DNA of 64,000 bases from Qipengyuania soli. Lineage in GTDB: Bacteria > Pseudomonadota > Alphaproteobacteria > Sphingomonadales > Sphingomonadaceae. How positions within the stretch are numbered: position 1 is the first letter of the stretch; each line of letters begins with the position of its first letter. The notes under the pieces were generated by a model. The model was not told where the DNA came from. It did no database searches and was given only the letters and a program-made list of their open reading frames with translations. A program made the translations under genes and the position numbers. Positions 1 to 64,000 of the stretch are shown here, one piece after another. Location of the stretch: assembly GCF_015529805.1 (NCBI RefSeq), contig NZ_CP064654.1, positions 1,984,001-2,048,000 on the forward strand. Direction: 5' to 3'.

Positions 1-2
1 TG

Positions 3-779
3 TTCTACTTCTTCCAGACACAGTCCGACGTCGTGATCGTGGGTCGCGCCTTCGATGCGCACACGGTTGGCCTCTACACTACCTCGCTGTTCCTCTCGCA
101 AATCTTCGTCAACAAGGTGGTCCCACCGCTAAACGAAGTCGCCTTCTCTGCCTTCGCCCGCATCCAGCAGGACAGCGACGCCCTGGCAGGTGGGTTCCTG
201 ACCTCGGTGCGCGCAATCATGCTGGTCTCGATCCCCTTCTGCCTAGGACTTGCGTCGACGGCAGAGCCGCTCGTCCATGTGCTGCTGGGCGAGAAGTGGC
301 TTGGCGTGGCCCCGATCCTGCAGGTTCTCGGCTTCGCCATCCCGTGGATGACGTTACAGGTCCTCTTCGCCCCCGCGACGAATGCCGTTGGGCGACCCGG
401 AATAGCTCTGCGCAATTCGGCCATCGGCGCATTTCTGATGCCGATCGCCTTCCTGATTGGCGTAAAAGGGGGCATCCTCGGAATCGCGACCGCCTGGCTG
501 GTCGCTTATCCCATGATGACTGCGATTACTGCGGCGAGCTCGGCCAGCGCAATCGGAGTAACTCTTGGTCAGATAGCTCGCGCTGTACTGCCGACTGCGC
601 TGGCGGGCGTGGCGATGGTGCTGGCGGTAACGATCTTCGACCGGAACCTCGCCATCGAAGTGCCCGTCGCCCGGCTTGCTTTGCTCGTCGCCATGGGAGG
701 TGCTGTATATATAGGGTGGCTCCTGCTTTTCTCGCGCGAGCGTTTGACCGAACTTGTCGCGCTGGTCCGCAGTCGTTGA
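3..779 (+). CDS. Polysaccharide/oligosaccharide flippase, C-terminal part (5' end outside window)
   Basis: This is the C-terminal 258 residues of a multi-pass inner-membrane protein; the frame is open to the first bases of the window, so the gene starts upstream. The first visible residues (F-F-Q-T-Q-S-D, then I-V-G-R-A) match the conserved helix pair of Wzx/MATE-like polysaccharide transporters, which flip undecaprenyl-linked repeat units across the membrane. About six further hydrophobic segments follow, with the usual short cytoplasmic end. An internal GTG at 33 could be mistaken for the start, but the conserved family sequence continues upstream of it. Which polysaccharide it handles cannot be told from this fragment. 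Confidence 0.8.
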   Translation, partial: FYFFQTQSDVVIVGRAFDAHTVGLYTTSLFLSQIFVNKVVPPLNEVAFSAFARIQQDSDALAGGFLTSVRAIMLVSIPFCLGLASTAEPLVHVLLGEKWLGVAPILQVLGFAIPWMTLQVLFAPATNAVGRPGIALRNSAIGAFLMPIAFLIGVKGGILGIATAWLVAYPMMTAITAASSASAIGVTLGQIARAVLPTALAGVAMVLAVTIFDRNLAIEVPVARLALLVAMGGAVYIGWLLLFSRERLTELVALVRSR

Positions 780-881
780 GCGCACGGGACGTCAGCGCCC
801 GCCGAATTGCCCGCCCATCGCCGCCGTGGTAGACTTGCCTCTTGCCGGCAATTGACCGGCAGTTTCGCAATCGAGTGTGCC

Positions 882-1820
882 ATGGTTCCGCTCAAAGCCG
901 GTCTTGTCCTTGCCTTGTTCGCCGCACTGCCGGCGGCGGCGCAGGATCATGCAGCGCCCGCTCCCATGGTCGACGAGGCGGCACTCCAGAAAGATCGATA
1001 CGAACGCATGACGGTGCCGGTCACCGTCGACGGTGCAGGTCCCTATCGCTTCCTTATCGATACAGGGGCGCAGGCCACGGTTGTCACGCACGAAATGGTC
1101 GACGACCTTGCTTTAAGGCGCAGCGGCACCGCCACGCTGGTGGCGATGGGCAGTTCGCAGGAGGTGGAGACGATCGAGCTCGACGACCTGGAGTTCGCCA
1201 ATCGTTCGGTCAGCGGCCTGATCGCCCCGCTGCTTCATGCCAGCCATATCGGTGCCGACGGCATACTCGGGCTCGACAGTTTGCAGGACATGCGCGTGCT
1301 GATCGATTTCCGCGAACGCCGGATGCAGGTCGCTGACGCCGACAGCCTGGGCGGGAACTACGGCTACGAGATCGTCGTTCGGGCGCGGCCGAAACTTGGC
1401 CAGATGATCATCACCGACGCCCGCGTGAACGGGGTCAAGACATCGGTCATCATCGACACCGGCGCGCAGAACACGATCGCCAATCCGGCGCTGATGGCGC
1501 GACTGCGCGGTCGCAAGGGCGAGGATGTGAAGACGATCGACGTGCTGGGCACCGAACTCTCGAGCAAGTCTGTGCTGGTGCGCACCTTGCAGATATCCGA
1601 TGTCGTACTGACCGAAGTCCCGATTGCGATTACCGACAGCCCCATCTTCGCCGCGCTTGGGCTGGAGGACAAGCCGGCGCTGGTGCTGGGCGTCAACAAC
1701 CTCAGCGTCTTCAATCGCGTGGCCATCGATTTCCCGACCCGGCGCATCCTGTTCGACATTCCCAGCGATTCTGCCAATGGCCGTGCTGCGATCACCTCGA
1801 TCAGGCGGTTCGGCACCTGA
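882..1820 (+). CDS. Retropepsin-like aspartic protease family protein, exported
   Basis: The 312-residue protein begins with a Sec signal peptide (M-V-P-L-K-A-G-L-V-L-A-L-F-A ending A-A-A-Q). ATG 882 was chosen because it places this signal at the N-terminus; the frame is open further upstream. It has two retropepsin-type half domains, each with the catalytic triplet in context: L-I-D-T-G-A-Q near residue 51 and I-I-D-T-G-A-Q near residue 190. Two D-T-G motifs in one chain suggest an internally paired (pepsin-like) active site, whereas single-domain retropepsins dimerise. Members of this family are periplasmic or surface proteases of unknown substrate in Sphingomonadales. It probably stands alone between the flippase and the ABC exporter. 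Confidence 0.75.
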   Translation: MVPLKAGLVLALFAALPAAAQDHAAPAPMVDEAALQKDRYERMTVPVTVDGAGPYRFLIDTGAQATVVTHEMVDDLALRRSGTATLVAMGSSQEVETIELDDLEFANRSVSGLIAPLLHASHIGADGILGLDSLQDMRVLIDFRERRMQVADADSLGGNYGYEIVVRARPKLGQMIITDARVNGVKTSVIIDTGAQNTIANPALMARLRGRKGEDVKTIDVLGTELSSKSVLVRTLQISDVVLTEVPIAITDSPIFAALGLEDKPALVLGVNNLSVFNRVAIDFPTRRILFDIPSDSANGRAAITSIRRFGT

Positions 1821-1871
1821 ATTCATCGCTTTGCTTGCCTAGCGCGCTCGCACGCCCCAGATGGGTGCGCG

Positions 1872-3689
1872 ATGCCGCCTGAGACCGACACAGAAGAAAA
1901 GCCGATCGAGGGCGAAGGCTGGCCGGTCATCCGCCGCTTCCTGCCCTACCTTTGGCCGGAAGATAATGCCCAGCTGAAGCGCCGCATCGTCGGGGCCATG
2001 TTGCTGGTGATCGCGGCCAAGGCCACCACCCTTACCCTGCCCTATGTCTACAAGCGCGCAGTCGATGCCATGACCACGCCTGCCAACGAGGCGGCCATGG
2101 TCGCGATGGCCTTCGTCATTGCCTATGCCGGTGGCCGCTTTGCCGGAGTGCTGTTCGACAACCTCCGCAACATCGCTTTCGAGCGTGTGGGACAGGAAGC
2201 GACGCGGCAACTGGCCGAGGACACCTTCGCCCGGCTCCACCAGCTATCACTTCGCTTCCACCTTTCCCGCCGGACCGGCGAGGTGACCAAGACGATCGAG
2301 CGCGGGACGAAGAGCATCGACGTGATGCTCTATTTCCTGCTCTTCAATATCGCCCCGACCGCCATCGAACTGATTGCGGTCGGCGTGATCTTCTACCTCA
2401 ATTTCGGCTGGGAACTGGTTGCAGCCACCGGCGTGACCGTGGCCGCCTATATTTTCATCACCCGTACAATAACCGAATGGCGCAACGAACTGCGGCGCAA
2501 GATGAACGACCTCGACGGGACGGCCCTCGCCCGTTCGGTCGACAGCCTGCTCAATTACGAGACCGTGAAGTACTTCTCGGCCGAAGACCGCGAGCGTGCG
2601 CGCTATGGCGAGGCAGCGCGCGATTTCGCCGAAGCGGCGATCAAGTCCGAGAACTCGCTCGGCTTGCTCAACATCAGCCAGGCACTGATCATGAACCTGC
2701 TGATGGGCGGCGCCATGGCCTTTACTGTCTGGGGCTGGAGCAAGGGACAGCTGACGACCGGCGATCTCGTCTTCGTGAACACCTACCTCACCCAGCTCTT
2801 CCGCCCGCTCGACATGCTCGGCATGGTCTATCGTACGGTGCGCCAGGGCATGATCGACATGGGCGCGATGTTCCGCCTGATCGACACCGAAGCGGAAGTT
2901 AAGGATGTGCCCGGTGCGCCGGCGCTGGTGATCAATCGCCCGACCCTGGCCTTCGAGGATGTCGTCTTCGGTTACGAACCCGAACGTACCATCCTCCATG
3001 GCCTCAGCTTCGAAGTCCCGGCCGGCAACCACGTCGCCATCGTCGGACCCTCCGGCGCCGGCAAGAGCACGATCGGACGGTTGCTGTTCCGCTTCTATGA
3101 TCCGCGATCAGGCCGCATCCTGATCGACGGGCAGGATATCGCCAGAGTCACCCAGGCATCCTTGCGCGACAAGATCGGCATCGTTCCGCAGGACAGCGTG
3201 CTGTTCAACGACACTATCGGCTACAATATCGCCTACGGCCGCGACGGTGCCACGCGCGAAGATATCGAAATTGCCGCGAAGGCGGCGGCGATCATGCCGC
3301 TGATCGAGCGTCTTCCCGAGGGCTTTGACACCGAGGTCGGCGAACGCGGACTGAAACTCTCGGGCGGCGAGAAGCAGCGCGTTGCGATCGCCCGGACACT
3401 AGTGAAGGACCCACCGATCCTGTTGCTTGATGAGGCAACCAGCGCGCTCGACAGCCGCACCGAGCAGGAAATCCTGCGCACACTGCGGCGCGTGTCCGAG
3501 CACCGCACCACCCTGGCCATTGCGCACCGGCTGTCGACCATAGCCGATGCCGACCGTATCCTCGTGCTCGATCACGGTCGATTGGCGGAAAGCGGCAGCC
3601 ACCTCGAACTTCTGCGCCGCGATGGCCTTTATGCGGAAATGTGGGCGCGCCAGCAGGCCGAGGCTGAACAGGGCGAAGAAGCAGCATGA
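1872..3689 (+). CDS. Atm1-type ABC exporter (fused permease and ATPase)
   Basis: The 605-residue half-transporter has an N-terminal six-helix exporter domain and a C-terminal nucleotide-binding domain, so it works as a homodimer. Walker A is G-P-S-G-A-G-K-S-T, the signature is L-S-G-G-E-K-Q-R and Walker B ends L-L-L-D-E-A-T. The stretch L-N-Y-E-T-V-K-Y-F in the permease half is typical of mitochondrial Atm1 and bacterial NaAtm1/AtmA, which export glutathione conjugates and glutathione-bound heavy metals. A role in metal or xenobiotic tolerance is therefore inferred from the family. Its stop codon overlaps the start of the following AraC gene, which suggests co-transcription. Confidence 0.9.
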   Translation: MPPETDTEEKPIEGEGWPVIRRFLPYLWPEDNAQLKRRIVGAMLLVIAAKATTLTLPYVYKRAVDAMTTPANEAAMVAMAFVIAYAGGRFAGVLFDNLRNIAFERVGQEATRQLAEDTFARLHQLSLRFHLSRRTGEVTKTIERGTKSIDVMLYFLLFNIAPTAIELIAVGVIFYLNFGWELVAATGVTVAAYIFITRTITEWRNELRRKMNDLDGTALARSVDSLLNYETVKYFSAEDRERARYGEAARDFAEAAIKSENSLGLLNISQALIMNLLMGGAMAFTVWGWSKGQLTTGDLVFVNTYLTQLFRPLDMLGMVYRTVRQGMIDMGAMFRLIDTEAEVKDVPGAPALVINRPTLAFEDVVFGYEPERTILHGLSFEVPAGNHVAIVGPSGAGKSTIGRLLFRFYDPRSGRILIDGQDIARVTQASLRDKIGIVPQDSVLFNDTIGYNIAYGRDGATREDIEIAAKAAAIMPLIERLPEGFDTEVGERGLKLSGGEKQRVAIARTLVKDPPILLLDEATSALDSRTEQEILRTLRRVSEHRTTLAIAHRLSTIADADRILVLDHGRLAESGSHLELLRRDGLYAEMWARQQAEAEQGEEAA

Positions 3690-4744
3690 CCCTGTTCGCC
3701 AGCTTCGACCTGATGTTCCGGGGCGCGGCGATCGCATTGTTCATTCTGTGGACCTGGTTGCTGGTTCGCGACCAGCGCAAGGTCCTGGCAGCGCGCATTG
3801 CCGTGGTGATGAACGTCACCATCGTCGCTCATATCCTCGCCACGGTGCCCATGGCGGTCGTGCCCCAGCCGCTACGCATGATGCTCGACATCGCCTCGGT
3901 CACGGCGACCGGCTGGTTCTGGCTATTCACGCGTGCCTGGTTCGACGACGAGAAGCGCATTGGCCCCACAAGCTGGGCGGCCCTGGCAATACCGGTTGTT
4001 TGCGTCTCGATCCTTTATGCTGCCGGCTTCGACTGGACCCCGCCCGTCATGGCAGCGGCCATCGTGCTCCGATTGAGCATGATTGGCTTTGGCCTCGCCG
4101 GACTATGGGTAGCGTGGAAAGGGCGCTCGGATGACCTCGTCGAAGCGCGACGCCGCATCCGCTGGCGGCTCGTGGCCACGGTCGGTGCATTCATGCTGGT
4201 CGTGAACGTGATCGAGGTGCTGGTACAACAGGAGGTCCTTGTGCAGAGCGCGCGATCGGTCATCGAGATGTTGATCGCCCTCATTACCCTTCTCTTCTGT
4301 GCAGCGATGTTCGGGTTCGATCGGGACGATCTCTTCGGACCGCCCGCGCGTACCGCTCCTCACGCGGCAGAGTTGGATCCCGCAGAAAGAGATCTGGTCG
4401 CGAAGCTGCGCGAGCATATGGAGCGGGAAAAGGCCCACCGGCTCGACGGGCTGACCATTGCCTCGCTCGCCGCTCAACTTGGAGAACCCGAATATCGTCT
4501 GCGCCGGGCAATCAACGGAACGCTCGGTCACCGCAATTTCGCGCAGTTCCTGAACGGCTACCGCCTCGCCGAAGTGCGGGAGGCGCTGGCGGACCCCGCT
4601 CAGCGTGAAGTTCCAATCATTACGATAGCCTTGGACGCAGGGTTCGGATCGCTCGGGCCGTTCAACCGCGCTTTCCGCGAGGCGGAAGGGGTCACGCCGA
4701 GCGAATGGCGCAAGACGGCACTCGCCGATTCCGGAATCGGCTAG
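3686..4744 (+). CDS. AraC-family regulator with an N-terminal membrane domain
   Basis: The 352-residue protein has about seven hydrophobic helices in its first 215 residues and a C-terminal AraC/XylS DNA-binding domain (about 235-350) with two helix-turn-helix units. The first is around L-T-I-A-S-L-A-A-Q-L-G and the second ends with the classic F-N-R-A-F-R-E-A-E-G-V-T-P-S-E-W-R. Membrane-anchored AraC proteins are usually one-component sensors. It overlaps the ABC exporter by four bases and is followed by a fatty acid hydroxylase 82 bases on, so either may be its target. The signal it senses is unknown. Confidence 0.85.
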   Translation: MTLFASFDLMFRGAAIALFILWTWLLVRDQRKVLAARIAVVMNVTIVAHILATVPMAVVPQPLRMMLDIASVTATGWFWLFTRAWFDDEKRIGPTSWAALAIPVVCVSILYAAGFDWTPPVMAAAIVLRLSMIGFGLAGLWVAWKGRSDDLVEARRRIRWRLVATVGAFMLVVNVIEVLVQQEVLVQSARSVIEMLIALITLLFCAAMFGFDRDDLFGPPARTAPHAAELDPAERDLVAKLREHMEREKAHRLDGLTIASLAAQLGEPEYRLRRAINGTLGHRNFAQFLNGYRLAEVREALADPAQREVPIITIALDAGFGSLGPFNRAFREAEGVTPSEWRKTALADSGIG

Positions 4745-4826
4745 CCGGTTCCAGAAATCGGGAGGAAGGTTCCGGCGAACAGCACCACTGGTTGGTCATT
4801 CAATGGCCAATCGTAAAGGATACGCC

Positions 4827-5642
4827 ATGCATACCGGGATCAAGCCGCTCGATATCCTGCTGGAACGCGGCTTCCAGTTCTTTCTTTTCGACTTCAACCG
4901 CTACCTTGTCGCTGCTCTCTTGGTGAGTGCGATCGTATGGGGCATGCGTCGCACGACGCTCGCCTCGCGCCGGATCCAGCAACGCGAGGCGACATGGGGC
5001 GATCGCCGACGCGAGTTCCTGCAGTCGGTCCAGTCGGTGATGGTCTATTCGGTAGTCGGGGCATTTGTGCTGTGGGGTGTCGAAAGCGGCGTCCTTCACC
5101 GTTTCGAGCGCGCCGACAGCTGGCTGCAATATCTCGGACTGACGGCGGCGATGGTTCTTGCCCACGACACCTATTTCTATTGGGCCCACCGCACGATGCA
5201 CCATCGCAAGCTGTTCCGGGTCTTCCACCGCGCGCACCACCGCTCGATCACGCCTACGCCGTGGGCGGCCTACAGCTTCGCCATTCCCGAGGCACTCGTC
5301 ATGGCTCTATTCGTGCCGCTGTGGCTGGCAATCGTCCCGACACCGGGCAGCGTCGTGCTGACCTGGCTGCTGTTCCAGATCACCCGCAACGCAATGGGGC
5401 ATGCCGGGTTCGAGCTGCACCCACGTTGGTGGCTGTCCACGCCGCTTACGAGCTGGATCAATACGACGACCCACCACGACCTGCATCACAGCGGTGGCTT
5501 CAACACCAACTACGGCCTTTATTTCACCTGGTGGGACAAGCTCATGGGCACCGAGCACCCCAAATATGCCGAAACCTTTGCCAAGGTGACCGGCCGAAAT
5601 TGTTCAAGCGAAGCCTCCGTGTCAGAACCAGTAACGGCTTAG
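4827..5642 (+). CDS. Sterol desaturase / fatty acid hydroxylase superfamily protein
   Basis: This 271-residue integral membrane di-iron enzyme has the expected histidine clusters: H-D-T-Y-F-Y-W-A-H with H-R-T-M-H-H, then F-H-R-A-H-H, and near the C-terminus T-H-H-D-L-H-H. Four or so hydrophobic helices surround them. Such enzymes hydroxylate or desaturate lipids or carotenoids; the substrate cannot be read from the sequence. ATG 4827 is preferred over the in-frame ATG 4803 because A-A-A-G-G-A lies six bases ahead of it. Its stop overlaps the stop of the convergent ACT-domain gene. Confidence 0.85.
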   Translation: MHTGIKPLDILLERGFQFFLFDFNRYLVAALLVSAIVWGMRRTTLASRRIQQREATWGDRRREFLQSVQSVMVYSVVGAFVLWGVESGVLHRFERADSWLQYLGLTAAMVLAHDTYFYWAHRTMHHRKLFRVFHRAHHRSITPTPWAAYSFAIPEALVMALFVPLWLAIVPTPGSVVLTWLLFQITRNAMGHAGFELHPRWWLSTPLTSWINTTTHHDLHHSGGFNTNYGLYFTWWDKLMGTEHPKYAETFAKVTGRNCSSEASVSEPVTA

Positions 5643-6046
5643 GAAGGAGTTACCTGTTCCGAGAGGCGCTTGAGAACCTCCAGCGCCTCTTGCGTCCGAT
5701 CGGCTGGAACGAACGCGTGGTCGTGGTGGAAGGCGGCGACCATGTTGCAGGCGATACCTGTCTCGGCCAGTGCCATCGCGACGGCTGCGGTAAGCCCGAC
5801 GCCCTCGAGGTCCGAATGCACCATCAGGGTGATGCGGGCAAAGTCGGGACCCTCCATATCCAGTTCAGCCGCAGCCTCGGCCGATACGATTGCGGTCACG
5901 CCTTCGTCCTCCCGAAACGTCGCGATGGCCGCGCCCAGCAATTGCGGCGCGGCATCGGGCGTGACGAGGACGAACCGATAGGTGCGGGGATCGAGGCGGG
6001 GCGCCATGCCGGCGATCATCGCCGCCGTATCGCGCACCCGCTCCAT
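5639..6046 (-). CDS. ACT-domain protein
   Basis: This small 135-residue protein resembles standalone ACT-domain proteins found in alphaproteobacteria. ACT domains bind small ligands, often amino acids, and adopt a ferredoxin-like fold. The segment R-I-T-L-M-V-H-S-D-L-E-G-V-G-L-T-A-A-V matches the glycine-containing loop and helix that bind ligand in the family. The start overlaps the hslU stop (TGATG), so it is probably the last gene of the hslVU transcript. No catalytic domain is attached. Its ligand is unknown. Confidence 0.75.
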   Translation of the reverse strand: MERVRDTAAMIAGMAPRLDPRTYRFVLVTPDAAPQLLGAAIATFREDEGVTAIVSAEAAAELDMEGPDFARITLMVHSDLEGVGLTAAVAMALAETGIACNMVAAFHHDHAFVPADRTQEALEVLKRLSEQVTPS

Positions 6047-7347
6047 CAGAGAATATACTTGCTGAGGTCGGTATCGCCCGCGAGGTCGGACAGGCGCTCG
6101 CGCACGTAGGCTGCATCGACCTTCACGGTCTCGCCCTTGTGCTCCTCGGCCTCGAAGCTGATGTCCTCGAGCAGGCGCTCCATCACCGTCTGCAGGCGAC
6201 GGGCGCCGATGTTCTCGACACTCTCGTTCACCTGCGCGGCGATGCGCGCCACTTCGGCGATTGCATCCTCGGTGATGTCGAGCGTGACGTCCTCGGTCCC
6301 GATCAGTGCCTTGTACTGGTCCACCAGGTTGGCCCGGGTTTCCTTGAGGATGCGAACGAAGTCCTCCTCCGTCAGCGCGCGCAGTTCGACGCGTATCGGC
6401 AGGCGGCCCTGGAGTTCAGGCAGCATGTCCGAAGGCTTGGCGACGTGGAACGCGCCCGAGGCGATGAAGAGCACGTGGTCGGTCTTCATCGGGCCGTACT
6501 TGGTTGCCACGGTGGTTCCCTCGATCAGCGGCAGCAGGTCACGCTGGACACCCTCGCGGCTGACCGATCCGCCACGCACGTCGCTGACCGCGATCTTGTC
6601 GATCTCGTCGAGGAATACGATCCCGTTGGTCTCGGCATTCTCCAGGGCGACGCGGGCAACGTCTTCCTGGTCCATGCGCTTCTCGGCCTCTTCTTCGACC
6701 AGCCGGTCCCACGCGTCGGGCACCTTGAGCTTGCGCCGCTTCATGTTGGAGCGGCCCATCGCCTTGCCGAGCATGTCTGACAGGTCGATCATCCCGACAT
6801 TGCCGGGCATTCCGGGGATTTCCATCGCGTTCGAAGGCTGGTCCTTGATCTCGACCTCGACCTCGGTCTCGTTCATCGCGTTCTCGACGATGCGTTGGCG
6901 GAAGGCCTCGCGCGTCGCCTCGCTGGCATTCTCGCCGACGAGCGCGTTGAGCAGGCGTTCCATCGCGGCCTGACTGGCGGCTTCGCGCACGGCTTCGCGG
7001 CGGCGTTCCTTCTCCAGCCGGATAGCTTCTTCGGCGAGATCGCGGGCGATCTGCTCGACGTCGCGGCCGACGTAGCCCACTTCGGTGAACTTGGTCGCCT
7101 CGACCTTTACGAAAGGAGCTTCGGCCAGCTTGGCAAGGCGACGGCTGATCTCGGTCTTGCCGCAGCCGGTGGGGCCGATCATCAGGATGTTCTTGGGGGT
7201 CACCTCGTCGCGCAGCTCGGGACCGAGGCGCTGGCGGCGCCAGCGATTGCGCAGTGCGACGGCGACCGCGCGCTTGGCGTCCTTCTGGCCGATGATGTGC
7301 TCGTCGAGCGCGGCGACGATCGCCTTGGGGGTAAGATTGTCGATCAT
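6046..7347 (-). CDS. hslU: HslU, ATPase and unfoldase subunit of the HslUV protease
   Basis: This 433-residue AAA+ protein forms the hexameric unfoldase ring that feeds substrates into HslV. It opens with the family signature [17 protein letters not shown]. Walker A is G-P-T-G-C-G-K-T, the pore loop is G-Y-V-G-R-D and Walker B is [10 protein letters not shown]. An acidic insertion domain lies in the middle, and the extreme C-terminus (S-K-Y-I-L) is the short tail that docks into HslV. It lies 14 bases downstream of hslV and overlaps the ACT gene, giving an hslV-hslU-ACT operon. Length and motifs are complete. Confidence 0.97.
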
Positions 7348-7361
7348 GGGATTCCGGAAGG

Positions 7362-7922
7362 TCAGACCGTCTCGACGGTCAGATTGTTGTTCGTGAAAAC
7401 GCAGACGTCGGCGGCAACGGCCATGGCCTTGCGCGCGATGGTCTCAGGGTCGGTTTCGTAGTCGACCAACGCCCGGGCGGCGGAGAGGGCATACATCCCG
7501 CCGCTGCCGATCGCGGCGATGCCGCCCTCGGGTTCGAGCACGTCGCCATTGCCGGTGAGGACGAGGAGGTTTTCCTTGTCCGCGACAATCATCAGCGCCT
7601 CGAGATTGCGCAGGTACTTGTCCATGCGCCAGTCCTTGGTCAGCTCGACCGCGGCACGTAGGAGCTGGCCGTTGTACTGCTCGAGCTTCTTCTCCAGCCG
7701 CTCGAACAGGGTGAAGGCGTCGGCGGTGGCCCCGGCGAACCCGGCAACGACCTTGCCGCCTTCGCCGATGCGGCGGACCTTCTTCGCATTGGGCTTCATC
7801 ACCGTGTTGCCCATCGACACCTGACCGTCACCTGCGATGACAGTGGTATCGCCGCGCTTGACGCCGATGATGGTGGTGGAATGCCACTGCACCAGGCCGT
7901 GGCTCTCGTTGTTCGATGTCAT
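7362..7922 (-). CDS. hslV: HslV, peptidase subunit of the HslUV protease
   Basis: This 186-residue N-terminal nucleophile peptidase is related to proteasome beta subunits. The start at 7922 gives a 15-residue propeptide ending W-H-S in front of the catalytic T-T-I; alphaproteobacterial HslV proteins carry such a propeptide. The body shows V-I-A-G-D-G-Q-V, the V-M-K-x-N-A-x-K-V-R-R segment and I-G-S-G-G, all conserved in the family. It assembles as a double hexamer and degrades proteins unfolded by HslU. It is the first gene of the hslVU operon, with bamE 48 bases upstream on the same strand. Confidence 0.96.
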
Positions 7923-7970
7923 GCCGCGCGATATGGGGACCGCACGACAGGGGTCAAGCAAGGGGCGCGA

Positions 7971-8444
7971 TTACTGGCCCGGCTGGCCACCAGCGCCCGG
8001 AGCTCCGGGAGCGCCGACCGCACCGATATTGCCGAACAGGTCTTCGAGGAAGCCACGCTCGCGACCCAGGGTTGGCGTCTTGTCGCCGTCGGGCGAGATA
8101 TTCGCGACCTGTTCGATACCGGTGCGCTCAGCCGCGATGACATTGCCCGCACCGTCGAACTTCACGGCAAGCACCTGGTGCTGCTTGATCCGGGGACGGA
8201 CGAAGGGCTTGCGACCGGTTGTGCTCGACACATAGTACCACGTCGGTTCGCCGAACTGACTGGTGAAGGTCGGGCGCCCGAGAGTGCCGGTTACCGAAGC
8301 CTCGTTGTCGATGCCGGGCTGGATCGAAGCATAGAGAACGGGATCGACGACGTAGCCGCGGGTTTCGCGGATTGAACTGCAGCCGGTGGTCGCGACGCCG
8401 GCCAGCGCTATGGCCGCGATCCCGAGAATTTTCGTCCTGTTCAT
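7971..8444 (-). CDS. bamE: BamE-like outer membrane assembly lipoprotein (SmpA/OmlA)
   Basis: The 157-residue lipoprotein has a signal peptide ending in a lipobox with Cys at about residue 21 (A-T-T-G-C-S-S). It carries the SmpA/OmlA domain: G-Y-V-V-D, S-I-Q-P-G-I-D, then G-T-L-G-R-P-T-F and W-Y-Y-V-S. BamE supports the beta-barrel assembly complex that inserts outer membrane proteins. The start at 8444 was chosen to give a normal lipoprotein signal. The C-terminus ends in a short Gly/Ala/Pro-rich tail. It is divergent from the cytochrome chaperone gene. Confidence 0.88.
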   Translation of the reverse strand: MNRTKILGIAAIALAGVATTGCSSIRETRGYVVDPVLYASIQPGIDNEASVTGTLGRPTFTSQFGEPTWYYVSSTTGRKPFVRPRIKQHQVLAVKFDGAGNVIAAERTGIEQVANISPDGDKTPTLGRERGFLEDLFGNIGAVGAPGAPGAGGQPGQ

Positions 8445-8600
8445 GGGAACAGCAAGTCTCCGTTTTCCGGGCGCTTGGCCGCAGGCGGCCATCTCCCTAT
8501 ATGCTCGGGCCACGCCTTAGTCCGAAAGCGGATGTGCATGCAACGTGCCTGTGCCTCTCGCTTGGGGATCGCGGTTGAATTGCCGCTGAACGGAGAAACT

Positions 8601-9116
8601 ATGTCCTTCCTTTCCCGCCTGCTGAACCTCGGCCCCGACCCGCGCGAGGAGTGGCGCAAGCTGTGGCACCGCACCGTTGCCGAGGCCCGCGATCCCGACT
8701 GGTACCGCATGTGCGGCGTCGCCGATTCGGTGGAGGGGCGTTACGACATGATCACCCTCGTGCTAGCCTTGGTCATGCTGCGGCTGGAGGACGAAGGCGA
8801 CCACGGTCCCGCCACTGCCCGCCTGACCGAGCTCTTCGTCGAAGACATGGAAGGCCAGCTGCGCGAGGCGGGCATCGGCGATCCCACCGTCGGCAAGAAG
8901 ATATCCACGCTGATGGCCAGCATGAACGGCCGCATCGGCGCCTATCGCGAAGGACTGCGCGCCGATCCCAAGGTGCTGGTCGATGCGGTGCGCCGCAACG
9001 TGACCATGGCCCAGCCCGACGAGGCCGAGGCGCTGGTCCAGCGCATGGCCGCATTGCACGCCCGCCTTGCCCGCACGAGCGTGGAGCAATTGCAGGCGGG
9101 GGAGATTGCCCAATGA
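8601..9116 (+). CDS. Ubiquinol-cytochrome c chaperone family protein (CBP3-like)
   Basis: The 171-residue helical protein matches the bacterial relatives of mitochondrial CBP3/UQCC1, which assist assembly of cytochrome b in the bc1 complex. Conserved features include W-Y-R-x-C-G-V-x-D-S-x-x-G-R-Y-D near residue 34 and the later M-E-G-Q-L-R-E-x-G-I-G-D-x-x-V-G-K-K. ATG 8601 has a C-G-G-A-G-A-A site just upstream. The stop overlaps the start of the DUF177 gene (ATGA), so the two are translationally coupled. Confidence 0.88.
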   Translation: MSFLSRLLNLGPDPREEWRKLWHRTVAEARDPDWYRMCGVADSVEGRYDMITLVLALVMLRLEDEGDHGPATARLTELFVEDMEGQLREAGIGDPTVGKKISTLMASMNGRIGAYREGLRADPKVLVDAVRRNVTMAQPDEAEALVQRMAALHARLARTSVEQLQAGEIAQ

Positions 9117-9640
9117 GCGAACTCGAACTTTCGCGACTGGTGAAGCCACGGGCCCTGCCGGCCGGCGAACTGGCTATCGAGGCCAATGAGGCCGAGCGCG
9201 CCGCACTGGCCCGGCGCTTTGGCGTGACCTCGATCAAGGCACTGACCGCAACGGTAGGCTTCGATACCAAGGATGGCGCGGTGCTGGCGAACGGCAGGCT
9301 CAAGGCCACCATCGAGCAGCCCTGTGCGATCACGCGGGACAATTTCACCTATGAAGTCGAGGAGCCGCTCACCTTGCGCTTCGTGCCCTCCGGCTCGACA
9401 CCGGACTACGCACCCGACGAGGAAATAGAGCTCGACACCGAAGACCTCGACGAGATCGAATACGAAGGCGAGACCCTCGACCTTGGCGAAGCCATCGCCC
9501 AGACGCTGGCGCTGGCTATCGACCCCTATCGCGAAGGCCCCGGGGCGGACGAGGCACGCGAATCCGCCGGAATCGTCAGCGACGAGGACACACCAAGCGG
9601 CCCGCTGGCCGAGGCACTTGCGGCGCTGCGCAAGGACTAG
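9113..9640 (+). CDS. yceD: YceD family (DUF177) protein
   Basis: The 175-residue YceD/DUF177 protein belongs to a family linked to 23S rRNA accumulation and usually found next to rpmF. The typical acidic middle is present (Y-A-P-D-E-E-I-E-L-D-T-E-D-L-D-E-I-E-Y), followed by L-D-L-G-E-A-I-A-Q-T-L-A-L-A-I-D-P-Y. The usual C-terminal cysteines are absent, as in other alphaproteobacterial members. It is coupled to the preceding gene by an ATGA overlap. No rpmF or plsX follows here, unlike in many bacteria. Confidence 0.85.
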   Translation: MSELELSRLVKPRALPAGELAIEANEAERAALARRFGVTSIKALTATVGFDTKDGAVLANGRLKATIEQPCAITRDNFTYEVEEPLTLRFVPSGSTPDYAPDEEIELDTEDLDEIEYEGETLDLGEAIAQTLALAIDPYREGPGADEARESAGIVSDEDTPSGPLAEALAALRKD

Positions 9641-9706
9641 GTCTTTGTAGAAGCCCTGTCGGATGGTAGTGTGACAGTTAGCGGGTCGCCCTTGGGGGAG
9701 GGACCA

Positions 9707-10531
9707 ATGGCTACTGCACATCCGATATCAGCAGAAAATGGATCGGTCGCGCCGACAGCAAGTAATTGGAAGGCGGACGTTGACCGCTGGATTTATGTCT
9801 TCACTGCCGGGCTGATGTTCACACTGGTATTGATCGGCTTCGTTCCCGACTCGATGCGAAGGATCGCCGCAGTCAATGCTGGCGAATTGCCCCCGTTTCC
9901 ACCGATTCTGCATGTCCACGCCGTGTTGATGGGATCTTGGATCACCCTATTGCTCATTCAGTCGACGCTGATGGCCACTGGCAGGCGGAACTGGCACATG
10001 CAGACCGGCATAGCAGGATTATTCCTGCTGCCATCGATGGTCATCGCCGGATTCCTCTTGGTACCGGTGAGGCGAAGCCAGCTGGCGGAAATGATTGCCA
10101 ATGCTCCGGCTAATGTCGCCGCGCAGCTTCAGTCCGATCTCGTGCCCGTAGTCAACAATATCATGCTGCTCCAGATCCGAGCGGGCATACTTTTCGCGAT
10201 CCTCGCCAGTCTTGGCCTTTGGTTCCGCAAGCGGGATTCCGGGATGCACAAGCGCCTGATGTTCCTTGCGACACTGGTCCCGATGCCTGCAGCACTCGAT
10301 CGAATGGAGTTTCTGCCGCAATCCATGCCGGAAGGCACGATGACCGTCGAACTGTATCCGCTCGCGGTCATAGCGCCGATGTTCATCTGGGATCTTTTCC
10401 GTCTTGGACGAATCCACAAGGCATACTGGATCTGGATCGCGCTGACGGTTCCCGCAGCCTTGCTAACAGATCGCCTGTGGAGTTCGCCCGAGTGGTTTTC
10501 GATCGCGGCGAGAGTTGGCGGTCTGGGCTAG
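9707..10531 (+). CDS. Hypothetical seven-helix membrane protein
   Basis: The 274-residue protein has about seven hydrophobic helices and no recognised catalytic domain. Histidines sit near membrane boundaries: H-V-H-A-V-L-M-G-S-W in helix 2, W-H-M-Q-T-G before helix 3 and M-H-K-R-L-M before helix 5. This pattern recalls DUF2306-like and haem-binding membrane proteins, but that is only an impression. ATG 9707 is chosen because a strong G-G-G-G-G-A-G-G-G-A site lies immediately upstream; an in-frame GTG at 9671 has no such site. Its stop lies 7 bases from the end of the convergent ssb gene. Confidence 0.7.
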   Translation: MATAHPISAENGSVAPTASNWKADVDRWIYVFTAGLMFTLVLIGFVPDSMRRIAAVNAGELPPFPPILHVHAVLMGSWITLLLIQSTLMATGRRNWHMQTGIAGLFLLPSMVIAGFLLVPVRRSQLAEMIANAPANVAAQLQSDLVPVVNNIMLLQIRAGILFAILASLGLWFRKRDSGMHKRLMFLATLVPMPAALDRMEFLPQSMPEGTMTVELYPLAVIAPMFIWDLFRLGRIHKAYWIWIALTVPAALLTDRLWSSPEWFSIAARVGGLG

Positions 10532-10538
10532 CTGGGCC

Positions 10539-11066
10539 TCAGAACGGAATATCGTCGTCGAGATCGTCGTAGTTCGAGCCGCCGCCCGAGCCACCCGAAC
10601 CTTGGCCGCCGCCGCTGCGCCAGTTGTCGCTGCCGCCGCTCTGCTGGCTACCGCCACCCTGGTCCCACGAACCACCGCCGCGCTGGCCGCCGCCACCGCC
10701 GCCCGAACCGCCCTGCGGGCCGTCGAGCATGGTCAGAGTGCCGTTCATGCCGCGAATGACGACCTCGGTCGAATAGCGGTCCTGGCCGTTCTGGTCCTGC
10801 CACTTGCGGGTCTGGAGCGAGCCTTCGATATAGACCTTGCTCCCCTTGCGCAGGAAGCGTTCGACCACGCCAACGAGCCCTTCGGAGAAGATCGCCACCG
10901 TGTGCCACTCGGTGCGTTCCTGGCGCTCCCCGGTGTTGCGGTCCTTCCACGTCTCGCTGGTGGCGATGCGCAGGTTGGCAACCTTGCCACCGTTCTGGAA
11001 GCTGCGGATTTCCGGGTCTGCGCCCAGGTTTCCGATCAGCATGACTTTGTTGAGGCTACCGGCCAT
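10539..11066 (-). CDS. ssb: Single-stranded DNA-binding protein
   Basis: The 175-residue SSB has an OB fold in its first 110 residues ([15 protein letters not shown]). A Gly/Ser/Gln-rich linker follows, ending in the conserved acidic tip D-D-D-I-P-F that recruits repair and replication partners. It coats single-stranded DNA during replication, repair and recombination. Start 11066 corresponds to the usual M-A-G-S-L-N-K-V N-terminus. This is the chromosomal copy; a truncated ssb-like remnant occurs at 29157-29420 in the mobile element. Confidence 0.96.
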
Positions 11067-11147
11067 CGAATCGTCCCTTCGTATCTGTTGGCCTTGGCCT
11101 AACGAAGGGCCGGATGAGTCGCCACCCCTGCCCGGCCTTACCCACAC

Positions 11148-12995
11148 TCAGAGGCCGAGCGCGGTCGCAATCCAGAAGGTTAGTCCGGCAAAGGCGTAAG
11201 CAAGCGCAAACAGATAGCCAATCATGAAGGCAGGCCATTTCCACCCGTTTGTCTCGCGTCGCGCGACCGCGATGGTCGAGATGCACTGCGGGGCGAAGAC
11301 GAACCAGGCGAGGAAGGCGAGCGCGGTCGGAAGACTCCACAAGGCGGCGATCTTGTCCGTCACGCCGGCCGCAGCAACATCCTCGTCCTCGGCGTCAACC
11401 GCGTAGGTCGTCGCGAGGGCAGAAACGGCGACTTCGCGCGCCGCCATAGCGGGGATGAGCGCCAGACTGATCTCTCGATTGAAGCCGATCGGCTCCAGCA
11501 CCGGATGCATCACATCGGCAATCTTGCCCGCAATGCTGGCATCCATCTGGCTCTCTCCGGGCGCGGCCTTGGGGAAGCTCAGCATCAGCCAAAGGACGAT
11601 CGTGACCGTGAAGATGATGGTGCCCGCGCGACGCAGGAAAACCCAGGCGCGCTGCCACAGGCCGATCGCAAGGTCCTTGATCCGCGGCATCTGGTAGCGC
11701 GGCATTTCCATGATGAAACCGCTTGCTGCGCCTTTTGTCACCGTGTTGCGAAGTACAAGCGCTACGACCATCGCGCCGACTATCCCGGCAAGATAAAGTG
11801 CGAATAATACGAGACCCTGCAGACCGATGCCCGGCCCGACGCGGGTATCGGGAATGACGGCGGCGATGATCACGGCATAGACCGGGAGGCGCGCCGAACA
11901 TGTCATCAGCGGTGCCACCAGGATGGTCGTCAACCGGTCCTTCGCATCGGGAATGCTCCGGGTCGCCATGATTCCGGGAATGGCACAGGCGAAGCTGGAT
12001 AGTAGCGGGATGAAACTCTTCCCCGACAGGCCCACCCCCGCCATCAGACGGTCCATCAGGAACGCCGCGCGGGCCATGTAGCCGCTCGCTTCCATCACCA
12101 GGATGAAGAAGAACAGGATCACGATCTGCGGCAGGAAGACGACCACCGAGCCGACCCCTGCCAGAACACCTTCGGTGAGGAAATCGCGCAGGAAGCCGGA
12201 AGGTACGCTGTCGGACACTCCCTGCGACAGGCTCGCGACACCCGCCTCGAGCGCATCTGCGAATGGCGTCGCCCAGGCAAACACCGCCTGGAAGATAACG
12301 AACAGCAACGCGAACAGGATGACCGGCCCGATCCAGGGATTGAGCAGGACCCGGTCGACACCGTTCTCGATTGTGTGCCGGGTCGACTTCGAAAGGATAG
12401 CGGCACGCGCCATGTGCTTTGCCGACAGTCGGCGTTCGGGCAGCGTCAGGTGCCACTGGCGATGCGCCTCCTCGTCGGCATGGGTTTCCGCTTCGGCAAT
12501 TGCGGCGGCCAGTTCCGCGAGGCCGCGGCGGCGTACCGCCACGGTGGAGACGACCGGCACGCCAAGTGCTGCGGAAAGCGCGGCGGGATCGAGCGTCAGC
12601 CCGTCGCGCTCCGCGAGGTCGATCATGTTGAGCGCGACGATAGTCGGGCGGCCGAGTTCGAGCACTTCCTGCGCAAAGACGAGGTGCTGCTCGAGATTAG
12701 CCGCATCGACGACGAGGATGATGACATCCGGCTGCGCCTCACCCTCGAACTCTCCGTGGACGACCTTGCGCGTGACCTCCTCGTCGGGACTCGCGGCATC
12801 GAAGCTGTAGGAGCCCGGCAGGTCGATGAGTTCAACCGGCTCGCCGCTCGGCAGCATCAGGCGGCCAGCCTTCCGCTCGACGGTGACGCCGGGGTAGTTG
12901 GCGATCTTCTGGCGTGCGCCGGTCAGCGCGTTGAACAGCGCGCTCTTGCCCGCGTTGGGATTGCCCACGAGGGCAGCGGTCCGCTTGCGGGTCAT
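11148..12995 (-). CDS. feoB: FeoB, ferrous iron transporter
   Basis: The 615-residue protein has an N-terminal G domain (G1 G-N-P-N-A-G-K-S, G3 D-L-P-G-S-Y, G4 N-M-I-D) and a C-terminal membrane domain with two gate motifs. It imports Fe(II) across the inner membrane, driven by or coupled to GTP hydrolysis. The length fits the shorter FeoB form of alphaproteobacteria. The start overlaps the stop of feoA (ATGA), so the pair is co-translated. No FeoC follows. Confidence 0.96.
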   Translation of the reverse strand: MTRKRTAALVGNPNAGKSALFNALTGARQKIANYPGVTVERKAGRLMLPSGEPVELIDLPGSYSFDAASPDEEVTRKVVHGEFEGEAQPDVIILVVDAANLEQHLVFAQEVLELGRPTIVALNMIDLAERDGLTLDPAALSAALGVPVVSTVAVRRRGLAELAAAIAEAETHADEEAHRQWHLTLPERRLSAKHMARAAILSKSTRHTIENGVDRVLLNPWIGPVILFALLFVIFQAVFAWATPFADALEAGVASLSQGVSDSVPSGFLRDFLTEGVLAGVGSVVVFLPQIVILFFFILVMEASGYMARAAFLMDRLMAGVGLSGKSFIPLLSSFACAIPGIMATRSIPDAKDRLTTILVAPLMTCSARLPVYAVIIAAVIPDTRVGPGIGLQGLVLFALYLAGIVGAMVVALVLRNTVTKGAASGFIMEMPRYQMPRIKDLAIGLWQRAWVFLRRAGTIIFTVTIVLWLMLSFPKAAPGESQMDASIAGKIADVMHPVLEPIGFNREISLALIPAMAAREVAVSALATTYAVDAEDEDVAAAGVTDKIAALWSLPTALAFLAWFVFAPQCISTIAVARRETNGWKWPAFMIGYLFALAYAFAGLTFWIATALGL

Positions 12996-13231
12996 GCCGG
13001 CTCCACCTCGATCGCAAGCGCATGGCTGCGGCGCAGGGCGATGGTCATGCGCCCGATGCGGATGGCGAGAGGATCACGCGTGCCGAAAATCCCGCGATGG
13101 ATGACGGCTATCTCGGCCCCTTCGTCGACGCCGAGCGCCTTGAGGCGCTTGCCCTCGTCGGAAGCAAGGGCGTCCCAGTCGACGGAGACGATCCGGGCAG
13201 ATTTCTCGTGTTCGCAGGAGTCGAGCGTCAT
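12992..13231 (-). CDS. feoA: FeoA, ferrous iron transport accessory protein
   Basis: This small SH3-like protein of 79 residues stimulates FeoB. It shows the usual layout: A-R-I-V-S-V-D-W, G-K-R-L-K-A-L-G-V-D-E-G-A-E-I-A-V and a C-terminal strand pair. ATG 13231 is preferred; the frame is open to an upstream ATG at 13294, but that extension does not resemble FeoA. It overlaps feoB by four bases. An AT-richer patch (A-T-T-A-T-C-A-A-T) about 35 bases upstream could hold an iron-responsive operator, but no clear Fur or Irr site could be assigned. Confidence 0.88.
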   Translation of the reverse strand: MTLDSCEHEKSARIVSVDWDALASDEGKRLKALGVDEGAEIAVIHRGIFGTRDPLAIRIGRMTIALRRSHALAIEVEPA

Positions 13232-13352
13232 GCACCTGCCGCTGCCAGAAGCGAGGCGTTGTTGCAACCGATTATCAATAGCGGGTGGCGTCATGCGGTC
13301 GCACTAGATGCAGCGCGTCCGCTGGTCCTTGATGCCTGTCAAAGTGGGCGGA

Positions 13353-14012
13353 TCAGCGAGCAGGATAGCGCAAACGGCCGAGAAAGCGCGACATGCTGAA
13401 ATGCTCGCGCTCAGGGTTGAGCCACTTGGCCTTCACCTTCTCGAACTTCATCACGCCTTCAATCCGGCGATCGAGAAAGGCGCGAGTCTCTGCCTTGTCC
13501 TCGCTTTCGTCGTCGACGAACACGGCCAGGGTCGCCCCGTATAGCGAGGCGAGGATCGCGCGCTTGGTGTAGTGGTTGTAGTCGGTCGCCGTGTCGCCGG
13601 CGAGGCGCCACATGATGTCGGCGCTATTCCATCCGGTTTTCAGCGATTTCGCTGCATTCTGAGGCATGGCCATGATGGCGAGTGCACGTCGCAATGCTTC
13701 CTCGCGACCGGCCACGGCATCAAGACGGAATTGCACCAGGTTGCGGATGCGCTCACGGATTTTCATTTGCGCGAGCCGGGTGGCCGGCAATTCCGCCTCC
13801 ATTGCCAGGTCGATCGTGTCGATCCAGGCAGTGATCATGCCCAAGGCACCATCGTCCTTGAACGCGAGCCGCGCCACATCATGATCGGCGCCAACCTGAT
13901 TTGCAGCTGCCTCGAGCGCCGCGTCGCTCCAGCCGTCGAAAATGGCTGCATCGGCGATTGCCGGAGCGAGAACGAGGCGCAGTTCGTCGAGGGTCAGGTC
14001 GGCAACTTCCAT
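13353..14012 (-). CDS. COQ9 family ubiquinone biosynthesis protein
   Basis: The 219-residue protein is related to mitochondrial COQ9, a TetR-like fold that binds lipid and presents quinone intermediates to the hydroxylase COQ7. The family segment is clear: W-N-S-A-D-I-M-W-R-L-A-G-D, then D-Y-N-H-Y-T-K-R and L-A-S-L-Y-G-A-T-L-A-V-F. The C-terminal D-R-R-I-E-G-V-M-K-F-E-K is also typical. In COQ9 this lies in the lipid-binding TetR-like dimer. It follows the ankyrin gene on the same strand with a two-base gap. Confidence 0.9.
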   Translation of the reverse strand: MEVADLTLDELRLVLAPAIADAAIFDGWSDAALEAAANQVGADHDVARLAFKDDGALGMITAWIDTIDLAMEAELPATRLAQMKIRERIRNLVQFRLDAVAGREEALRRALAIMAMPQNAAKSLKTGWNSADIMWRLAGDTATDYNHYTKRAILASLYGATLAVFVDDESEDKAETRAFLDRRIEGVMKFEKVKAKWLNPEREHFSMSRFLGRLRYPAR

Positions 14013-14014
14013 GG

Positions 14015-14620
14015 CTATTTCGGACCGTAGGTCTGGGCCGGGGCACCACGTTCGCTTACGGCCTTTTCGATTTCGTCGAGCACCTGCGAGCGATTCCCCA
14101 TCAGCTTGGCATAGTCGCTGGCCGAGCGCCCGGAATTGTCGGGCCGCGAGGGATCGGCGCCTTTGGCGATAAGCATACGGATCATGGCCGTATCGCGGCG
14201 GTGCACTGCGGAAATCAGCGGGGTCTCCCCCGCACTGTTCGTCGGATCGACGTGCGCACCCTTATCGAGCAGGATCTCGATTCCCTCGGTAAAACCGAGC
14301 TGGGCGGCGACTTCGAGCGGACTCGTGCCGTCCCTGGATTCGATGTTCGGGTTTGCGCCCTTGCCCAGCAGGAAACGCAACCACACCGGATCGCGGCGCT
14401 GGGTGACAATGTGCAGCGCAGTCTCGCCACTGGTGATGTCGCGGGTATTCACCAGCACGTTGCCGGGCTGGTTGAGCATTTCGAGCGCCTTGTCGCCATC
14501 GCGATCCTTTACCGCTTCGAGGAACTCATACCCCTCGCGCTTGGATTGTGCGAAGACCGGCGAGGCCACCAGAGCCAGTGCCGCAATGCCGAATGCTGCC
14601 TGAAGTGCGCGCCGTACCAC
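14015..14620 (-). CDS. Exported ankyrin-repeat protein
   Basis: The 201-residue protein has an N-terminal signal (A-A-F-G-I-A-A-L-A-L-V-A-S-P-V-F-A) and about four ankyrin repeats. Typical repeat cores are G-E-T-A-L-H-I-V, D-G-T-S-P-L-E-V-A-A-Q-L-G, A-G-E-T-P-L-I-S-A-V-H and S-G-R-S-A-S-D-Y-A-K. It is predicted periplasmic and likely to act through protein binding. The partner is unknown. It probably shares a transcript with COQ9 immediately downstream. Confidence 0.85.
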   Translation of the reverse strand: MVRRALQAAFGIAALALVASPVFAQSKREGYEFLEAVKDRDGDKALEMLNQPGNVLVNTRDITSGETALHIVTQRRDPVWLRFLLGKGANPNIESRDGTSPLEVAAQLGFTEGIEILLDKGAHVDPTNSAGETPLISAVHRRDTAMIRMLIAKGADPSRPDNSGRSASDYAKLMGNRSQVLDEIEKAVSERGAPAQTYGPK

Positions 14621-14691
14621 GTATCGATTCCCTGTCGTTTTTCCGCAATCCTATAGGGGAGCCACCCTTGAAGAGTGGCGGTTAGCAGACC

Positions 14692-15306
14692 ATGAACCGC
14701 TATGCCATGCCTCGTCTGAAAAGCCTGAGTTTCGCCCTGCCGCTCGCTGCAATCACCATGCTGGGTGGGTGCGGCGACAAGGTTCCCGCCGAACGCCCTC
14801 CATTGGAAGGCGCGGCGCTTGGTGGTGATTTCACGCTGACCTCCGAGGATGGAAAGCCTCTCAGCTGGAACGATTTCCAGGGCAAGTACCGGACGATCTA
14901 CTTCGGCTATACGTTCTGTCCCGATGTCTGTCCGGTCGATACGCAGCGCGCCATGGCGGGCCTCAAGCAATTCGAGAAGGCGCACCCCGATCTCGGTGCC
15001 AGGGTCCAGCCGTTCTTCGTCGGCGTCGACACCCAGCGCGACACGCCTGAGGTGCTGCGCGAATTCACAGACAACTTTCACCCGCGTCTGATCGGGCTGA
15101 CGGGTGACGAGAAGACATTGACCGAGGTTGCCGCGAAGTTCGCCGCAAGCTTCTCGAAGGGCGAACCCGCACCTGGCGGCGGCTATCTCGTGAACCATAC
15201 CAATGTCACCCTTCTGTTCGGACCCAAGGGCGAACCGATTGCGACTCTGCCGACCGATGAAGGCGCCGAAGCGGTCGCTGCGGAATTGGAAAAATGGGTG
15301 CATTAA
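14692..15306 (+). CDS. SCO family copper-chaperone lipoprotein
   Basis: The 204-residue thioredoxin-fold protein has a lipoprotein signal (M-L-G-G-C, Cys at about 27). The copper motif T-F-C-P-D-V-C-P and the downstream H-T-N-V-T ligand histidine are present. SCO proteins deliver copper to the CuA centre of cytochrome c oxidase or act as thiol reductants. A second ATG at 14707 is possible; both keep the signal peptide. Its end overlaps the start of the YcgN-like gene by 13 bases. Confidence 0.9.
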   Translation: MNRYAMPRLKSLSFALPLAAITMLGGCGDKVPAERPPLEGAALGGDFTLTSEDGKPLSWNDFQGKYRTIYFGYTFCPDVCPVDTQRAMAGLKQFEKAHPDLGARVQPFFVGVDTQRDTPEVLREFTDNFHPRLIGLTGDEKTLTEVAAKFAASFSKGEPAPGGGYLVNHTNVTLLFGPKGEPIATLPTDEGAEAVAAELEKWVH

Positions 15307-15788
15307 GGGAACGTTTCTGGGAGCTGCCGCTCTCGGCGCTCAACAATGATGAATGGGAGGCCCTGTGCGACGGATGCGGGCGGTGTTGCCTGCACAAGGT
15401 CGAATACGAGGACACGGGCGAAATCGAGCAGACCAATGTCGCCTGCAAGCTGCTCGACACGCAGACTGCCCGCTGCACCGACTACAAGCACCGCAAGGCC
15501 TTCGTCCCCGACTGCCTCCGCCTGACGCTCAAGATCGTCGACAGCGTCTCGTGGCTGCCGCCGACGTGCGCCTATCGCCTGCGCGCCGATGGCGACCTGC
15601 TGCCGCGCTGGCACTACCTGATTTCGGGTGACCGCGAGGACGTGGTGCGTGCCGGCGTATCGGTCGCCGGCCGGGTTATACCGGAAGACATGGCCGGCCC
15701 GCTCGAACACCATATCGTTGAATGGGAAGACCCCGAGGATTGGGACGGAGAGGACGATTGGGGCGAGCACGGCGAGGCGCCGGCATGA
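15294..15788 (+). CDS. YcgN-family cysteine cluster protein (UPF0260)
   Basis: The 164-residue protein has the YkgJ-like cysteine cluster: C-D-G-C-G-R-C-C near the N-terminus, then T-N-V-A-C-K-L-L-D, R-C-T-D-Y and P-D-C-L-R-L. The cysteines are thought to bind zinc or an iron-sulfur cluster; the function is unknown. The C-terminal S-V-A-G-R-V-I-P-E-D region is characteristic of the UPF0260 family. It is linked by overlaps to the SCO gene upstream and the SprT-like gene downstream (ATGA). Confidence 0.88.
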   Translation: MGALRERFWELPLSALNNDEWEALCDGCGRCCLHKVEYEDTGEIEQTNVACKLLDTQTARCTDYKHRKAFVPDCLRLTLKIVDSVSWLPPTCAYRLRADGDLLPRWHYLISGDREDVVRAGVSVAGRVIPEDMAGPLEHHIVEWEDPEDWDGEDDWGEHGEAPA

Positions 15789-16507
15789 TCGACTGGATGC
15801 GCCGCGAGCCCGAAGACCCGGTGGTCGAGATCGCGGGCAAGCTCCTGCCGGTCGAACTCACACGCAACCGGCGCGCCAAGCGACTGACCCTGCGCCTCGC
15901 ACCCGATGGCAGTGCGATCCGGATTACCCTGCCCCACTGGTGCCGCTCCGCCGAAGCGGTTGCATTCGCTCGCTCGCGCACGGCATGGCTCGAACAGCAG
16001 TTGGCCAAGGTGCCCGCAAAACGCGATCCGGTAAACGAAGGCAGACTGCTGCACCGAGGCCGCGAGATCGTCATCGACTGGCGCAGCGACGCACCTCGCA
16101 GGCCGCTGCTGACGGACGAGGCATTGGTGGTGGGCGGCCCGCAGGAAACCCTCTCGAAGCGCCTCCACCGCTGGCTGGAGAGCGAAGCCCTGCGGCTCTT
16201 CGCCGAGGATGCGAGGCATTATTGTGCGAGGGCCGACCTCGACACTGCCCAAGTACGCCTGACCCGGGCAAAGCGACGCTGGGGCAGTTGTTCGAGCGAA
16301 GGCATCCTGCGACTCAACTGGCGGCTGGTACAGGCCCCCGACGCGGTGCGCCGCTCCGTGGTCGCGCACGAGGTCGCCCACCTCGTCCATTTCGACCATT
16401 CCCCCGCCTTCCACGCCCTGCTCGACCGACTGTTCGAAGGCGACATCGATCTTGCCAATGGCTGGCTGAGCCGCAACGGCCGCACGCTCTACGCCAGCTT
16501 CGACTGA
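15785..16507 (+). CDS. YgjP-like zinc metallopeptidase (M48/SprT-like)
   Basis: The 240-residue protein matches the YgjP family (DUF45). The zinc site H-E-V-A-H lies near residue 195, with the third ligand in H-S-P-A-F-H shortly after, preceded by the family signature R-R-W-G-S-C. Substrate is unknown. Start 15785 overlaps the YcgN-like stop (ATGA) and is preferred to upstream in-frame starts that would extend into that gene. It is the third gene of an apparent SCO, YcgN and YgjP run. Confidence 0.85.
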   Translation: MIDWMRREPEDPVVEIAGKLLPVELTRNRRAKRLTLRLAPDGSAIRITLPHWCRSAEAVAFARSRTAWLEQQLAKVPAKRDPVNEGRLLHRGREIVIDWRSDAPRRPLLTDEALVVGGPQETLSKRLHRWLESEALRLFAEDARHYCARADLDTAQVRLTRAKRRWGSCSSEGILRLNWRLVQAPDAVRRSVVAHEVAHLVHFDHSPAFHALLDRLFEGDIDLANGWLSRNGRTLYASFD

Positions 16508-16551
16508 GCGCCCCACTGGCGCGAACGGGCAAAGCGCCCTATCTAGCCCCC

Positions 16552-17007
16552 ATGCGCATGGTCAGCAGATTCAATGTGAAGTCGGGTGCATCCGACTTGT
16601 GGGAATACATCCGCGAACCACGGCCTTACCGCTGGACGTTCCTCTTTATGTCGTTTGCACTGACCTTCGGCCTGCTCTGGTCGTTCATGCAGGAATCGGT
16701 TTTCGTCCCGCCGGACAAGCCGAGGGTGGTCTTCATTTCGACCTTCGCTGAAGGACGCAGTGACGAGGAAATCCGCCGCACCAACCTCGAAAACCAGAAG
16801 CGCAAGGAGGCCCGAGAGGCCGAACTCGCAAAGCTGCGCGAGAAGAAGGTCGATGCGTACAAGGCGCTCGGCCGGGCGACCGGCGTCGATGTCGACTCCA
16901 TGGCCGCGCAAGCCAAGGTCGACAATGCTCGAGAGGCCGCAGCTGCCGAAGCCCGGCAGAAGGAACTTTATCAGGCGAGCAGGACGGTTGGCGACAAGCC
17001 CGAGTGA
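16552..17007 (+). CDS. Hypothetical single-pass membrane protein with coiled coil
   Basis: The 151-residue protein is of unknown function. It has one membrane segment at about 29-44 (T-F-L-F-M-S-F-A-L-T-F-G-L-L-W) and a charged, Ala/Lys/Glu/Arg-rich C-terminal half likely to form a coiled coil. The segment V-F-V-P-P-D-K-P-R-V-V-F-I-S-T-F-A-E-G-R-S-D-E links the two and looks conserved in sphingomonads, although that cannot be checked here. Two adjacent ATGs (16552 and 16558) are possible starts. It overlaps the start of ribD. Confidence 0.65.
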   Translation: MRMVSRFNVKSGASDLWEYIREPRPYRWTFLFMSFALTFGLLWSFMQESVFVPPDKPRVVFISTFAEGRSDEEIRRTNLENQKRKEAREAELAKLREKKVDAYKALGRATGVDVDSMAAQAKVDNAREAAAAEARQKELYQASRTVGDKPE

Positions 17008-17962
17008 CGCGCGCTGGCTGGCTGCGGCAGCAAGGCTGGCTGGACGCGCTCGCCCGCTCAGCCGCCCCAACCCGGCAGTCGGATGCATCATAGTCAGCGG
17101 TGACAAGGTCGTTGGCAGGGGATGGACCGGTGACGGTGGCCGTCCGCATGCCGAAGCAGTCGCCTTGGGACAGGCAGGCGATTCCGCACGCGGGGCCACT
17201 GCCTATGTCACGCTCGAGCCGTGCGCCCATCAATCGCAACGTGGACCCGCGTGCTCGCACCTTCTCGCACAATCCGGACTCGCACGGGTTGTTGCCGGGG
17301 TCGAAGACCCTGATCCGCGAACGGCGGGCAGCGGCTTTGCTCACCTTCGTGCGGCAGGCATTGTCGCCGAAGTGTATCCCTGCGACGATGCTCGCGCCAG
17401 CCTTGCAGGTTATCTCATCCGCGCTGAATTTGGCCGTCCGCATGTCACGCTCAAGCTCGCCACATCGCTCGACGGCTGCATCGCGACCGCTGCGGGCGAG
17501 AGCCAGTGGATCACCGGCGAAGTGGCCCGAGCCCATGTCCATTCGCGCCGCGCCATGGCCGATGCCATACTCGTCGGGGGAGGCACTTGGCGTTCGGACA
17601 AGCCCCGCCTCGACGTGCGACTGCCAGGCATCGAGAGCCGCAGTCCCCAACGCGTACTCCTCACCCGTGGCGTCCCTCCCGACGGGGTGAAGGTCATCAA
17701 TGCTCCGGGCCAGATCGCCGCACTGGAAGGGGTTCAGTATCTCTATCTCGAAGGCGGCGGCATGACTGCCGCGAGTTTTCTCGCTGAGGATCTCGTCGAT
17801 CGCATAGAGCTCTACCGCGCACCCATCGTCATCGGCCATGGTCGGCAAGCCCTGGGCGAGATCGGACTCGACCGGCTGGCAGACGCGCATGGCCGCTGGA
17901 CCCTTGTCGAACGCCGCCAGCTTGGCAGCGACACATACGAAGCCTACAGCCGCACGCGCTGA
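16988..17962 (+). CDS. ribD: RibD, bifunctional riboflavin deaminase-reductase
   Basis: The 324-residue enzyme performs the second and third steps of riboflavin synthesis. The N-terminal deaminase has the zinc site H-A-E and L-E-P-C-A-H-x7-C; the C-terminal reductase begins K-L-A-T-S-L-D-G-C-I-A. No ATG or GTG suits the family N-terminus. TTG 16988 places it correctly (A-T-S-P-S-D-A-R-W-L) and overlaps the preceding gene by 20 bases, so an unusual start is proposed. ribE follows after 17 bases. The deaminase cysteine spacing is slightly longer than the textbook one. Confidence 0.9.
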   Translation: MATSPSDARWLAAAARLAGRARPLSRPNPAVGCIIVSGDKVVGRGWTGDGGRPHAEAVALGQAGDSARGATAYVTLEPCAHQSQRGPACSHLLAQSGLARVVAGVEDPDPRTAGSGFAHLRAAGIVAEVYPCDDARASLAGYLIRAEFGRPHVTLKLATSLDGCIATAAGESQWITGEVARAHVHSRRAMADAILVGGGTWRSDKPRLDVRLPGIESRSPQRVLLTRGVPPDGVKVINAPGQIAALEGVQYLYLEGGGMTAASFLAEDLVDRIELYRAPIVIGHGRQALGEIGLDRLADAHGRWTLVERRQLGSDTYEAYSRTR

Positions 17963-17979
17963 CAGGAGAGAAGACCCGC

Positions 17980-18597
17980 ATGTTCACCGGTATCGTCACC
18001 GCCATCGGAACCATCGAAAGCGCCGAGCAGCGCGGCGACCTGCGGGTTACCGTCGCCTGCCCTTTCGATCCCGACGCGATCGATATCGGCGCTTCGATTG
18101 CCTGCTCGGGCGTCTGCCTGACGGTCGTCGCATTGGGAGGCACGAAAGGTGACGCCCGCTTGGTCTTCGATGTGTCCGGCGAAACGGTGAGCTGCACGCG
18201 CCCCGGCATGTGGGGCGAAGGGGCGAAGCTCAATCTGGAGACCGCATTGAAGCTCGGCGACGAACTCGGCGGGCACCTTGTCACAGGGCACGTCGACGGC
18301 GTCGGGCAGGTTGTTCTGGCACGCGACGAGGGAGGGTCGAGAAAGCTCGCCTTCCGCATCGGCCGCGAGCTTGCGCTTTTCGTGGCACCAAAGGGTTCGA
18401 TCACCGTCGATGGCGTATCGCTGACCGTGAACGATGTGCGCGACCGCAGCGACGGTACCTGCGACTTCGCGGTGAACATCATCCCGCACACTGCCGAGGT
18501 GACGACCCTTGGCCAGCTGGCAGAAGGTGACCGGGTCAATCTCGAGATCGACGTGCTGGCGCGCTACCTCAAGCGGATGCAGGCGCTGGCCGGCTAG
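17980..18597 (+). CDS. ribE: RibE, riboflavin synthase alpha chain
   Basis: The 205-residue protein joins two lumazine molecules to make riboflavin. It opens with the invariant M-F-T-G-I-V and consists of two tandem lumazine-binding barrels: S-I-A-C-S-G-V-C-L-T-V near residue 45 and S-I-T-V-D-G-V-S-L-T-V-N near residue 140. The G-H-L-V-T-G-H-V-D-G link motif lies between. It is downstream of ribD in an apparent operon. Its stop shares the bases C-T-A-G with the stop of the convergent TIR gene. Confidence 0.95.
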   Translation: MFTGIVTAIGTIESAEQRGDLRVTVACPFDPDAIDIGASIACSGVCLTVVALGGTKGDARLVFDVSGETVSCTRPGMWGEGAKLNLETALKLGDELGGHLVTGHVDGVGQVVLARDEGGSRKLAFRIGRELALFVAPKGSITVDGVSLTVNDVRDRSDGTCDFAVNIIPHTAEVTTLGQLAEGDRVNLEIDVLARYLKRMQALAG

Positions 18598-20618
18598 GCG
18601 ATTATCTCGAAATCGTCATCGCCGACGGGACGGGCGAAATCGCCCCATTCGCCGGTCCTGCGCCAGTAGTCGTAGTAGCCGAATTTGCGGACGAGTTCCT
18701 TGAACCTAGTGGTCTTGCGGACTTCGCGATGGCTTGGCCACCAGACCGCATAGTCCATTGCCGCATCGGTCGACAAACCGCGCTCGAGGGCATCGAGTGC
18801 GAGGTCCTGCGCATCGAAATCGCCGCAGTGATAACTCAAGATGAAAGAGATTGTGCTGCTACGTGATGCTGGATCCGCCAGCGCCTTTAGCAGGAGTGCG
18901 ATCGTTTTTTCGCGGTCGTCGATGACCTGATAAAGTTCAGCGCGATATGGCACCTCGACCATCGCGTAGCGCAAATGGCGTTGCGCTTGTTCCTTGATCT
19001 CGCGCATGTCGCCGTCGTTCCAAATGCGAAACAAGCGGGCGTGCTCGCATACGGCGCGGTTCACTGGAAAAGTCTTGGACCTTTCGTACTCCGCATCACC
19101 CTCGTTCCGGCGCCCCGACGCAAGGTAAAGCATCTGCAGCAGCAGAGAATTGTAGCCCGCCATTGGGTCGGCACGTCGCGCCGATTCCGCAACTTCTATT
19201 GCCTCGCTCACTCTTCCCACACAAAACAAGCATGTGCCCTTCAATGAGGCAATTTCTGACGCATAGACTGGTGCTGTTTCCAAGGCCTTGTCGAAGGACA
19301 AGAGGGCCAAGTCCCATTTTCGCTCCCAACGGTAATGCACGGCCCGGATCAAATGGGCTTCGCTCGAATCTTGGGGGAGGTGTTCCGCCATCGCCACAAG
19401 CTGCTCGATCTGGAAGTCGCTTCGTACCTCGGGGGTAAACGCGAAGACCGATTGCTGCTGCAGCATCAACGTCAGGCCGCCGAGCGCGGGATAGAAGGCA
19501 GGATCCTTGGCCAAAACCTCCCGATACAACTCGAGCGCTGCGACGTACTGTGCGCCAGAAATTGCCGCATTGGCCGCCGCCCTCGCCCGCATGTAGAGAT
19601 CGTACAGTTCGACATTCTGTGTCGCGCGTTCACTGATGGCATCGCGTTCGCCAGGCTGGAACTGGACCTTGAGCGCGCTGACGATTGCCTGCGAAAGTTC
19701 GTCCTGCAGTTCGAAGATGTCGTCGAGATCGCGGTCATAGCGTTCGGACCAGACCTGCGCCCCGCTCGCCCCGTCGATCAGCTGGACATTGACCCGCACG
19801 CGATTTCCCGCCTTGCGCACGCTCCCCTCGAGCACATGGGTCACATTCAGTTGCCGTGCAACCTGCGCCACATCGACCGTTTGCCCCTTGAAGGTAAAGG
19901 CGGTGCTCCGCGCGATGACCGAGAGTGCCGAAACCTTGCCGAGGTCGTTGATGATGTCCTCGGCTATGCCGTCGGCGAAGTACTCCTGTTCCTCGTCGCG
20001 GCTGACGTTGTTGAACGGCAGCACCACGATCGACTGTCGGTCGAGTTGCGGGTCAGCGAGCTTTGGCGAGGATGAAGGCGCGTGGCGATCCGTGCCGATA
20101 AAGTCGCGAACCTGTCGCACCAGGCCTTGCCAGCGCGCATCGTGCCTGGTCCCGCGCCAACCGATCAAGTCGGCCGTCTGGACGAGCTCGAAGATGATCG
20201 GTCGCTCGCAAGCCTCGATAAGGACGGGGACAAGAGTACTCTTGCGATCCGCCAATGTTGCCTCGGCCCTTACCCAGCGGGAGGAAACCGAGAGCGGCGA
20301 CCAGAGCACGACCACAGCCTTCGCCGCACGCAGGGCCGCTTCGATCCGTTCATCGAAGACCTCGCCGGCCTGCAAGGCATCGTCCCACCAGACGTCGAGA
20401 CCTTCGGCGACGAGAGCGTCGGCGAACTGCCGTGCGATCGGGGCATCGCCGCGCGCGTAGGAGATGAAGATTTCAGGCGTAGGAAGAAGCCCCCGACTGC
20501 ATTCGGAAGCGACCCGCAAGTCGTATTCCGCAATGGCGGGGGCTTGGCAAGTATCGAGGCCGGCAAAGCTTCTTGCCTGCTTTTCTTGTACTTCGAATTC
20601 GGGGAGCACGCGCCGCAT
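18594..20618 (-). CDS. TIR-TolB-like-TPR protein
   Basis: The 674-residue protein has three parts. A TIR domain spans about 48-165: P-E-I-F-I-S-Y-A-R-G-D, D-V-W-W-D-D, and S-S-R-W-V-R-A-E, the last with the glutamate used by NAD-cleaving TIRs. A TolB/FlgO-like region spans about 195-320: I-V-V-L-P-F-N-N, Y-F-A-D-G-I-A-E-D, H-V-L-E-G-S-V-R-K and V-W-S-E-R-Y-D-R. Helical TPR-like repeats fill the rest. This architecture occurs in sphingomonads, often labelled adenylate-cyclase-associated, and its function is untested. No membrane helix separates the parts. The start has a G-G-G-G-A-G site. Confidence 0.8.
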   Translation of the reverse strand: MRRVLPEFEVQEKQARSFAGLDTCQAPAIAEYDLRVASECSRGLLPTPEIFISYARGDAPIARQFADALVAEGLDVWWDDALQAGEVFDERIEAALRAAKAVVVLWSPLSVSSRWVRAEATLADRKSTLVPVLIEACERPIIFELVQTADLIGWRGTRHDARWQGLVRQVRDFIGTDRHAPSSSPKLADPQLDRQSIVVLPFNNVSRDEEQEYFADGIAEDIINDLGKVSALSVIARSTAFTFKGQTVDVAQVARQLNVTHVLEGSVRKAGNRVRVNVQLIDGASGAQVWSERYDRDLDDIFELQDELSQAIVSALKVQFQPGERDAISERATQNVELYDLYMRARAAANAAISGAQYVAALELYREVLAKDPAFYPALGGLTLMLQQQSVFAFTPEVRSDFQIEQLVAMAEHLPQDSSEAHLIRAVHYRWERKWDLALLSFDKALETAPVYASEIASLKGTCLFCVGRVSEAIEVAESARRADPMAGYNSLLLQMLYLASGRRNEGDAEYERSKTFPVNRAVCEHARLFRIWNDGDMREIKEQAQRHLRYAMVEVPYRAELYQVIDDREKTIALLLKALADPASRSSTISFILSYHCGDFDAQDLALDALERGLSTDAAMDYAVWWPSHREVRKTTRFKELVRKFGYYDYWRRTGEWGDFARPVGDDDFEIIA

Positions 20619-20654
20619 TGGCGCCTGCTCCCCGCAGATTGGTCGAAGAACGAC

Positions 20655-21110
20655 CTATTTCTTGGGCAGGAAGGTCACTTCGCGCACCATGTACTCACCG
20701 ACGATGGAGCGGATGTTCGGATAGACAGTGGTGGTCACCTGCCGGTTGTTCGCCTCGTTGGCGGCACCCCATGCCTTCATGAAGGCCTCATAGCGTGCCT
20801 TGTTGGGCGCCAGATCGGCAGTGTTTGCGAAACGGGTCACGAGGATCACGTTGAAGTCGCCGCTGCTCGGCAGGTCGCTGACGTAGACCGCGTAGCTTTC
20901 CAACTGCCCCAGCTTCTTCGCGACTTCGTTGCTGGCAACCCAGGTATCGCGGATACCCTGGAGGTAATCCTCGATCATGTTCTCCTTCACCTTGACGGTG
21001 GCCACGGTCGAGACGCTGTCGCTGACCGTATAGTCCTCGTAGGGTGTGAGCTGGGCTGCTGCGGGTGTCGAAATGGCCAGTGCGAGGCCGAATACGAGAT
21101 GCTTCTTCAT
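20655..21110 (-). CDS. Hypothetical exported protein
   Basis: The 151-residue protein has a Sec signal (M-K-K-H-L-V-F-G-L-A-L-A-I-S-T-P-A-A-A) and no domain that can be named with certainty. The mature part (V-K-V-K-E-N-M-I-E-D-Y-L-Q-G-I, then V-I-L-V-T-R-F-A-N) resembles a single dimeric alpha/beta-barrel-like unit. Start 21110 has a G-G-G-G-G-A-G site just upstream. It precedes the TIR gene on the same strand with a 36-base gap, so the two may be co-transcribed. Upstream bases 21111-21353 hold no gene that I recognise. Confidence 0.65.
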   Translation of the reverse strand: MKKHLVFGLALAISTPAAAQLTPYEDYTVSDSVSTVATVKVKENMIEDYLQGIRDTWVASNEVAKKLGQLESYAVYVSDLPSSGDFNVILVTRFANTADLAPNKARYEAFMKAWGAANEANNRQVTTTVYPNIRSIVGEYMVREVTFLPKK

Positions 21111-21353
21111 GGGTCTCCCCCTTCCGTAGCGACCCTGCTTCCCCGCTGGCCGGCGGCCAGAGGGAGTGTTCAACCACGAGAGCGACCCCTGATTTTCCCG
21201 GGGTAGAGCACGCGGCGTAAGGACAGCATTTCCCTTCAGGGTGCAAGGTATGCACCCACTAAGCACCGGGCTACCTCTTTAGAATAGGCGACAACTATAC
21301 CTCGGGATGGGTTCGGCAGACGGACCGAGGCCGAGGAGGGCGGATACCCCAGG

Positions 21354-21899
21354 TCAGCCGCGCATCAGCGGCCCGTTTTCAAAGCCATCGCGCGAAATTT
21401 CGTAAACAAGGTGGACGATCCGCTTGCCCTGGTACTTGGCCAGTTCGTAGCGTTCGGTCCGCGCGGCCCCGATGGCCTCGAGAGCATTGCGCGAGCGGTA
21501 GTTGGTGTCGCCGACACGGAAGCGCACCGTGGCAAGGTCCTGGAAGGCATGTGCCAGCATCGCCCGCTTCATTTCGGGATTGATGCCCTTCCCCCAGCAG
21601 GAGCGATCGAGATAGGTCCAGCCGATCTCGATCGAACCGCCGTCATCGGGATCGAAACCCTTGTACTGTGACGATCCGAGGATTTGCCCGTCACTCTTGC
21701 GCACGATAGCCAGCGCGCCGCCGCTCTCGATCCCCTCGTCGAAGAAGGCGTCGAACACGTCACGCTTCCAGCGGTCGTGGATGGGATGTTGTTCCCAGAT
21801 CATCGGGTCGGACGCGATGGCGTAGAGCGGTTCGCGATCCGCCTCGGTCATCGGGCGGATCGTCAGCCGTTCTGTCTCGAGCGTCGGCTGGCGATCCAT
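21354..21899 (-). CDS. GNAT-family N-acetyltransferase (RimJ/RimL-like)
   Basis: The 181-residue protein has the RimJ/RimL-type fold. It opens L-E-T-E-R-L-T-I-R-P-M-T-E-A-D, followed by I-E-I-G-W-T-Y-L, W-G-K-G-I-N-P-E-M-K for the acetyl-CoA pyrophosphate loop, and R-F-R-V-G-D-T-N-Y-R-S-R-N-A-L-E-A-I-G-A. It likely acetylates an amine on a protein or small molecule; the substrate is unknown. It lies 6 bases from the aminotransferase on the same strand and is probably co-transcribed with it. Confidence 0.88.
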   Translation of the reverse strand: MDRQPTLETERLTIRPMTEADREPLYAIASDPMIWEQHPIHDRWKRDVFDAFFDEGIESGGALAIVRKSDGQILGSSQYKGFDPDDGGSIEIGWTYLDRSCWGKGINPEMKRAMLAHAFQDLATVRFRVGDTNYRSRNALEAIGAARTERYELAKYQGKRIVHLVYEISRDGFENGPLMRG

Positions 21900-21905
21900 C
21901 GCGGC

Positions 21906-23087
21906 CTAGCCCTTCGTCACATCCGCCAGCGCGGCGATGAACTTCTCGGTGTTGCCCGCGTGAAGCCCGGCAACGTTGATGCGCCCGGACCCGGCCATGT
22001 AGATGCCGTGATCCTCGCGCAGCCTGGCGATCTGGTCCTTGTCGAGCGGCAGCATGGCAAAGAGGCCGTTCTGGTCGCCGAGCGCGGCAAGGTTGAGGCC
22101 GGGAGCCTCGTTGTCGGCGGCAGCGAGACGAGCGCGAACACGGCGCATGCGGGCGCGCATGTCGTCGAGTTCCTCGAGCCACTCCTTGGTCATCGCCGGA
22201 TCGCGCAGCACGTTGCGCACTGCCGCGCCACCGTGGTCGGGCGGCATGGACCAGTTCGCGCGGGCAAGGGCGTTGGCGTTGGAGACGATGGCCGGAAGCT
22301 GGGAGGCCTCCTTCGCCATCATGTAGAACGCGCCCACACGGTCGCGGTAGAGGCCGAAGTTCTTGTCGCAGCTATAGGCGATCAGGGCCTCGGGCACGGC
22401 AGCCAGCACCTTGCGGATCCCGGCGACGTCCTCGTCGAGACCTTGGCCCAGCCCGTGGTAGGCGATGTCGAGCAGCGGCAGCACGCCGGTCTCGGCGAAG
22501 GCCGCCGCGATCGCCTCCCACTGGTCGAGCGTGTAGTCGACACCCGTCGGGTTGTGGCAGCAGCCGTGGAGCAGGACGGCATCGTTCGGCCCGGCGCCAT
22601 GGATCGCCGCCAGCACCGCTTCGAGATCGGCCGTACCGTCGGACTTCGCATGGGTGAAGGGCACGGTCTCGACGCCGACATCGGCAAGGATCTGCGCATG
22701 GTTCGGCCAGCTCGGCACGCCCATGTGGACGCGGGTCACTCCGGCAGCCTTGGCCAGCGCCACCGCCAGGCGGACGGCGCCGGTCCCGCCGGGGGTCTGC
22801 ATCCCTTCGATGCGCCCGCCCATCGTGGCGTCCTCACCGAAAATGTATGGCATCAGCGCGGCGGTAAAGCCGGTGTCGCCTTCAGGCCCGAGGTAGGATT
22901 TGGAATCCTGCTCGTCGATCAGCTTCTGCTCCGCCTTCTTGATCGAGCGGAAGACAGGGGTCGCGCCTTCGTTGGTACGATAGACGCCCACGCCGAGGTC
23001 GATCTTGTCCTCGCGCGGGTCCTGCGCATGCATCTTGATGAGCGCGAGAAGCGCGTCGGGGGCCTGGGCTTGAAGTCGGTCGAGCAT
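21906..23087 (-). CDS. Aromatic/aspartate aminotransferase, class I
   Basis: The 393-residue PLP enzyme is of the TyrB/AspC type, interconverting aromatic amino acids or aspartate with their 2-oxo acids. Landmarks are D-L-G-V-G-V-Y-R-T-N-E-G near the N-terminus, S-Y-L-G-P-E-G-D, C-C-H-N-P-T-G-V-D, and S-C-D-K-N-F-G-L-Y-R-D-R-V-G with the PLP lysine. The arginine that binds the alpha-carboxylate lies in the C-terminal domain. Length is normal. Sequence alone does not separate aromatic from aspartate preference. Confidence 0.92.
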   Translation of the reverse strand: MLDRLQAQAPDALLALIKMHAQDPREDKIDLGVGVYRTNEGATPVFRSIKKAEQKLIDEQDSKSYLGPEGDTGFTAALMPYIFGEDATMGGRIEGMQTPGGTGAVRLAVALAKAAGVTRVHMGVPSWPNHAQILADVGVETVPFTHAKSDGTADLEAVLAAIHGAGPNDAVLLHGCCHNPTGVDYTLDQWEAIAAAFAETGVLPLLDIAYHGLGQGLDEDVAGIRKVLAAVPEALIAYSCDKNFGLYRDRVGAFYMMAKEASQLPAIVSNANALARANWSMPPDHGGAAVRNVLRDPAMTKEWLEELDDMRARMRRVRARLAAADNEAPGLNLAALGDQNGLFAMLPLDKDQIARLREDHGIYMAGSGRINVAGLHAGNTEKFIAALADVTKG

Positions 23088-23112
23088 GCGCGCCTCATTG
23101 CCCGATATGATT

Positions 23113-23144
23113 GGGGCCGCAACAGGAAATCCCGTTGCGGCCCC
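23113..23144. terminator. Intergenic hairpin between the EipA-like gene and the aminotransferase gene
   Basis: A perfect 11-base inverted repeat (G-G-G-G-C-C-G-C-A-A-C and its complement) with a 10-base loop lies between two minus-strand genes. It is well placed as a terminator of the upstream gene, but no clear T run follows on either strand. It may be a factor-independent terminator of moderate strength or an mRNA-end structure. Confidence 0.45.
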
Positions 23145-23195
23145 GGAGCCTTCGTGAATTTTGATTATACGACCCGAAGAGCTCCTTTCTCGTCC

Positions 23196-23972
23196 TCAGA
23201 ACGGCAGCCAGCGCTGCTTCTTGGAAAACTTCATGTAACCGGCATTTACACCGAGGCGCAGGCCCGCTCCGACACGGATCGGGATGAGCACCACATCGCC
23301 CTTGCGCAGGTAGCTGGCGGTAAGGCCGCCGACGAAATAGGCCTGGCCCTCGCCCGCCGGGAAGCGCTCGTAGAGTTCCTCGCTGTCCCACAGGTTATAG
23401 ACGAGGACGAAAGTGCTGCCGGCATTGGCCCCGGCATCGAAGCCGATCGACGGGCCGGTCCAGTAAACGGGACGCTCGCCTTCGACCTTGTGGAACAGCG
23501 TGCCGGAACCGTAGCGCGCACCGACGATGAAGGCGCCGCTCGCTTCGCGTCCGACGATGTAGGCGTTGGGCTCGCCCTGATCCTTGAGCAGCTTCTGGAT
23601 CATGTCTGCGACGCCCTTGGCACCCTTGCCGAACACACCCTCGGCGGCACCGATAAGGTCATCTTCCTTGTAGGTGGTCGCGCTGTTTTCGACCGGAGGG
23701 GTTTCGACAGCAGTGGTGGCAGCAGCTTCAGCGCCTTGCTCGCTCCATGTCGGCTGCTCGGGATAGCTGTCGGTGGGAGCCGCCGGATCGGGCTCGGCGG
23801 TGTAAGTAACGCCCGCATCTGCTCCGGTCGTGGCAGGCTGCTTGACCAGATCGGCATCGATGGCGGTATCGGGATCGATCGTCTCGACCTGTGCGGCGAG
23901 CGGCGAAGCGGCCATGCCCATCGCTGCGAAAGCGATGGCAAGACGGCGAGTAACGGTAACGGCTTTTTTCAT
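23196..23972 (-). CDS. EipA/DUF1134 family envelope protein
   Basis: The 258-residue exported protein has a signal peptide (R-R-L-A-I-A-F-A-A-M-G-M-A-A-S-P-L-A-A-Q), an acidic low-complexity linker to about residue 100, and the DUF1134 domain. The domain shows F-G-K-G-A-K-G-V-A-D-M-I, G-A-R-Y-G-S-G, V-Y-W-T-G-P-S-I-G-F-D-A-G and K-F-S-K-K-Q-R-W-L-P-F. EipA in Brucella contributes to cell envelope integrity. Start 23972 is chosen for the signal peptide; the frame stays open across the tRNA gene, but that extension is not coding. Confidence 0.88.
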   Translation of the reverse strand: MKKAVTVTRRLAIAFAAMGMAASPLAAQVETIDPDTAIDADLVKQPATTGADAGVTYTAEPDPAAPTDSYPEQPTWSEQGAEAAATTAVETPPVENSATTYKEDDLIGAAEGVFGKGAKGVADMIQKLLKDQGEPNAYIVGREASGAFIVGARYGSGTLFHKVEGERPVYWTGPSIGFDAGANAGSTFVLVYNLWDSEELYERFPAGEGQAYFVGGLTASYLRKGDVVLIPIRVGAGLRLGVNAGYMKFSKKQRWLPF

Positions 23973-24190
23973 GGTTCCCTCCCTGCCCGCGCCGAAGCGC
24001 AGGCAGCTGCGCGACAAGAAGAATCCTCTTTCAGCAGCGCGGCAATGAAACGGCGATGAACCGAATCGAAATTGCGTCGAAGCGAGTCCTTCGTGCGATG
24101 CGCAGATCGCCGCAATCAGGCCTTGAAGCGGGCCGGAGCCGTGGCTATAGCGCGCCCCTCGCACACGGCCTGGCGCCGCTGCGAAGTTCC

Positions 24191-24281
24191 GGAGACGTGG
24201 GTGAGTGGCTGAAACCAGTTCCCTGCTAAGGAACCGTACTCGAACTGGGTACCGAGGGTTCGAATCCCTCCGTCTCCGCCA
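24191..24281 (+). tRNA. tRNA-Ser (anticodon GCU)
   Basis: A complete class II tRNA: acceptor arms G-G-A-G-A-C-G and C-G-T-C-T-C-C pair perfectly, the anticodon loop C-T-G-C-T-A-A gives anticodon GCU (reads AGC/AGU serine codons), a long variable arm follows, and the T arm is G-A-G-G-G-T-T-C-G-A-A-T-C-C-C-T-C. The 3' CCA is encoded (24279-24281). Its last 15 bases are duplicated at 51910-51924, marking it as the integration site of the mobile element that follows. Confidence 0.98.
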
Positions 24282-24282
24282 C
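24268..24282 (+). repeat. attL: 15-bp direct repeat in the tRNA-Ser 3' end
   Basis: C-T-C-C-G-T-C-T-C-C-G-C-C-A-C spans the end of the T arm and acceptor stem of tRNA-Ser and one base beyond. The same 15 bases occur at 51910-51924 in the same orientation. The left copy keeps the tRNA intact, as expected for a tRNA-targeted integrase. Confidence 0.88.
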
Positions 24283-24319
24283 CTCGCTTTTCCCAATCAA
24301 TCCCTTATAGTCCCCAAAC

Positions 24320-24341
24320 CCGCAGAAATGCGGCGTTTTTT
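24320..24341 (+). terminator. Probable terminator of tRNA-Ser
   Basis: A short hairpin (C-C-G-C-A, loop G-A-A-A, T-G-C-G-G) is followed by C-G and six T. It lies about 40 bases past the tRNA on the element side of attL, so the tRNA's current terminator was supplied by the element. Confidence 0.55.
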
Positions 24342-24380
24342 CGCTTTTCGTCGTCCGCTTAGTTCTCTATATGTTCCTAT

Positions 24381-24417
24381 GCATCCGGCGCAGCGTGTGG
24401 GTCTGGATGTGGGTCTG
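24381..24417 (+). repeat. Left arm-type direct repeat (integrase-binding candidate)
   Basis: This 37-base unit has the layout G-C-A-T-C-C, 8 unrelated bases, then two near copies of T-G-T-G-G-G-T-C-T. The same layout occurs at 51812-51848, where 21 of the last 23 bases match. It lies 14 bases upstream of the integrase start. Location just inside both ends fits arm-type sites of a tyrosine integrase. Confidence 0.6.
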
Positions 24418-24430
24418 AAAGGAACAAGCA

Positions 24431-25579
24431 ATGGGCAAGCTGACGGCGATGAGGGTCAAGAATCTGGTTGAACCTGGCCGCTATTCAGATGGCGAGGGTT
24501 TGATCCTCAAACTCGCTGCAAAGGGTAAAGGCAGCTGGATTGTCCGGGTTCAGGCCAATGGGAAGCGCCGAGACATCGGTTTAGGTCCTCTTTCCGAGCT
24601 GCCGCTAGCCGATGCTCGCGAGGCCGCGCGGGCCCTCCGCAAAGAGGTAAAGGCGGGCGTCGACGTCTTGGCAGAGCGCAAAAAGGAAGCCTTGGTCATC
24701 CCCACTTTCAGCGACGCCGCCAAGCTCGTTCATGACGAGCAAAAGGCCGCGTGGAAGAACGGCAAGCATCAGGCCCAATGGATCAAGACTCTCGAAACCT
24801 ATGCCTTTCCGACTCTCGGCGACAAACTCGTTTCAGAAATTGAAGGGCCGGCAATCCGCGATGCGCTTTCGCCAATCTGGCTGACCAAGCCCGAGACTGC
24901 GAGGCGAGTACGGCAACGAATCGGGTCGGTGCTCGATTGGGCCTGCGCAAAGGGCTTTCGTGAGACCGAGGCTCCGATGCGCTCGGTACTCCGTGGCTTG
25001 CCGCGCCAGCCCAAGAAGCAAAGCCACTTCGCAGCAATGCCTTATCCTGACCTACCCGCTTTCATTACATGGCTGCGCGGGCGCTCCTCGGTTGGCCGTC
25101 TTGCCCTGGAGTTCGTGATCCTGAACGCCTCTCGCTCCGGCGAAGTGCGCGGTGCGTGCTGGAACGAGATCGACCTCAGCAAGAAGCTCTGGAACATCCC
25201 TGCCGAACGCATGAAGGCAGGAACCATCCACGTCGTCCCGCTGTCGGAAGCGGCCATGGACGTCCTCAAGCGAGCGAAAGCCTTTCGCTCCCCTGTGAGC
25301 ACTCTAGTCTTTCCGGGCCAGAATCCTCGTCGACACTTGTCAGATATGACCTTGCTCAAAATCCTGCGCGACAAGGGCGACGATTACACCGTTCACGGTT
25401 TTCGCTCGTCCTTTCGCGACTGGGTCGCCGAAAAGACGAACTATCCGGGTGAAGTCGCAGAGGCAGCGCTTGCCCACACGATCGCCAACAAGGTCGAAGC
25501 GGCCTATCGGCGCACGGATTATCTCGATAAACGCAGGCCGCTGATGGCCGATTGGGCAGATTTTTGCCTGAGCGGTTAG
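24431..25579 (+). CDS. P4-type tyrosine integrase
   Basis: The 382-residue site-specific recombinase has an N-terminal arm-binding domain (DUF4102-like, about 1-90) and a C-terminal catalytic domain. The catalytic residues are visible: R235 in S-R-S-G-E, H322 and R325 in V-H-G-F-R, H349 in L-A-H-T, and the nucleophile Y359 in A-A-Y-R-R. It lies 149 bases from the tRNA-Ser end and should recombine attL with attR. A-A-A-G-G-A-A lies just ahead of the ATG. Its stop overlaps the stop of the convergent relaxase gene. Confidence 0.96.
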   Translation: MGKLTAMRVKNLVEPGRYSDGEGLILKLAAKGKGSWIVRVQANGKRRDIGLGPLSELPLADAREAARALRKEVKAGVDVLAERKKEALVIPTFSDAAKLVHDEQKAAWKNGKHQAQWIKTLETYAFPTLGDKLVSEIEGPAIRDALSPIWLTKPETARRVRQRIGSVLDWACAKGFRETEAPMRSVLRGLPRQPKKQSHFAAMPYPDLPAFITWLRGRSSVGRLALEFVILNASRSGEVRGACWNEIDLSKKLWNIPAERMKAGTIHVVPLSEAAMDVLKRAKAFRSPVSTLVFPGQNPRRHLSDMTLLKILRDKGDDYTVHGFRSSFRDWVAEKTNYPGEVAEAALAHTIANKVEAAYRRTDYLDKRRPLMADWADFCLSG

Positions 25580-28515
25580 ATGCCGAAGTCAAAGGGCTTC
25601 GCTCTTTCCTTCGCCAACTCAGGTGCCTTCTCGCGCTCGGCCTGTGGTGCATGTTTAATTGCTTGGACGTGGGCCGCGCGGACGCCTTTTGCCGCCGCCT
25701 GCCCAAGCCGCTCGGTTACTTCCGCTGCAGAAGATTTCTCACCCAGATTGGCGGAAATACCTCGCCCGACCTTTTCCCGGCTGTCGACGATCAGTTTAAG
25801 CTCGTCTCGCACCCGCGTAATCGTGACGAGGAAGTTGCGCTGCGAAAGCAGTCGCCGCTCGCGGCTGTCGAGTACGGCGATGCCTTTATCTGCCGTTAGA
25901 CCCTGCGCCATGTGGGCGTTGAGCGCGTAGGCGAGGTCGATCCGCTTCAACATCGGGTCGTTCTTCTTCAGTCTATGCTCCATGCCGCTGGAGGTCGTGA
26001 CCGTCACCACGCCTCTATCGATTGCGGTTACCGTTGCGCGATCCGCGTTTGTCATGCCGCGCTGATGGTCGCTTGCTGTCCACCGGATTGCGTCGCCGGT
26101 GTAGATATCCAAGCCTTTCGTCTCGAACAGCTGCAACGCCTGGTCGCTGCCCTTGGCAGAAAACTTTGACGGAACAAATCGACGCAAGCGGCCTAGCTCG
26201 TCGCGAAGCATGACCACGCCCTTGCCTATGTCGATAGCCATCACCTCGTGGCTGCCACGCCCTAAACAGTGCCGCGATTGTCGGCTCGCCACTTCGAGCA
26301 CCATGCCGGTTTGATAATTGCGTGCGTAGCGTAACTCCTCGCGGGTTGCATTCACGCGCGAGAGAACGGTCAACCTCGTTTTTGCTGGTCCGATTTCGCC
26401 ATTTGCGGCGAGACCGGTTTGGACGGTCTCGTTGATCTCCGAGCGCAAACGACGGCCAGCCGCAAAGATCGATGTGCGCTCGCGGTCTGCTGGCGGCAGC
26501 GACAGCCACCGTTCGGCCGCAACTATCGCGCTGTTCTCCTGCACCTCGACAATGTGGTCCTTGAGATGTTCGAGGGCCTCGTTTGACTTGCCCGACTGCG
26601 CTGCCTGTTGCGCTTTAATCAGGGTGTCAGAGCGGGCGCGAAGATTCTGGTCCATTCGCGCCGTATCTGTCCCGGCACGCTGCGCCAGAGAAAAGGGCTT
26701 GCCCGCTTCGACAGCACCCAGTTGTTTCTCGTCACCCATCAGCACGAGGCGATCGACCTGTAGCAGATTGGCGATCCGAATAAGGCGATCCTGGTCATGC
26801 GTGGAGACCGTTGAGGCTTCATCGAGGACAAGGACAGTGTCGCGATACTCTTCGCGCGCAGCGGCGATCTCGGCCTTTCCAGCGGAGCCATCCAGCAACT
26901 TTCGATGTCCACCGAGAAAGCGATGCAACGTCATCGATGGAATGCCGGTGTCCTTCTCCAGCATACGGACCAAGGTGTTCTGGACACCCAAGCCAACGAC
27001 CCTCTTGCCTTGTTCTTCCAGAAGCTGGTTGACCGGCCGTAGCACGCTCGATTTGCCCGCCCCTGCAACACCCTGAACGGCTACGACGCGATTGTTTGAA
27101 GACAGGATCAACCGGCCCGCCGCTTCCTGACCGAAGTTGAGTTTCATCCCGTAATTGATGGCTGCCGAAGCTTGCAGGAACTGTCCAGCGGTCTTCGCGT
27201 CGAGGATCGGATGAACTACGCCTTTTCCCTTCTCGATCTCCGCCAGCATGCGGGTCTCTAGCGCCAATGCATTGGATGTTGTCAGCCACCCTTTCTGCAC
27301 GCCTCGCCCGCGCATCAGCGCGCCCTGCTGGGCGAGTTGGCCAATACGCTTCTCGACTAAATTCATCGTCGTCGGCAGGCCAAAATCGAGCGCGGCCTTG
27401 GCTAAATCGGTAGCGGTAAAGGCCGCCTCTCGCTCAGAAAGGTGCCGCACCGCCGATGCGACCGCATGGGCCGTTGCAATCTCTTCGCGGCTTTTCAGAT
27501 GCAGCCGCTTGGGTATGAGCGGATCGCCCTCCTTGATGCCCATTCGCTCGGCGAGGCTGGCGATCATGGCCTTGCCTCTTTCGAGCAAGGTGGGGCGATC
27601 ATTCGCCCGCTTTGCAGCCGCTATAGTCAGCTTATGCGAGCGCAGCCTGGCATCGCGCACCATGCCCTCGAGGCCGAGCCCCTGATGCCAAGCCTGTCCT
27701 TCCCATTTAGCCATCAAGGCACCGCGATCGACATCGCTTTGCTTGGCCTCGCGGGTCGACAGCGTCGCCACCAAACCCGCTTCGAGGCCACCGCCACGCC
27801 GGGCTTCGAGCACCTCCTGCCGCCGCGTCGAAAAGGCCATCACCGCATCTCGGTCGATGCCCTTGGCCTCGAAGTTTCCGTGCTTTCCGAGTTCACCGAT
27901 CCGGTAGCCAAGTTTCTCGACCTCGATCCGGAAGCGCGCCATGGTCATTGCATTGAGCAACGTGTTGCGCTGCCACAGCTTGTCATTGCGTAGCGCCCTC
28001 CACTTCCCGTCCTTGTCCTGCGTCATGTTGGCGACGACCGCGTGGAAGTGCAGGTTCGGTTCCTGATTGCGGTTGGTGTCGTGCTGGTACAGAGCAACAG
28101 TCAGGTTGTCGCTGGTATGCAGCCGCTCTTTCCCGCCCTTTTCGATACGGTACTGCGCGGCGTTGTTCTCCGCCCACTGGAGCGTTTCGACAACCGCTGA
28201 CCGGTAGGCGTCGATGATCCGCTGATCCTTGCCGACGAGTGCCAGGAGCGACCAGCTCTTGGGCAGAGAAAAGGTCAGGTCCGTGCCTGCCCGGTGATAC
28301 TGAGCTTCGTGCCCGATGCGCTCGCCAGTGGGCAACTCGCCGCGCAGGATGGCCTCGAACGCCTTGGCGTCGACCGTGCCGGAAAGACCCAGCCGTTCGG
28401 CACCCTTCCCGATCCATCTACCCGATCGATCGGCGTCTGCCTTGGTATAGTAATTGTCCTTGGCGAAGTAGTTGGCAGCCCCGCCAGCCGAACGCACATT
28501 GGCCACCGACAACAT
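25576..28515 (-). CDS. MobF-family conjugative relaxase (TraA/TrwC-like)
   Basis: The 979-residue protein nicks oriT and unwinds DNA for transfer. The N-terminal HUH nuclease has a tyrosine pair (Y22-Y23) and the metal histidines H145, H156 and H158 in E-P-N-L-H-F-H. The segment G-R-W-I-G-K-G-A-E-R-L-G-L is the MobF signature. The C-terminal helicase has Walker A G-V-A-G-A-G-K-S-S (about 480) and V-L-V-L-D-E-A-S-T-V. Length is near that of complete MobF proteins. It lies 3 bases downstream of its accessory gene. A coupling protein and pilus genes are absent. Confidence 0.95.
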   Translation of the reverse strand: MLSVANVRSAGGAANYFAKDNYYTKADADRSGRWIGKGAERLGLSGTVDAKAFEAILRGELPTGERIGHEAQYHRAGTDLTFSLPKSWSLLALVGKDQRIIDAYRSAVVETLQWAENNAAQYRIEKGGKERLHTSDNLTVALYQHDTNRNQEPNLHFHAVVANMTQDKDGKWRALRNDKLWQRNTLLNAMTMARFRIEVEKLGYRIGELGKHGNFEAKGIDRDAVMAFSTRRQEVLEARRGGGLEAGLVATLSTREAKQSDVDRGALMAKWEGQAWHQGLGLEGMVRDARLRSHKLTIAAAKRANDRPTLLERGKAMIASLAERMGIKEGDPLIPKRLHLKSREEIATAHAVASAVRHLSEREAAFTATDLAKAALDFGLPTTMNLVEKRIGQLAQQGALMRGRGVQKGWLTTSNALALETRMLAEIEKGKGVVHPILDAKTAGQFLQASAAINYGMKLNFGQEAAGRLILSSNNRVVAVQGVAGAGKSSVLRPVNQLLEEQGKRVVGLGVQNTLVRMLEKDTGIPSMTLHRFLGGHRKLLDGSAGKAEIAAAREEYRDTVLVLDEASTVSTHDQDRLIRIANLLQVDRLVLMGDEKQLGAVEAGKPFSLAQRAGTDTARMDQNLRARSDTLIKAQQAAQSGKSNEALEHLKDHIVEVQENSAIVAAERWLSLPPADRERTSIFAAGRRLRSEINETVQTGLAANGEIGPAKTRLTVLSRVNATREELRYARNYQTGMVLEVASRQSRHCLGRGSHEVMAIDIGKGVVMLRDELGRLRRFVPSKFSAKGSDQALQLFETKGLDIYTGDAIRWTASDHQRGMTNADRATVTAIDRGVVTVTTSSGMEHRLKKNDPMLKRIDLAYALNAHMAQGLTADKGIAVLDSRERRLLSQRNFLVTITRVRDELKLIVDSREKVGRGISANLGEKSSAAEVTERLGQAAAKGVRAAHVQAIKHAPQAEREKAPELAKERAKPFDFGI

Positions 28516-28518
28516 CGC

Positions 28519-28881
28519 TCAGCGCCCCTCGGGCTTGAAGGCTTTGCGTTCGCGATACTCCCGGATGCGTCGTTGGTAGGCTATCACCACGCGGTCGCGC
28601 AGTTCCTTGTCCTTGTGGGTGCGAAGCCAGCCATCGAGCGCGATCTTGGTGAACAGCAGATCGGCCAGAACCTGATCGCGGAACGCCTCATCCTGAGGTT
28701 CCTGAAGGGCCTCGATGACTGTGAGTTTCAGCCACTGGCTGACGCTCATATGCGCTGCATCAGCAGCGGCTTTCACGAGGGCATGGAGGTCTTCGTCGAC
28801 ATAGCATTGGAGGGCAAACCGCACGGCGTCACCTGACGTTTGGCCGCCCCCGCCGGCCCGATGACCCCTCTGAATTGACAT
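28519..28881 (-). CDS. Relaxosome accessory protein candidate
   Basis: The 120-residue protein lies immediately upstream of the relaxase with a 3-base gap. Residues 18-60 (V-R-F-A-L-Q-C-Y-V-D-E-D-L-H-A-L-V-K-A-A, then M-S-V-S-Q-W-L-K) resemble a ribbon-helix-helix DNA-binding segment. The C-terminal half is a charged helical region (R-R-I-R-E-Y-R-E-R-K). Such proteins (TraM, MobC and TrwA types) bind oriT and help the relaxase. The family is not certain from sequence; position and composition drive this call. Confidence 0.7.
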   Translation of the reverse strand: MSIQRGHRAGGGGQTSGDAVRFALQCYVDEDLHALVKAAADAAHMSVSQWLKLTVIEALQEPQDEAFRDQVLADLLFTKIALDGWLRTHKDKELRDRVVIAYQRRIREYRERKAFKPEGR

Positions 28882-28994
28882 CAGTTTACGGCAGCGGCAA
28901 CCCTGTAGGAAAACGCTATTTTCTGATTTAAAATTAGGTGCTTACCGACAGGCAACTCGTAAGCGAGTTGCGACTCCCAAACTGACATCAAATG
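28875..28994. other. Candidate origin of transfer (oriT)
   Basis: The intergenic region next to the mob genes is AT-richer than its surroundings. It holds a perfect 8-base inverted repeat (G-C-A-A-C-T-C-G, loop T-A-A-G) at 28952-28971. T-G-A-C-A-T-C-A occurs on both sides of it (near 28876 and 28983), with T-G-A-C-A-T-T just after the second copy. Inverted repeats and short iterons beside a MobF relaxase are what an oriT looks like, but no nick consensus could be confirmed. Confidence 0.45.
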
Positions 28995-29208
28995 ACATTA
29001 GGTGGCGACAGACACCGAAATGCCGGCGAAGCCCGCAGAAATGCTCGTATCCCAAACACCGGAATTCCGGGTACGGTGTGCAATCAAATTTCCCATTTTC
29101 CAGGCCCGTAACCAGTCGTTGGACCATTTTGTGCTCAGCGCGCTTGGCAGCCTTACCTAAAGGATTTCTGCGCCTCCGCGGCGCAGAAGCGAAAGGGTCA
29201 AAGGCCAT
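28942..29208 (-). CDS. Doubtful small ORF
   Basis: An 88-codon open frame begins just past a terminator-like hairpin and overlaps the candidate oriT repeat at its 3' end. It is Arg- and Cys-rich (A-P-R-R-R-R-N-P-L-G-K-A-A-K-R-A-E-H-K) and matches nothing I recognise. It may be noise or a small element gene. Confidence 0.22.
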   Translation of the reverse strand: MAFDPFASAPRRRRNPLGKAAKRAEHKMVQRLVTGLENGKFDCTPYPEFRCLGYEHFCGLRRHFGVCRHLMSFDVSLGVATRLRVACR

Positions 29209-29420
29209 ACCCGTGCATGGAAAAAGGCCCCGCTGGATCGTGCCAGCGAGGCCTTCGAGAGCATCAGGTCGCGGTTTCGACAGCCGGCCATGGCGACACC
29301 AATTTCTTTCGCCTTGGCGAGTAAATCGACTTTGTCTGCGATGATCTCGCAGCCGTAGCGAGTCTGCCCTTCAGCACCGGTCCAGCGGCTGTGGTGGATG
29401 CGGCCCGTCACCATGTTCAT
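29157..29420 (-). pseudogene. Truncated ssb-like remnant
   Basis: The frame encodes G-R-I-H-H-S-R-W, then R-Y-G-C-E-I-I-A-D-K-V-D-L-L, which is the last beta-strand region of an SSB OB fold. Upstream codons in the same frame (A-E-H-V-S-K-G-H) extend the match a little but the first half of the fold is missing. The end of the frame runs through a terminator-like hairpin. Plasmids and conjugative elements often carry an ssb gene, so this is probably a decayed one. Confidence 0.45.
29221..29253 (-). terminator. Rho-independent terminator
   Basis: On the minus strand an 11-base stem (G-G-C-C-T-C-G-C-T-G-G with C-C-A-G-C-G-G-G-G-C-C, one G-T pair, loop of 6) is followed by five T. It lies inside the end of the ssb-like remnant and would stop minus-strand transcripts before the mob genes. 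Confidence 0.7.
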
Positions 29421-29545
29421 ATGGCCCTTTGATACATGCTCGGCGACGCATTTCCCAGTGCTGTTGAATGAAGTGATCTGGCTTCATGCAGTCCCGACAG
29501 GCGCTAACCTTCACCATTCTTGAAACTGAGTGTCGAGGCGATGTT

Positions 29546-30397
29546 CTAGTAAGGCAGCGGACCTTCACAGATGAATTCGCGCAGGTGCTCCAACCGCTCC
29601 GGCAGACTCGGATCGTAGGCTCGATCGAAAGAGAAATCGGCTTGGTCGTCACTCCAAATATTCTGATGCTTGCCGCCCACGAAACGGATCAGCGAGACCG
29701 CACCCCAACGTGAACCGTAGGGGCCGTGGGGAATAGTTGGCGGTCTCCAGAAATAGGCGTCTGGATGCATCGTGCCGGGCGGCCCTGTGAGCGAGCCAGC
29801 AATCATGTAGCATTCTTCAACAACCGGGTGGCTTTCCTGCGGCACCTTGCCTGTTGGCGACTCGGATTGTGGGAGAATCAATGAAGGGAGCGTGCGTTCG
29901 CCGGTCTCCGAATCGGTCCGCAGATCCTTTCGCGAGATTCACAGATGGCGCAGATTGGGGTCATTGAGCGTCATGTCCCAAGCCATCTGCCGCGTCCTGA
30001 GATGCGGGATCGCACGCGCCGTGTCGCAGTTGCCCATATCTCCGACGAGAACGGGTTCGCGATTGTAGAATGCAATCAAGACGCAGCCGTTCTTGCTCTC
30101 CATGCTGTTGCGATTCCACCCGGCAGGCAGGAAGGCATAGCTGTCCGCTTCATACAGTTCGCCATCCATTTCCAGTGATCCATCGAGAACGAAGAATTCC
30201 TCATCTGCCAGAATCTGCTCCGGCCCCAAGCGCGACCAGCCAGAAGGATAGCGCATCAATGCACTGCAAGCCCCACTTTCAGGGTTACGGCTGAGCATCT
30301 TATACTCGGCATCGGGTCGTGCGAGCCCAGCCCCAATGCGTTGCCATGGGAGCATTTGCGACTGCACAAACTCGATATGCTCACGACGGTCCATCAC
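29546..30397 (-). pseudogene. Cupin protein (DUF4437-like) split by an in-frame TGA
   Basis: The frame encodes a 284-codon bicupin. The N-terminal half (30397 to 29942) has P-S-G-W-S-R-L-G-P-E-Q-I-L-A-D-E-E-F-F-V-L-D-G-S-L. After a TGA at 29939-29941 the same frame continues as I-S-R-K-D-L-R-T-D, then H-P-V-V-E-E-C-Y-M-I-A-G-S-L, the second cupin. There is no frame shift. A single base change (CGA or TGG to TGA) would explain it. Either the gene is inactivated or the 151-residue first half still folds. Bicupins of this type are small metal-binding enzymes of unknown substrate. Confidence 0.7.
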
Positions 30398-30429
30398 GAT
30401 TATTAGAAAACGAACTCGATCGTCGAGCC

Positions 30430-30443
30430 TTGACCAAGATCAA
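30430..30443. promoter_or_regulatory. FNR/DNR-type box between the cupin and acyl-CoA dehydrogenase genes
   Basis: T-T-G-A-C-C-A-A-G-A-T-C-A-A matches the TTGA-N6-TCAA consensus exactly. Its centre is 73 bases ahead of the acyl-CoA dehydrogenase ATG. If it acts at -41.5, transcription would start near 30478, with a weak T-C-T-A-T-C -10 element. It could also serve the divergent cupin gene. Confidence 0.65.
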
Positions 30444-30509
30444 TTCAAATCGGCCATCTGAGTCTATCCCTGTGCTTCCGAAAAATACTTCCGCAGACCA
30501 ACCCGAGCC

Positions 30510-31772
30510 ATGGATTTCAGCCTTTCCGAGAATCAGTCCCTTTGGCGCGATCGCGTGCGAGGCTTCATGGACGCGCATGTTTATCGAGCAGAGGAGGTAT
30601 ACCGATCCCAGCTGGGCGAGTGCGGAGACGAGCGCTGGCAGGTGCCGCCAATCATCGAGGGGCTGAAAGCACGCGCCTACTCCGAGGGTCTATGGAATCT
30701 CTTCCTGCCGCCCAGCGAGCACGACGAGGACGACTATCGCGGAGCCGGACTCAGCAATCTGGACTACGCACTGTGTGCAGAAGAAATGGGGCGGGTCGGC
30801 TTTGCTTCGGAAGCGTTCAACTGTTCGGCACCTGACACCGGCAATATGGAGGTTCTGCACCGCTACGGAACGCAGGAGCAAAAGGCGCAATGGCTGAGGC
30901 CGCTGCTTGATGGAGAGATCCGTTCTGCCTTCCTGATGACCGAACCCGATGTCGCATCTTCCGATGCGACCAATATCCAGACCTCGATCCGCCGCGAGGG
31001 GAAAGAATATGTCATCAACGGGCGTAAATGGTGGTCGTCTGGCGTTGGCGATCCGCGCTGCAAGGTGGCGATTGTCATGGGCAAGACCGTCCCGGACGCG
31101 AATGCGCACCAGCAGCAATCGCAAATCCTTGTTCCGCTCGACACGCCCGGAGTAGAGGTCGTGCGGATGCTGCCGGTCTTCGGTTATGATGGAGCTCCAC
31201 ACGGCCATGGCGAGGTGGTGCTACGCGATGTCCGGGTTCCTGCCAGCAATATCATACTCGGAGAGGGTCGCGGGTTTGAAATCGCGCAAGGCAGGCTCGG
31301 TCCCGGCCGAATTCATCATTGCATGCGCGCTATCGGTGCCGCCGAGCGTGCCATAGAGAAAATGGCAGAGAGGCTTCAATCGCGGGTCGCGTTCGGCAAG
31401 CGATTGTCCGAACAATCGGTGTGGGAGCAACGCCTGGGCGAAGCGCGGCTCGATATCGAGATGGCACGGCTCCTGTGCCTCAAGGCCGCCGACATGATGG
31501 ACAAAGCAGGCAACAAGGCGGCCAAACTGGAGATCGCCCTGATCAAGGTCGCCGCGCCGCGGACCGCGCTGCGCGTTCTCGATCATGCAATGCAAGCCCA
31601 TGGTGCAGGAGGACTCTCGGATGATTTCGGCCTGGCCGAAGTCTATGCCGGTATGCGCGCGTTGCGGATCGCAGATGGTCCCGACGAGGTGCACTTGCGA
31701 TCGATTGCCCGGATGGAATTCGGGAAATTCAGGGACCGTATGGCCGACTGGCGAGAACGCAGGGGCTCATGA
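30510..31772 (+). CDS. Acyl-CoA dehydrogenase
   Basis: The 420-residue FAD flavoenzyme has the standard acyl-CoA dehydrogenase layout: an N-terminal helical domain, the middle flavin-binding segment [12 protein letters not shown], and a C-terminal helical bundle with [12 protein letters not shown]. It resembles the ACAD10/11 group, often active on longer or substituted acyl-CoAs. It leads an operon with pdxH and mobA behind a perfect TTGA-N6-TCAA box. Why an oxidative acyl-CoA enzyme travels with nitrate respiration is unknown; nitrate could serve as the terminal acceptor. Confidence 0.9.
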
Positions 31773-32362
31773 ACGGCCTTTCCGACGATCCGCATGAACT
31801 TTTCGGATCTTGGTATGCAAAAGCGTCCCGACATCCCGAAATTGCCGATGCGAGTGCGGTCAATCTTGCAACGGCAAGCAAGAATGCCATTCCATCGAAC
31901 CGCATGGTCCTGCTCAAAGGGCACGACGCATCGGGCTTTGTGATTTACACCAATCTTGGCAGTCGCAAGGCCAACGAGTTGACAGCCAATCCCCATGCCG
32001 CCCTCTGCTTTCATTGGGCTCCGCTGCGCCTTCAGGTCCGGATCGAGGGATCAGTCCAGCCAGTTAGCGATGAGGAAGCCAACGCCTATTTCGCCTCAAG
32101 ACCGCTCGCCAGCAGGATCGGCGCATGGGCGTCGAAGCAATCAGTCCCTCTTGAGAGTCGCAGGAAACTGATTGCACGTATTGCGCGATTCACATCTTCC
32201 TTTGCCCTGAAAGATCCGGGCCGCCCGCCGTTCTGGTCAGGTTTCAGGATCGCGCCTCGTCGCTTTGAGTTCTGGACCGAAGGGGAATACCGGGTGCACG
32301 ACCGCGTAGTATTCGAAAAGCAAGACAATGATCGTTGGGAACGCTATTTACTCTACCCGTGA
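31769..32362 (+). CDS. pdxH: Pyridoxamine 5'-phosphate oxidase
   Basis: The 197-residue FMN enzyme oxidises pyridoxamine or pyridoxine phosphate to PLP. Landmarks: [12 protein letters not shown] for the FMN site, [23 protein letters not shown] and the C-terminal [13 protein letters not shown] in slightly varied form. It overlaps the dehydrogenase stop by four bases and the mobA start by four (GTGA). PLP is not obviously needed for nitrate respiration, so its presence in the cargo is unexplained. The enzyme needs oxygen, which fits poorly with an anaerobic regulon. Confidence 0.9.
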
Positions 32363-32952
32363 CCGATGCAACGCCAGCGATAGTAATTGCCGCCGGTGGC
32401 GAAGGACGCCGCATGGGCGGCAGCAAACCGGCTCAAACACTCGCCGGGAAATCTCTTCTTGATCATGCCTTGCATTGGGCAAGCAAGCATTCTGATCTGA
32501 TCGCTGTTGCTGTTCGCGATTCCGATCAGCTTGATCTCACCTCGATTCCGATACTGGTTGATGCAGCGGCAGACCTTGGTCCGATCAGCGCCTTGAAGAG
32601 TGCCTTCGGTTTCGCTGAAGAGCATAATCGTGACCAAGTCCTGCTGATCGGATGCGATTTGCCGTTCCTGCCATCCGATCTCGCGGAACGACTTGCGCGG
32701 GGAATTGGCTCGCAATCCTGCGCCATGCCAGTGAGCAAAGGGCGCGATCATCCAATGACCGCCTTGTGGAGGGTCGAGTGCGCCGCTTTGGATGCCTTCG
32801 TTGCAACGGGAGGGCGTTCGATCTGGCGCTTCGCGGAATGCGTCGGGGTTAAGCGTGTCGATTGGCCAGCGGACCAAGGCATCGATCCCTTCACCAATAT
32901 CAACGACCTTGAAATGCTCGCACGAGCAGAGAGCAAGCTCCGGCAGTCATAA
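32359..32952 (+). CDS. mobA: MobA, molybdenum cofactor guanylyltransferase
   Basis: The 197-residue nucleotidyltransferase attaches GMP to molybdopterin to make the MGD form used by nitrate reductase. It opens I-V-I-A-A-G-G-E-G-R-R-M-G-G, the GTP-binding signature, followed by K-P-A-Q-T-L-A-G-K-S-L-L-D. The middle shows V-L-L-I-G-C-D-L-P-F-L and the end F-T-N-I-N-D-L-E. GTG 32359 overlaps the pdxH stop and gives the correct N-terminus; an upstream in-frame TTG is less likely. Confidence 0.9.
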   Translation: MTDATPAIVIAAGGEGRRMGGSKPAQTLAGKSLLDHALHWASKHSDLIAVAVRDSDQLDLTSIPILVDAAADLGPISALKSAFGFAEEHNRDQVLLIGCDLPFLPSDLAERLARGIGSQSCAMPVSKGRDHPMTALWRVECAALDAFVATGGRSIWRFAECVGVKRVDWPADQGIDPFTNINDLEMLARAESKLRQS

Positions 32953-32995
32953 TGTCTGGGAAGAAGCGCGTGGTTGCTGCCGCCCCTACGATCGT

Positions 32996-34201
32996 TCAGC
33001 CCGTCTTGCGCGGACGCAAAAGCAGGGGGCCGTAAAGCACCGCAAACCCGCCAAAGGCGGCGATCCAGGCTGCCCCCGAGATGGTATGTAGCAGCTGCGC
33101 CTGAGCGGGCCAGACCCCCGCGGCGAACCTGGCTGCTACTGCCAAAACAACCGCGACGTAAATAGCTATAGTCCCTCCCCCAGCAGTCAGCTCCCGCCCG
33201 GTGTGACCAAGCGTTGCGCGGGTCATCACGGCTAAGGTCATGAGGCCGATACCTCCTGCCATCCAGATGTGTTGCGCCGTCCCCGCTCCTGCGAAACCGT
33301 AGCCAAAAGTTTCGGCTGCGCCAGCCAATGCGCCGAGCGGTATGAAGAAGTAGCCGGCGTGCAAGACAAAGACGAGCGGCTCCGCTCCTGTCCGATCCCC
33401 GGCCCAGCGCATAAGCCTAACAAGGTGGAGCACACCGGCAATCGCGAGAAACACGGCTGTGACTAGTGCATCCGGTTTGACCAGCCAACACAAGACGGCA
33501 GCCAGCAAGCCAGCCAGTGCGATCTTGTCGAAGACCTGCATCGGCGGGACGGGCAATCGTTCCTCCCCTTGTTTCACCAGCCAGTTGCGCGTGAAAGAGG
33601 GAACGATGCGGCCCCCGATAAGAGAGATCATCAACACCGCGGCGCCTAGTCCAAGACGCAGCCCGTAGCCCTGCGCAGCAAAGGTCCCTTTCGCAAATTC
33701 CCAGTGGAACAGTCCATTCGCAAGACAGAACACGACGAGCAATGCCACCACCGGCAGGTTGCGCCAGTTTTTCCCGACGACAATCTCCCGGCCTAGGAGC
33801 CCAGCTAATACGAGGAGCATGGCAAGATCGGCAGAGGCGACCGCGATCGGATCGAGATAATGCGAAACGGAAACTGCCAAGCGGCCCCCAATCCACAGCA
33901 CCACAAGTCCGCCCAGCGCCCATCCGGTGACTGGTAATCGCCCGGTCCAATTGGGAACCGCCGTCAACAGGAACCCGGCAATAATCGCGCCCAAATAGCC
34001 GAACAGGAATTCATGGGCGTGCCAGCTCACCGGATCGAACACCGTGGGCAGCGCAAGTCGCCCGGAGAGCATAGCAATCCAGAGGATCATCGCCGCCGCG
34101 GCCCATATCGCTCCCAGCAGAAAGAATGGGCGGAAGCCAAAGCTCAGCACAGCTGGACCCTGCCATGCGCGATGCCGCTCCATAGTCCTTAATGTCACCA
34201 T
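32996..34201 (-). CDS. nnrS: NnrS family haem-copper membrane protein
   Basis: The 401-residue protein has about 12 membrane helices and belongs to NnrS, which protects cells from nitric oxide and is controlled by NO or anaerobiosis in denitrifiers. It starts with the family pattern G-P-A-V-L-S-F-G-F-R-P-F-F-L and has W-H-A-H-E-F-L-F-G-Y in the second helix and G-H-T-G-R-E-L near the end; these histidines likely bind metal. G-G-G-A-G lies eight bases before ATG 34201. It is the last gene after moeA on the same strand, 30 bases away, and probably shares the transcript. Confidence 0.9.
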   Translation of the reverse strand: MVTLRTMERHRAWQGPAVLSFGFRPFFLLGAIWAAAAMILWIAMLSGRLALPTVFDPVSWHAHEFLFGYLGAIIAGFLLTAVPNWTGRLPVTGWALGGLVVLWIGGRLAVSVSHYLDPIAVASADLAMLLVLAGLLGREIVVGKNWRNLPVVALLVVFCLANGLFHWEFAKGTFAAQGYGLRLGLGAAVLMISLIGGRIVPSFTRNWLVKQGEERLPVPPMQVFDKIALAGLLAAVLCWLVKPDALVTAVFLAIAGVLHLVRLMRWAGDRTGAEPLVFVLHAGYFFIPLGALAGAAETFGYGFAGAGTAQHIWMAGGIGLMTLAVMTRATLGHTGRELTAGGGTIAIYVAVVLAVAARFAAGVWPAQAQLLHTISGAAWIAAFGGFAVLYGPLLLRPRKTG

Positions 34202-34231
34202 TGCTATGCTCCCAGTGGCATCAAACTAAGG

Positions 34232-35416
34232 CTAGAACTCGGTCGCCACCACCATGTCACCCGATGCGCGGGCTGAACCTCCGGGCGTGCAGCGTATAAG
34301 CCAATCCGCTTGAGCGAGCGCGGCCTGGGCGCCGCTTTCCTGATTGCTGAGTGGGCGCAATCCGCGTTCACCCCAAGAGGCGCGAGTGAAGGTTTCACGG
34401 TTGCCCGTTTCGGGTATCGTCCCTTCAAGCGGCAACTCCCGCCAGTGCAAGACCTTGCCGATTGCCTGGCCTTGCAGCTTCGCAAGCAGCGGCACCAGGA
34501 ACAACCGCGCCGTGACCATGGCGGATGTCGGATTACCGGGAAGCCCGAGCACCCACTTGCCCTTTGCCCTTCCCAGCCACACAGGCTTCCCCGGTTTCAT
34601 CGCGACTTTGGCGAACAGCAATTCGAGCCCGTGCGGCGCAAACATGGGCTTGGCAAAATCGCGCTCACCAACCGAAGCGCCGCCGGTCACAATCACGACA
34701 TCGGCAAGGTCCAGCACCTTACCGGCAAGTCGCTCAAGAGCGGGCAAGGCGTCCTCACCGACCACCCGATCGACAATCCTTGCCCCAGCCTGCTCAGCCA
34801 TGGCCGCAATGCCAAGCGTCACGCTTTCAGGAATGGCGTCGGCACGAAGATGGGCCAGCCCGGGAAGCGCCAGTTCGTCTCCGGTGCCTATGATAGCGAC
34901 CTTTGGCTGTGCATGAACCTGCACCGTCGCCTGGTCTGCAGCGGCCGCTGCGATCATTGCACGAGGTGACAAACGTGTTCCCGCCTCCAGCAGGACGTCA
35001 CCCGCCGCAAAGTCACTGCCAGCGCTGCGAACGTGCCAACCGGGGCCATAGCCCTCAGCAAAGCGCACGATCCCGCCCTCGCGCTCAGCATATTCCTGCA
35101 TGATGCAGCGGTCAGTGCCTTTTGGCATTGGAGCGCCAGTGAAAATGCGCGCGGCCTCACCCGGCCCAACCTCTCCCGAGAAGCTCAATCCCGCGCGGCT
35201 TTCGCCCACCACCCTGATCGGCTCGTCTGGAGATGTGGAGGCGTCCAGAACCGCATATCCATCCATTGCCGCAACTGCCATGCGCGGCGCGGCACTGCGA
35301 GCTGTTACCGGCTCGGCGAGTACGCGCCCGGTTGCGCAGGCAAGCGCGGCCTCCTCTATCGCCAGAGGGCTGATTTCAGCTTCAAGCCGAGCAAGCGCCT
35401 CATCAACTGTAATCAA
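34232..35416 (-). CDS. moeA: MoeA, molybdopterin molybdotransferase
   Basis: The enzyme of about 394 residues inserts molybdenum into adenylylated molybdopterin. Characteristic segments: M-D-G-Y-A-V-L (substrate domain), G-A-R-I-V-D-R-V-V-G-E-D, V-I-V-T-G-G-A-S-V-G-E-R-D and K-P-G-K-P-V-W-L-G. TTG 35416 is chosen because I-T-V-D-E-A-L-A-R-L aligns with normal MoeA N-termini and overlaps the moaB stop as TTGA. An upstream ATG at 35461 would overlap moaB by 49 bases. It is part of the nar-moa operon. Confidence 0.92.
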   Translation of the reverse strand: MITVDEALARLEAEISPLAIEEAALACATGRVLAEPVTARSAAPRMAVAAMDGYAVLDASTSPDEPIRVVGESRAGLSFSGEVGPGEAARIFTGAPMPKGTDRCIMQEYAEREGGIVRFAEGYGPGWHVRSAGSDFAAGDVLLEAGTRLSPRAMIAAAAADQATVQVHAQPKVAIIGTGDELALPGLAHLRADAIPESVTLGIAAMAEQAGARIVDRVVGEDALPALERLAGKVLDLADVVIVTGGASVGERDFAKPMFAPHGLELLFAKVAMKPGKPVWLGRAKGKWVLGLPGNPTSAMVTARLFLVPLLAKLQGQAIGKVLHWRELPLEGTIPETGNRETFTRASWGERGLRPLSNQESGAQAALAQADWLIRCTPGGSARASGDMVVATEF

Positions 35417-35949
35417 GCGCAGACATCCCGCAGTCGCGGCAACGCGCCCGCGATCGAGCATGGCTTGTGACGGCTATCGAATTCCAATTCGAGCAAGCCG
35501 TCCCACGCATCCCGGCAGGCTCCGGTTGAACCGGGCACGCAGAAGATGAAAGCATTCCCCGCCTGTCCAGCAAACGCGCGCGACTGCATGGTTGCGACGC
35601 CAACGCTTTGCAAGCTCTTCTGGTGAAAGGCCACCGAGAAGCCATCCATTTCGCGCTTGAGGAGCGGCTTGACAGCTTCCGGCGTATGGTCGCGCGGCGA
35701 AAACCCAGTCCCGCCGGTGGTCAGGATGATCTCGATTTCGGGATTGGCGAGCCACTCGCGCAGGCAAGCGCGAATGTCCTCGATCTCATCCTTCACGATA
35801 TCGTGCGCAATGAGCTTGTGCCCCGCCGATTGCAGGCGCTCGACGAGCAAGCCACCTGACGTGTCGGTCTCAAGTGTGCGAGTGTCGGAGATCGTGAGAA
35901 CCGCGATACCCAATGGAAAGAAGGTCAGGCTTTCATCGATTCCCGGCAT
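35413..35949 (-). CDS. moaB: MoaB/MogA-family molybdopterin adenylyltransferase
   Basis: The 178-residue protein prepares molybdopterin for metal insertion by adenylylation. Hallmarks are V-L-T-I-S-D-T-R-T, D-T-S-G-G-L-L and I-I-L-T-T-G-G-T-G-F-S-P-R-D-H-T. The product is MPT-AMP, the substrate of MoeA. It overlaps moaE by 25 bases and moeA by four, all transcribed in one direction. Confidence 0.92.
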   Translation of the reverse strand: MPGIDESLTFFPLGIAVLTISDTRTLETDTSGGLLVERLQSAGHKLIAHDIVKDEIEDIRACLREWLANPEIEIILTTGGTGFSPRDHTPEAVKPLLKREMDGFSVAFHQKSLQSVGVATMQSRAFAGQAGNAFIFCVPGSTGACRDAWDGLLELEFDSRHKPCSIAGALPRLRDVCA

Positions 35950-36425
35950 AAATCCTCACTTGCTCGCCTATCCCAGCGTGCATTGTCCAAATGGTCCTGA
36001 CTGGTTGGTTCGATCCAGCTCGATCCACTCTCACACTCTTCGCGCTTCCAGAACACGGCCTCGGTCTTCAGCCGGTCCATCATGTAATCCGCAGCTTCGA
36101 AGGCGGCGCGCCGATGCGCAGACGCCGTGGCGACAAAGACGATCGGCTCGCCTGGAAATATCCTCCCTACTCGATGGACAACATGGCTTTTCGAGATTGG
36201 AAAATGCGTATGAGCCTCTTCGGCAATGGCCCGCATCGAAGCCAAAGTCACACTGCGATACTTCTCCAGAATGAGAGCATCGACTTCGCCGCCATCCTTT
36301 GCCCGCGAACGCGCACGACCAGTGAAACTCACCACCGCGCCTTCGTCGTCGAGTTCGCTTGAAAACTGAGCGAGCAGCGCGGCAGGATCGAACTCCCGCT
36401 CATGCAATTCGACCGCCATACTCAT
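35925..36425 (-). CDS. moaE: MoaE, molybdopterin synthase catalytic subunit
   Basis: The 166-residue subunit transfers sulfur from MoaD to precursor Z. It has G-A-V-V-S-F-T-G-R-A-R near residue 30, L-E-K-Y-R-S-V-T, the H-R-V-G-R-I-F-P-G-E segment and the active-site F-W-K-R-E. The end is about 20 residues longer than the E. coli protein. Start overlaps the moaD stop (ATGA), so MoaD and MoaE are made together as for the heterotetramer. Confidence 0.93.
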   Translation of the reverse strand: MSMAVELHEREFDPAALLAQFSSELDDEGAVVSFTGRARSRAKDGGEVDALILEKYRSVTLASMRAIAEEAHTHFPISKSHVVHRVGRIFPGEPIVFVATASAHRRAAFEAADYMMDRLKTEAVFWKREECESGSSWIEPTSQDHLDNARWDRRASEDLCRESMKA

Positions 36426-36682
36426 CCACCGGACACCGGAGGAAAGATCGCCACGACATCGCCGGGCCTCACGACCGTTTCGTCGGGGACGATGGTTTCA
36501 TTGATGCAGGCCCGGATCCGTCCTTTGGCCAGACTATCCTGAAGGAGCGGAAAGTGGCTACCCAGACTCGCCAGGAGATCAGGCACGTGAAGCCCCGAGG
36601 CTGGTAGCGGGATGTCGACAGTCGGACCGCATGGATCGGCCAGTCGGCCGCAGAGTTCGACGCTGATCGTCAGTTCGGCCAT
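36422..36682 (-). CDS. moaD: MoaD, molybdopterin synthase sulfur-carrier subunit
   Basis: The 86-residue ubiquitin-like protein ends in the invariant G-G after P-P-V-S, the thiocarboxylate-bearing tail that enters MoaE. The core I-C-x-N-x-x-V style region reads R-I-R-A-C-I-N-E-T-I-V. The C-terminal tail is intact. It lies between moaA (3-base gap) and moaE (ATGA overlap). Confidence 0.92.
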   Translation of the reverse strand: MAELTISVELCGRLADPCGPTVDIPLPASGLHVPDLLASLGSHFPLLQDSLAKGRIRACINETIVPDETVVRPGDVVAIFPPVSGG

Positions 36683-36685
36683 GCG

Positions 36686-37714
36686 TTATCCTCCAATCGA
36701 TGCCAGGTGCGGTGTCGCGCCGCTATTCCCCTCGTGCAGGCGATGCGCAGGCGCCTTGGCTCCAACCAGCGTCCGAATGCGCTCCGCCAGGTCCGTTTCA
36801 GAATCCTCTGCCAGCAGCGGTCGTAGATCGAAACCGCCATCCCCGAACAGGCAGAGATGCAATTTACCGTCGGATGACAATCGCAGGCGATTGCAGCTTG
36901 CGCAGAAGTCCTTCGAATAGGGGGCTATGATACCGATGCGGCCCTTCGCCTCCGGATGGCCGAACTCTACGGCCGGGCCTGCACCGACCTCGCGAGGCAG
37001 CCGCTGCCACCCGACAGCTTCCAGCCGGTCGATGACGCTCTGCCCCGCGACATGGCGCTCGTCAAAGAAGGAAGCGTTGTCGTTCGTTCGCATCACCTCG
37101 ATGAAACGCAGCGACAGATCGCGGGCGGCCACGAATTCCACCATCGTCTCCAGCTCATCATCGTTCACTCCGCGCATAAGCACCGCATTGAGCTTGATGC
37201 TCTCAAACCCCGCAGCCTCGGCAGCATCAATCCCGCGCATCACCTCGGCAAGCCGGTCATGGCCGGTGATGGCCGAGAAGCGGGCGGGATCGAGCGAATC
37301 CACGCTGATATTGATCGCGCTCACACCGCAATCGCGCCATGCTTTTGCACGCTGGGCGAGACGGTATCCGTTTGTGGTCATCGCTACTTTGTGGATCCCT
37401 GGCACTTGCGAAACCGTACGGACGACGTCTTCGAAATCGCGCCGCAAGGTTGGTTCCCCGCCCGTCAGGCGGACTTTCCATAGGCCAAGCTGTGCAAAGG
37501 CCGTGACAGCTCTGCGAACTTCCTCAACGGACAGTTCGTTCGGCAAATTGCACGGCTTCTTGTATCCCTCCGGGAGGCAATAGGTGCAGCGAAAGTTGCA
37601 GACCTCGGTCAGCGAAAGGCGCAGATATTCGAAGCGTCGCCCGATACTATCGCTCAGCCGTGTGGAGCCGCCAGTCGCCAACGGAAGAACATCTCGGATG
37701 CGATGCTCGTTCAC
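36686..37714 (-). CDS. moaA: MoaA, GTP 3',8-cyclase
   Basis: The 342-residue radical-SAM enzyme starts molybdenum cofactor synthesis from GTP. The SAM cluster C-N-F-R-C-T-Y-C and the C-terminal cluster (F-C-A-S-C-N-R-L-R-L-S-S-D-G-K-L, then C-L-F) are present, and the chain ends G-G as it should. GTG 37714 overlaps the ppiC stop (GTGA) and gives the family length; the frame is open upstream, but that part lacks MoaA features. No moaC, its partner enzyme, was found in the window. Confidence 0.93.
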   Translation of the reverse strand: MNEHRIRDVLPLATGGSTRLSDSIGRRFEYLRLSLTEVCNFRCTYCLPEGYKKPCNLPNELSVEEVRRAVTAFAQLGLWKVRLTGGEPTLRRDFEDVVRTVSQVPGIHKVAMTTNGYRLAQRAKAWRDCGVSAINISVDSLDPARFSAITGHDRLAEVMRGIDAAEAAGFESIKLNAVLMRGVNDDELETMVEFVAARDLSLRFIEVMRTNDNASFFDERHVAGQSVIDRLEAVGWQRLPREVGAGPAVEFGHPEAKGRIGIIAPYSKDFCASCNRLRLSSDGKLHLCLFGDGGFDLRPLLAEDSETDLAERIRTLVGAKAPAHRLHEGNSGATPHLASIGG

Positions 37715-38523
37715 TGAACCAGCGGACCTTCTGCCGCAGCGAGATCGACGCCTTCGATCTCGGATTCGCTGGCAAGGATCGACAGATACTGGGACATGGC
37801 CTTGCGGTAGCTTGCCTCCTCCAAATAGTTGCGGATCGATTGCTCGACCAACTCGAACGGCAAGTGCCTGCCCTCGGCCCGTCGCCCGGCACGGATCACG
37901 TGCACACCATAGGGTGACTTCACCGGATCGCGGCACAACTCGCCTTCCGCCAACGCGAACAGCGCCTGTTCGAACTCCGCGACCGTCTGGCCCTTGCCGA
38001 CCTGGCCGAGATTGCCGCCCTGCTCTTTCGAAGGACAGGCTGATTTGGCCTTGGCCAGCTCAGCGAAACAGGCAGGGTCTTTCTCGAGTTCGCGAATGGC
38101 CATACGCGCATCGCCTACTGCCAGGCTGTAGTTGAACTCATCCTCCGGGCTGGCGGAGAAGAGGATATGCTCCGCTTCGATCAAGGTCTCGCTGCAGAAG
38201 CGGTCGGTGTGGTTGTTATAGAAGCGCCTTGCCTCCTCTGTGGTTGCGCTCGGCACCATGACATTCTCGACCAGGAGAGCGTCGATCCGGGCATCGTCCT
38301 TGACCAGTTTGCGGCCTTCGACATCGGTACACTCACCTGCGACGATCTCTTGCCGGTCTGCTTCTGCGAGCAGGAGCTGGCGGACAGCGAGCGCCCGCGC
38401 CGCTTCCTGCCAGGCTTCCTCTGCGTCGGGGGCCGGATGGTTCTGTACCTCGGCGGCGATGGCGGCGGCGGAGATTTCGACCCCGCCGACAACCACTTTG
38501 GGATGCTCCATGACGTCAGCCAT
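37711..38523 (-). CDS. PpiC-type peptidyl-prolyl isomerase of the nar operon
   Basis: The 270-residue protein has an N-terminal helical region and a parvulin domain (about 140-235): E-A-E-H-I-L-F-S-A, A-C-F-A-E-L-A-K, C-P-S-K-E-Q-G-G-N-L-G and Y-G-V-H-V-I-R. It has no signal peptide, so it is predicted cytoplasmic. It overlaps narI by eight bases and moaA by four. Parvulin genes at this position are known in other bacterial nar clusters (often called narM or nifM-like); a role in maturing nitrate reductase is inference. Confidence 0.85.
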   Translation of the reverse strand: MADVMEHPKVVVGGVEISAAAIAAEVQNHPAPDAEEAWQEAARALAVRQLLLAEADRQEIVAGECTDVEGRKLVKDDARIDALLVENVMVPSATTEEARRFYNNHTDRFCSETLIEAEHILFSASPEDEFNYSLAVGDARMAIRELEKDPACFAELAKAKSACPSKEQGGNLGQVGKGQTVAEFEQALFALAEGELCRDPVKSPYGVHVIRAGRRAEGRHLPFELVEQSIRNYLEEASYRKAMSQYLSILASESEIEGVDLAAAEGPLVQ

Positions 38524-39217
38524 GGCCGATCGCCTTGCGCGAGCGGACAACCTGGTAGCCGCCCCGCCACAAATAGCGCACGGGCGCGGAGAGCATGTGC
38601 ACCAGCCGGGTGAAAGGGAACAGCAGGAAGATTGTCAGGCCCAGGAAGATATGGGTCCGGAAGATCCAGTGCGAGCCGTCGAGCCACAGCGAGGCGGTGG
38701 GGTTGAAGGTGAAGATGCCATTCGCCCAGGCCATGAAGCGCACCATCTGCTCGCCGTCCATATGGCCGAGCGACAGCGGCACCGTGGCAAGTCCGAGCGC
38801 GAGCTGGATCCATAGCAGCGCCAGGATTCCGGTGTCGGCAAAGGTCGAGTTGGCGCGGATGCGCGGGTCGAACAACCGCCGATGGAGCAACATCGAGGCG
38901 CCGATGAAGGCAATAGTGCCAGCAAGACCGCCGCCATAGACCGCCAGCGCCTGCTTCCATTCGTGCTTCACCGCCAGCGAGTCGAACACCCAGATCGGCA
39001 CCAGCAGGCCGACGATATGGCCGAACAGCACGAACAGCACGCCGGCATGGAACAGCACCGAACCCCACATCAGCTGCTTGCGGCGCAGGAGCTGGCTCGA
39101 ACCGGATCGCCAGCTGTAAGGTTCGCGGTCGAAGCGGATGATTGAGCCGACCGCCAGCGTCGCCAGCGCGATGTAGGGATAGATGCCGAAGAGCAGGTGG
39201 TTGAGATATGTGTTCAT
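38516..39217 (-). CDS. narI: NarI, cytochrome b subunit of respiratory nitrate reductase
   Basis: The 233-residue membrane subunit has five helices and binds two haems b, passing electrons from quinol to NarH. The family opening Y-L-N-H-L-L-F-G-I-Y-P-Y-I and the helix with L-F-H-A-G-V-L-F-V-L-F-G-H-I-V-G-L are clear. Histidines in helices 2 and 5 (H-I-F-L-G-L, then L-V-H-M-L-S-A-P-V-R-Y-L) fit the haem ligands. It follows narJ by three bases. Confidence 0.95.
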   Translation of the reverse strand: MNTYLNHLLFGIYPYIALATLAVGSIIRFDREPYSWRSGSSQLLRRKQLMWGSVLFHAGVLFVLFGHIVGLLVPIWVFDSLAVKHEWKQALAVYGGGLAGTIAFIGASMLLHRRLFDPRIRANSTFADTGILALLWIQLALGLATVPLSLGHMDGEQMVRFMAWANGIFTFNPTASLWLDGSHWIFRTHIFLGLTIFLLFPFTRLVHMLSAPVRYLWRGGYQVVRSRKAIGHG

Positions 39218-39220
39218 GGC

Positions 39221-39925
39221 TCAATTCCTCCTGTCGGTCGCGGCAAGGGATGGATCGCGCATCCGTTCGAGCATCGCGCTCACCTGAGGGCATGCAGCAT
39301 TGGGATCGGGCGCAGCTTCGGCGGAGAAGCGGATTTCCTCCTCTTCCCATTGCGCATCGAGTTCCTCCAGCGTCGCCGGATCCTCGGGCGGCGGCATCGA
39401 ATTTGCCGCTTCCGCGTCCATTTCGATGCCGGCGATGTCGCACAGCAGAGCGAAGAGCGGGGCGTATTCGGATTGCTTCTCGGCAAGCCGCGCAGCCAGC
39501 GCGACCAGCACCAGACCGGGCTCTGCCAGCGTGTCGCGCGCCTTTGCCTCCGGCAAAGTCGAGCAGTAATCGAGGAACAGCGGCAAATAGTCGGGCAGCT
39601 CCTTCGCCACCGGGTCGAGCCCGGCCTCGAGATAGCGCTGCCGCAGGTCGACCATCGCCTGTCCGCGGTCGCGGCTTTCGCCGTGAACATGCTCGAACAG
39701 GTGCAGGCTGTGCGCCCGGCCGCGGTCGAACAGTTCGACATAAGCTTCCTGCGCATCGTAGATGTCGCTCGCCGCAAGCCGGTCGATCAGCGGCGCCAGT
39801 CGCTCGGTCGTGCCGGACGGAAGCGCCGGATCGGCGGCAAGCCGGTCGCGCAGCTCATCGAGTACGTCGACGAGCTGGGTGGTCGGATACTGCAGCAGCA
39901 GCGAGATCAGGTGCAGGCTCTTCAT
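39221..39925 (-). CDS. narJ: NarJ, nitrate reductase assembly chaperone
   Basis: The 234-residue cytoplasmic helical protein is a dedicated chaperone that inserts molybdenum cofactor into NarG. It shows the family core Y-V-E-L-F-D-R-G-R-A-H-S-L-H-L-F-E-H-V-H, followed by L-P-D-Y-L-P-L-F-L-D. It is not part of the final enzyme. Its start overlaps the narH stop by one base (TGATG). Confidence 0.94.
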   Translation of the reverse strand: MKSLHLISLLLQYPTTQLVDVLDELRDRLAADPALPSGTTERLAPLIDRLAASDIYDAQEAYVELFDRGRAHSLHLFEHVHGESRDRGQAMVDLRQRYLEAGLDPVAKELPDYLPLFLDYCSTLPEAKARDTLAEPGLVLVALAARLAEKQSEYAPLFALLCDIAGIEMDAEAANSMPPPEDPATLEELDAQWEEEEIRFSAEAAPDPNAACPQVSAMLERMRDPSLAATDRRN

Positions 39926-41451
39926 CAGAACACCTCCGTCGGAGTCTGGAGTTTCTTGCGCGCCGGCGCGCCGAACAGGTTGGTGTCGCTGGATCCGCCC
40001 GAACAGCCGTTGCCGAAGGAGAAGCCGCAGGCTCCGCGTTCGTCGTACATGTCCTCGGCATCTTCGCGGTGGCCGGTGGGGATGACGAAGCGGTCTTCAT
40101 AGTCCGCCAGCGCCATAACCTTGTACATCTCCTCGATCTGCAGGCCGGTGAGGCCGACATTCTCGGCGATGCTGGCGTCGTTCACACCCTCGACCGTCTT
40201 CGCACGCATGTAGCCGCGCATCGCGAGCATGCGTTCTAGGCATTGCGCGATCGGCTCCTCGTCGCCCGCAGTCAGCAGGTTGGCGAGGTATTTGAGCGGG
40301 ATCCGGAGCGAACGGATGTCGGGCATGCCGTTGTTGACCGCGATGTCGCCCGAGCTCGCCGCCGCGCTGATCGGCGAGAGCGGCGGCACGTACCAGACCA
40401 TCGGCAATGTGCGGTATTCGGGGTGAAGCGGGAAGGCGACCTTCCATTCCATCGCCATCTTCCACACCGGCGAGTTGCGCGCAGCCTCGAGCCAGGCTTC
40501 GGGCACGCCGTCCTTGCGGGCCTGGTCGATCACGGCCGGATCATTGGGGTCGAGGAAGATATCGAGCTGGGCCTGATAGAGGTCCTCGATATTCTCCGCG
40601 CTCGCCGCCTCTTCGATCCGGTCGGCATCGTAGAGCATCACGCCGAGGTAGCGGATGCGTCCGACACAGGTTTCCGAGCACACGGTCGGCTGGCCGGCTT
40701 CGATGCGCGGGTAGCAGAAGATGCACTTCTCGCTCTTCCCGGTTTTCCAGTTGTAATAGATCTTCTTGTAGGGGCAGCCCGATACGCACATGCGCCAGCC
40801 GCGACAGGATTCCTGGTCGATCAGGACGATGCCGTCTTCCTCGCGCTTGTAGATCGCGCCCGAGGGGCAGGCCGCGACGCATGTCGGGTTGAGGCAGTGC
40901 TCGCACAGCCGCGGCAAGTACATCATGAAGGTATTTTCGAACTGGCCGTAGATCTCCTTCTGGACCCCTTCGAAGTTGTAGTCCTCGGACCGCTTGGCGA
41001 ATTCGCCGCCGAGAATTTCCTCCCAGTTCGGACCCCACTTGATCTTCTCGATCCGCTCGCCCGAAATCAGCGAGCGCGGGCGCGCAGTCGGGAACGCCTT
41101 GCTCTCGCCCGCTTTCTGCAGATGCGAATAATCAAAGGTGAAGGGTTCGTAATAGTCGTCGATCTCGGGCAGGTTGGGGTTGGCGAAAATCTTCGCCAGC
41201 ACCCGCCACTTGCCGCCCATCTTGGGGCGGATCGAGCCGGCGGGGGTACGTTCCCACCCGCCGTTCCAGCGTTTCTGGTTCTCCCAGTCCTTGGGATAGC
41301 CGATGCCGGGCTTGGTCTCGACATTGTTGAACCAGGCGTATTCCATGCCGTCGCGGCTGGTCCACACGTTCTTGCAGGTGACCGAGCAGGTGTGGCAACC
41401 GATGCACTTGTCGAGGTTGAGCACTTTGCCGATCTGGGCGCGGATCTTCAT
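39925..41451 (-). CDS. narH: NarH, iron-sulfur subunit of respiratory nitrate reductase
   Basis: The 508-residue subunit carries four clusters. Cysteine groups are visible: C-I-G-C-H-T-C-S-V-T-C near residue 19, C-E-H-C-L-N-P-T-C near 185, C-R-G-W-R-M-C-V-S-G-C and C-I-F-C-Y-P. The tryptophan in the third group marks the 3Fe-4S site typical of NarH. It relays electrons from NarI to NarG on the cytoplasmic side. It overlaps the narG stop (ATGA). Confidence 0.97.
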   Translation of the reverse strand: MKIRAQIGKVLNLDKCIGCHTCSVTCKNVWTSRDGMEYAWFNNVETKPGIGYPKDWENQKRWNGGWERTPAGSIRPKMGGKWRVLAKIFANPNLPEIDDYYEPFTFDYSHLQKAGESKAFPTARPRSLISGERIEKIKWGPNWEEILGGEFAKRSEDYNFEGVQKEIYGQFENTFMMYLPRLCEHCLNPTCVAACPSGAIYKREEDGIVLIDQESCRGWRMCVSGCPYKKIYYNWKTGKSEKCIFCYPRIEAGQPTVCSETCVGRIRYLGVMLYDADRIEEAASAENIEDLYQAQLDIFLDPNDPAVIDQARKDGVPEAWLEAARNSPVWKMAMEWKVAFPLHPEYRTLPMVWYVPPLSPISAAASSGDIAVNNGMPDIRSLRIPLKYLANLLTAGDEEPIAQCLERMLAMRGYMRAKTVEGVNDASIAENVGLTGLQIEEMYKVMALADYEDRFVIPTGHREDAEDMYDERGACGFSFGNGCSGGSSDTNLFGAPARKKLQTPTEVF

Positions 41452-44400
41452 GCTGCATTCTCCCCTTCGGCAAGCGCTCCTTCGAGCCAGTCGACCTTCT
41501 GGAGCTTGCGGACGATCACATATTCGTCGCGGTTCGATCCGACCGTGCCGTAGTAGTTGAAGCCGTAGCTTTGCTGGACGTAGCCGCCGATCATGTGGGT
41601 CGGCTTGAGCACGGCGCGGGTGACCGAATTGTGGATGCCGCCGCGCTGGCCGGTGAGCGGCGAGCCGGGGACGTTCACGATCTTCTCCTGTGCGTGATAC
41701 ATGAAGAGCGTACCCTCCTTCATGCGCTGCGAGACGACCACGCGGGCGACGAGCGCGCCATTGGCGTTGAAGGCCTCGACCCAGTCGTTGTCGACGAGGC
41801 CCGCCTTCGCCGCATCAACCTCGCTCATCCAGACGATCGGCCCGCCGCGCGACAACGTCAGCATCAAGAGGTTGTCGGTATAAGTCGAGTGGATGCCCCA
41901 TTTCTGGTGCGGCGTGATGAAGTTGAGCACCACGTGCGGTGCGTTCTTCGCTTCATCAAGCATCGGCTGCACGGCCTTGGTATCGATCGGCGGGCGATAG
42001 ACGCAGAACCCTTCACCGAAGGCGCGCATCCACTTGTGATCCTGATAGAGTTGCTGCCTCCCGGTTAGCGTCCGCCAGGGGATCAATTCGTGCACGTTGG
42101 TGTAACCAGCATTATAGCACACGTGCTCGCTTTCTAGCCCCGACCAGGTGGGAGAAGAGATGATCTTCCGCGGTTGCGCCTGAATGTCGCGGAAGCGGAT
42201 TTTCTCCTCTTCCTTCGGCAGCGCTAGATGCTTGTGGTCGCGGCCCGTCTTCTTCGACAGGTCGCCCCACGCCTTGACCGCAACCTCGCCATTGGTCTCT
42301 GGCGCAAGCATCAGGATGACCTCGGCGGCATCGATCGCGCTCTCGATCCTCGGCGCGCCTTTATCCGAGCCATTGAGCTTGGTGGTACCATTGAGCTTCC
42401 GCAAATTTTCCACCTCCCTCTCGGTATTCCAGGCAATGCCTTTTCCGCCATTGCCGAGCTTGTCCATGAGGGGACCGAGCGAGCAGAACCGTTCATAAAG
42501 CGCGGGGTAATCGCGCTCGACGAGAGCAACGGTTGCCATCGTCTTGCCAGGGACAGGTTCGACCTGTCCCTGGCCCCAGTCTTCGACCTCGAAGGGCTGG
42601 GCGATCTCGTTAGGGCTGTCATGCTGGATCGGGCTCAAGACCACGTCTTGTTCGACGCCTAGAACCTCGGGGGCAACTTCGGAGAACTTCTTTGCGATCC
42701 CCTTGTAGATGTCCCAGTCGCTGCGCGATTCCCAAACGGGGTCAACCGCTGCCGATAGCGGGTGGATGAAGGGGTGCATGTCTGACGTGTTGAGATCGTC
42801 TTTCTCGTACCAACTCGCGGTCGGCAGGACGATGTCGGAATAGACACAGGTGGTCGACATACGGAAATCGAGCGTGACCAGCAGATCGAGCTTACCTTGC
42901 GGCGCATCATCGTGCCACTTTACTTCCTTCGGCTTCTGGCCACCGATCTCTCCCAAGTCCTTGCCCTGGACGCCATGTGCGGTGCCGAGCAGGTGCTTGA
43001 GGAAATATTCGTGACCCTTGCCCGATGACCCGAGCAGGTTGGAGCGCCATACGAACATGTTGCGTGGCCAGTTTGCCGGATCGTCCGGATCGAAACAGGA
43101 CATTTCCAGCTCACCCGACTTGAGCTGCTCCGCTACATAGTCCTTGGCTTCCTTGCCCGATGCCTTGGCGGCCTTGCCCACTTCGAGCGGATTGGTCTTG
43201 AGCTGCGGCGCACTGGGCAGCCAGCCCATGCGCTCCGCACGGGCGTTGTAGTCGATCAGGCTCGCGTCCCATTCGCCCTCTGGGGCTGTCGGCGAGAGTA
43301 TCTCGTCCACGCCGAGCGTTTCGTAGCGCCATTGGTCGGTATGCGCGTAGAAGAAGCTCGTCGAATTCATCTGCCGCGGCGGTCGGTTCCAGTCGAGCGC
43401 AAAGGCCAGCGGGAGCCACCCGGTCTGGGGCCGGAGCTTTTCCTGGCCGACGTAGTGCGACCAGCCACCGCCCGACTGGCCCACACAACCGCACATCACC
43501 AGCAGGTTGATGATGCCGCGATAGTTCATGTCCATGTGGTACCAGTGGTTGAGACCGGCTCCGAGGATGACCATCGACTTGCCCTTGGTTGTCTCGGCAT
43601 TGCCGGCAAACTCTCGCGCAGTGGTGATGATCTGGTCTGCCGGCACGCCGGTGATCTTTTCGGCCCAGGCCGGGGTGTAGGGGACCATTTCGGCGTAGTC
43701 CCGCGCGACATGGTCTCCGCCAAGACCCCGATCGAGACCATAGTTGGCGCAGAACAGGTCGAAGACGGTCGCAACGAAAGCCTTGCCTTCCTTGAGCTGG
43801 AGCTGGCGCGCCGGCACCCGGCGATTGAGCACGCTGGGATGATCGGTCCCTTCGAAATGATCGTGTTCGCGATTCCCGAAATAGGGGAAGGAGACTTCGA
43901 TCACCTCGTCGTGATTGCCTTCGAGAATGTTGGTCATCCTCAGCGCGGTGTCGTTGCCCCGCCCGTCTTTCTCCTCCAGGTTCCATTTGCCCTTTTCACC
44001 CCACCGGAAGCCTGCCGAGCCATTGGGTACAACGACTTCTTCGGTGGTCTCGTCGATTGCCACCGTCTTCCAATCGGGATTGTTCTCTTCGCCCAGATCC
44101 TTGAGGAAATCCGATGCGCGCAGCAGACGTTCGGGCACATAGGCACCGTCTTTTTCGACCAAACGCACAAGCATCGGAAAGTCGGAATACTTCCGGCAGT
44201 AATCCTCAAAGTACTCTGCCTGACGGTCGAGGTGATATTCGCGCAGGATGACATGGCCCATCGCCATGGCGAGCGCCGCGTCGGTCCCTTGCTTGGGGTT
44301 GAGCCAGAGATCGGCGAACTTGGTCGCCTCGGCATAGTCAGGGCTGACCACGGCAACCTTGGTTCCGCGGTAACGTGCCTCGGTCATGAAGTGCGCGTCG

Positions 44401-45185
44401 GGCGTGCGCGTTTGCGGCACGTTGGAGCCCCACATCATCAGGAAGCCGGCATTGTACCAGTCGGCGCTTTCCGGAACGTCGGTCTGCTCACCCCAGGTCT
44501 GAGGGCTGGCGGGTGGCAGATCGCAGTACCAGTCGTAGAATGACATGCAGGTGCCGCCGAGCAGCGAAAGGTAGCGCGAGCCAGCCGCATAACTCACCAT
44601 CGACATCGCCGGGATCGGCGAGAAGCCGATCACCCGGTCGGGGCCGTAGGTCTTGGCGGTGTAGGCATTGGCCGCGGCGATGATCTCGTTGACCTCATCC
44701 CACGTCGAACGCACGAAACCGCCGTGACCACGTATTGCGGTGTAGGTTTTGCGCTTGGCCGGATCCTCGACGATCGAAGCCCATGCCGCGACGGGAGTCC
44801 GCACCGTACGCGCTTCGCGCCACAGCTTGACAAGCCGCGAGCGGATCATCGGATACTTCAGCCGCTGGGCCGAATAGATGTACCAACTGTAACTTGCACC
44901 GCGCGGGCACCCACGAGGCTCGTGGTTCGGCAGATCGGGCCGCGTACGCGGATAGTCGGTCTGCTGTGTTTCCCACGTGATGATCCCGCCCTTAACGTAA
45001 ATCTTCCAACTGCACGAGCCGGTGCAGTTCACCCCGTGGGTCGACCGCACGATTTTGTCGTGCTGCCAACGCTTGCGATAGCTGTCCTCCCAGTCTCGGT
45101 TCTGGTTGGTTGTGATGCCGTGGCCTTTTGAAAACGGCTGCTTGGCCTGTTTGAAGAAGGTCAGGCGGTCGAGAAGATGGCTCAT
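41448..45185 (-). CDS. narG: NarG, catalytic subunit of respiratory nitrate reductase
   Basis: The 1245-residue molybdoenzyme reduces nitrate to nitrite with bis-MGD cofactor. The FS0 cluster motif H-G-V-N-C-T-G-S-C-S-W (about 50) and later C-P-R-G-A-S-Y-S-W are present. The molybdenum aspartate region reads W-Y-N-A-G-F-L-M-M-W-G-S-N. As is usual in NarG, there is only a vestigial twin-arginine-like start and the enzyme faces the cytoplasm. Length is standard. It overlaps narK by four bases. Confidence 0.98.
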   Translation of the reverse strand: MSHLLDRLTFFKQAKQPFSKGHGITTNQNRDWEDSYRKRWQHDKIVRSTHGVNCTGSCSWKIYVKGGIITWETQQTDYPRTRPDLPNHEPRGCPRGASYSWYIYSAQRLKYPMIRSRLVKLWREARTVRTPVAAWASIVEDPAKRKTYTAIRGHGGFVRSTWDEVNEIIAAANAYTAKTYGPDRVIGFSPIPAMSMVSYAAGSRYLSLLGGTCMSFYDWYCDLPPASPQTWGEQTDVPESADWYNAGFLMMWGSNVPQTRTPDAHFMTEARYRGTKVAVVSPDYAEATKFADLWLNPKQGTDAALAMAMGHVILREYHLDRQAEYFEDYCRKYSDFPMLVRLVEKDGAYVPERLLRASDFLKDLGEENNPDWKTVAIDETTEEVVVPNGSAGFRWGEKGKWNLEEKDGRGNDTALRMTNILEGNHDEVIEVSFPYFGNREHDHFEGTDHPSVLNRRVPARQLQLKEGKAFVATVFDLFCANYGLDRGLGGDHVARDYAEMVPYTPAWAEKITGVPADQIITTAREFAGNAETTKGKSMVILGAGLNHWYHMDMNYRGIINLLVMCGCVGQSGGGWSHYVGQEKLRPQTGWLPLAFALDWNRPPRQMNSTSFFYAHTDQWRYETLGVDEILSPTAPEGEWDASLIDYNARAERMGWLPSAPQLKTNPLEVGKAAKASGKEAKDYVAEQLKSGELEMSCFDPDDPANWPRNMFVWRSNLLGSSGKGHEYFLKHLLGTAHGVQGKDLGEIGGQKPKEVKWHDDAPQGKLDLLVTLDFRMSTTCVYSDIVLPTASWYEKDDLNTSDMHPFIHPLSAAVDPVWESRSDWDIYKGIAKKFSEVAPEVLGVEQDVVLSPIQHDSPNEIAQPFEVEDWGQGQVEPVPGKTMATVALVERDYPALYERFCSLGPLMDKLGNGGKGIAWNTEREVENLRKLNGTTKLNGSDKGAPRIESAIDAAEVILMLAPETNGEVAVKAWGDLSKKTGRDHKHLALPKEEEKIRFRDIQAQPRKIISSPTWSGLESEHVCYNAGYTNVHELIPWRTLTGRQQLYQDHKWMRAFGEGFCVYRPPIDTKAVQPMLDEAKNAPHVVLNFITPHQKWGIHSTYTDNLLMLTLSRGGPIVWMSEVDAAKAGLVDNDWVEAFNANGALVARVVVSQRMKEGTLFMYHAQEKIVNVPGSPLTGQRGGIHNSVTRAVLKPTHMIGGYVQQSYGFNYYGTVGSNRDEYVIVRKLQKVDWLEGALAEGENAA

Positions 45186-47929
45186 GCGGTTGCTCCCTTG
45201 AGCTGAGCGGGTGTTTCAACCGGGGCTGGTGCCCGGCCGCGCTCGATGTCGTGCAGCAGGCCGCCGCGGCGGGTGTAGGCCCACCAGGTCAATGCCGCAC
45301 AGCTGGAATAGAAGATGAAGAAGCCCCACAGCGCCGCCATTGGCGAACCGGTGGCGGCAATCGCGCTACCGAAGCTCTTCGGAATGAAGAAGGCCCCGTA
45401 AGCGGCAATGGCCGAAGTGAAGCCAACGATCGCAGCGGATTCCTTCTCTGCCTGGCGAACCCGGGCCGTTGCATCGAGTTCCGGCATCAGGCGCGGGACT
45501 TCCTGGCGCATGATGTTGGGGATCATCTGGAAGGTCGATGCATTGCCAACACCGGTCATGAAGAACATGAAGATGAAAGCGCCAAGGAAGCCCCACCAGT
45601 TGGCCGCTTCGAGGAAGTACACCACCCCGAGCACGCCCAGCATCATGAGTACAAAGACCCAGAAGGTTACCCGAGCCCCGCCCCACTTGTCCGACACCCA
45701 TCCCGTCGCAGCACGGCTGAGCGCCCCCACAAGCGGCCCGAGGAAGACGAACTGCAGCACATCCACATCGGGGAACTGGTGCTTGGCGAGCAACGGCAGG
45801 CCAGCGGAGAAACCGATGAAGCTGCCGAATGTGCCGGTGTAGAGCCAGCACATCAGCCAGTTGTGCTTGCGCTGGAAGATCACCGACTGTTCGGAGAAGC
45901 TGGCTTTTGCATCGGCGATGTCATTCATCCCGAACCATGCCAGCAGCGTGGACGCCATGATGAACGGCACCCAGATGAAGCCGGCATTCTGCAGCCACAG
46001 CTGACCGCCTTCGGCAGTTTGCTGAGGCTCCCCGCCCAGCGCGCCGAACACGCTGGCGACAATCACCAACGGAACGAGGAACTGCATCACCGAAACTCCC
46101 AGGTTTCCGAGTCCGGCGTTAAGCGCGAGCGCATTGCCCTTCTGCGCCTTCGGGAAGAAGAAGCTTATGTTGGACATGGAGGAGGCGAAGTTGCCGCCAC
46201 CAAAGCCGCACAGCAGCGCCAGAGTCAGGAAGATGACATAGGGCGTATCCGGGTTCTGGACCGCATAGCCTATCCCGAATGCCGGGATCAGCAGCGACGC
46301 GGTCGACATCGTGGTCCACAGGCGCCCGCCGAATATCGGAACGACAAAGCTGTAGAAGATCCGCAAGGTCGCGCCCGAAAGGCCCGGCAATGCCGCCAGC
46401 CAAAACAGCTGATCGGTGGTGTAGTCGAAGCCTATCGAGGGCAGCTTCGCGACCACCATCGACCACACCATCCAGACCGAGAACGCCAGCAGCAGCGCCG
46501 GGATCGAGATGTAGAGATTGCGGCGAGCAATCTTCTCGCCCGTTTGCTCCCAGAAACCGGGATCCTCTGGCTTCCACTCGGTCAGCACCTTGCTGGGCGT
46601 AGCAACGGCCTGCTTTTCCTCATCGTGCAGCTCGGCCATTTCAGGGAATTCGGGAAGCGAGCGCGTATCGATGCCGCTGGCCTTCTGTTCCATCTGCCGG
46701 ATAGCGATATGCATCCATGCGAGCGCAATGCCGACCAGGGCGAACAGGACCATGAAACAGCTGGTCCAGATGCCGGTCAGGTCACTGACCGCGCCGAACA
46801 CGATCGGCAAAATAAAGCCGCCGAGCCCACCGACGAGGCCCACGAGACCGCCCACCGATCCAACGTGGCCCGGATAGTAGACCGGAATGTGCTTGTAGAC
46901 CGCCGCCTTGCCGAGCGACATGAAGAAGCCCAGCACGAATACAGTGATGACAAAAGGCACCAAGTTCATCGAGGTCGAGAACATGATGTCGCCTTCGATC
47001 CCGTGGATGACGTAATCGGTCGCGGGATAGGACAGCATGAAGAGGCAGATCAGCGAGACGCCGAAGGTGGCGTACATGATCTTGCGCGCGCCATACTTAT
47101 CCGAGAGCACGCCTCCATAGGCGCGGAACACACTGGCCGAGAGCGAGAAGGTCGCAGCGAGCATACCCGCCAGCTTCACGTCGATGCCGTAGAGTCCCAC
47201 CATGTAATTGGGCAGCCAGAGCGCGAGCGCCACGAAGGCTCCGAAGACGAAGAAGTAATAGAGCGAGAAACGCCACACCTGCTCATTACGGAGCGGTTCG
47301 AGCTGTTCGAGCAAGCCTTTTGCCTTCACCCCGCTAGTCTTGCGGGCCGCGAACTCGGGATCGTCCTTGGCAAAAAGGTAGAACAGGACGGCTACGATCG
47401 CCAAGGCTCCCGCCCAGACCTGGGCCACGCCCTGCCAGCCGATCGCCACCATAACCCACGGCGCAAGAAACTTGGTCACCGCCGCACCGACATTGCCCAT
47501 GCCGAAGAAACCGAGAGCCGAGCCCTGCTTTTCAAGCGGGTAGAACTTGGAAACATAGGCGACGCCTACGGCGAAGCCGCCACCCGCCAAGCCAAGACCC
47601 AACGCCGCCAGCAGCATCATGAGATAGCTGTCCGTGTAGGAAAGCAGGAATGTCGATGCCGCCGAGGCGAGCATGGTGATCGGGAAGACGATGCGACCAC
47701 CATATTGGTCAGTCCAGATACCGAGGAACAGGCGGGTCAACGACCCCGTCAGAATCGGGGTTCCGACTAGCAGTCCGAACTGGGTATCGCTGAGGCCCAG
47801 CTCGGCCTTGATTTCGATCCCGACGATCGCGAAGATCGTCCAGACAGCGAAGCAGATCGTGAACGCGAATGTGCTCAGTCCTAGAGCCCGATTCTGTTCG
47901 CTGCTGGTCGCGATTTCCTGTCCTGGCAT
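45182..47929 (-). CDS. narK: NarK1-NarK2 fusion, nitrate/nitrite transporter
   Basis: The 915-residue protein consists of two complete MFS transporters joined in one chain, about 24 helices. The first half (to about 420) resembles NarK1-type nitrate/proton symporters; the second half (from about 470) resembles NarK2-type nitrate/nitrite antiporters. The G-x8-G-x3-G-style nitrate signatures appear in both (G-L-A-G-G-G-F-A-V-G and L-L-C-G-F-G-G-G-N-F-A-S-S). Such fusions are known in Paracoccus. It heads the nar operon. Start 47929 matches the transporter N-terminus; the in-frame extension upstream lies in the promoter. Confidence 0.94.
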   Translation of the reverse strand: MPGQEIATSSEQNRALGLSTFAFTICFAVWTIFAIVGIEIKAELGLSDTQFGLLVGTPILTGSLTRLFLGIWTDQYGGRIVFPITMLASAASTFLLSYTDSYLMMLLAALGLGLAGGGFAVGVAYVSKFYPLEKQGSALGFFGMGNVGAAVTKFLAPWVMVAIGWQGVAQVWAGALAIVAVLFYLFAKDDPEFAARKTSGVKAKGLLEQLEPLRNEQVWRFSLYYFFVFGAFVALALWLPNYMVGLYGIDVKLAGMLAATFSLSASVFRAYGGVLSDKYGARKIMYATFGVSLICLFMLSYPATDYVIHGIEGDIMFSTSMNLVPFVITVFVLGFFMSLGKAAVYKHIPVYYPGHVGSVGGLVGLVGGLGGFILPIVFGAVSDLTGIWTSCFMVLFALVGIALAWMHIAIRQMEQKASGIDTRSLPEFPEMAELHDEEKQAVATPSKVLTEWKPEDPGFWEQTGEKIARRNLYISIPALLLAFSVWMVWSMVVAKLPSIGFDYTTDQLFWLAALPGLSGATLRIFYSFVVPIFGGRLWTTMSTASLLIPAFGIGYAVQNPDTPYVIFLTLALLCGFGGGNFASSMSNISFFFPKAQKGNALALNAGLGNLGVSVMQFLVPLVIVASVFGALGGEPQQTAEGGQLWLQNAGFIWVPFIMASTLLAWFGMNDIADAKASFSEQSVIFQRKHNWLMCWLYTGTFGSFIGFSAGLPLLAKHQFPDVDVLQFVFLGPLVGALSRAATGWVSDKWGGARVTFWVFVLMMLGVLGVVYFLEAANWWGFLGAFIFMFFMTGVGNASTFQMIPNIMRQEVPRLMPELDATARVRQAEKESAAIVGFTSAIAAYGAFFIPKSFGSAIAATGSPMAALWGFFIFYSSCAALTWWAYTRRGGLLHDIERGRAPAPVETPAQLKGATA

Positions 47930-47958
47930 GATATGGTTCCTGATCTGGTATTTCGGAC

Positions 47959-47971
47959 AGGACCTCAATTA
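47959..47971 (-). promoter_or_regulatory. Likely narK promoter -10 region
   Basis: On the minus strand T-A-A-T-T-G (47971-47966) lies where a -10 element should be if the box at 47993-48006 sits at -41.5, giving a start near 47959. The 30-base leader to the ATG would be normal. Both spacing and sequence are read directly; activity is inference. Confidence 0.5.
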
Positions 47972-47992
47972 CGGGAGGCTCATCGAGGCTCT

Positions 47993-48006
47993 TTGACGAG
48001 GATCAA
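47993..48006. promoter_or_regulatory. FNR/DNR-type box upstream of narK
   Basis: T-T-G-A-C-G-A-G-G-A-T-C-A-A matches TTGA-N6-TCAA exactly. Its centre is 70 bases ahead of the narK start, with a suitable -10 element 30 bases closer. This is the expected position for activation of the nar operon. Confidence 0.75.
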
Positions 48007-48085
48007 ATTGGAATACGAGGCCCGGGCAATCTCCTCTCGGCATGACGAGGCGCAATGGAGTCACCGAAATGGATCATGCACCTTC

Positions 48086-48099
48086 TTGATAATTATCAA
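48086..48099. promoter_or_regulatory. Perfectly palindromic FNR/DNR-type box upstream of the regulator gene
   Basis: T-T-G-A-T-A-A-T-T-A-T-C-A-A is a perfect 14-base palindrome of the FNR family. Its centre is about 54 bases ahead of the regulator ATG at 48147, suggesting autoregulation. It may also contribute to the divergent narK promoter. Confidence 0.75.
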
Positions 48100-48146
48100 T
48101 CTGAAGGCTAACTCGGCGAATTCATCGAGCTGGAGCTGCGACAATC

Positions 48147-48842
48147 ATGCGAATCGGAGAGAAGCCTGAAATCGCACGGCTTCCGCTGTTTCGGGACATG
48201 GCCGAAGCGCAGCGCGATACGATCCTTGCGGGGGCCTATCTCCAGGTATTTCCTCCCCAGCTTACGCTGTTCGAGAAAGGGCAGGATGCGGACTTCCTGC
48301 ATGTGCTTGTCGATGGGCTGGTGGAACTGTTTGTGGAGGGCGCCGGGCGCGATACGACCATGCGGATCGTGGAACCCGTCGAAAGCTTTATTCTCGCCGC
48401 CGTCGTGACCGATACACCCTATCTGATGTCGGCACGCACGCTCGCATCATCGCGCATCCTGCTCGTTCCTGCATCCGGTTTGCGCGAATCCATTCGGCAT
48501 GATGCTGCCTTGATGCAGGCGACCATGCACGAGCTCGCACATGGCTATCGCGATCTTGTCCGCGCGCTAACGGATATGAAGGTGCGACAGTCGGCCGAAC
48601 GGTTAGGCAATCACTTGCTTGAAAAATCCGCCCGGAAAGGCGGGCAGTGGGAGTTCGAGCTCAAGGGTGAAAAGCGACTGCTCGCCTCGCTGCTCGGCAT
48701 GACGCCCGAAAACCTCTCCCGTGCTTTCGGTACGCTCAGGAAACACGGCGTCTCGCTTGATGGCTCAAAGGTGAGGATCGAGGACCGCGAAAGCCTTGAG
48801 CGCTATTCCCGGCCCGATCCGGTTCCGCCTGACCTGCGCTAG
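48147..48842 (+). CDS. Crp/Fnr-type regulator without cysteines (Dnr/NnrR-like)
   Basis: The 231-residue regulator has a cyclic-nucleotide-type sensor domain, a long dimer helix and a C-terminal winged helix. The recognition helix T-P-E-N-L-S-R-A-F carries the E-x-x-S-R pattern that reads TTGA-N6-TCAA in FNR and DNR. There is no cysteine anywhere, so an FNR-type iron-sulfur cluster is impossible. A Dnr/NnrR type that senses nitric oxide through haem is the best guess. It is divergent from narK and flanked by matching boxes. ATG 48147 follows the conserved gap from its box. Confidence 0.88.
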   Translation: MRIGEKPEIARLPLFRDMAEAQRDTILAGAYLQVFPPQLTLFEKGQDADFLHVLVDGLVELFVEGAGRDTTMRIVEPVESFILAAVVTDTPYLMSARTLASSRILLVPASGLRESIRHDAALMQATMHELAHGYRDLVRALTDMKVRQSAERLGNHLLEKSARKGGQWEFELKGEKRLLASLLGMTPENLSRAFGTLRKHGVSLDGSKVRIEDRESLERYSRPDPVPPDLR

Positions 48843-50053
48843 AAACTGACCTGGACTTGCAGCCATCCTTTTGTGGTATCGACACTGAACCCTTCCGCTT
48901 CGTAATGCGCAAACTTCGCCAGAACGGTAAGGTTCTTCCTTATCGGAAATACCGCAAGCAGGTTCACTTCCCGTCCGTAAGCAAGGTCCGTCTCGGTAGC
49001 GTCGAAATCGTGCACGATACCGCGCAATAGCAACCCCTTGAGAGGCGATCCGTCGCCGAAACGATAGCTCACGTCGCCATAGAAATCGCGCAGCCCGTCT
49101 GGTGGGGTGGCGAGGAACTTGTCGGCCCAGCCGTTGAAAGCGTGCAAGGTCGCCAATGGAGTCTGCAGCCCGGTCGATCCGTTGCCTTCCAGACGCTCAA
49201 AGCCGACCTTGGCAGTGAAACCCCCGGTCGAAACCCCCGGCTCGAGCAGCAGGTAGTCGAGCGAAAAATTGCCCGGATTCGGCCCCAGATCGCGCTGGTT
49301 CGCGTATTCCGCAGTGTAGAGGAGTTTCGTACTGCCGCTCACCGGCTGCGAGCCCGCAAGGCGCAAACCCAGTGTTTGCGAACTGGCCGCGGGCGCATCG
49401 GGGATATCGAGGAAATAGCCATAGGCAGAAACCGTACCCACTGACGGAATGGCGTAGCTGGCGTTGAGGGCATGGATATCGTTGTCCCGCCAGATTCCGT
49501 TGGGGGAATCCGGCCCAAAGATCCGGTTGACCCGCCATGCATGGAAGTACTGGATCGATGCCCCTTCGACGGGCTTCACCGATAGCTGTGCAAGGTCGAA
49601 TGTCTGGTCGTTCTGGCGCCAGTCGACCGAACCGATCCAGCGTTGATTGTCGAGGTTGACCTTTTGCCGCCCGGCGACCGCTTCGATCGCCGGATCAGGG
49701 CGCCATCGCACGAAGGCGCGGTTGAGCAACACGTCGGACGAATCGGCGACGACGGGGAACTGGACCAACCCGTTCGTGGTGTCATTAAAATCCTCTGGCC
49801 CGATCCGGACCACGGCCTCGCCTTCGACCAGCGCGCTGAAACCGTTCCACTCGTCGGTCTCGACCCCGCCCCTGATCCTGAGTGTCGAAGCGGTGGCATC
49901 TTGCGGCAGATTCGCCTGATCGACTACTTCGAGCCGGTACCTCAAATCCAGATAGGGGTCGATCGGCAGGTCATTGCCGTCATCTGCGAAGGCGGCGGTC
50001 GGCGAAAGTATCGCCAGCGAAGCAGCCGTAAGGCTGAGAAGGTGTGTTTTCAT
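48839..50053 (-). CDS. Alginate-export-like outer membrane porin
   Basis: The 404-residue exported protein has a signal peptide (L-L-S-L-T-A-A-S-L-A-I-L-S-P-T-A-A-F-A) and a beta-barrel body of the alginate-export type: Y-L-D-L-R-Y-R-L-E-V-V-D, V-R-W-R-P, G-R-Q-K-V-N-L-D-N-Q-R-W-I-G and a C-terminal aromatic-ended strand (L-Q-V-Q-V-S-F). It presumably lets an anion through the outer membrane; nitrate is a guess from context. Its stop overlaps the regulator stop. A TTGA-N6-TCAA box lies 40 bases upstream. Confidence 0.8.
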   Translation of the reverse strand: MKTHLLSLTAASLAILSPTAAFADDGNDLPIDPYLDLRYRLEVVDQANLPQDATASTLRIRGGVETDEWNGFSALVEGEAVVRIGPEDFNDTTNGLVQFPVVADSSDVLLNRAFVRWRPDPAIEAVAGRQKVNLDNQRWIGSVDWRQNDQTFDLAQLSVKPVEGASIQYFHAWRVNRIFGPDSPNGIWRDNDIHALNASYAIPSVGTVSAYGYFLDIPDAPAASSQTLGLRLAGSQPVSGSTKLLYTAEYANQRDLGPNPGNFSLDYLLLEPGVSTGGFTAKVGFERLEGNGSTGLQTPLATLHAFNGWADKFLATPPDGLRDFYGDVSYRFGDGSPLKGLLLRGIVHDFDATETDLAYGREVNLLAVFPIRKNLTVLAKFAHYEAEGFSVDTTKGWLQVQVSF

Positions 50054-50086
50054 ATCGCCCGAATAGACTCGCAAGCCGAGATGTAT

Positions 50087-50100
50087 TTGATGCTGATCAA
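50087..50100. promoter_or_regulatory. FNR/DNR-type box between the porin and CopD-like genes
   Basis: T-T-G-A-T-G-C-T-G-A-T-C-A-A matches the consensus exactly. It is nearly midway between the two divergent start codons (40 and 42 bases). That is close for -41.5 activation, so a very short leader, a different spacing or repression are all possible. Confidence 0.7.
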
Positions 50101-50135
50101 AGTTGTGCAGGCGATAACAGCTAGAAGGCAAGACC

Positions 50136-50606
50136 ATGATCTTCGACGACTTCACCATTGCTCGCGTGCTGCATGTCGTCTCCATTGTCGGCTGGATCGG
50201 CGGCGTCTGGTTCGTCACATTCGTGGTGATGCCGGCCATACGGAAGACCGAAGCGCCTGAGAACCGGTTGCAGGCCTTTCACCGCATAGAGCAGGGCTTT
50301 TCCGCACATGCCAAGGCGTGGGTTCTGCTGGCTGGCGCCTCCGGGTTCTGGATGACGTGGCGCGGCGACATGTGGGGGCGTTTTGCCGAGCAGGGTTACT
50401 GGTGGATGCATGCGATGCTTGCCCTGTGGCTGGCGTTCTTTGTGATGCTGTTCATTGCCGAACCGCTGTTTTTGCACCGGCGGATGGCGCACTCGCAAAC
50501 ACCCGAACGCGATTTTCGCTTGATGGTTCGGGTGCATCAGGCCCTTTCCATTGCCGCCCTGTTGACGACGCTTGGTGCAATGGCCGGCGCCCACGGAATA
50601 CTCTGA
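50136..50606 (+). CDS. CopD-like membrane protein
   Basis: The 156-residue protein has four hydrophobic helices. Histidines lie in V-L-H-V-V-S, A-F-H-R-I, W-W-M-H-A-M and R-V-H-Q-A, a pattern seen in CopD/HemJ-like membrane proteins that bind haem or copper. The function is unknown; in its place behind an FNR-type box it could serve redox or metal handling under anaerobiosis. A-G-A-A-G-G lies seven bases ahead of the ATG. Confidence 0.7.
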   Translation: MIFDDFTIARVLHVVSIVGWIGGVWFVTFVVMPAIRKTEAPENRLQAFHRIEQGFSAHAKAWVLLAGASGFWMTWRGDMWGRFAEQGYWWMHAMLALWLAFFVMLFIAEPLFLHRRMAHSQTPERDFRLMVRVHQALSIAALLTTLGAMAGAHGIL

Positions 50607-50656
50607 ACGGGATGGCTCAAGAGCCGTCAGCGAGAACCGAAGGATGATGAGACCAA

Positions 50657-51268
50657 GTGGAAGAGGTACCTCAACTTACACCCGATCAAGCTCTTGAACT
50701 TTTGAAAGAAGGCAATCGGCGTTTTCTCGACGATACGACTTATGAGCCGACCATGGATCGCATGCGGCGGCTCGAGCTTGCGGCGGCGCAGCGCCCCTTC
50801 GCGGCCTATCTGAGCTGCTCCGATTCGCGCGTTCCGCCAGAGCTTCTCTTTGAACGTGGGCTTGGCGAGCTTTTCATTATCCGCAACGCAGGCAACACGC
50901 TGTGCACGACGGCACTCGGTAGCCTCGAATTCGCGGTCACGAACCTCAAGGTGCCGCTCATCGTGGTGATGGGGCACGAAGCCTGCGGCGCAATCAACGC
51001 CGCGGTGTCCCTCGCGCGGGGTAAGGCCACCTTCTCAGGAAACATTTCCAAGGTTTTGCAATCGCTGCTCCCAGCCGTGCTTGAGACAGATCCCTGGGCA
51101 GATCACATCGTCGACGCCGCCGCGATCAGCAATGTCCGGCGCGTGGTCAGAGAGCTGCGAGAGGAAGCTTCACCGGCCTTACTCGCACCGCAACGCCAGG
51201 GCTCACTCAAAGTGGTCGGTGCCTTCTATCATCTCGACAGCGGGAAGGTTGATTTCCTTGAGAATTGA
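50657..51268 (+). CDS. Beta-carbonic anhydrase
   Basis: The 203-residue zinc enzyme interconverts CO2 and bicarbonate. The zinc and active-site motifs are C-S-D-S-R near residue 53 and H-E-A-C-G near 110; both cysteines and the histidine are in place. GTG 50657 is the likely start and has no strong ribosome site. It follows the CopD-like gene by 50 bases and is probably in the same transcript. It may buffer pH or supply bicarbonate. Confidence 0.9.
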   Translation: MEEVPQLTPDQALELLKEGNRRFLDDTTYEPTMDRMRRLELAAAQRPFAAYLSCSDSRVPPELLFERGLGELFIIRNAGNTLCTTALGSLEFAVTNLKVPLIVVMGHEACGAINAAVSLARGKATFSGNISKVLQSLLPAVLETDPWADHIVDAAAISNVRRVVRELREEASPALLAPQRQGSLKVVGAFYHLDSGKVDFLEN

Positions 51269-51378
51269 GACGGGATCGCATTTGTTTTGATCCGAGACAA
51301 TGACACAGATACGAGTTATTCTTTAAATTATTAGATTGGCCCATTCTGCTGTTGATTGAGTGAAGTGGGGAGTCTGCC

Positions 51379-51462
51379 ATGATGAGCAATCTAACCAGAC
51401 GCGAGGCTATGGGACCGGCGGCGGTTGGTGGCGCGGGAGCGGCGCTGGCTGGTGCGTGCTGA
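51379..51462 (+). pseudogene. Twin-arginine lipoprotein signal fragment
   Basis: The frame encodes T-R-R-E-A-M, an Ala/Gly-rich hydrophobic stretch and the lipobox L-A-G-A-C, then stops. This is a complete export signal without a mature protein. It is most likely the 5' remnant of a deleted periplasmic redox lipoprotein gene. Confidence 0.5.
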
Positions 51463-51811
51463 CCATAAACGCACACACGCGATCGCTCCACAATTACTCG
51501 ACATAGGATCACATGCATGGCGCGATGACGGGAACGCCGCTGATTGCGCTAGCTATGAACGACCTCTCCTCTCCTATCACATGAACTTCGGCACAGCAGC
51601 TATGCACATCATCGACGCGTTCATGGCAAACCTGGATTGTGAAGTGATCGACGCCCGCTATCGGGCTTCGAAGGCATAGTGACGCGGCCCAACGTCAGGG
51701 GTGAATCAGATATCCGACTGGATGCAGCCATTTGGATGCCTTGCACCAATCGCGATACTCTGGCGCTGGGCCCCAAGTAGCCCTAAGTTTTTCTGGCGCA
51801 GGAGTTCGCTT

Positions 51812-51848
51812 GCATCCATTCGAAAGTGTGGGTCTAGGTGTGGGTCTG
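51812..51848 (+). repeat. Right arm-type direct repeat (integrase-binding candidate)
   Basis: Same layout and orientation as 24381-24417: G-C-A-T-C-C, 8 free bases, then two near copies of T-G-T-G-G-G-T-C-T. It lies 61 bases inside attR. Confidence 0.6.
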
Positions 51849-51909
51849 GTTCATTTCGCGACATCTATAGTTTCTTGATATCAAGATGTTAGATCAAAAT
51901 CAGATCGGA

Positions 51910-51924
51910 CTCCGTCTCCGCCAC
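51910..51924 (+). repeat. attR: 15-bp direct repeat of the tRNA-Ser 3' end
   Basis: The 15 bases C-T-C-C-G-T-C-T-C-C-G-C-C-A-C are identical to 24268-24282. No tRNA body precedes this copy. The RibB-like stop codon starts 8 bases later, so the element abuts the sulfoquinovose operon. Confidence 0.88.
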
Positions 51925-51931
51925 TAGGCCT

Positions 51932-52531
51932 CTATGCCGCACCTTCGCTAAGTTGCGAGATGTCGCAGACCTTGAGGTTGAACTTCTCGATCAGCGGCTG
52001 GACATCGCGCAGGCGGGCCATTTCGCCGTCGTCGCGCATGATCGAGCAAATCACTCCGGCATCGCCCACCCCCGCAAGGCTGCATAGCCGCACCGAGCCT
52101 TCGGCTGCCGACATGCGCGCATCGACGCCGCCGCTGCGGGTGATGAGGGGGAATACGTGGCCGGGACTGACGAGGTCGCTGCTGGTGGCGCCCGGAGCAA
52201 CGGCTGTGCGGATCGTATGCGCCCGGTCGGCGGCGGAAATGCCGGTCGTCACGCCCTCGCGCGCCTCGATCGAATTGCCGAAGGGGCGGCCCGTCTGGCG
52301 TTCGGTAGAGGGATTGATGAGCCGGATGCCCAGCCCCATTGCGCGCTCGCTGGGCAGCGTCAGGCAGATGAGACCACGCCCATGCGTTGCCATGAAGGTA
52401 ATGTGCTCGGTCGTGACGAGGCTCGCGGCGGCGCAAAAGTCGATATCACCGCCGCGCAGCCGGTCGCCGGTGAGGATGACGATCTCGCCGCGCGCGATCG
52501 CGTCGATGGCTTCCTGAACACCGGTGCTCAT
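51932..52531 (-). CDS. RibB-like (DHBP synthase homologue) lacking catalytic residues
   Basis: The 199-residue protein is a clear homologue of 3,4-dihydroxy-2-butanone-4-phosphate synthase: M-A-T-H-G-R-G-L-I-C-L, E-G-V-T-T-G-I-S-A-A-D-R and P-G-H-V-F-P-L are kept. The acidic loop D-R-E-N-E-G-D reads D-R-L-R-G-G-D (23-29), so both glutamates are lost. The metal histidine of G-H-T-E-A is replaced by Ala142, and the glutamate after Cys162 by Ser163. It is therefore unlikely to make DHBP. It is the last gene of the sulfoquinovose operon, overlapping the FMN reductase (ATGA). A flavin-related or new role is inference. Confidence 0.85.
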   Translation of the reverse strand: MSTGVQEAIDAIARGEIVILTGDRLRGGDIDFCAAASLVTTEHITFMATHGRGLICLTLPSERAMGLGIRLINPSTERQTGRPFGNSIEAREGVTTGISAADRAHTIRTAVAPGATSSDLVSPGHVFPLITRSGGVDARMSAAEGSVRLCSLAGVGDAGVICSIMRDDGEMARLRDVQPLIEKFNLKVCDISQLSEGAA

Positions 52532-53100
52532 GCCGCGTCCACCTGGCTCCACACCGTCGCCCCGCGAAGAACCTGCTGCCCGACCAGGGTGAGTTGCAGG
52601 CGGATGCGATCGTCCAGGCACTCGCCTTCGGGCGAGAACATGCCCTCGTAAGTGCGGGCGGTCACGCCCATGGGCGTGGGCCAGCCGCGCAGGGCGTGGA
52701 TGATGTTGCGCAGCGTCAGCAGCGTTCCCATGGCCGCCTGGTCGCCATAGGCTGTGGCGATGAGGCCGACAGCGCGCCCGTCGAGATAGGGGCGACGATC
52801 CTTGGCGAGATCCTCGAGGTAATCGAGCGCGTTCTTGACGAGTCCCGACACGGTCCCGTGGTAGCCCGGCGCTGCGACCAGTATGCCGTCGGCCTGCCGG
52901 ACCGCCTCGACCAGTTCGCGCCCACTGCCTTCCTGGTAGTCCCTGCCGCGGTAGTGCGGCAGGCCCGCAAGGTAGTCGCCGCCGAACACGCTGACTTCGG
53001 CCCCCGCCTCGAGCAGGGGCTTGCAGGCATAGCGCAGCGCCATCTCGGTGGTGCTGCCGGGATTGACCGTCCCGCCGATGGCTACGATCCGAAGTGTCAT
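52528..53100 (-). CDS. NAD(P)H-dependent FMN reductase (SsuE/MsuE/SmoA-like)
   Basis: The 190-residue flavodoxin-fold reductase has the FMN loop G-G-T-V-N-P-G-S-T-T-E and A-A-P-G-Y-H-G-T-V-S-G-L-V-K-N-A-L-D-Y. It supplies free reduced FMN to two-component monooxygenases. In this operon the partner is the SsuD-like monooxygenase at 54598-55683. It overlaps glpD and the RibB-like gene by ATGA on both sides, so all three are translationally linked. Confidence 0.9.
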   Translation of the reverse strand: MTLRIVAIGGTVNPGSTTEMALRYACKPLLEAGAEVSVFGGDYLAGLPHYRGRDYQEGSGRELVEAVRQADGILVAAPGYHGTVSGLVKNALDYLEDLAKDRRPYLDGRAVGLIATAYGDQAAMGTLLTLRNIIHALRGWPTPMGVTARTYEGMFSPEGECLDDRIRLQLTLVGQQVLRGATVWSQVDAA

Positions 53101-54596
53101 GCTGCTTCCCTTTCAAGGCAGTAATTGCCGAGTGTGGCCTGCTGTCCGGGGGACAGCCTGAGGCCGAGTTTGGTTCGCCGCCAGAGGATATCCTCGGCTG
53201 TCAGGGCCCATTCGCGGGCACGCAGATAGTCGACCTCGCGCTGGGTCAGGCCATGTCCGAAATCGGTTCCACAGTCGGACATGGCGTCGGCTTCGCCGAA
53301 TATTTCGAAAGCCAGCGTTCCATAGGCCTTGGCGATGCGGCGGATCGTCATGGGGTCAAAGAACGGATATCGGCCAGCAAGCTTCGCACACAGGTCGTCT
53401 GCGCCGTCGGTCGGAAAATCGCCTCCCGGCAAAGCTTCGTGCCCGGTCCAGCCGGAACGGTCGGCGAGCGGAAGTCGCGTCCCCAGCCGGTCGACCGCCT
53501 CCTGCGCCAAGTGGCGGTAGACGGTGAGCTTGCCGCCGAAGACGTTCAGCAGCGGTGCGCCCTCGTCGACTTCGCTCAATTCCAGGCGATAGCCGCGGGT
53601 CGCCGCCTCGGGCTTGCCCGATCCGTCATCGATCAGCGGGCGCACACCGGCGTAGCTCCAAACGACATCGGCGGGGGCAATTTGCTGGCGGAAGAACCGG
53701 TTTGCGCCTTCGCAGAGATAGGCGATTTCCTCCACGCTTGCCTCGACATGGTCGAGCGGCCCCTGGTGATCTGCATCGGTCGTCCCGACGAGGGTGAAGT
53801 CATCTTCATAAGGGATGGCGAAGAAGATCCGCCCATCGGGCAGCTGGAAGAAATAGGCGAAATCGTGGTCGAACAGCTTGCGCACGACGATGTGCGAGCC
53901 ACGCACGAGCCGCATGCGATTGCTGTCCGGAACATGACCCGCTTCCAGCACGCGGAGCACACCCGGGCCACCGGCGTTGACGATTGCGCGGGCATGGAAG
54001 GTCTCGCCCCCTGCCTCGATACGCCAATTGTTGCCCTCTCGCGCAAAACCTGTGACGCGGCAGCGCGTACGGACATCGGCACCCTTGTCGGCAGCATCGC
54101 GGGCATTGAGCACCACCAGCCGCGCATCATCCGCCCAGCAGTCGGAATAGACGAAACCATTGGTGAATTCGGGCTTCAACGGGGCACCGGCGGGATGGCC
54201 GGTAAGGGCCACGGTCTGCGTAGCACGCAGTTTCTTGCGTCCGCCAATGTGGTCGTAGAGGAACAGCCCGAGCCGCAGCAGCCAGCGCGGGCGCAGGCCC
54301 TTCACGTGGGGAAGGACGAAGCGCATCGGCCAGATGATGTGCGGGGCAATCGCCCACAGCCGCTCGCGTTCGGACAGGGACTCGCGCACGAGGCCGAACT
54401 CGTAGTGCTCGAGATAGCGCAAGCCGCCGTGGATCAGCTTCGACGAGGCGGAGGACGTTCCTTGTGCGAGGTCCCCGGCTTCGAGCAGGAGGACCTTGGC
54501 GCCCCGACCGGCGGCATCGCGGCCAATGCCACAGCCGTTGATGCCGCCGCCGATGACGGCGACGTCGTAAAGGTTCGGGGCAGCGGATTCGTCCAC
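53097..54596 (-). CDS. glpD: Glycerol-3-phosphate dehydrogenase (GlpD-like)
   Basis: The 499-residue FAD flavoenzyme oxidises glycerol-3-phosphate to dihydroxyacetone phosphate and passes electrons to quinone. The dinucleotide fold is V-I-G-G-G-I-N-G-C-G-I, followed by S-S-K-L-I-H-G-G-L-R-Y-L-E and V-R-G-S-H-I-V-V. The C-terminal domain is complete. GTG 54596 starts just after the monooxygenase stop. In this operon it probably handles the glycerol of sulfoquinovosyl glycerol; the needed glycerol kinase is not in the window. Confidence 0.93.
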   Translation of the reverse strand: MDESAAPNLYDVAVIGGGINGCGIGRDAAGRGAKVLLLEAGDLAQGTSSASSKLIHGGLRYLEHYEFGLVRESLSERERLWAIAPHIIWPMRFVLPHVKGLRPRWLLRLGLFLYDHIGGRKKLRATQTVALTGHPAGAPLKPEFTNGFVYSDCWADDARLVVLNARDAADKGADVRTRCRVTGFAREGNNWRIEAGGETFHARAIVNAGGPGVLRVLEAGHVPDSNRMRLVRGSHIVVRKLFDHDFAYFFQLPDGRIFFAIPYEDDFTLVGTTDADHQGPLDHVEASVEEIAYLCEGANRFFRQQIAPADVVWSYAGVRPLIDDGSGKPEAATRGYRLELSEVDEGAPLLNVFGGKLTVYRHLAQEAVDRLGTRLPLADRSGWTGHEALPGGDFPTDGADDLCAKLAGRYPFFDPMTIRRIAKAYGTLAFEIFGEADAMSDCGTDFGHGLTQREVDYLRAREWALTAEDILWRRTKLGLRLSPGQQATLGNYCLEREAA

Positions 54597-54597
54597 G

Positions 54598-55683
54598 TCA
54601 GAACTTCAGCGGGCCATGCTCGATATGCGGCAGGACATGGCGGGCGAACAGGTCCGCCTCCGTCGTGTGCGGGTATCCGGAGAGGATGAAGGCTTCGATC
54701 CCCTCGGCCTGGTAGGCGCGAAGCTTGGCCAGGACCTGGTCGGGATTGCCGACGATCGCTGCGCCGCAACCCGATCGCGCGCGGCCGATGCCCGTCCACA
54801 AATTCTCCTCGACGAAGCCGTCGCCGTCCGCCGCGCCGCGCAGTTCCTGCTGCCGCTGGACGCCGTAGTTCTTGGCATCGAGCGACTTCTCGCGGATCGC
54901 CTTGCCGGTCTCGTCGTCGAGCTTCGAGAGCAGGCGGTCGGCATAGGCGCGCGCCTCGTCCTCGGTTTCCCGCACGATGACGTGGACACGATAGCCGAAC
55001 TTCAGCTCGCGCCCGAACTTCGCCGCGCGCTCCTTGAGGTCGGCGATGTTGGCGCGGACCTTGTCCATCGTGTCCGGCCACATCAGGTAGACGTCTGCCG
55101 CCTCGGCCGCGCATTCGCGCGCCTCGTGGCTGAGGCCGCCGAAGTAGAACGGCGGGCACTTGCCGCTGAGCGTGGAGATGCGCGCCGGGTCGAGGTCGAA
55201 CTGGTAGAACTCACCGTCGAACTTGCAGTGCTCGCCGTTGAGCAGCGTGCGGACGATCTTCATGATCTCGGTCCCGCGACGATAACGTGGACCGCTTTCC
55301 ATCGCCTGCCCAGGCATGTCGGAGGAGATGATGTTGACGTTGAGGCGCCCGCCGGTGCCATCGGCATTGGGGCCGAGGATGCGGTCGAGCGTCGCGATGC
55401 GGCGCGCCAGCTGCGGTGGCCAGTCTTCGCCCATGCGCGTCGCCCACAGCAGTTTCATGCGGCTGAGATAGGGCGCGACCGCGGCGGCGAAGACAGTGGT
55501 GTCAACGCCGAGCTGGTAGCCCGAGGGAAGCAGGATATTGTCGAACCCGCCCTCTTCGGCCCGCAGCACGATATTGCGGCAATGCTCCCAGCTCGAGGCA
55601 AGCTGCGGATCGGGCACGCCGAGGAATTCGTAGTCGTCGTCGCACAGCGCGGAAAACCACGCGATTTCGCACTGTTGGGTCAT
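54598..55683 (-). CDS. Sulfoquinovose monooxygenase candidate (SsuD/SmoC-like LLM enzyme)
   Basis: The 361-residue bacterial luciferase-like enzyme is of the alkanesulfonate monooxygenase group. It shows G-F-D-N-I-L-L-P-S-G-Y near residue 55, A-T-L-D-R-I, G-G-R-L-N-V-N-I-I-S and Y-F-G-G-L-S-H-E-A-R, as in SsuD and SmoC. These enzymes use FMNH2 and O2 to split the C-S bond and release sulfite. The neighbouring sulfoquinovosidase makes sulfoquinovose the likely substrate, giving 6-oxo-glucose. It overlaps the aldo-keto reductase stop (ATGA). Substrate is inferred from context. Confidence 0.85.
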   Translation of the reverse strand: MTQQCEIAWFSALCDDDYEFLGVPDPQLASSWEHCRNIVLRAEEGGFDNILLPSGYQLGVDTTVFAAAVAPYLSRMKLLWATRMGEDWPPQLARRIATLDRILGPNADGTGGRLNVNIISSDMPGQAMESGPRYRRGTEIMKIVRTLLNGEHCKFDGEFYQFDLDPARISTLSGKCPPFYFGGLSHEARECAAEAADVYLMWPDTMDKVRANIADLKERAAKFGRELKFGYRVHVIVRETEDEARAYADRLLSKLDDETGKAIREKSLDAKNYGVQRQQELRGAADGDGFVEENLWTGIGRARSGCGAAIVGNPDQVLAKLRAYQAEGIEAFILSGYPHTTEADLFARHVLPHIEHGPLKF

Positions 55684-56594
55684 GGTAGTCTCACTCCTCG
55701 CGCGGCGACCAGCACCGCGTACCAATCCTGTCGTGTCCAGGTCATGCCGAGCGCCTGTGCGCCCTCGGCGATCCGTTCCGCGCTCTGCGAACCGATGATC
55801 GGGACGATGCCTGCCGGATGCGCCATCAGCCAGCCATAGGCGGCGACCGAGCGACTGACGCCCTGCTCGCCCGCAATCCGGTCGAGTTCGCTTGCCACCG
55901 CCTTGTCGCGCTCGGTTTCGGGCGAGAGCAGGCGCCCCCCGCCCAGCGGCGACCATGCGAGCGGCGTCAGGCCAAGGCGCATGGCCTGGTCCAGCTCGCC
56001 GTTTTCGAAACAGTCGATCCGCAGCGGGCTAATCTCGGGCTGCGTCGCCACCAGCGGGGTGTCGAGGAAATGCGCCAACGCGTCGATCTGCGCTTGCGTG
56101 AAGTTCGACACGCCAAGCGAGCGGATCTTGCCCACCGCCAGAGCGTCTTCCAGCGTCCGCGCGACTTCCTGCGGGTGGGTCAGGATGTCCGGGCGGTGGA
56201 TCTGGTAGAGGTCGATCGTGTCGACCTTCATCCTCCGCAGCGATGCATCGATGGCACCCGACAGGTATTCCGCCGACTGGTCGTAGGGCAGCGGCGGCAT
56301 GATCCCGCCCTTGCTGGCCAGCACCATGCGGCTGCGCAAGCCGGGTTCCGCGGCGAGCACCTCGCCCAGCAAGGCTTCTGCATCGCCGAAGCCGCCACCG
56401 CCGTTAAAGCCGTAGATGTCTGCCGTATCGAGCAGCGTGATCCCTGCATCGAGCGCGGCATGGACCAGCGCGGCTGCTTCGGAGGCGGTGCGGCCGTTTT
56501 CGGCGAGACGCCACATGCCCCAGGCAAGCGGCGAAATCGCGATATCGCTGGAGCCCAGGCGGCGCGAGGCAGGCGGTGGAGGCAGTGTGGTCAT
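55680..56594 (-). CDS. Aldo-keto reductase (SmoB-like, 6-oxo-glucose reductase candidate)
   Basis: The 304-residue TIM-barrel reductase has the catalytic tetrad in L-L-D-T-A-D-I-Y-G-F (Asp and Tyr), V-L-A-S-K-G-G (Lys) and L-Y-Q-I-H-R-P-D (His). The NADPH-binding end reads I-V-P-I-I-G-S-Q-S. In the sulfo-SMO pathway such an enzyme reduces 6-oxo-glucose to glucose. It is coupled by ATGA overlaps to the LacI gene before and the monooxygenase after. Confidence 0.87.
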   Translation of the reverse strand: MTTLPPPPASRRLGSSDIAISPLAWGMWRLAENGRTASEAAALVHAALDAGITLLDTADIYGFNGGGGFGDAEALLGEVLAAEPGLRSRMVLASKGGIMPPLPYDQSAEYLSGAIDASLRRMKVDTIDLYQIHRPDILTHPQEVARTLEDALAVGKIRSLGVSNFTQAQIDALAHFLDTPLVATQPEISPLRIDCFENGELDQAMRLGLTPLAWSPLGGGRLLSPETERDKAVASELDRIAGEQGVSRSVAAYGWLMAHPAGIVPIIGSQSAERIAEGAQALGMTWTRQDWYAVLVAARGVRLP

Positions 56595-57601
56595 TCGTAT
56601 CCCTTCGGCGGCGCGACGGAGGCGCGTTCGATCAATTGGTGCGGCAGGCGCTGGTGGGTGATGTCCCCACCGGTGACGAGAATTTCGGTCGCGGTGCGGG
56701 CGAGGTCGGCCATCGGCTGATGGATGGTCGTCAACGGCGGATAGACAGTGCGCGCAAGCGGCGTGTCGTCGAACCCGACCACCGACAGGTCGCGCGGCAC
56801 GTCGATGTCGCGCTCGTGCGCCACGGCCAGCACGCCTGCAGCCATGTCGTCGTTCGACGCGAAGATCGCGGTCGGCGGATTGAGCAGGTCGAGCAATTCG
56901 CCCCCTGCCCTGATGCCGCTTTCGACGTCGAACTCGCCATCGTGGACCAGGCCCGGCTCGAAAGCGATGCCCGCCCGGTCGAGCGCGCGGCGATAGCCGA
57001 ACAGGCGTTCGTCGCTGGCCATGTGGTTGGGGTGGCCCTTGATGAAGCCGATCCTGCGATGTCCCTTGTTGATCAGCAGGCTGGTCAGGTCGTCCGCCGC
57101 CTGCGCATCGTCCATGAACACCGAACTGGTCAGCGCATGGTTGGTCCCCGGCGAGATCCGCACGAAGGGTATGTTGAGCGTGTCGAGCGTCGCCAGGACC
57201 GCCTCGCAATCGGTCACGGGCGAGGACAGGATGATCCCGTCGACATGCGTTTCCATGACCAGCCCGCGCACCTGTTCCCCGACATCGGGGTCCTCGACGT
57301 CGACGGGCTGCGCAATCAGGCGGATGCCCTTTGCCTTGCACGCGTCCCAGCAGCCGGTCTGGATCTGGAACATGTAATACGGGCTGTGATTGTCGTAGAT
57401 CAGCGCGACCTGGTTCGACTTCGCGCCCGAGAGGATGCGCGCGGCGACGCTGGGGCGGAAGTCGAGTTCCTTCATCGCCCGCTCGATCTTCTCGCGGGTC
57501 TCGGCGCGGACATAGGGATGACCGTTGAGCAGGCGACTGACGGTCTTCACCGCCACCCCCGCGCGTTCGGCGACATCGCGGATGTTCGATCTCTCGCTCA
57601 T
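56591..57601 (-). CDS. LacI-family regulator of the sulfoquinovose operon
   Basis: The 336-residue repressor has an N-terminal helix-turn-helix (N-I-R-D-V-A-E-R-A-G-V-A-V-K-T-V-S-R-L-L-N-G) with the usual hinge, and a periplasmic-binding-protein-like sugar domain (V-D-G-I-I-L-S-S-P, G-H-R-R-I-G-F-I-K-G). It lies inside the operon between the sulfoquinovosidase and reductase genes. The palindrome at 59669-59687 in the divergent promoter is a fitting operator. Effector is probably sulfoquinovose or a derivative. Both ends overlap neighbours (ATGA). Confidence 0.92.
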   Translation of the reverse strand: MSERSNIRDVAERAGVAVKTVSRLLNGHPYVRAETREKIERAMKELDFRPSVAARILSGAKSNQVALIYDNHSPYYMFQIQTGCWDACKAKGIRLIAQPVDVEDPDVGEQVRGLVMETHVDGIILSSPVTDCEAVLATLDTLNIPFVRISPGTNHALTSSVFMDDAQAADDLTSLLINKGHRRIGFIKGHPNHMASDERLFGYRRALDRAGIAFEPGLVHDGEFDVESGIRAGGELLDLLNPPTAIFASNDDMAAGVLAVAHERDIDVPRDLSVVGFDDTPLARTVYPPLTTIHQPMADLARTATEILVTGGDITHQRLPHQLIERASVAPPKGYE

Positions 57602-59634
57602 TGGCTCAGCACTCCGGCAAGCCCGGCGAACAGCGGCGCATGCCGCGCTTCCGGGCGATAGAACACGGGCGGCGCACCTATCGGAGCAGCAACCGAATGC
57701 GTTCCTGGCGCGAAATCCTCGCCGCTCCAGCAATGGCGCCATGGGCCCTCGCCTGGCAGGACGACGTCGCGCCGGTCGGCACCTTCCTCGATCACGGGCG
57801 CAACCAGCAGGTCGGAGCCGTAAAGATACTGGTCCTGCACTGCAAACAGCTTGGGGTCGTCCGGATATTCGAGGAACAGCGGGCGCTGCAGGGGCAGCCC
57901 GCTGCGCGATGCCTCGCCGCACAGCTCACGCACATAGGGCGCAAGGTAGGCATGGACTCGGCTCCAGCGCGCGAAACAATCGAGCAGTCCGGGCGAGCTG
58001 TCATACTGAAGGTTGTCGTCGGGCCGGTTGCCCTCGTGACTGCGCATGACCGGGGCGAAGGCAGCCAGTTCGCACCAGCGCCTGAGCAGTTCCTCGGACC
58101 TGACATTGCCATGAAGCGATGTGTAGCCGCCGCAGTCGGAATGGCTGTAGGCATTGCCCAGAAGCCCGGCGGAAAGCGCCGCGGTAATCACCGTGCCGAT
58201 CCCGTCGTGGCGAGTGAAATCGACACACTGGTCGCCTGCCCAAAGCAACGGGCAATGCGCCTGCACTCCGGAAAATCCCGCGCGCATGAAGAAGACCGCA
58301 TCGCCAGTCTTGCTGCGACTCGCGACGGCCTGCGCATTCACTTGCGCCCACAGGACCGGATAGAGATTGTGCGCCTCCATCGGGTCGGAGCCATCGGCGA
58401 GCCGCAGGTCGGTCGGCAGGTACTCGCCGAAATCGGCCATCCACCCGGCAATGCCCCGGTCGAGCATCTCGCGCCCTATGATGCGCTCGGCAAACCAGCT
58501 GCGGGTTTCCTCGCGGGTGAAATCGAGCACACCGCAGTCGAATTCGCCGAAGTCGACGAGATGAGGCTCGTCGCTGTCGAGCTTCAGGCAGAAATGCCCG
58601 CCCGCCGCCGCGTCGGCGAAGAGATCGCCATCCTCTGCGAGATAGGGGTTCACATAGGCGAGGAACTTGATGCCGCGCCTGGCCAAGTCGACAATTCTGC
58701 CCTCGAGACCGGGGAAACGCTCTTCGCTTCGCTCGCCCAGGTGCCAGTCCCAGAACAACCGGCGCCCGAAACTCGTCTGGCGGATTCCCGCCCAGTCCTC
58801 GCACCAGAGGCCCGACACGGCCGAGCCGGCGTCGATGAATTTCTCCAGCCGGTCGAAACTGCTCGCACCCGACTTGAGGCCGACGATCGCCCCCGAGATG
58901 GCCCAGTCGGGAAGAGCAGGCTGGCGACCGAAGCGGTCCGACAACAGGCCGACAAGCGCTTTGGGCCCATCGGCGCCGAAGAACTCGAACCGCGCGCTGC
59001 TGCTCCATACTTCGACGCGGTGCGTATTCGCGTCGGTGAAATCGAGCACCGAGTAACAGGTCTCTGCGCAATGAACCGCCAGCCAGCGCGAAGACAGGAA
59101 CGTCGGTTGGGGATAATTGGTGTTCCAATAGTCGCCACCCGCCATGCCCTCGGCATCCATGATGCGCGTCAGTTCGGTCGACTTGTCGCGACCGACACCG
59201 GGCTCGCTGGTCCACATCGGGAAGCGTCGACCGTTGAGGGCAAGGTAGCTCATTTGCTCCCCGCCACCCCAAACGACCTCGCCCGCTTCGGCATGGAAGT
59301 GGAGATGGATACGATCGAACGACGGATCGAGCGCATCCACCTGCAGCGCCGAACCAGCCAATGACAGGCGAACGACTTCGATCCCGTCGCTCAGCAGGAC
59401 GGCGCCGTCGCCATCGAGACTGAAGCTGTCGGGACGCACCGACTCGCGTGGAGCATCCTCGATGCGGAAATTGCCGCGATACATTTCGACGCTGGGGTTG
59501 CCCCGGGCAATGACCACCGCAGGACATGAATTTGCGTGACGCAGCAGCAATTTGCCATCGAGCCACAGCTCGAAAGCGTCCTCACTGGCGGAAAAGCGCA
59601 ATTCCACGGCTGTTTTCCCTCTCCTTGACGCCAT
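57598..59634 (-). CDS. Sulfoquinovosidase, GH31 family (YihQ/SmoI-like)
   Basis: The 678-residue glycosidase cleaves sulfoquinovose from sulfolipid headgroups. The nucleophile D401 lies in W-M-A-D-F-G-E-Y and the acid D468 in L-L-W-A-G-D-Q. The sulfonate-recognition residues known from Agrobacterium (K-E-R-W-Y set) are all found with matching spacing: K254, E279 (W-C-E-D-W), R292 and W295 (R-R-L-F-W), and Y504 (C-G-G-Y-T). Ordinary GH31 glucosidases lack this set. No signal peptide is seen. It is the first gene of the operon, divergent from the TonB receptor. Confidence 0.93.
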   Translation of the reverse strand: MASRRGKTAVELRFSASEDAFELWLDGKLLLRHANSCPAVVIARGNPSVEMYRGNFRIEDAPRESVRPDSFSLDGDGAVLLSDGIEVVRLSLAGSALQVDALDPSFDRIHLHFHAEAGEVVWGGGEQMSYLALNGRRFPMWTSEPGVGRDKSTELTRIMDAEGMAGGDYWNTNYPQPTFLSSRWLAVHCAETCYSVLDFTDANTHRVEVWSSSARFEFFGADGPKALVGLLSDRFGRQPALPDWAISGAIVGLKSGASSFDRLEKFIDAGSAVSGLWCEDWAGIRQTSFGRRLFWDWHLGERSEERFPGLEGRIVDLARRGIKFLAYVNPYLAEDGDLFADAAAGGHFCLKLDSDEPHLVDFGEFDCGVLDFTREETRSWFAERIIGREMLDRGIAGWMADFGEYLPTDLRLADGSDPMEAHNLYPVLWAQVNAQAVASRSKTGDAVFFMRAGFSGVQAHCPLLWAGDQCVDFTRHDGIGTVITAALSAGLLGNAYSHSDCGGYTSLHGNVRSEELLRRWCELAAFAPVMRSHEGNRPDDNLQYDSSPGLLDCFARWSRVHAYLAPYVRELCGEASRSGLPLQRPLFLEYPDDPKLFAVQDQYLYGSDLLVAPVIEEGADRRDVVLPGEGPWRHCWSGEDFAPGTHSVAAPIGAPPVFYRPEARHAPLFAGLAGVLSQ

Positions 59635-59668
59635 CCATGCACCAGAGGGCTGTCCAGTTCAAGGCTTG

Positions 59669-59687
59669 TATGACAACGCTTGACATA
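59669..59687. promoter_or_regulatory. LacI-type operator candidate
   Basis: TATGACAACGCTTGACATA is an imperfect palindrome (TATG-x-CAA-x3-TTG-x-CATA, 14 of 19 positions symmetric). It lies between the divergent sulfoquinovosidase and TonB receptor genes, 35 bases from the former. This is the expected place and form for the operator of the operon's own LacI protein. Confidence 0.65.
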
Positions 59688-59782
59688 CGGGACAGCGATT
59701 GCCATCCCTCGGGCAATCAGGGAGGTTGGAGAGCGGCTATTTGCGCGCCGGAACTTCGCCCCCGCTTGAGAGGGAGAAGGAA

Positions 59783-62125
59783 ATGAAGGCTTTCGGCAAA
59801 AGCTCGATTCGTGCGCTCGGCTGGTCTGCCAGCGCGCTTGGCCTGATGGTCGGCAGCGCAGCTCACGCACAGGATGCAGCGGGCGAGAACGACGATTCCA
59901 GCGGCGGCGTGGACGTCATCATCGTGACCGCCCAGAAGGTGGAACAGAACGTCCAGGACGTTCCCATCGCAGTCACTGCCCTTTCGGGCGAGACTCTCGA
60001 GGCCAAGGGCGTCGACAGCATCGAGGATCTCTCGGTCGTCGCTCCCTCGGTGAGTTTCCGCAAGGGCACCACCAGCGCCAACAGCGCCATCGTCATGCGC
60101 GGCGTCGGCACGATCACTTTCTCGGTTGCTGCAGAACCGAGCGTTTCGACCGTGGTTGACGGCATCGTGCTGTCGCGTTCGGGACAGGCCTTCATGGACC
60201 TCGTCGACCTCGAACGGCTCGAAGTCCTGCGCGGTCCGCAGGGCACGCTGTTCGGCAAGAACGCCTCCGCCGGTCTCGTCAACGTCGTTTCGCGCGGCGG
60301 AACGGACAGCTTCGAAGGCGAGGTCAAGGCCGAGGCCTATGACGACAACGAGTACCGCCTGCGTGCCTCGCTAGCTGGTCCGCTCGCAACCGATCTCAGC
60401 GCCCGCGTGACCGGCTTCTACGGCACCTATGATGGGAACATCACCAACGTCTACACCGGCGGCAAGGTCAACGGGTACGAGCACTACGGTGTGCGCGGCA
60501 TTCTCGACTATTCGGGCAGCATTGCCGACGTTCGCTTCATCGCCGACTACTTCAGGGCCAATGACGACTGCTGCGCCGACGTGCGCGGCGTCAGCGGCGG
60601 TGCAGTCGTCGATGCCGAACTCAACCTGCCCGACGGTTCCGCGCAGGGCGAGGACCAACGTTACGTGAATCACAACCTCGTCACCCAGACGAAGGACAAG
60701 CAGTGGAGCCTGACGCTCAGCGGCGACATCCAGCTGTCGGACACCCACACCCTCAGCGTCGTCACCGGCTATCGCAACTGGTTCAACGAGGAAATCCGCG
60801 AAGGCGACTTCCTCCCGCGGCCACTGACGACTGCAGGCGAATTGCACGACAATGGCGTTGTCACGACCGAGCAGATGTCGTTCGAAGCACGCATCGCGTC
60901 CGATCCCACCGCACCGTTCTTCTACCAGGTCGGCGGCTTCCTGTGGCACTCGGACAACAAGCAGGACTTCACCCGCCGCGACATCACCTGCAGCACTTCC
61001 ACCCTGCCGGTCGATCCGGTGACAGGCGGTCGTCCCTGCAACCTCAATGACCCGGTCAACACGATCTACCCGACCGCGACCTCGTTCAGCGACGTCAACT
61101 CGAGCAACTACGCGCTTTTCGGCCAGGCGACCTGGAACATCACCGAACAGCTCGGCCTGACGGGCGGTCTGCGCTATACCTGGGACGACCTGTCCTACAC
61201 CCACATCCGCGCACCTGGCGTCAATGCGACCACCGGTCTCTCCGCGACCGGCCCGGGCGTCAGTGGCAACCCTGCAGGCGGAACCATTGCCGGGGGCGGC
61301 AATGGGACCAACGTGTCGCGCGGCTCGCAGAAGAACGACAATATTTCAGGTAAGGCGGTGCTCACCTTCAAGCCCACCGACGACGTGATGCTCTACGGCA
61401 GCTATACAAGGGGCTACAAGGGGCCGGCCTACAATGTGTTCTTCAACCACACGGCGCCAAACAACGCGGTGCCGATCGACGAAGAAACTTCGGATGCCTT
61501 CGAAGTCGGCCTGAAGTCGCTGTTCTGGGATCGCAAGATCCAGTTGAACCTTGCCGCTTTCACCGTCCAGTATGACGGGTTCCAGGCGAACAACTTCGTC
61601 AATCTCAACGGCACCATCATCACCAACCTGACGAATGCGGGCACAGTGAAGAGCGAAGGTTTCGAAGCTGACTTGGTCTTCGCCCCGGTCGACGGCCTGA
61701 CCTTCAACGCCAGCGCGGCCTATGCCGATGCGCGAGTGAAAGAGTTCAACCCGAACCCTGCCACGAACGCACCCGACGCACGTAACGGTACACAGCTGCC
61801 GCTGGCGCCGAAGTTCAGCTACACGCTGGGAGCCGATTACGAGGCCGACTTCGGCGGGTTCATCGGCTATTTCGGCACCAACTACCGACACATGAGCAAG
61901 CAGTATTCCGACCTCGGCGAACAGGGTCCGATCGACGCTTATGGCCTGCTCAACGCCTCGATCGGGTTCTCAGATCCTGAAGACCGCTATCGCATCACTT
62001 TCCACGCGCGGAACCTGCTCGACGACAGCTACGTGCTGCTCAACGTCGGCAATGGCTCTCGCCTGCAGATCCCGCGTGATGCAGATCGCTACTTCGGTGT
62101 GACCGCCCGCGTCCGCTTCGACTAG
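59783..62125 (+). CDS. TonB-dependent receptor
   Basis: The 780-residue outer membrane receptor has a signal peptide ending H-A-Q, a TonB-box-like start (D-V-I-I-V-T-A-Q-K), a plug with V-L-R-G-P-Q-G-T-L-F-G-K-N and a 22-strand barrel ending R-V-R-F-D. It imports large or scarce nutrients; from context sulfoquinovosyl glycerol or a related glycoside. A-G-G-G-A-G-A-A-G-G-A-A lies just ahead of ATG 59783. It is divergent from the operon and followed by a terminator. Confidence 0.93.
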   Translation: MKAFGKSSIRALGWSASALGLMVGSAAHAQDAAGENDDSSGGVDVIIVTAQKVEQNVQDVPIAVTALSGETLEAKGVDSIEDLSVVAPSVSFRKGTTSANSAIVMRGVGTITFSVAAEPSVSTVVDGIVLSRSGQAFMDLVDLERLEVLRGPQGTLFGKNASAGLVNVVSRGGTDSFEGEVKAEAYDDNEYRLRASLAGPLATDLSARVTGFYGTYDGNITNVYTGGKVNGYEHYGVRGILDYSGSIADVRFIADYFRANDDCCADVRGVSGGAVVDAELNLPDGSAQGEDQRYVNHNLVTQTKDKQWSLTLSGDIQLSDTHTLSVVTGYRNWFNEEIREGDFLPRPLTTAGELHDNGVVTTEQMSFEARIASDPTAPFFYQVGGFLWHSDNKQDFTRRDITCSTSTLPVDPVTGGRPCNLNDPVNTIYPTATSFSDVNSSNYALFGQATWNITEQLGLTGGLRYTWDDLSYTHIRAPGVNATTGLSATGPGVSGNPAGGTIAGGGNGTNVSRGSQKNDNISGKAVLTFKPTDDVMLYGSYTRGYKGPAYNVFFNHTAPNNAVPIDEETSDAFEVGLKSLFWDRKIQLNLAAFTVQYDGFQANNFVNLNGTIITNLTNAGTVKSEGFEADLVFAPVDGLTFNASAAYADARVKEFNPNPATNAPDARNGTQLPLAPKFSYTLGADYEADFGGFIGYFGTNYRHMSKQYSDLGEQGPIDAYGLLNASIGFSDPEDRYRITFHARNLLDDSYVLLNVGNGSRLQIPRDADRYFGVTARVRFD

Positions 62126-62153
62126 GGTGAAGCGAGGAAATGCGTCAATCAAG

Positions 62154-62182
62154 GGGCCTTCGGCGCGAGCCGGAGGCCCTTT
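62154..62182 (+). terminator. Terminator after the TonB receptor gene
   Basis: An 11-base stem (G-G-G-C-C-T-T-C-G-G-C with G-C-C-G-G-A-G-G-C-C-C, one G-T pair) with loop G-C-G-A is followed by three T. It lies 28 bases past the stop. Confidence 0.75.
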
Positions 62183-62218
62183 GCTTTGAAGTCGAAACAG
62201 GATCGCAGGTGCTTGTCC

Positions 62219-62237
62219 TGTGTCTTACGGTGTCATA
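62219..62237. promoter_or_regulatory. Second, weaker LacI-type site upstream of the MFS gene
   Basis: The right half G-T-G-T-C-A-T-A resembles the half-site of the operator at 59669-59687 (10 of 14 conserved positions over the whole site). It is 58 bases ahead of the transporter ATG. Symmetry is weak, so this is only a candidate. Confidence 0.35.
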
Positions 62238-62294
62238 AGCATTCGACACGAAGAGTGTCCGAGTACAGGACTCCAAGGGAGGAGAAGAAGGAAC

Positions 62295-63533
62295 ATGACA
62301 TCCGGTCAGGGCACTGCCGCGCCTGGGAGCAGAAATCTTCGCCTCCTTCTCGTCGGCCTCATCTTCTTCGCAACCGCGCTCAACTATGTCGACCGGCAGG
62401 TTCTTGCCCTGCTCAAGCCGACGCTCGAGGCAGAGTTCGGCTGGACCGACCAGGAATTCGCGCACCTCGGTTCGTCCTTCCAGCTCGCGGCTGCGGCAGC
62501 GCTCTTGGGCGTGGGGTGGTTCGTCGATCGCTTCGGGGTGAAATTCGCCTACGGCCTCGCGGTTGCGATCTGGAGCATCGCCGGCATGGCGCACGCCCTC
62601 GCCATGACCGTCCAGCAATTCGTGGCGGCCCGCGTGGTCCTCGCCGCAGCGGAATCGGTGAACACGCCGGCTGCCATGAAGGCGGCCGCCGTCTACATGC
62701 CCCTGCGCGAACGATCGATCGCCATCGGCACGATCAATACGGCGCCCAATATCGGCGCCATCGTGACCCCTCTCCTGATCCCGCCCTTTGCCGTCGCTTT
62801 TGGATGGAAGGCCGCATTCATCGTCACCGGCGCACTCGGTTTCCTGTGGCTCGCGCTGTGGACCCCGGCCACGCGAAAAGTGCAACCCGTGACCAAGCTG
62901 CCCGAACGCGCACCCGTTGCTTGGGGCGAATTGCTCAGCGACCGTCGCACCTGGGCAGTGGCGGGGGCCAAGGCCCTGACCGACTGTGTCTGGTGGTTCG
63001 TCCTGTTCTGGATGCCTGATTTCTTCAATCGGGTGTTCGGCATGGGCCAGGCAGATCTAGGCTGGCCCGTGGCGATCATCTTCACGCTCGCCGCAATCGG
63101 CGCGATCAGTTCAGGCGCGCTTTATCCGATCCTGTTGAGCCGTGGATATTCGGTGAACCGCGCGCGCAAGCTGTCGATGTTCATCTTCGCGATCTCGGTA
63201 TTGCTGATGCCTATCGCGCTGGCGACCGGGAGCCCGTGGCTGGCCGCGATCTTCATCGGACTGGGCCTGTTCGCTCACCAGGGCTTCTCGACCAACATCT
63301 TCGGCATGACGACCGACATCGTCCCGGCCGTCCGCGTCGCAAGCGTGATCGCGGTGGGGGCGATTGCGGGCAATATCTCGGGCACGGCGATGATCGAGTT
63401 TGCCGGTTGGTCGCTGACCAATGGCCATGGCTACGCGCCGATGTTCGTCTTCTGCGGCGGGGCTTATCTCGCGGCGCTGGGCCTGATCCACCTCATCCTG
63501 CCAAAACTGGAACTCGCCGAACAGGAGGACTGA
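62295..63533 (+). CDS. MFS transporter (ACS/hexuronate-like)
   Basis: The 412-residue protein has 12 membrane helices of the anion:cation symporter group: A-L-N-Y-V-D-R-Q-V-L in helix 1 and G-W-F-V-D-R-F-G-V-K between helices 2 and 3. Members carry hexuronates and other organic anions. Sulfoquinovose, a sulfonated sugar anion, is the probable cargo by context. G-A-G-A-A-G-A-A-G-G lies just ahead of ATG 62295; an upstream GTG in the same frame is less likely. Confidence 0.88.
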   Translation: MTSGQGTAAPGSRNLRLLLVGLIFFATALNYVDRQVLALLKPTLEAEFGWTDQEFAHLGSSFQLAAAAALLGVGWFVDRFGVKFAYGLAVAIWSIAGMAHALAMTVQQFVAARVVLAAAESVNTPAAMKAAAVYMPLRERSIAIGTINTAPNIGAIVTPLLIPPFAVAFGWKAAFIVTGALGFLWLALWTPATRKVQPVTKLPERAPVAWGELLSDRRTWAVAGAKALTDCVWWFVLFWMPDFFNRVFGMGQADLGWPVAIIFTLAAIGAISSGALYPILLSRGYSVNRARKLSMFIFAISVLLMPIALATGSPWLAAIFIGLGLFAHQGFSTNIFGMTTDIVPAVRVASVIAVGAIAGNISGTAMIEFAGWSLTNGHGYAPMFVFCGGAYLAALGLIHLILPKLELAEQED

Positions 63534-63566
63534 GCGCCACCGGCACCATGGATGACAGGTACAAAA

Positions 63567-63603
63567 GAGCCGCCGCGGATACTCTCCACGGCGGCTCGCT
63601 TGT
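63567..63603. terminator. Bidirectional terminator hairpin
   Basis: A 9-base perfect stem (G-A-G-C-C-G-C-C-G and its complement) lies between the convergent MFS and aldehyde dehydrogenase genes. A-A-A-A precedes it and G-C-T-T-G-T-T-T follows, so it can serve both strands. Confidence 0.6.
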
Positions 63604-63615
63604 TTCCTGCCTCAA

Positions 63616-64000
63616 TCAGACTTCGGCGTTGCGCTTCACCGTGATGACCTGCGCGTAGGTAAATTCCTTCAAGCCCTCGATCCCGTATTCGGAACCGAAG
63701 CCCGACTGCTTGTGGCCTCCGAAGGGCGCGAGCGGGTTGATGTGGAGGAACTCGTTGATCCACACCGTGCCGGTTTCGAGCTGTTCGGCGATCTCGACGC
63801 CCTTGTCGACATCCTTGGTCCAGACAGCGCCGGCAAGGCCGTAATCCGAGTTGTTGGCGCGCTCGATGACCTCGTCGACGGTCGAGAACTTCATCAGCGG
63901 CATGACCGGACCGAATTGTTCCTCGGCCACGATGCGCGCATCCTCGGGCGGGTTGTCGAGGATCGTGATCGGCACATAGTAGCCGGTGCCCGAAGGGTCC
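63616..64000 (-). CDS. Aldehyde dehydrogenase, C-terminal part (5' end outside window)
   Basis: The C-terminal 127 residues of an NAD(P)-dependent aldehyde dehydrogenase are visible; the frame stays open to the window edge (G-T-G-Y-Y-V-P-I-T-I-L-D). Family motifs are E-E-Q-F-G-P-V, Y-G-L-A-G-A-V-W-T, V-W-I-N-E-F and P-F-G-G-H-K-Q-S-G. The catalytic cysteine lies upstream, outside the window. It may belong to the sulfoquinovose locus, for instance acting on a sugar aldehyde, but that is inference. Confidence 0.88.
   Translation of the reverse strand, partial: DPSGTGYYVPITILDNPPEDARIVAEEQFGPVMPLMKFSTVDEVIERANNSDYGLAGAVWTKDVDKGVEIAEQLETGTVWINEFLHINPLAPFGGHKQSGFGSEYGIEGLKEFTYAQVITVKRNAEV

Follow-up and report, generated by a model that had tools for sequence, protein, structure and literature searches.

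How reduced flavin is passed from separate reductases to monooxygenases without waste on oxygen is a long-standing question. In the sulfo-SMO and sulfo-ASMO operons, as reviewed, the monooxygenase SquD works with an SsuE-type reductase and with SquF (PMC9594981; PMC12890257), N. aromaticivorans being listed without SsuE (PMC9594981). An inactive paralogue from the riboflavin pathway has been described in another flavin monooxygenase system, that of luciferase, as the lumazine protein of Photobacterium (PMC8272222). RibB, the DHBP synthase, is described as having an active site to which one subunit contributes loops 1-3 and its partner loops 4-5; in the Vibrio cholerae enzyme Arg-38 touches the substrate phosphate, and the E39A, E41A and H154A variants are said to lose activity (PMC5228156). 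A DHBPS domain that has lost activity together with essential residues is found in plant RIBA3, as reported from enzyme assay and complementation in Escherichia coli (PMC3509567). Here we describe a RibB homologue without several of these residues at the end of a bacterial operon of the sulfo-SMO type.

The window, which is the whole stretch of 64,000 nucleotides of Qipengyuania soli that was analysed, carries a tightly packed minus-strand operon whose final gene (51932..52531, -; 199 aa) encodes the RibB variant that we name RibBv. Upstream of it, and all on the minus strand, lie the genes for a 190-aa FMN reductase (52528..53100; PF03358), the glycerol-3-phosphate dehydrogenase GlpD (53097..54596; above its NCBIfam cut-off), an LLM-family monooxygenase of the SquD/SmoC type, likely a sulfoquinovose monooxygenase (54598..55647, with a putative start codon), an adjacent aldo-keto reductase of the SquF/SmoB type, likely a 6-dehydroglucose reductase (55680..56594), a LacI-family regulator (56591..57598) and a YihQ-like GH31 glycosidase (57598..59634). 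A divergent TonB-dependent receptor on the plus strand (59699..62125) may serve sulfosugar uptake, and similar receptors recur beside other RibBv loci. The GH31 protein scores 855.4 bits against NCBIfam NF007746 (PRK10426, alpha-glucosidase; cut-off 553), and its best PDB matches, 5ohy and 5ohs, are named yihQ, the lower-ranked 5aed being named sulfoquinovosidase. The best PDB matches of the LLM monooxygenase (7olf and 7oh2) and of the aldo-keto reductase (7bbz) are entries under other names which we take to be SmoC and SmoB, respectively, of the sulfo-SMO pathway. The FMN reductase falls below the NCBIfam cut-offs for SsuE (30.9 of 164.05 bits) and MsuE (32.2 of 212.5 bits). This gene content points to an operon of the sulfo-SMO/ASMO type that would act on sulfoquinovose, a plant sulfosugar, and the claim of the earlier note that RibBv closes a desulfonation operon stands. 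The GH31 glycosidase, SquD-like monooxygenase, SquF-like reductase, flavin reductase and regulator are common to this locus and the described operons, whereas RibBv and GlpD are additions (PMC9594981; PMC12890257). In the parts consulted the two reviews name no RibB-like protein, the word riboflavin is absent from both main texts, and in the open-licence literature searched we found, as the earlier note had supposed, no described role for such a protein in a sulfoquinovose operon.

The RibBv gene runs from an ATG at 52531 to a TAG stop at 51934-51932 and shares an ATGA overlap with the FMN reductase gene, to which the earlier note had described it as translationally coupled. A terminator scan of 51200-53200 returned one site, on the plus strand, which is no more than in shuffled sequences. 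RibBv matches Pfam DHBP_synthase (PF00926) with 202.5 bits over residues 6-195 (cut-off 26.4), and in phmmer it aligns with E. coli RibB (1g57) free of gaps over the aligned stretch. Its model, made from a 20-row alignment (pLDDT 89.1, weakest at residues 76-79 in loop 2), matches 6mnz with Z 30.6 and an rmsd of 1.7 over 195 residues at 43% identity, and 3ls6 with Z 30.3 and an rmsd of 1.8 at 37% identity; the Pfam match and these full-length structure matches at Z ~30 agree with the earlier description of a RibB homologue whose fold is kept. Below RibB the matches are GdmN/HypF/YrdC-type chains at Z ~7 (VIA-align), which would be at most distant relatives of the fold, and no flavin carrier is among the structure matches of the model.

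With the alignment to 1g57, E. coli RibB numbers are those of the window protein plus 11, and V. cholerae numbers are those of E. coli plus 1. In RibBv E38 is replaced by G27, E40 by D29 (a conservative change), H153 by A142 and T154 by A143, and E174, which we count among the metal or acid-base residues of RibB, corresponds to S163, the residue after Cys162. This confirms what had been noted from the letters alone, namely that neither glutamate of the loop is left, nor the histidine of the metal site, nor the glutamate that follows Cys162. R37, D42, H136, R150 and E155 are retained, and with them the equivalents of V. cholerae Arg-38 and Asp-43. The former metal loop, RibBv residues 22-31 (52439..52468, -), reads GDRLRGGDID against DDEDRENEGD in E. 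coli RibB, and loop 2 contains a new invariant Arg82-Pro83 (codons at 52283..52288, -). The same residue pattern is present in the 22 readable copies of RibBv, save for a glutamate at position 27 in one; this position is variable (G in 15, R in 5, D in 1 and E in 1). Its variability, the Arg82-Pro83 pair and the altered charge of the site go beyond what the earlier note had described. Among distinct non-variant RibB rows E38 and E174 are present in 108/108 and E40 in 107/108, the remaining row being an alignment shift. A pattern common to 22 copies, set against 108 rows that all keep E38 and E174, goes beyond chance, and a sequencing artefact or a single pseudogene was rejected as its source.

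These residues bear directly on whether RibBv might still be a DHBP synthase with unusual residues that boosts flavin supply. The fold and many RibB motifs are kept, and normal rib genes are reported to adjoin the lux operon in Photobacterium (PMC8272222). Moreover, glutamine stands in place of the metal histidine in 45/108 non-variant rows, so that loss of the histidine alone is not decisive, and we rejected it as proof of inactivity. Against this reading, E38 and E174 are lost and E40 has become aspartate. RibBv also misses NCBIfam TIGR00506 (ribB; cut-off 177.45), with 161.9 bits for the window protein and 168.4 bits for that of Novosphingobium sp. SG707 (L114), whereas three normal controls pass it (L001, 238.6; L195, 244.1; L128, 245.8 bits), L001 being the normal RibB domain that the source genome has elsewhere. 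An active extra RibB was rejected on these grounds, and we consider it the most improbable of the explanations weighed here. The evidence supports a RibB homologue for which DHBP production is unlikely: judged by sequence, RibBv keeps the RibB fold and fails membership as a DHBP synthase by its residues as well as by the curated cut-off. It has the full-length fold and the dimer-donated loops in common with RibB and differs from it in the missing metal and acid-base residues, the Arg82-Pro83 pair, the charge reversal of the metal loop and the TIGR00506 miss. With the DHBPS domain of RIBA3 it shares the lack of essential residues; the plant domain differs in being fused to an active GTP cyclohydrolase II, and its description states no link to a monooxygenase in the parts consulted (PMC3509567).

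The manner in which the site has changed was assessed by comparing the 22 readable RibBv copies with 107 normal domains pre-filtered on R37, E38 and E174; the result holds with the unfiltered set of 108 rows (L196 added and three identical rows merged), and the normal rows were gathered by RibBv-query searches and are not a random sample of RibB. One copy with a disrupted frame (L040) was excluded from the alignment, tree, conservation and dN/dS analyses. Invariant in RibBv are glycine for D33, glycine for N39, aspartate for E40, arginine for T93 and a new proline at 94; G41 is always replaced by I, M, V or L and D36 by L, F or Y, and R37, D42, H136 and R150 are kept in 22/22. The acidic metal loop has become basic and partly hydrophobic, the phosphate loop (loop 2) has gained its invariant Arg-Pro, and the summed charge of 11 site positions is higher by 4 to 7 in every copy. 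The pocket volume changes by a mean of -77 cubic angstrom (range -126 to +10), and a roomier pocket was rejected as an argument for flavin, the change being small and inconsistent. A quick tree of 130 rows, drawn with a midpoint root, places all 22 RibBv together on the same side of a branch whose SH-aLRT is 100.

Taking as normally invariant the residues at least 95% conserved in the 108 unfiltered rows, RibBv keeps 5/13 in the own-side loops 1-3, 8/8 in the dimer-donated loops 4-5, 3/5 of the further site residues and 26/36 in the rest of the protein (own-side against donated loops, p 0.007; own-side against rest, p 0.045); with the filtered set the own-side loops keep 5/14 (p 0.0055). Conservation in the donated loops is no higher than in the rest (p 0.17), and the signal in these alignments is one of own-side loss, the donated loops having no special protection. 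This comparison touches on the idea that RibBv is a prozyme which forms a heterodimer with normal RibB and adjusts flavin synthesis to what the monooxygenase requires. RibB sites are reported to be built from both subunits (PMC5228156), the partner-donated residues are the ones kept in full and a normal RibB domain is present in the same genome; but the p value of 0.17 gives the donated loops no distinction, a homodimer would need them too, and it is on RibBv's own side that the new invariant residues are found. We regard such a prozyme as distinctly unlikely.

A relic that decays while hitch-hiking in the operon is, in our estimate, very unlikely. In its favour, 1/23 copies is frame-disrupted, the evolution of RibBv outpaces that of SquD (mean distances of 0.344 and 0.137, respectively, over 16 copies) and some pairs reach a dN/dS of 0.5, the sixth and seventh lowest-dS pairs giving 0.50 and 0.46. 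However, 22/23 copies are readable, dN/dS is 0.04-0.08 in the five lowest-dS pairs and the new invariant motif is clade-wide. Median dN/dS over the 178 pairs with dS < 1.6 is 0.29 for RibBv, 0.25 for the reductase and 0.11 for SquD, dS being near saturation across these pairs so that only the closest are informative. That the changes in RibBv look like retooling rather than decay is well supported. The word dead, which the earlier note had applied to the enzyme, may overstate the case, as new invariant residues make the site look re-specified; binding or a different reaction would thus be possible.

A match to RibBv at E <= 1e-50 was found in 21/248 genomes of the same family (source included; 20/247 others), and 20 of these family copies are readable with the motif. 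The other (L040, ~7941-8525, genome G223) has its frame disrupted near the start, which may reflect a sequencing error or a young pseudogene. Two named records, Novosphingobium sp. SG707 (L114) and a plasmid of N. humi (L194), bring the total to 23 loci, 22 of them readable; the readable copies fall into a single clade marked by an invariant motif peculiar to it. The former was the one new RibBv among the 80 loci listed by a contig pattern scan, whose patterns are shared with normal RibB, and the latter is the first hit (H1) among the best 40 of 300 plasmid records in a tblastn search, in which H2 has an identity equal to that of H1 and H3 and H13 are normal. A sample of 385 genomes of the class, with the source and at least four others of its family included, gave a RibB match at E <= 1e-46 in 63, or 62 besides the source. 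No RibBv was recognised in other alphaproteobacterial families among the 29 of these 62 matches whose residues were checked, all of which have E38 and E174 (one, L199, with glutamine for the metal histidine); the other 33 score at most 163.1 bits, compared with 174.7 for the weakest RibBv match in the family. RibBv is narrow in lineage and belongs to some members of one family which, to judge by the named relatives, is the Sphingomonadaceae. The earlier note would have been refuted by absence of the variant from all other sulfonate operons; this did not happen, as 20 more family genomes and the two Novosphingobium records have it.

Within this lineage the FMN reductase gene lies directly upstream of RibBv in 23/23 loci, with a 4-base overlap in 16/20 family loci (starts having been chosen by script nearest the reductase stop), and the pair is intact where GlpD is missing (L027, L041). 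Pairwise distances of RibBv correlate with those of the reductase at r 0.935 (22 copies), of GlpD at 0.885 (20) and of SquD at 0.755 (16), and those of the reductase with GlpD at 0.899 (20) and with SquD at 0.747 (16), the values being drawn from different locus sets; such linkage speaks for joint inheritance and is no evidence of contact. SquD (E <= 1e-100) is present in 63/248 family genomes, and all 21 genomes with RibBv are among them. It lies inside the examined stretch in 15/20 family RibBv loci, on the same contig within ~12 kb in four of the other five, and on a separate contig in the fifth, whose assembly is fragmented; the L114 and L194 stretches end too early to show whether SquD follows.

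SquD occurs without RibBv in 42 of its 63 family genomes. The 40 SquD loci surveyed in these genomes (those of G159 and G022 set aside) lack RibBv, and an FMN reductase of this type is present in just two of them (L102, L103), where it is more distant; three loci (G231, G206, G190) were read to the SquD edge and several contigs end near SquD, the far sides being covered by the genome-wide search. RibBv is therefore not needed for the chemistry. In two SquD operons (L074, L075) GlpD is present and the FMN reductase and RibBv are both absent, neither being found elsewhere in these genomes at the limits used, so that reductase and RibBv seem to be gained or lost together. Twelve SquD loci from other families, out of 20 matches of which the remaining 8 are at 51-53% identity, have neither reductase nor RibBv. 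These patterns weigh on the possibility that RibBv has become a catalyst, either a new enzyme that needs no metal or one of mutarotase-like action, for a sugar phosphate or sugar sulfonate of the pathway, with sulfoquinovose, 6-dehydroglucose or the glycerol 3-phosphate side as candidate substrates. R37, D42, H136 and R150 are still part of the pocket, the phosphate loop has acquired Arg82, sulfonates are similar to phosphates and the operon is of the sulfosugar type; yet RibBv follows the operon's FMN reductase and not SquD and SquF alone, as the 42 genomes attest, and the old acid/base residues are gone with no clear new ones visible. A catalytic role of this kind is possible, if somewhat unlikely.

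An FMN reductase of this kind (E <= 1e-30) occurs in 77/248 family genomes and is common without RibBv. In the 24 genomes whose reductases score highest, RibBv accompanies SquD: both are present in 21 and both are absent from 3, an association of 1 in 2024 by simple counting, with kinship uncorrected and the cut set afterwards. Just below this cut, G200 has a reductase with 59% identity and 209 bits, SquD on another contig and no RibBv. The three SquD-less genomes, whose reductases are 68-73% identical to that of the operon, have no RibBv: G105 (L288) and G126 (L290) contain GlpD with the reductase, and G127 (L289) the reductase alone. An unlikely reading, in our view, is that RibBv serves the FMN reductase as a subunit, scaffold or metabolite sensor and transfers no flavin. 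The constant place behind the reductase gene, with the overlap, would suit this, and sequence fails to separate such a subunit from a protein that transfers flavin; but the 3 close reductases without SquD have no RibBv, which hints that its role involves SquD.

The reading that we tentatively put first, while holding it at rather less than an even chance, is that RibBv is a repurposed RibB paralogue which acts as a metal-free flavin-binding partner of the FMN reductase and SquD. The protein would have left riboflavin synthesis and joined the sulfo-SMO operon, where, as a homodimer whose former active site is now a pocket free of metal, it may bind FMN or a related phosphate or sulfonate ligand. 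The ribityl-phosphate tail of FMN resembles the old substrate, ribulose 5-phosphate, and could be read by the old pocket; RibBv might then help to hold, pass on or meter flavin on its way from the FMN reductase to the SquD monooxygenase. FMN is the first candidate ligand because the presence of RibBv follows that of SquD and the operon's FMN reductase combined, and FMN binding is put forward by analogy. The cationic site, with the kept phosphate arginine, the new arginine of loop 2 and hydrophobic neighbours, would suit an anionic ligand bound without Mg, and, of the three roles offered in the earlier note (FMN binding, sensing or a new sugar reaction), the co-occurrence with the reductase favours one with flavin without deciding the matter. 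RibBv would in this work like the lumazine protein, an inactive riboflavin-synthase paralogue serving bacterial luciferase. The two differ in that the lumazine protein is derived from riboflavin synthase, has a known ligand and plays an optical role, whereas RibBv comes from RibB and its ligand is putative. The stronger proposal, that RibBv represents a second, independent case of a riboflavin-pathway enzyme turned non-catalytic flavin partner of an FMNH2-dependent monooxygenase, as a RibB-derived FMN carrier or coupling subunit that improves hand-over, is more doubtful still.

A conserved third protein beside a reductase/monooxygenase pair offers a testable candidate for flavin hand-over, and so consistent a repurposing of RibB within a two-component monooxygenase operon is likely to surprise specialists. 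With RibBv the pathway for a very abundant organosulfur compound gains a component still to be characterised, and ribB-like genes in these operons are not to be counted as riboflavin synthesis genes.

Several further observations were made on the sequences surveyed. The non-variant RibB rows with glutamine for His153 (L115-L187, e.g. L115, L118 and L127) keep E38 and E174; many come from Deltaproteobacteria and Nitrospirota, and they constitute an active-site variant of RibB. Beside the sulfo-SMO locus of Novosphingobium sp. SG707 (L114, 5467-7925) are genes for an MFS transporter and a PF03601 membrane protein, the latter family presumably being that of YeiH, a possible sulfite exporter. Open reading frames similar by eye lie in L038 (3412-5924), L078 (16772-19062) and L103 (12741-13781), the families having been tested in L114. 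In the window itself, a gene for the alpha subunit of a respiratory nitrate reductase (41448-45185) adjoins one for a 928-residue MFS protein (45182-47968) with three matched MFS stretches, which looks like two fused nitrate/nitrite transporters, and a Crp/Fnr-type regulator is encoded nearby (48147-48842).
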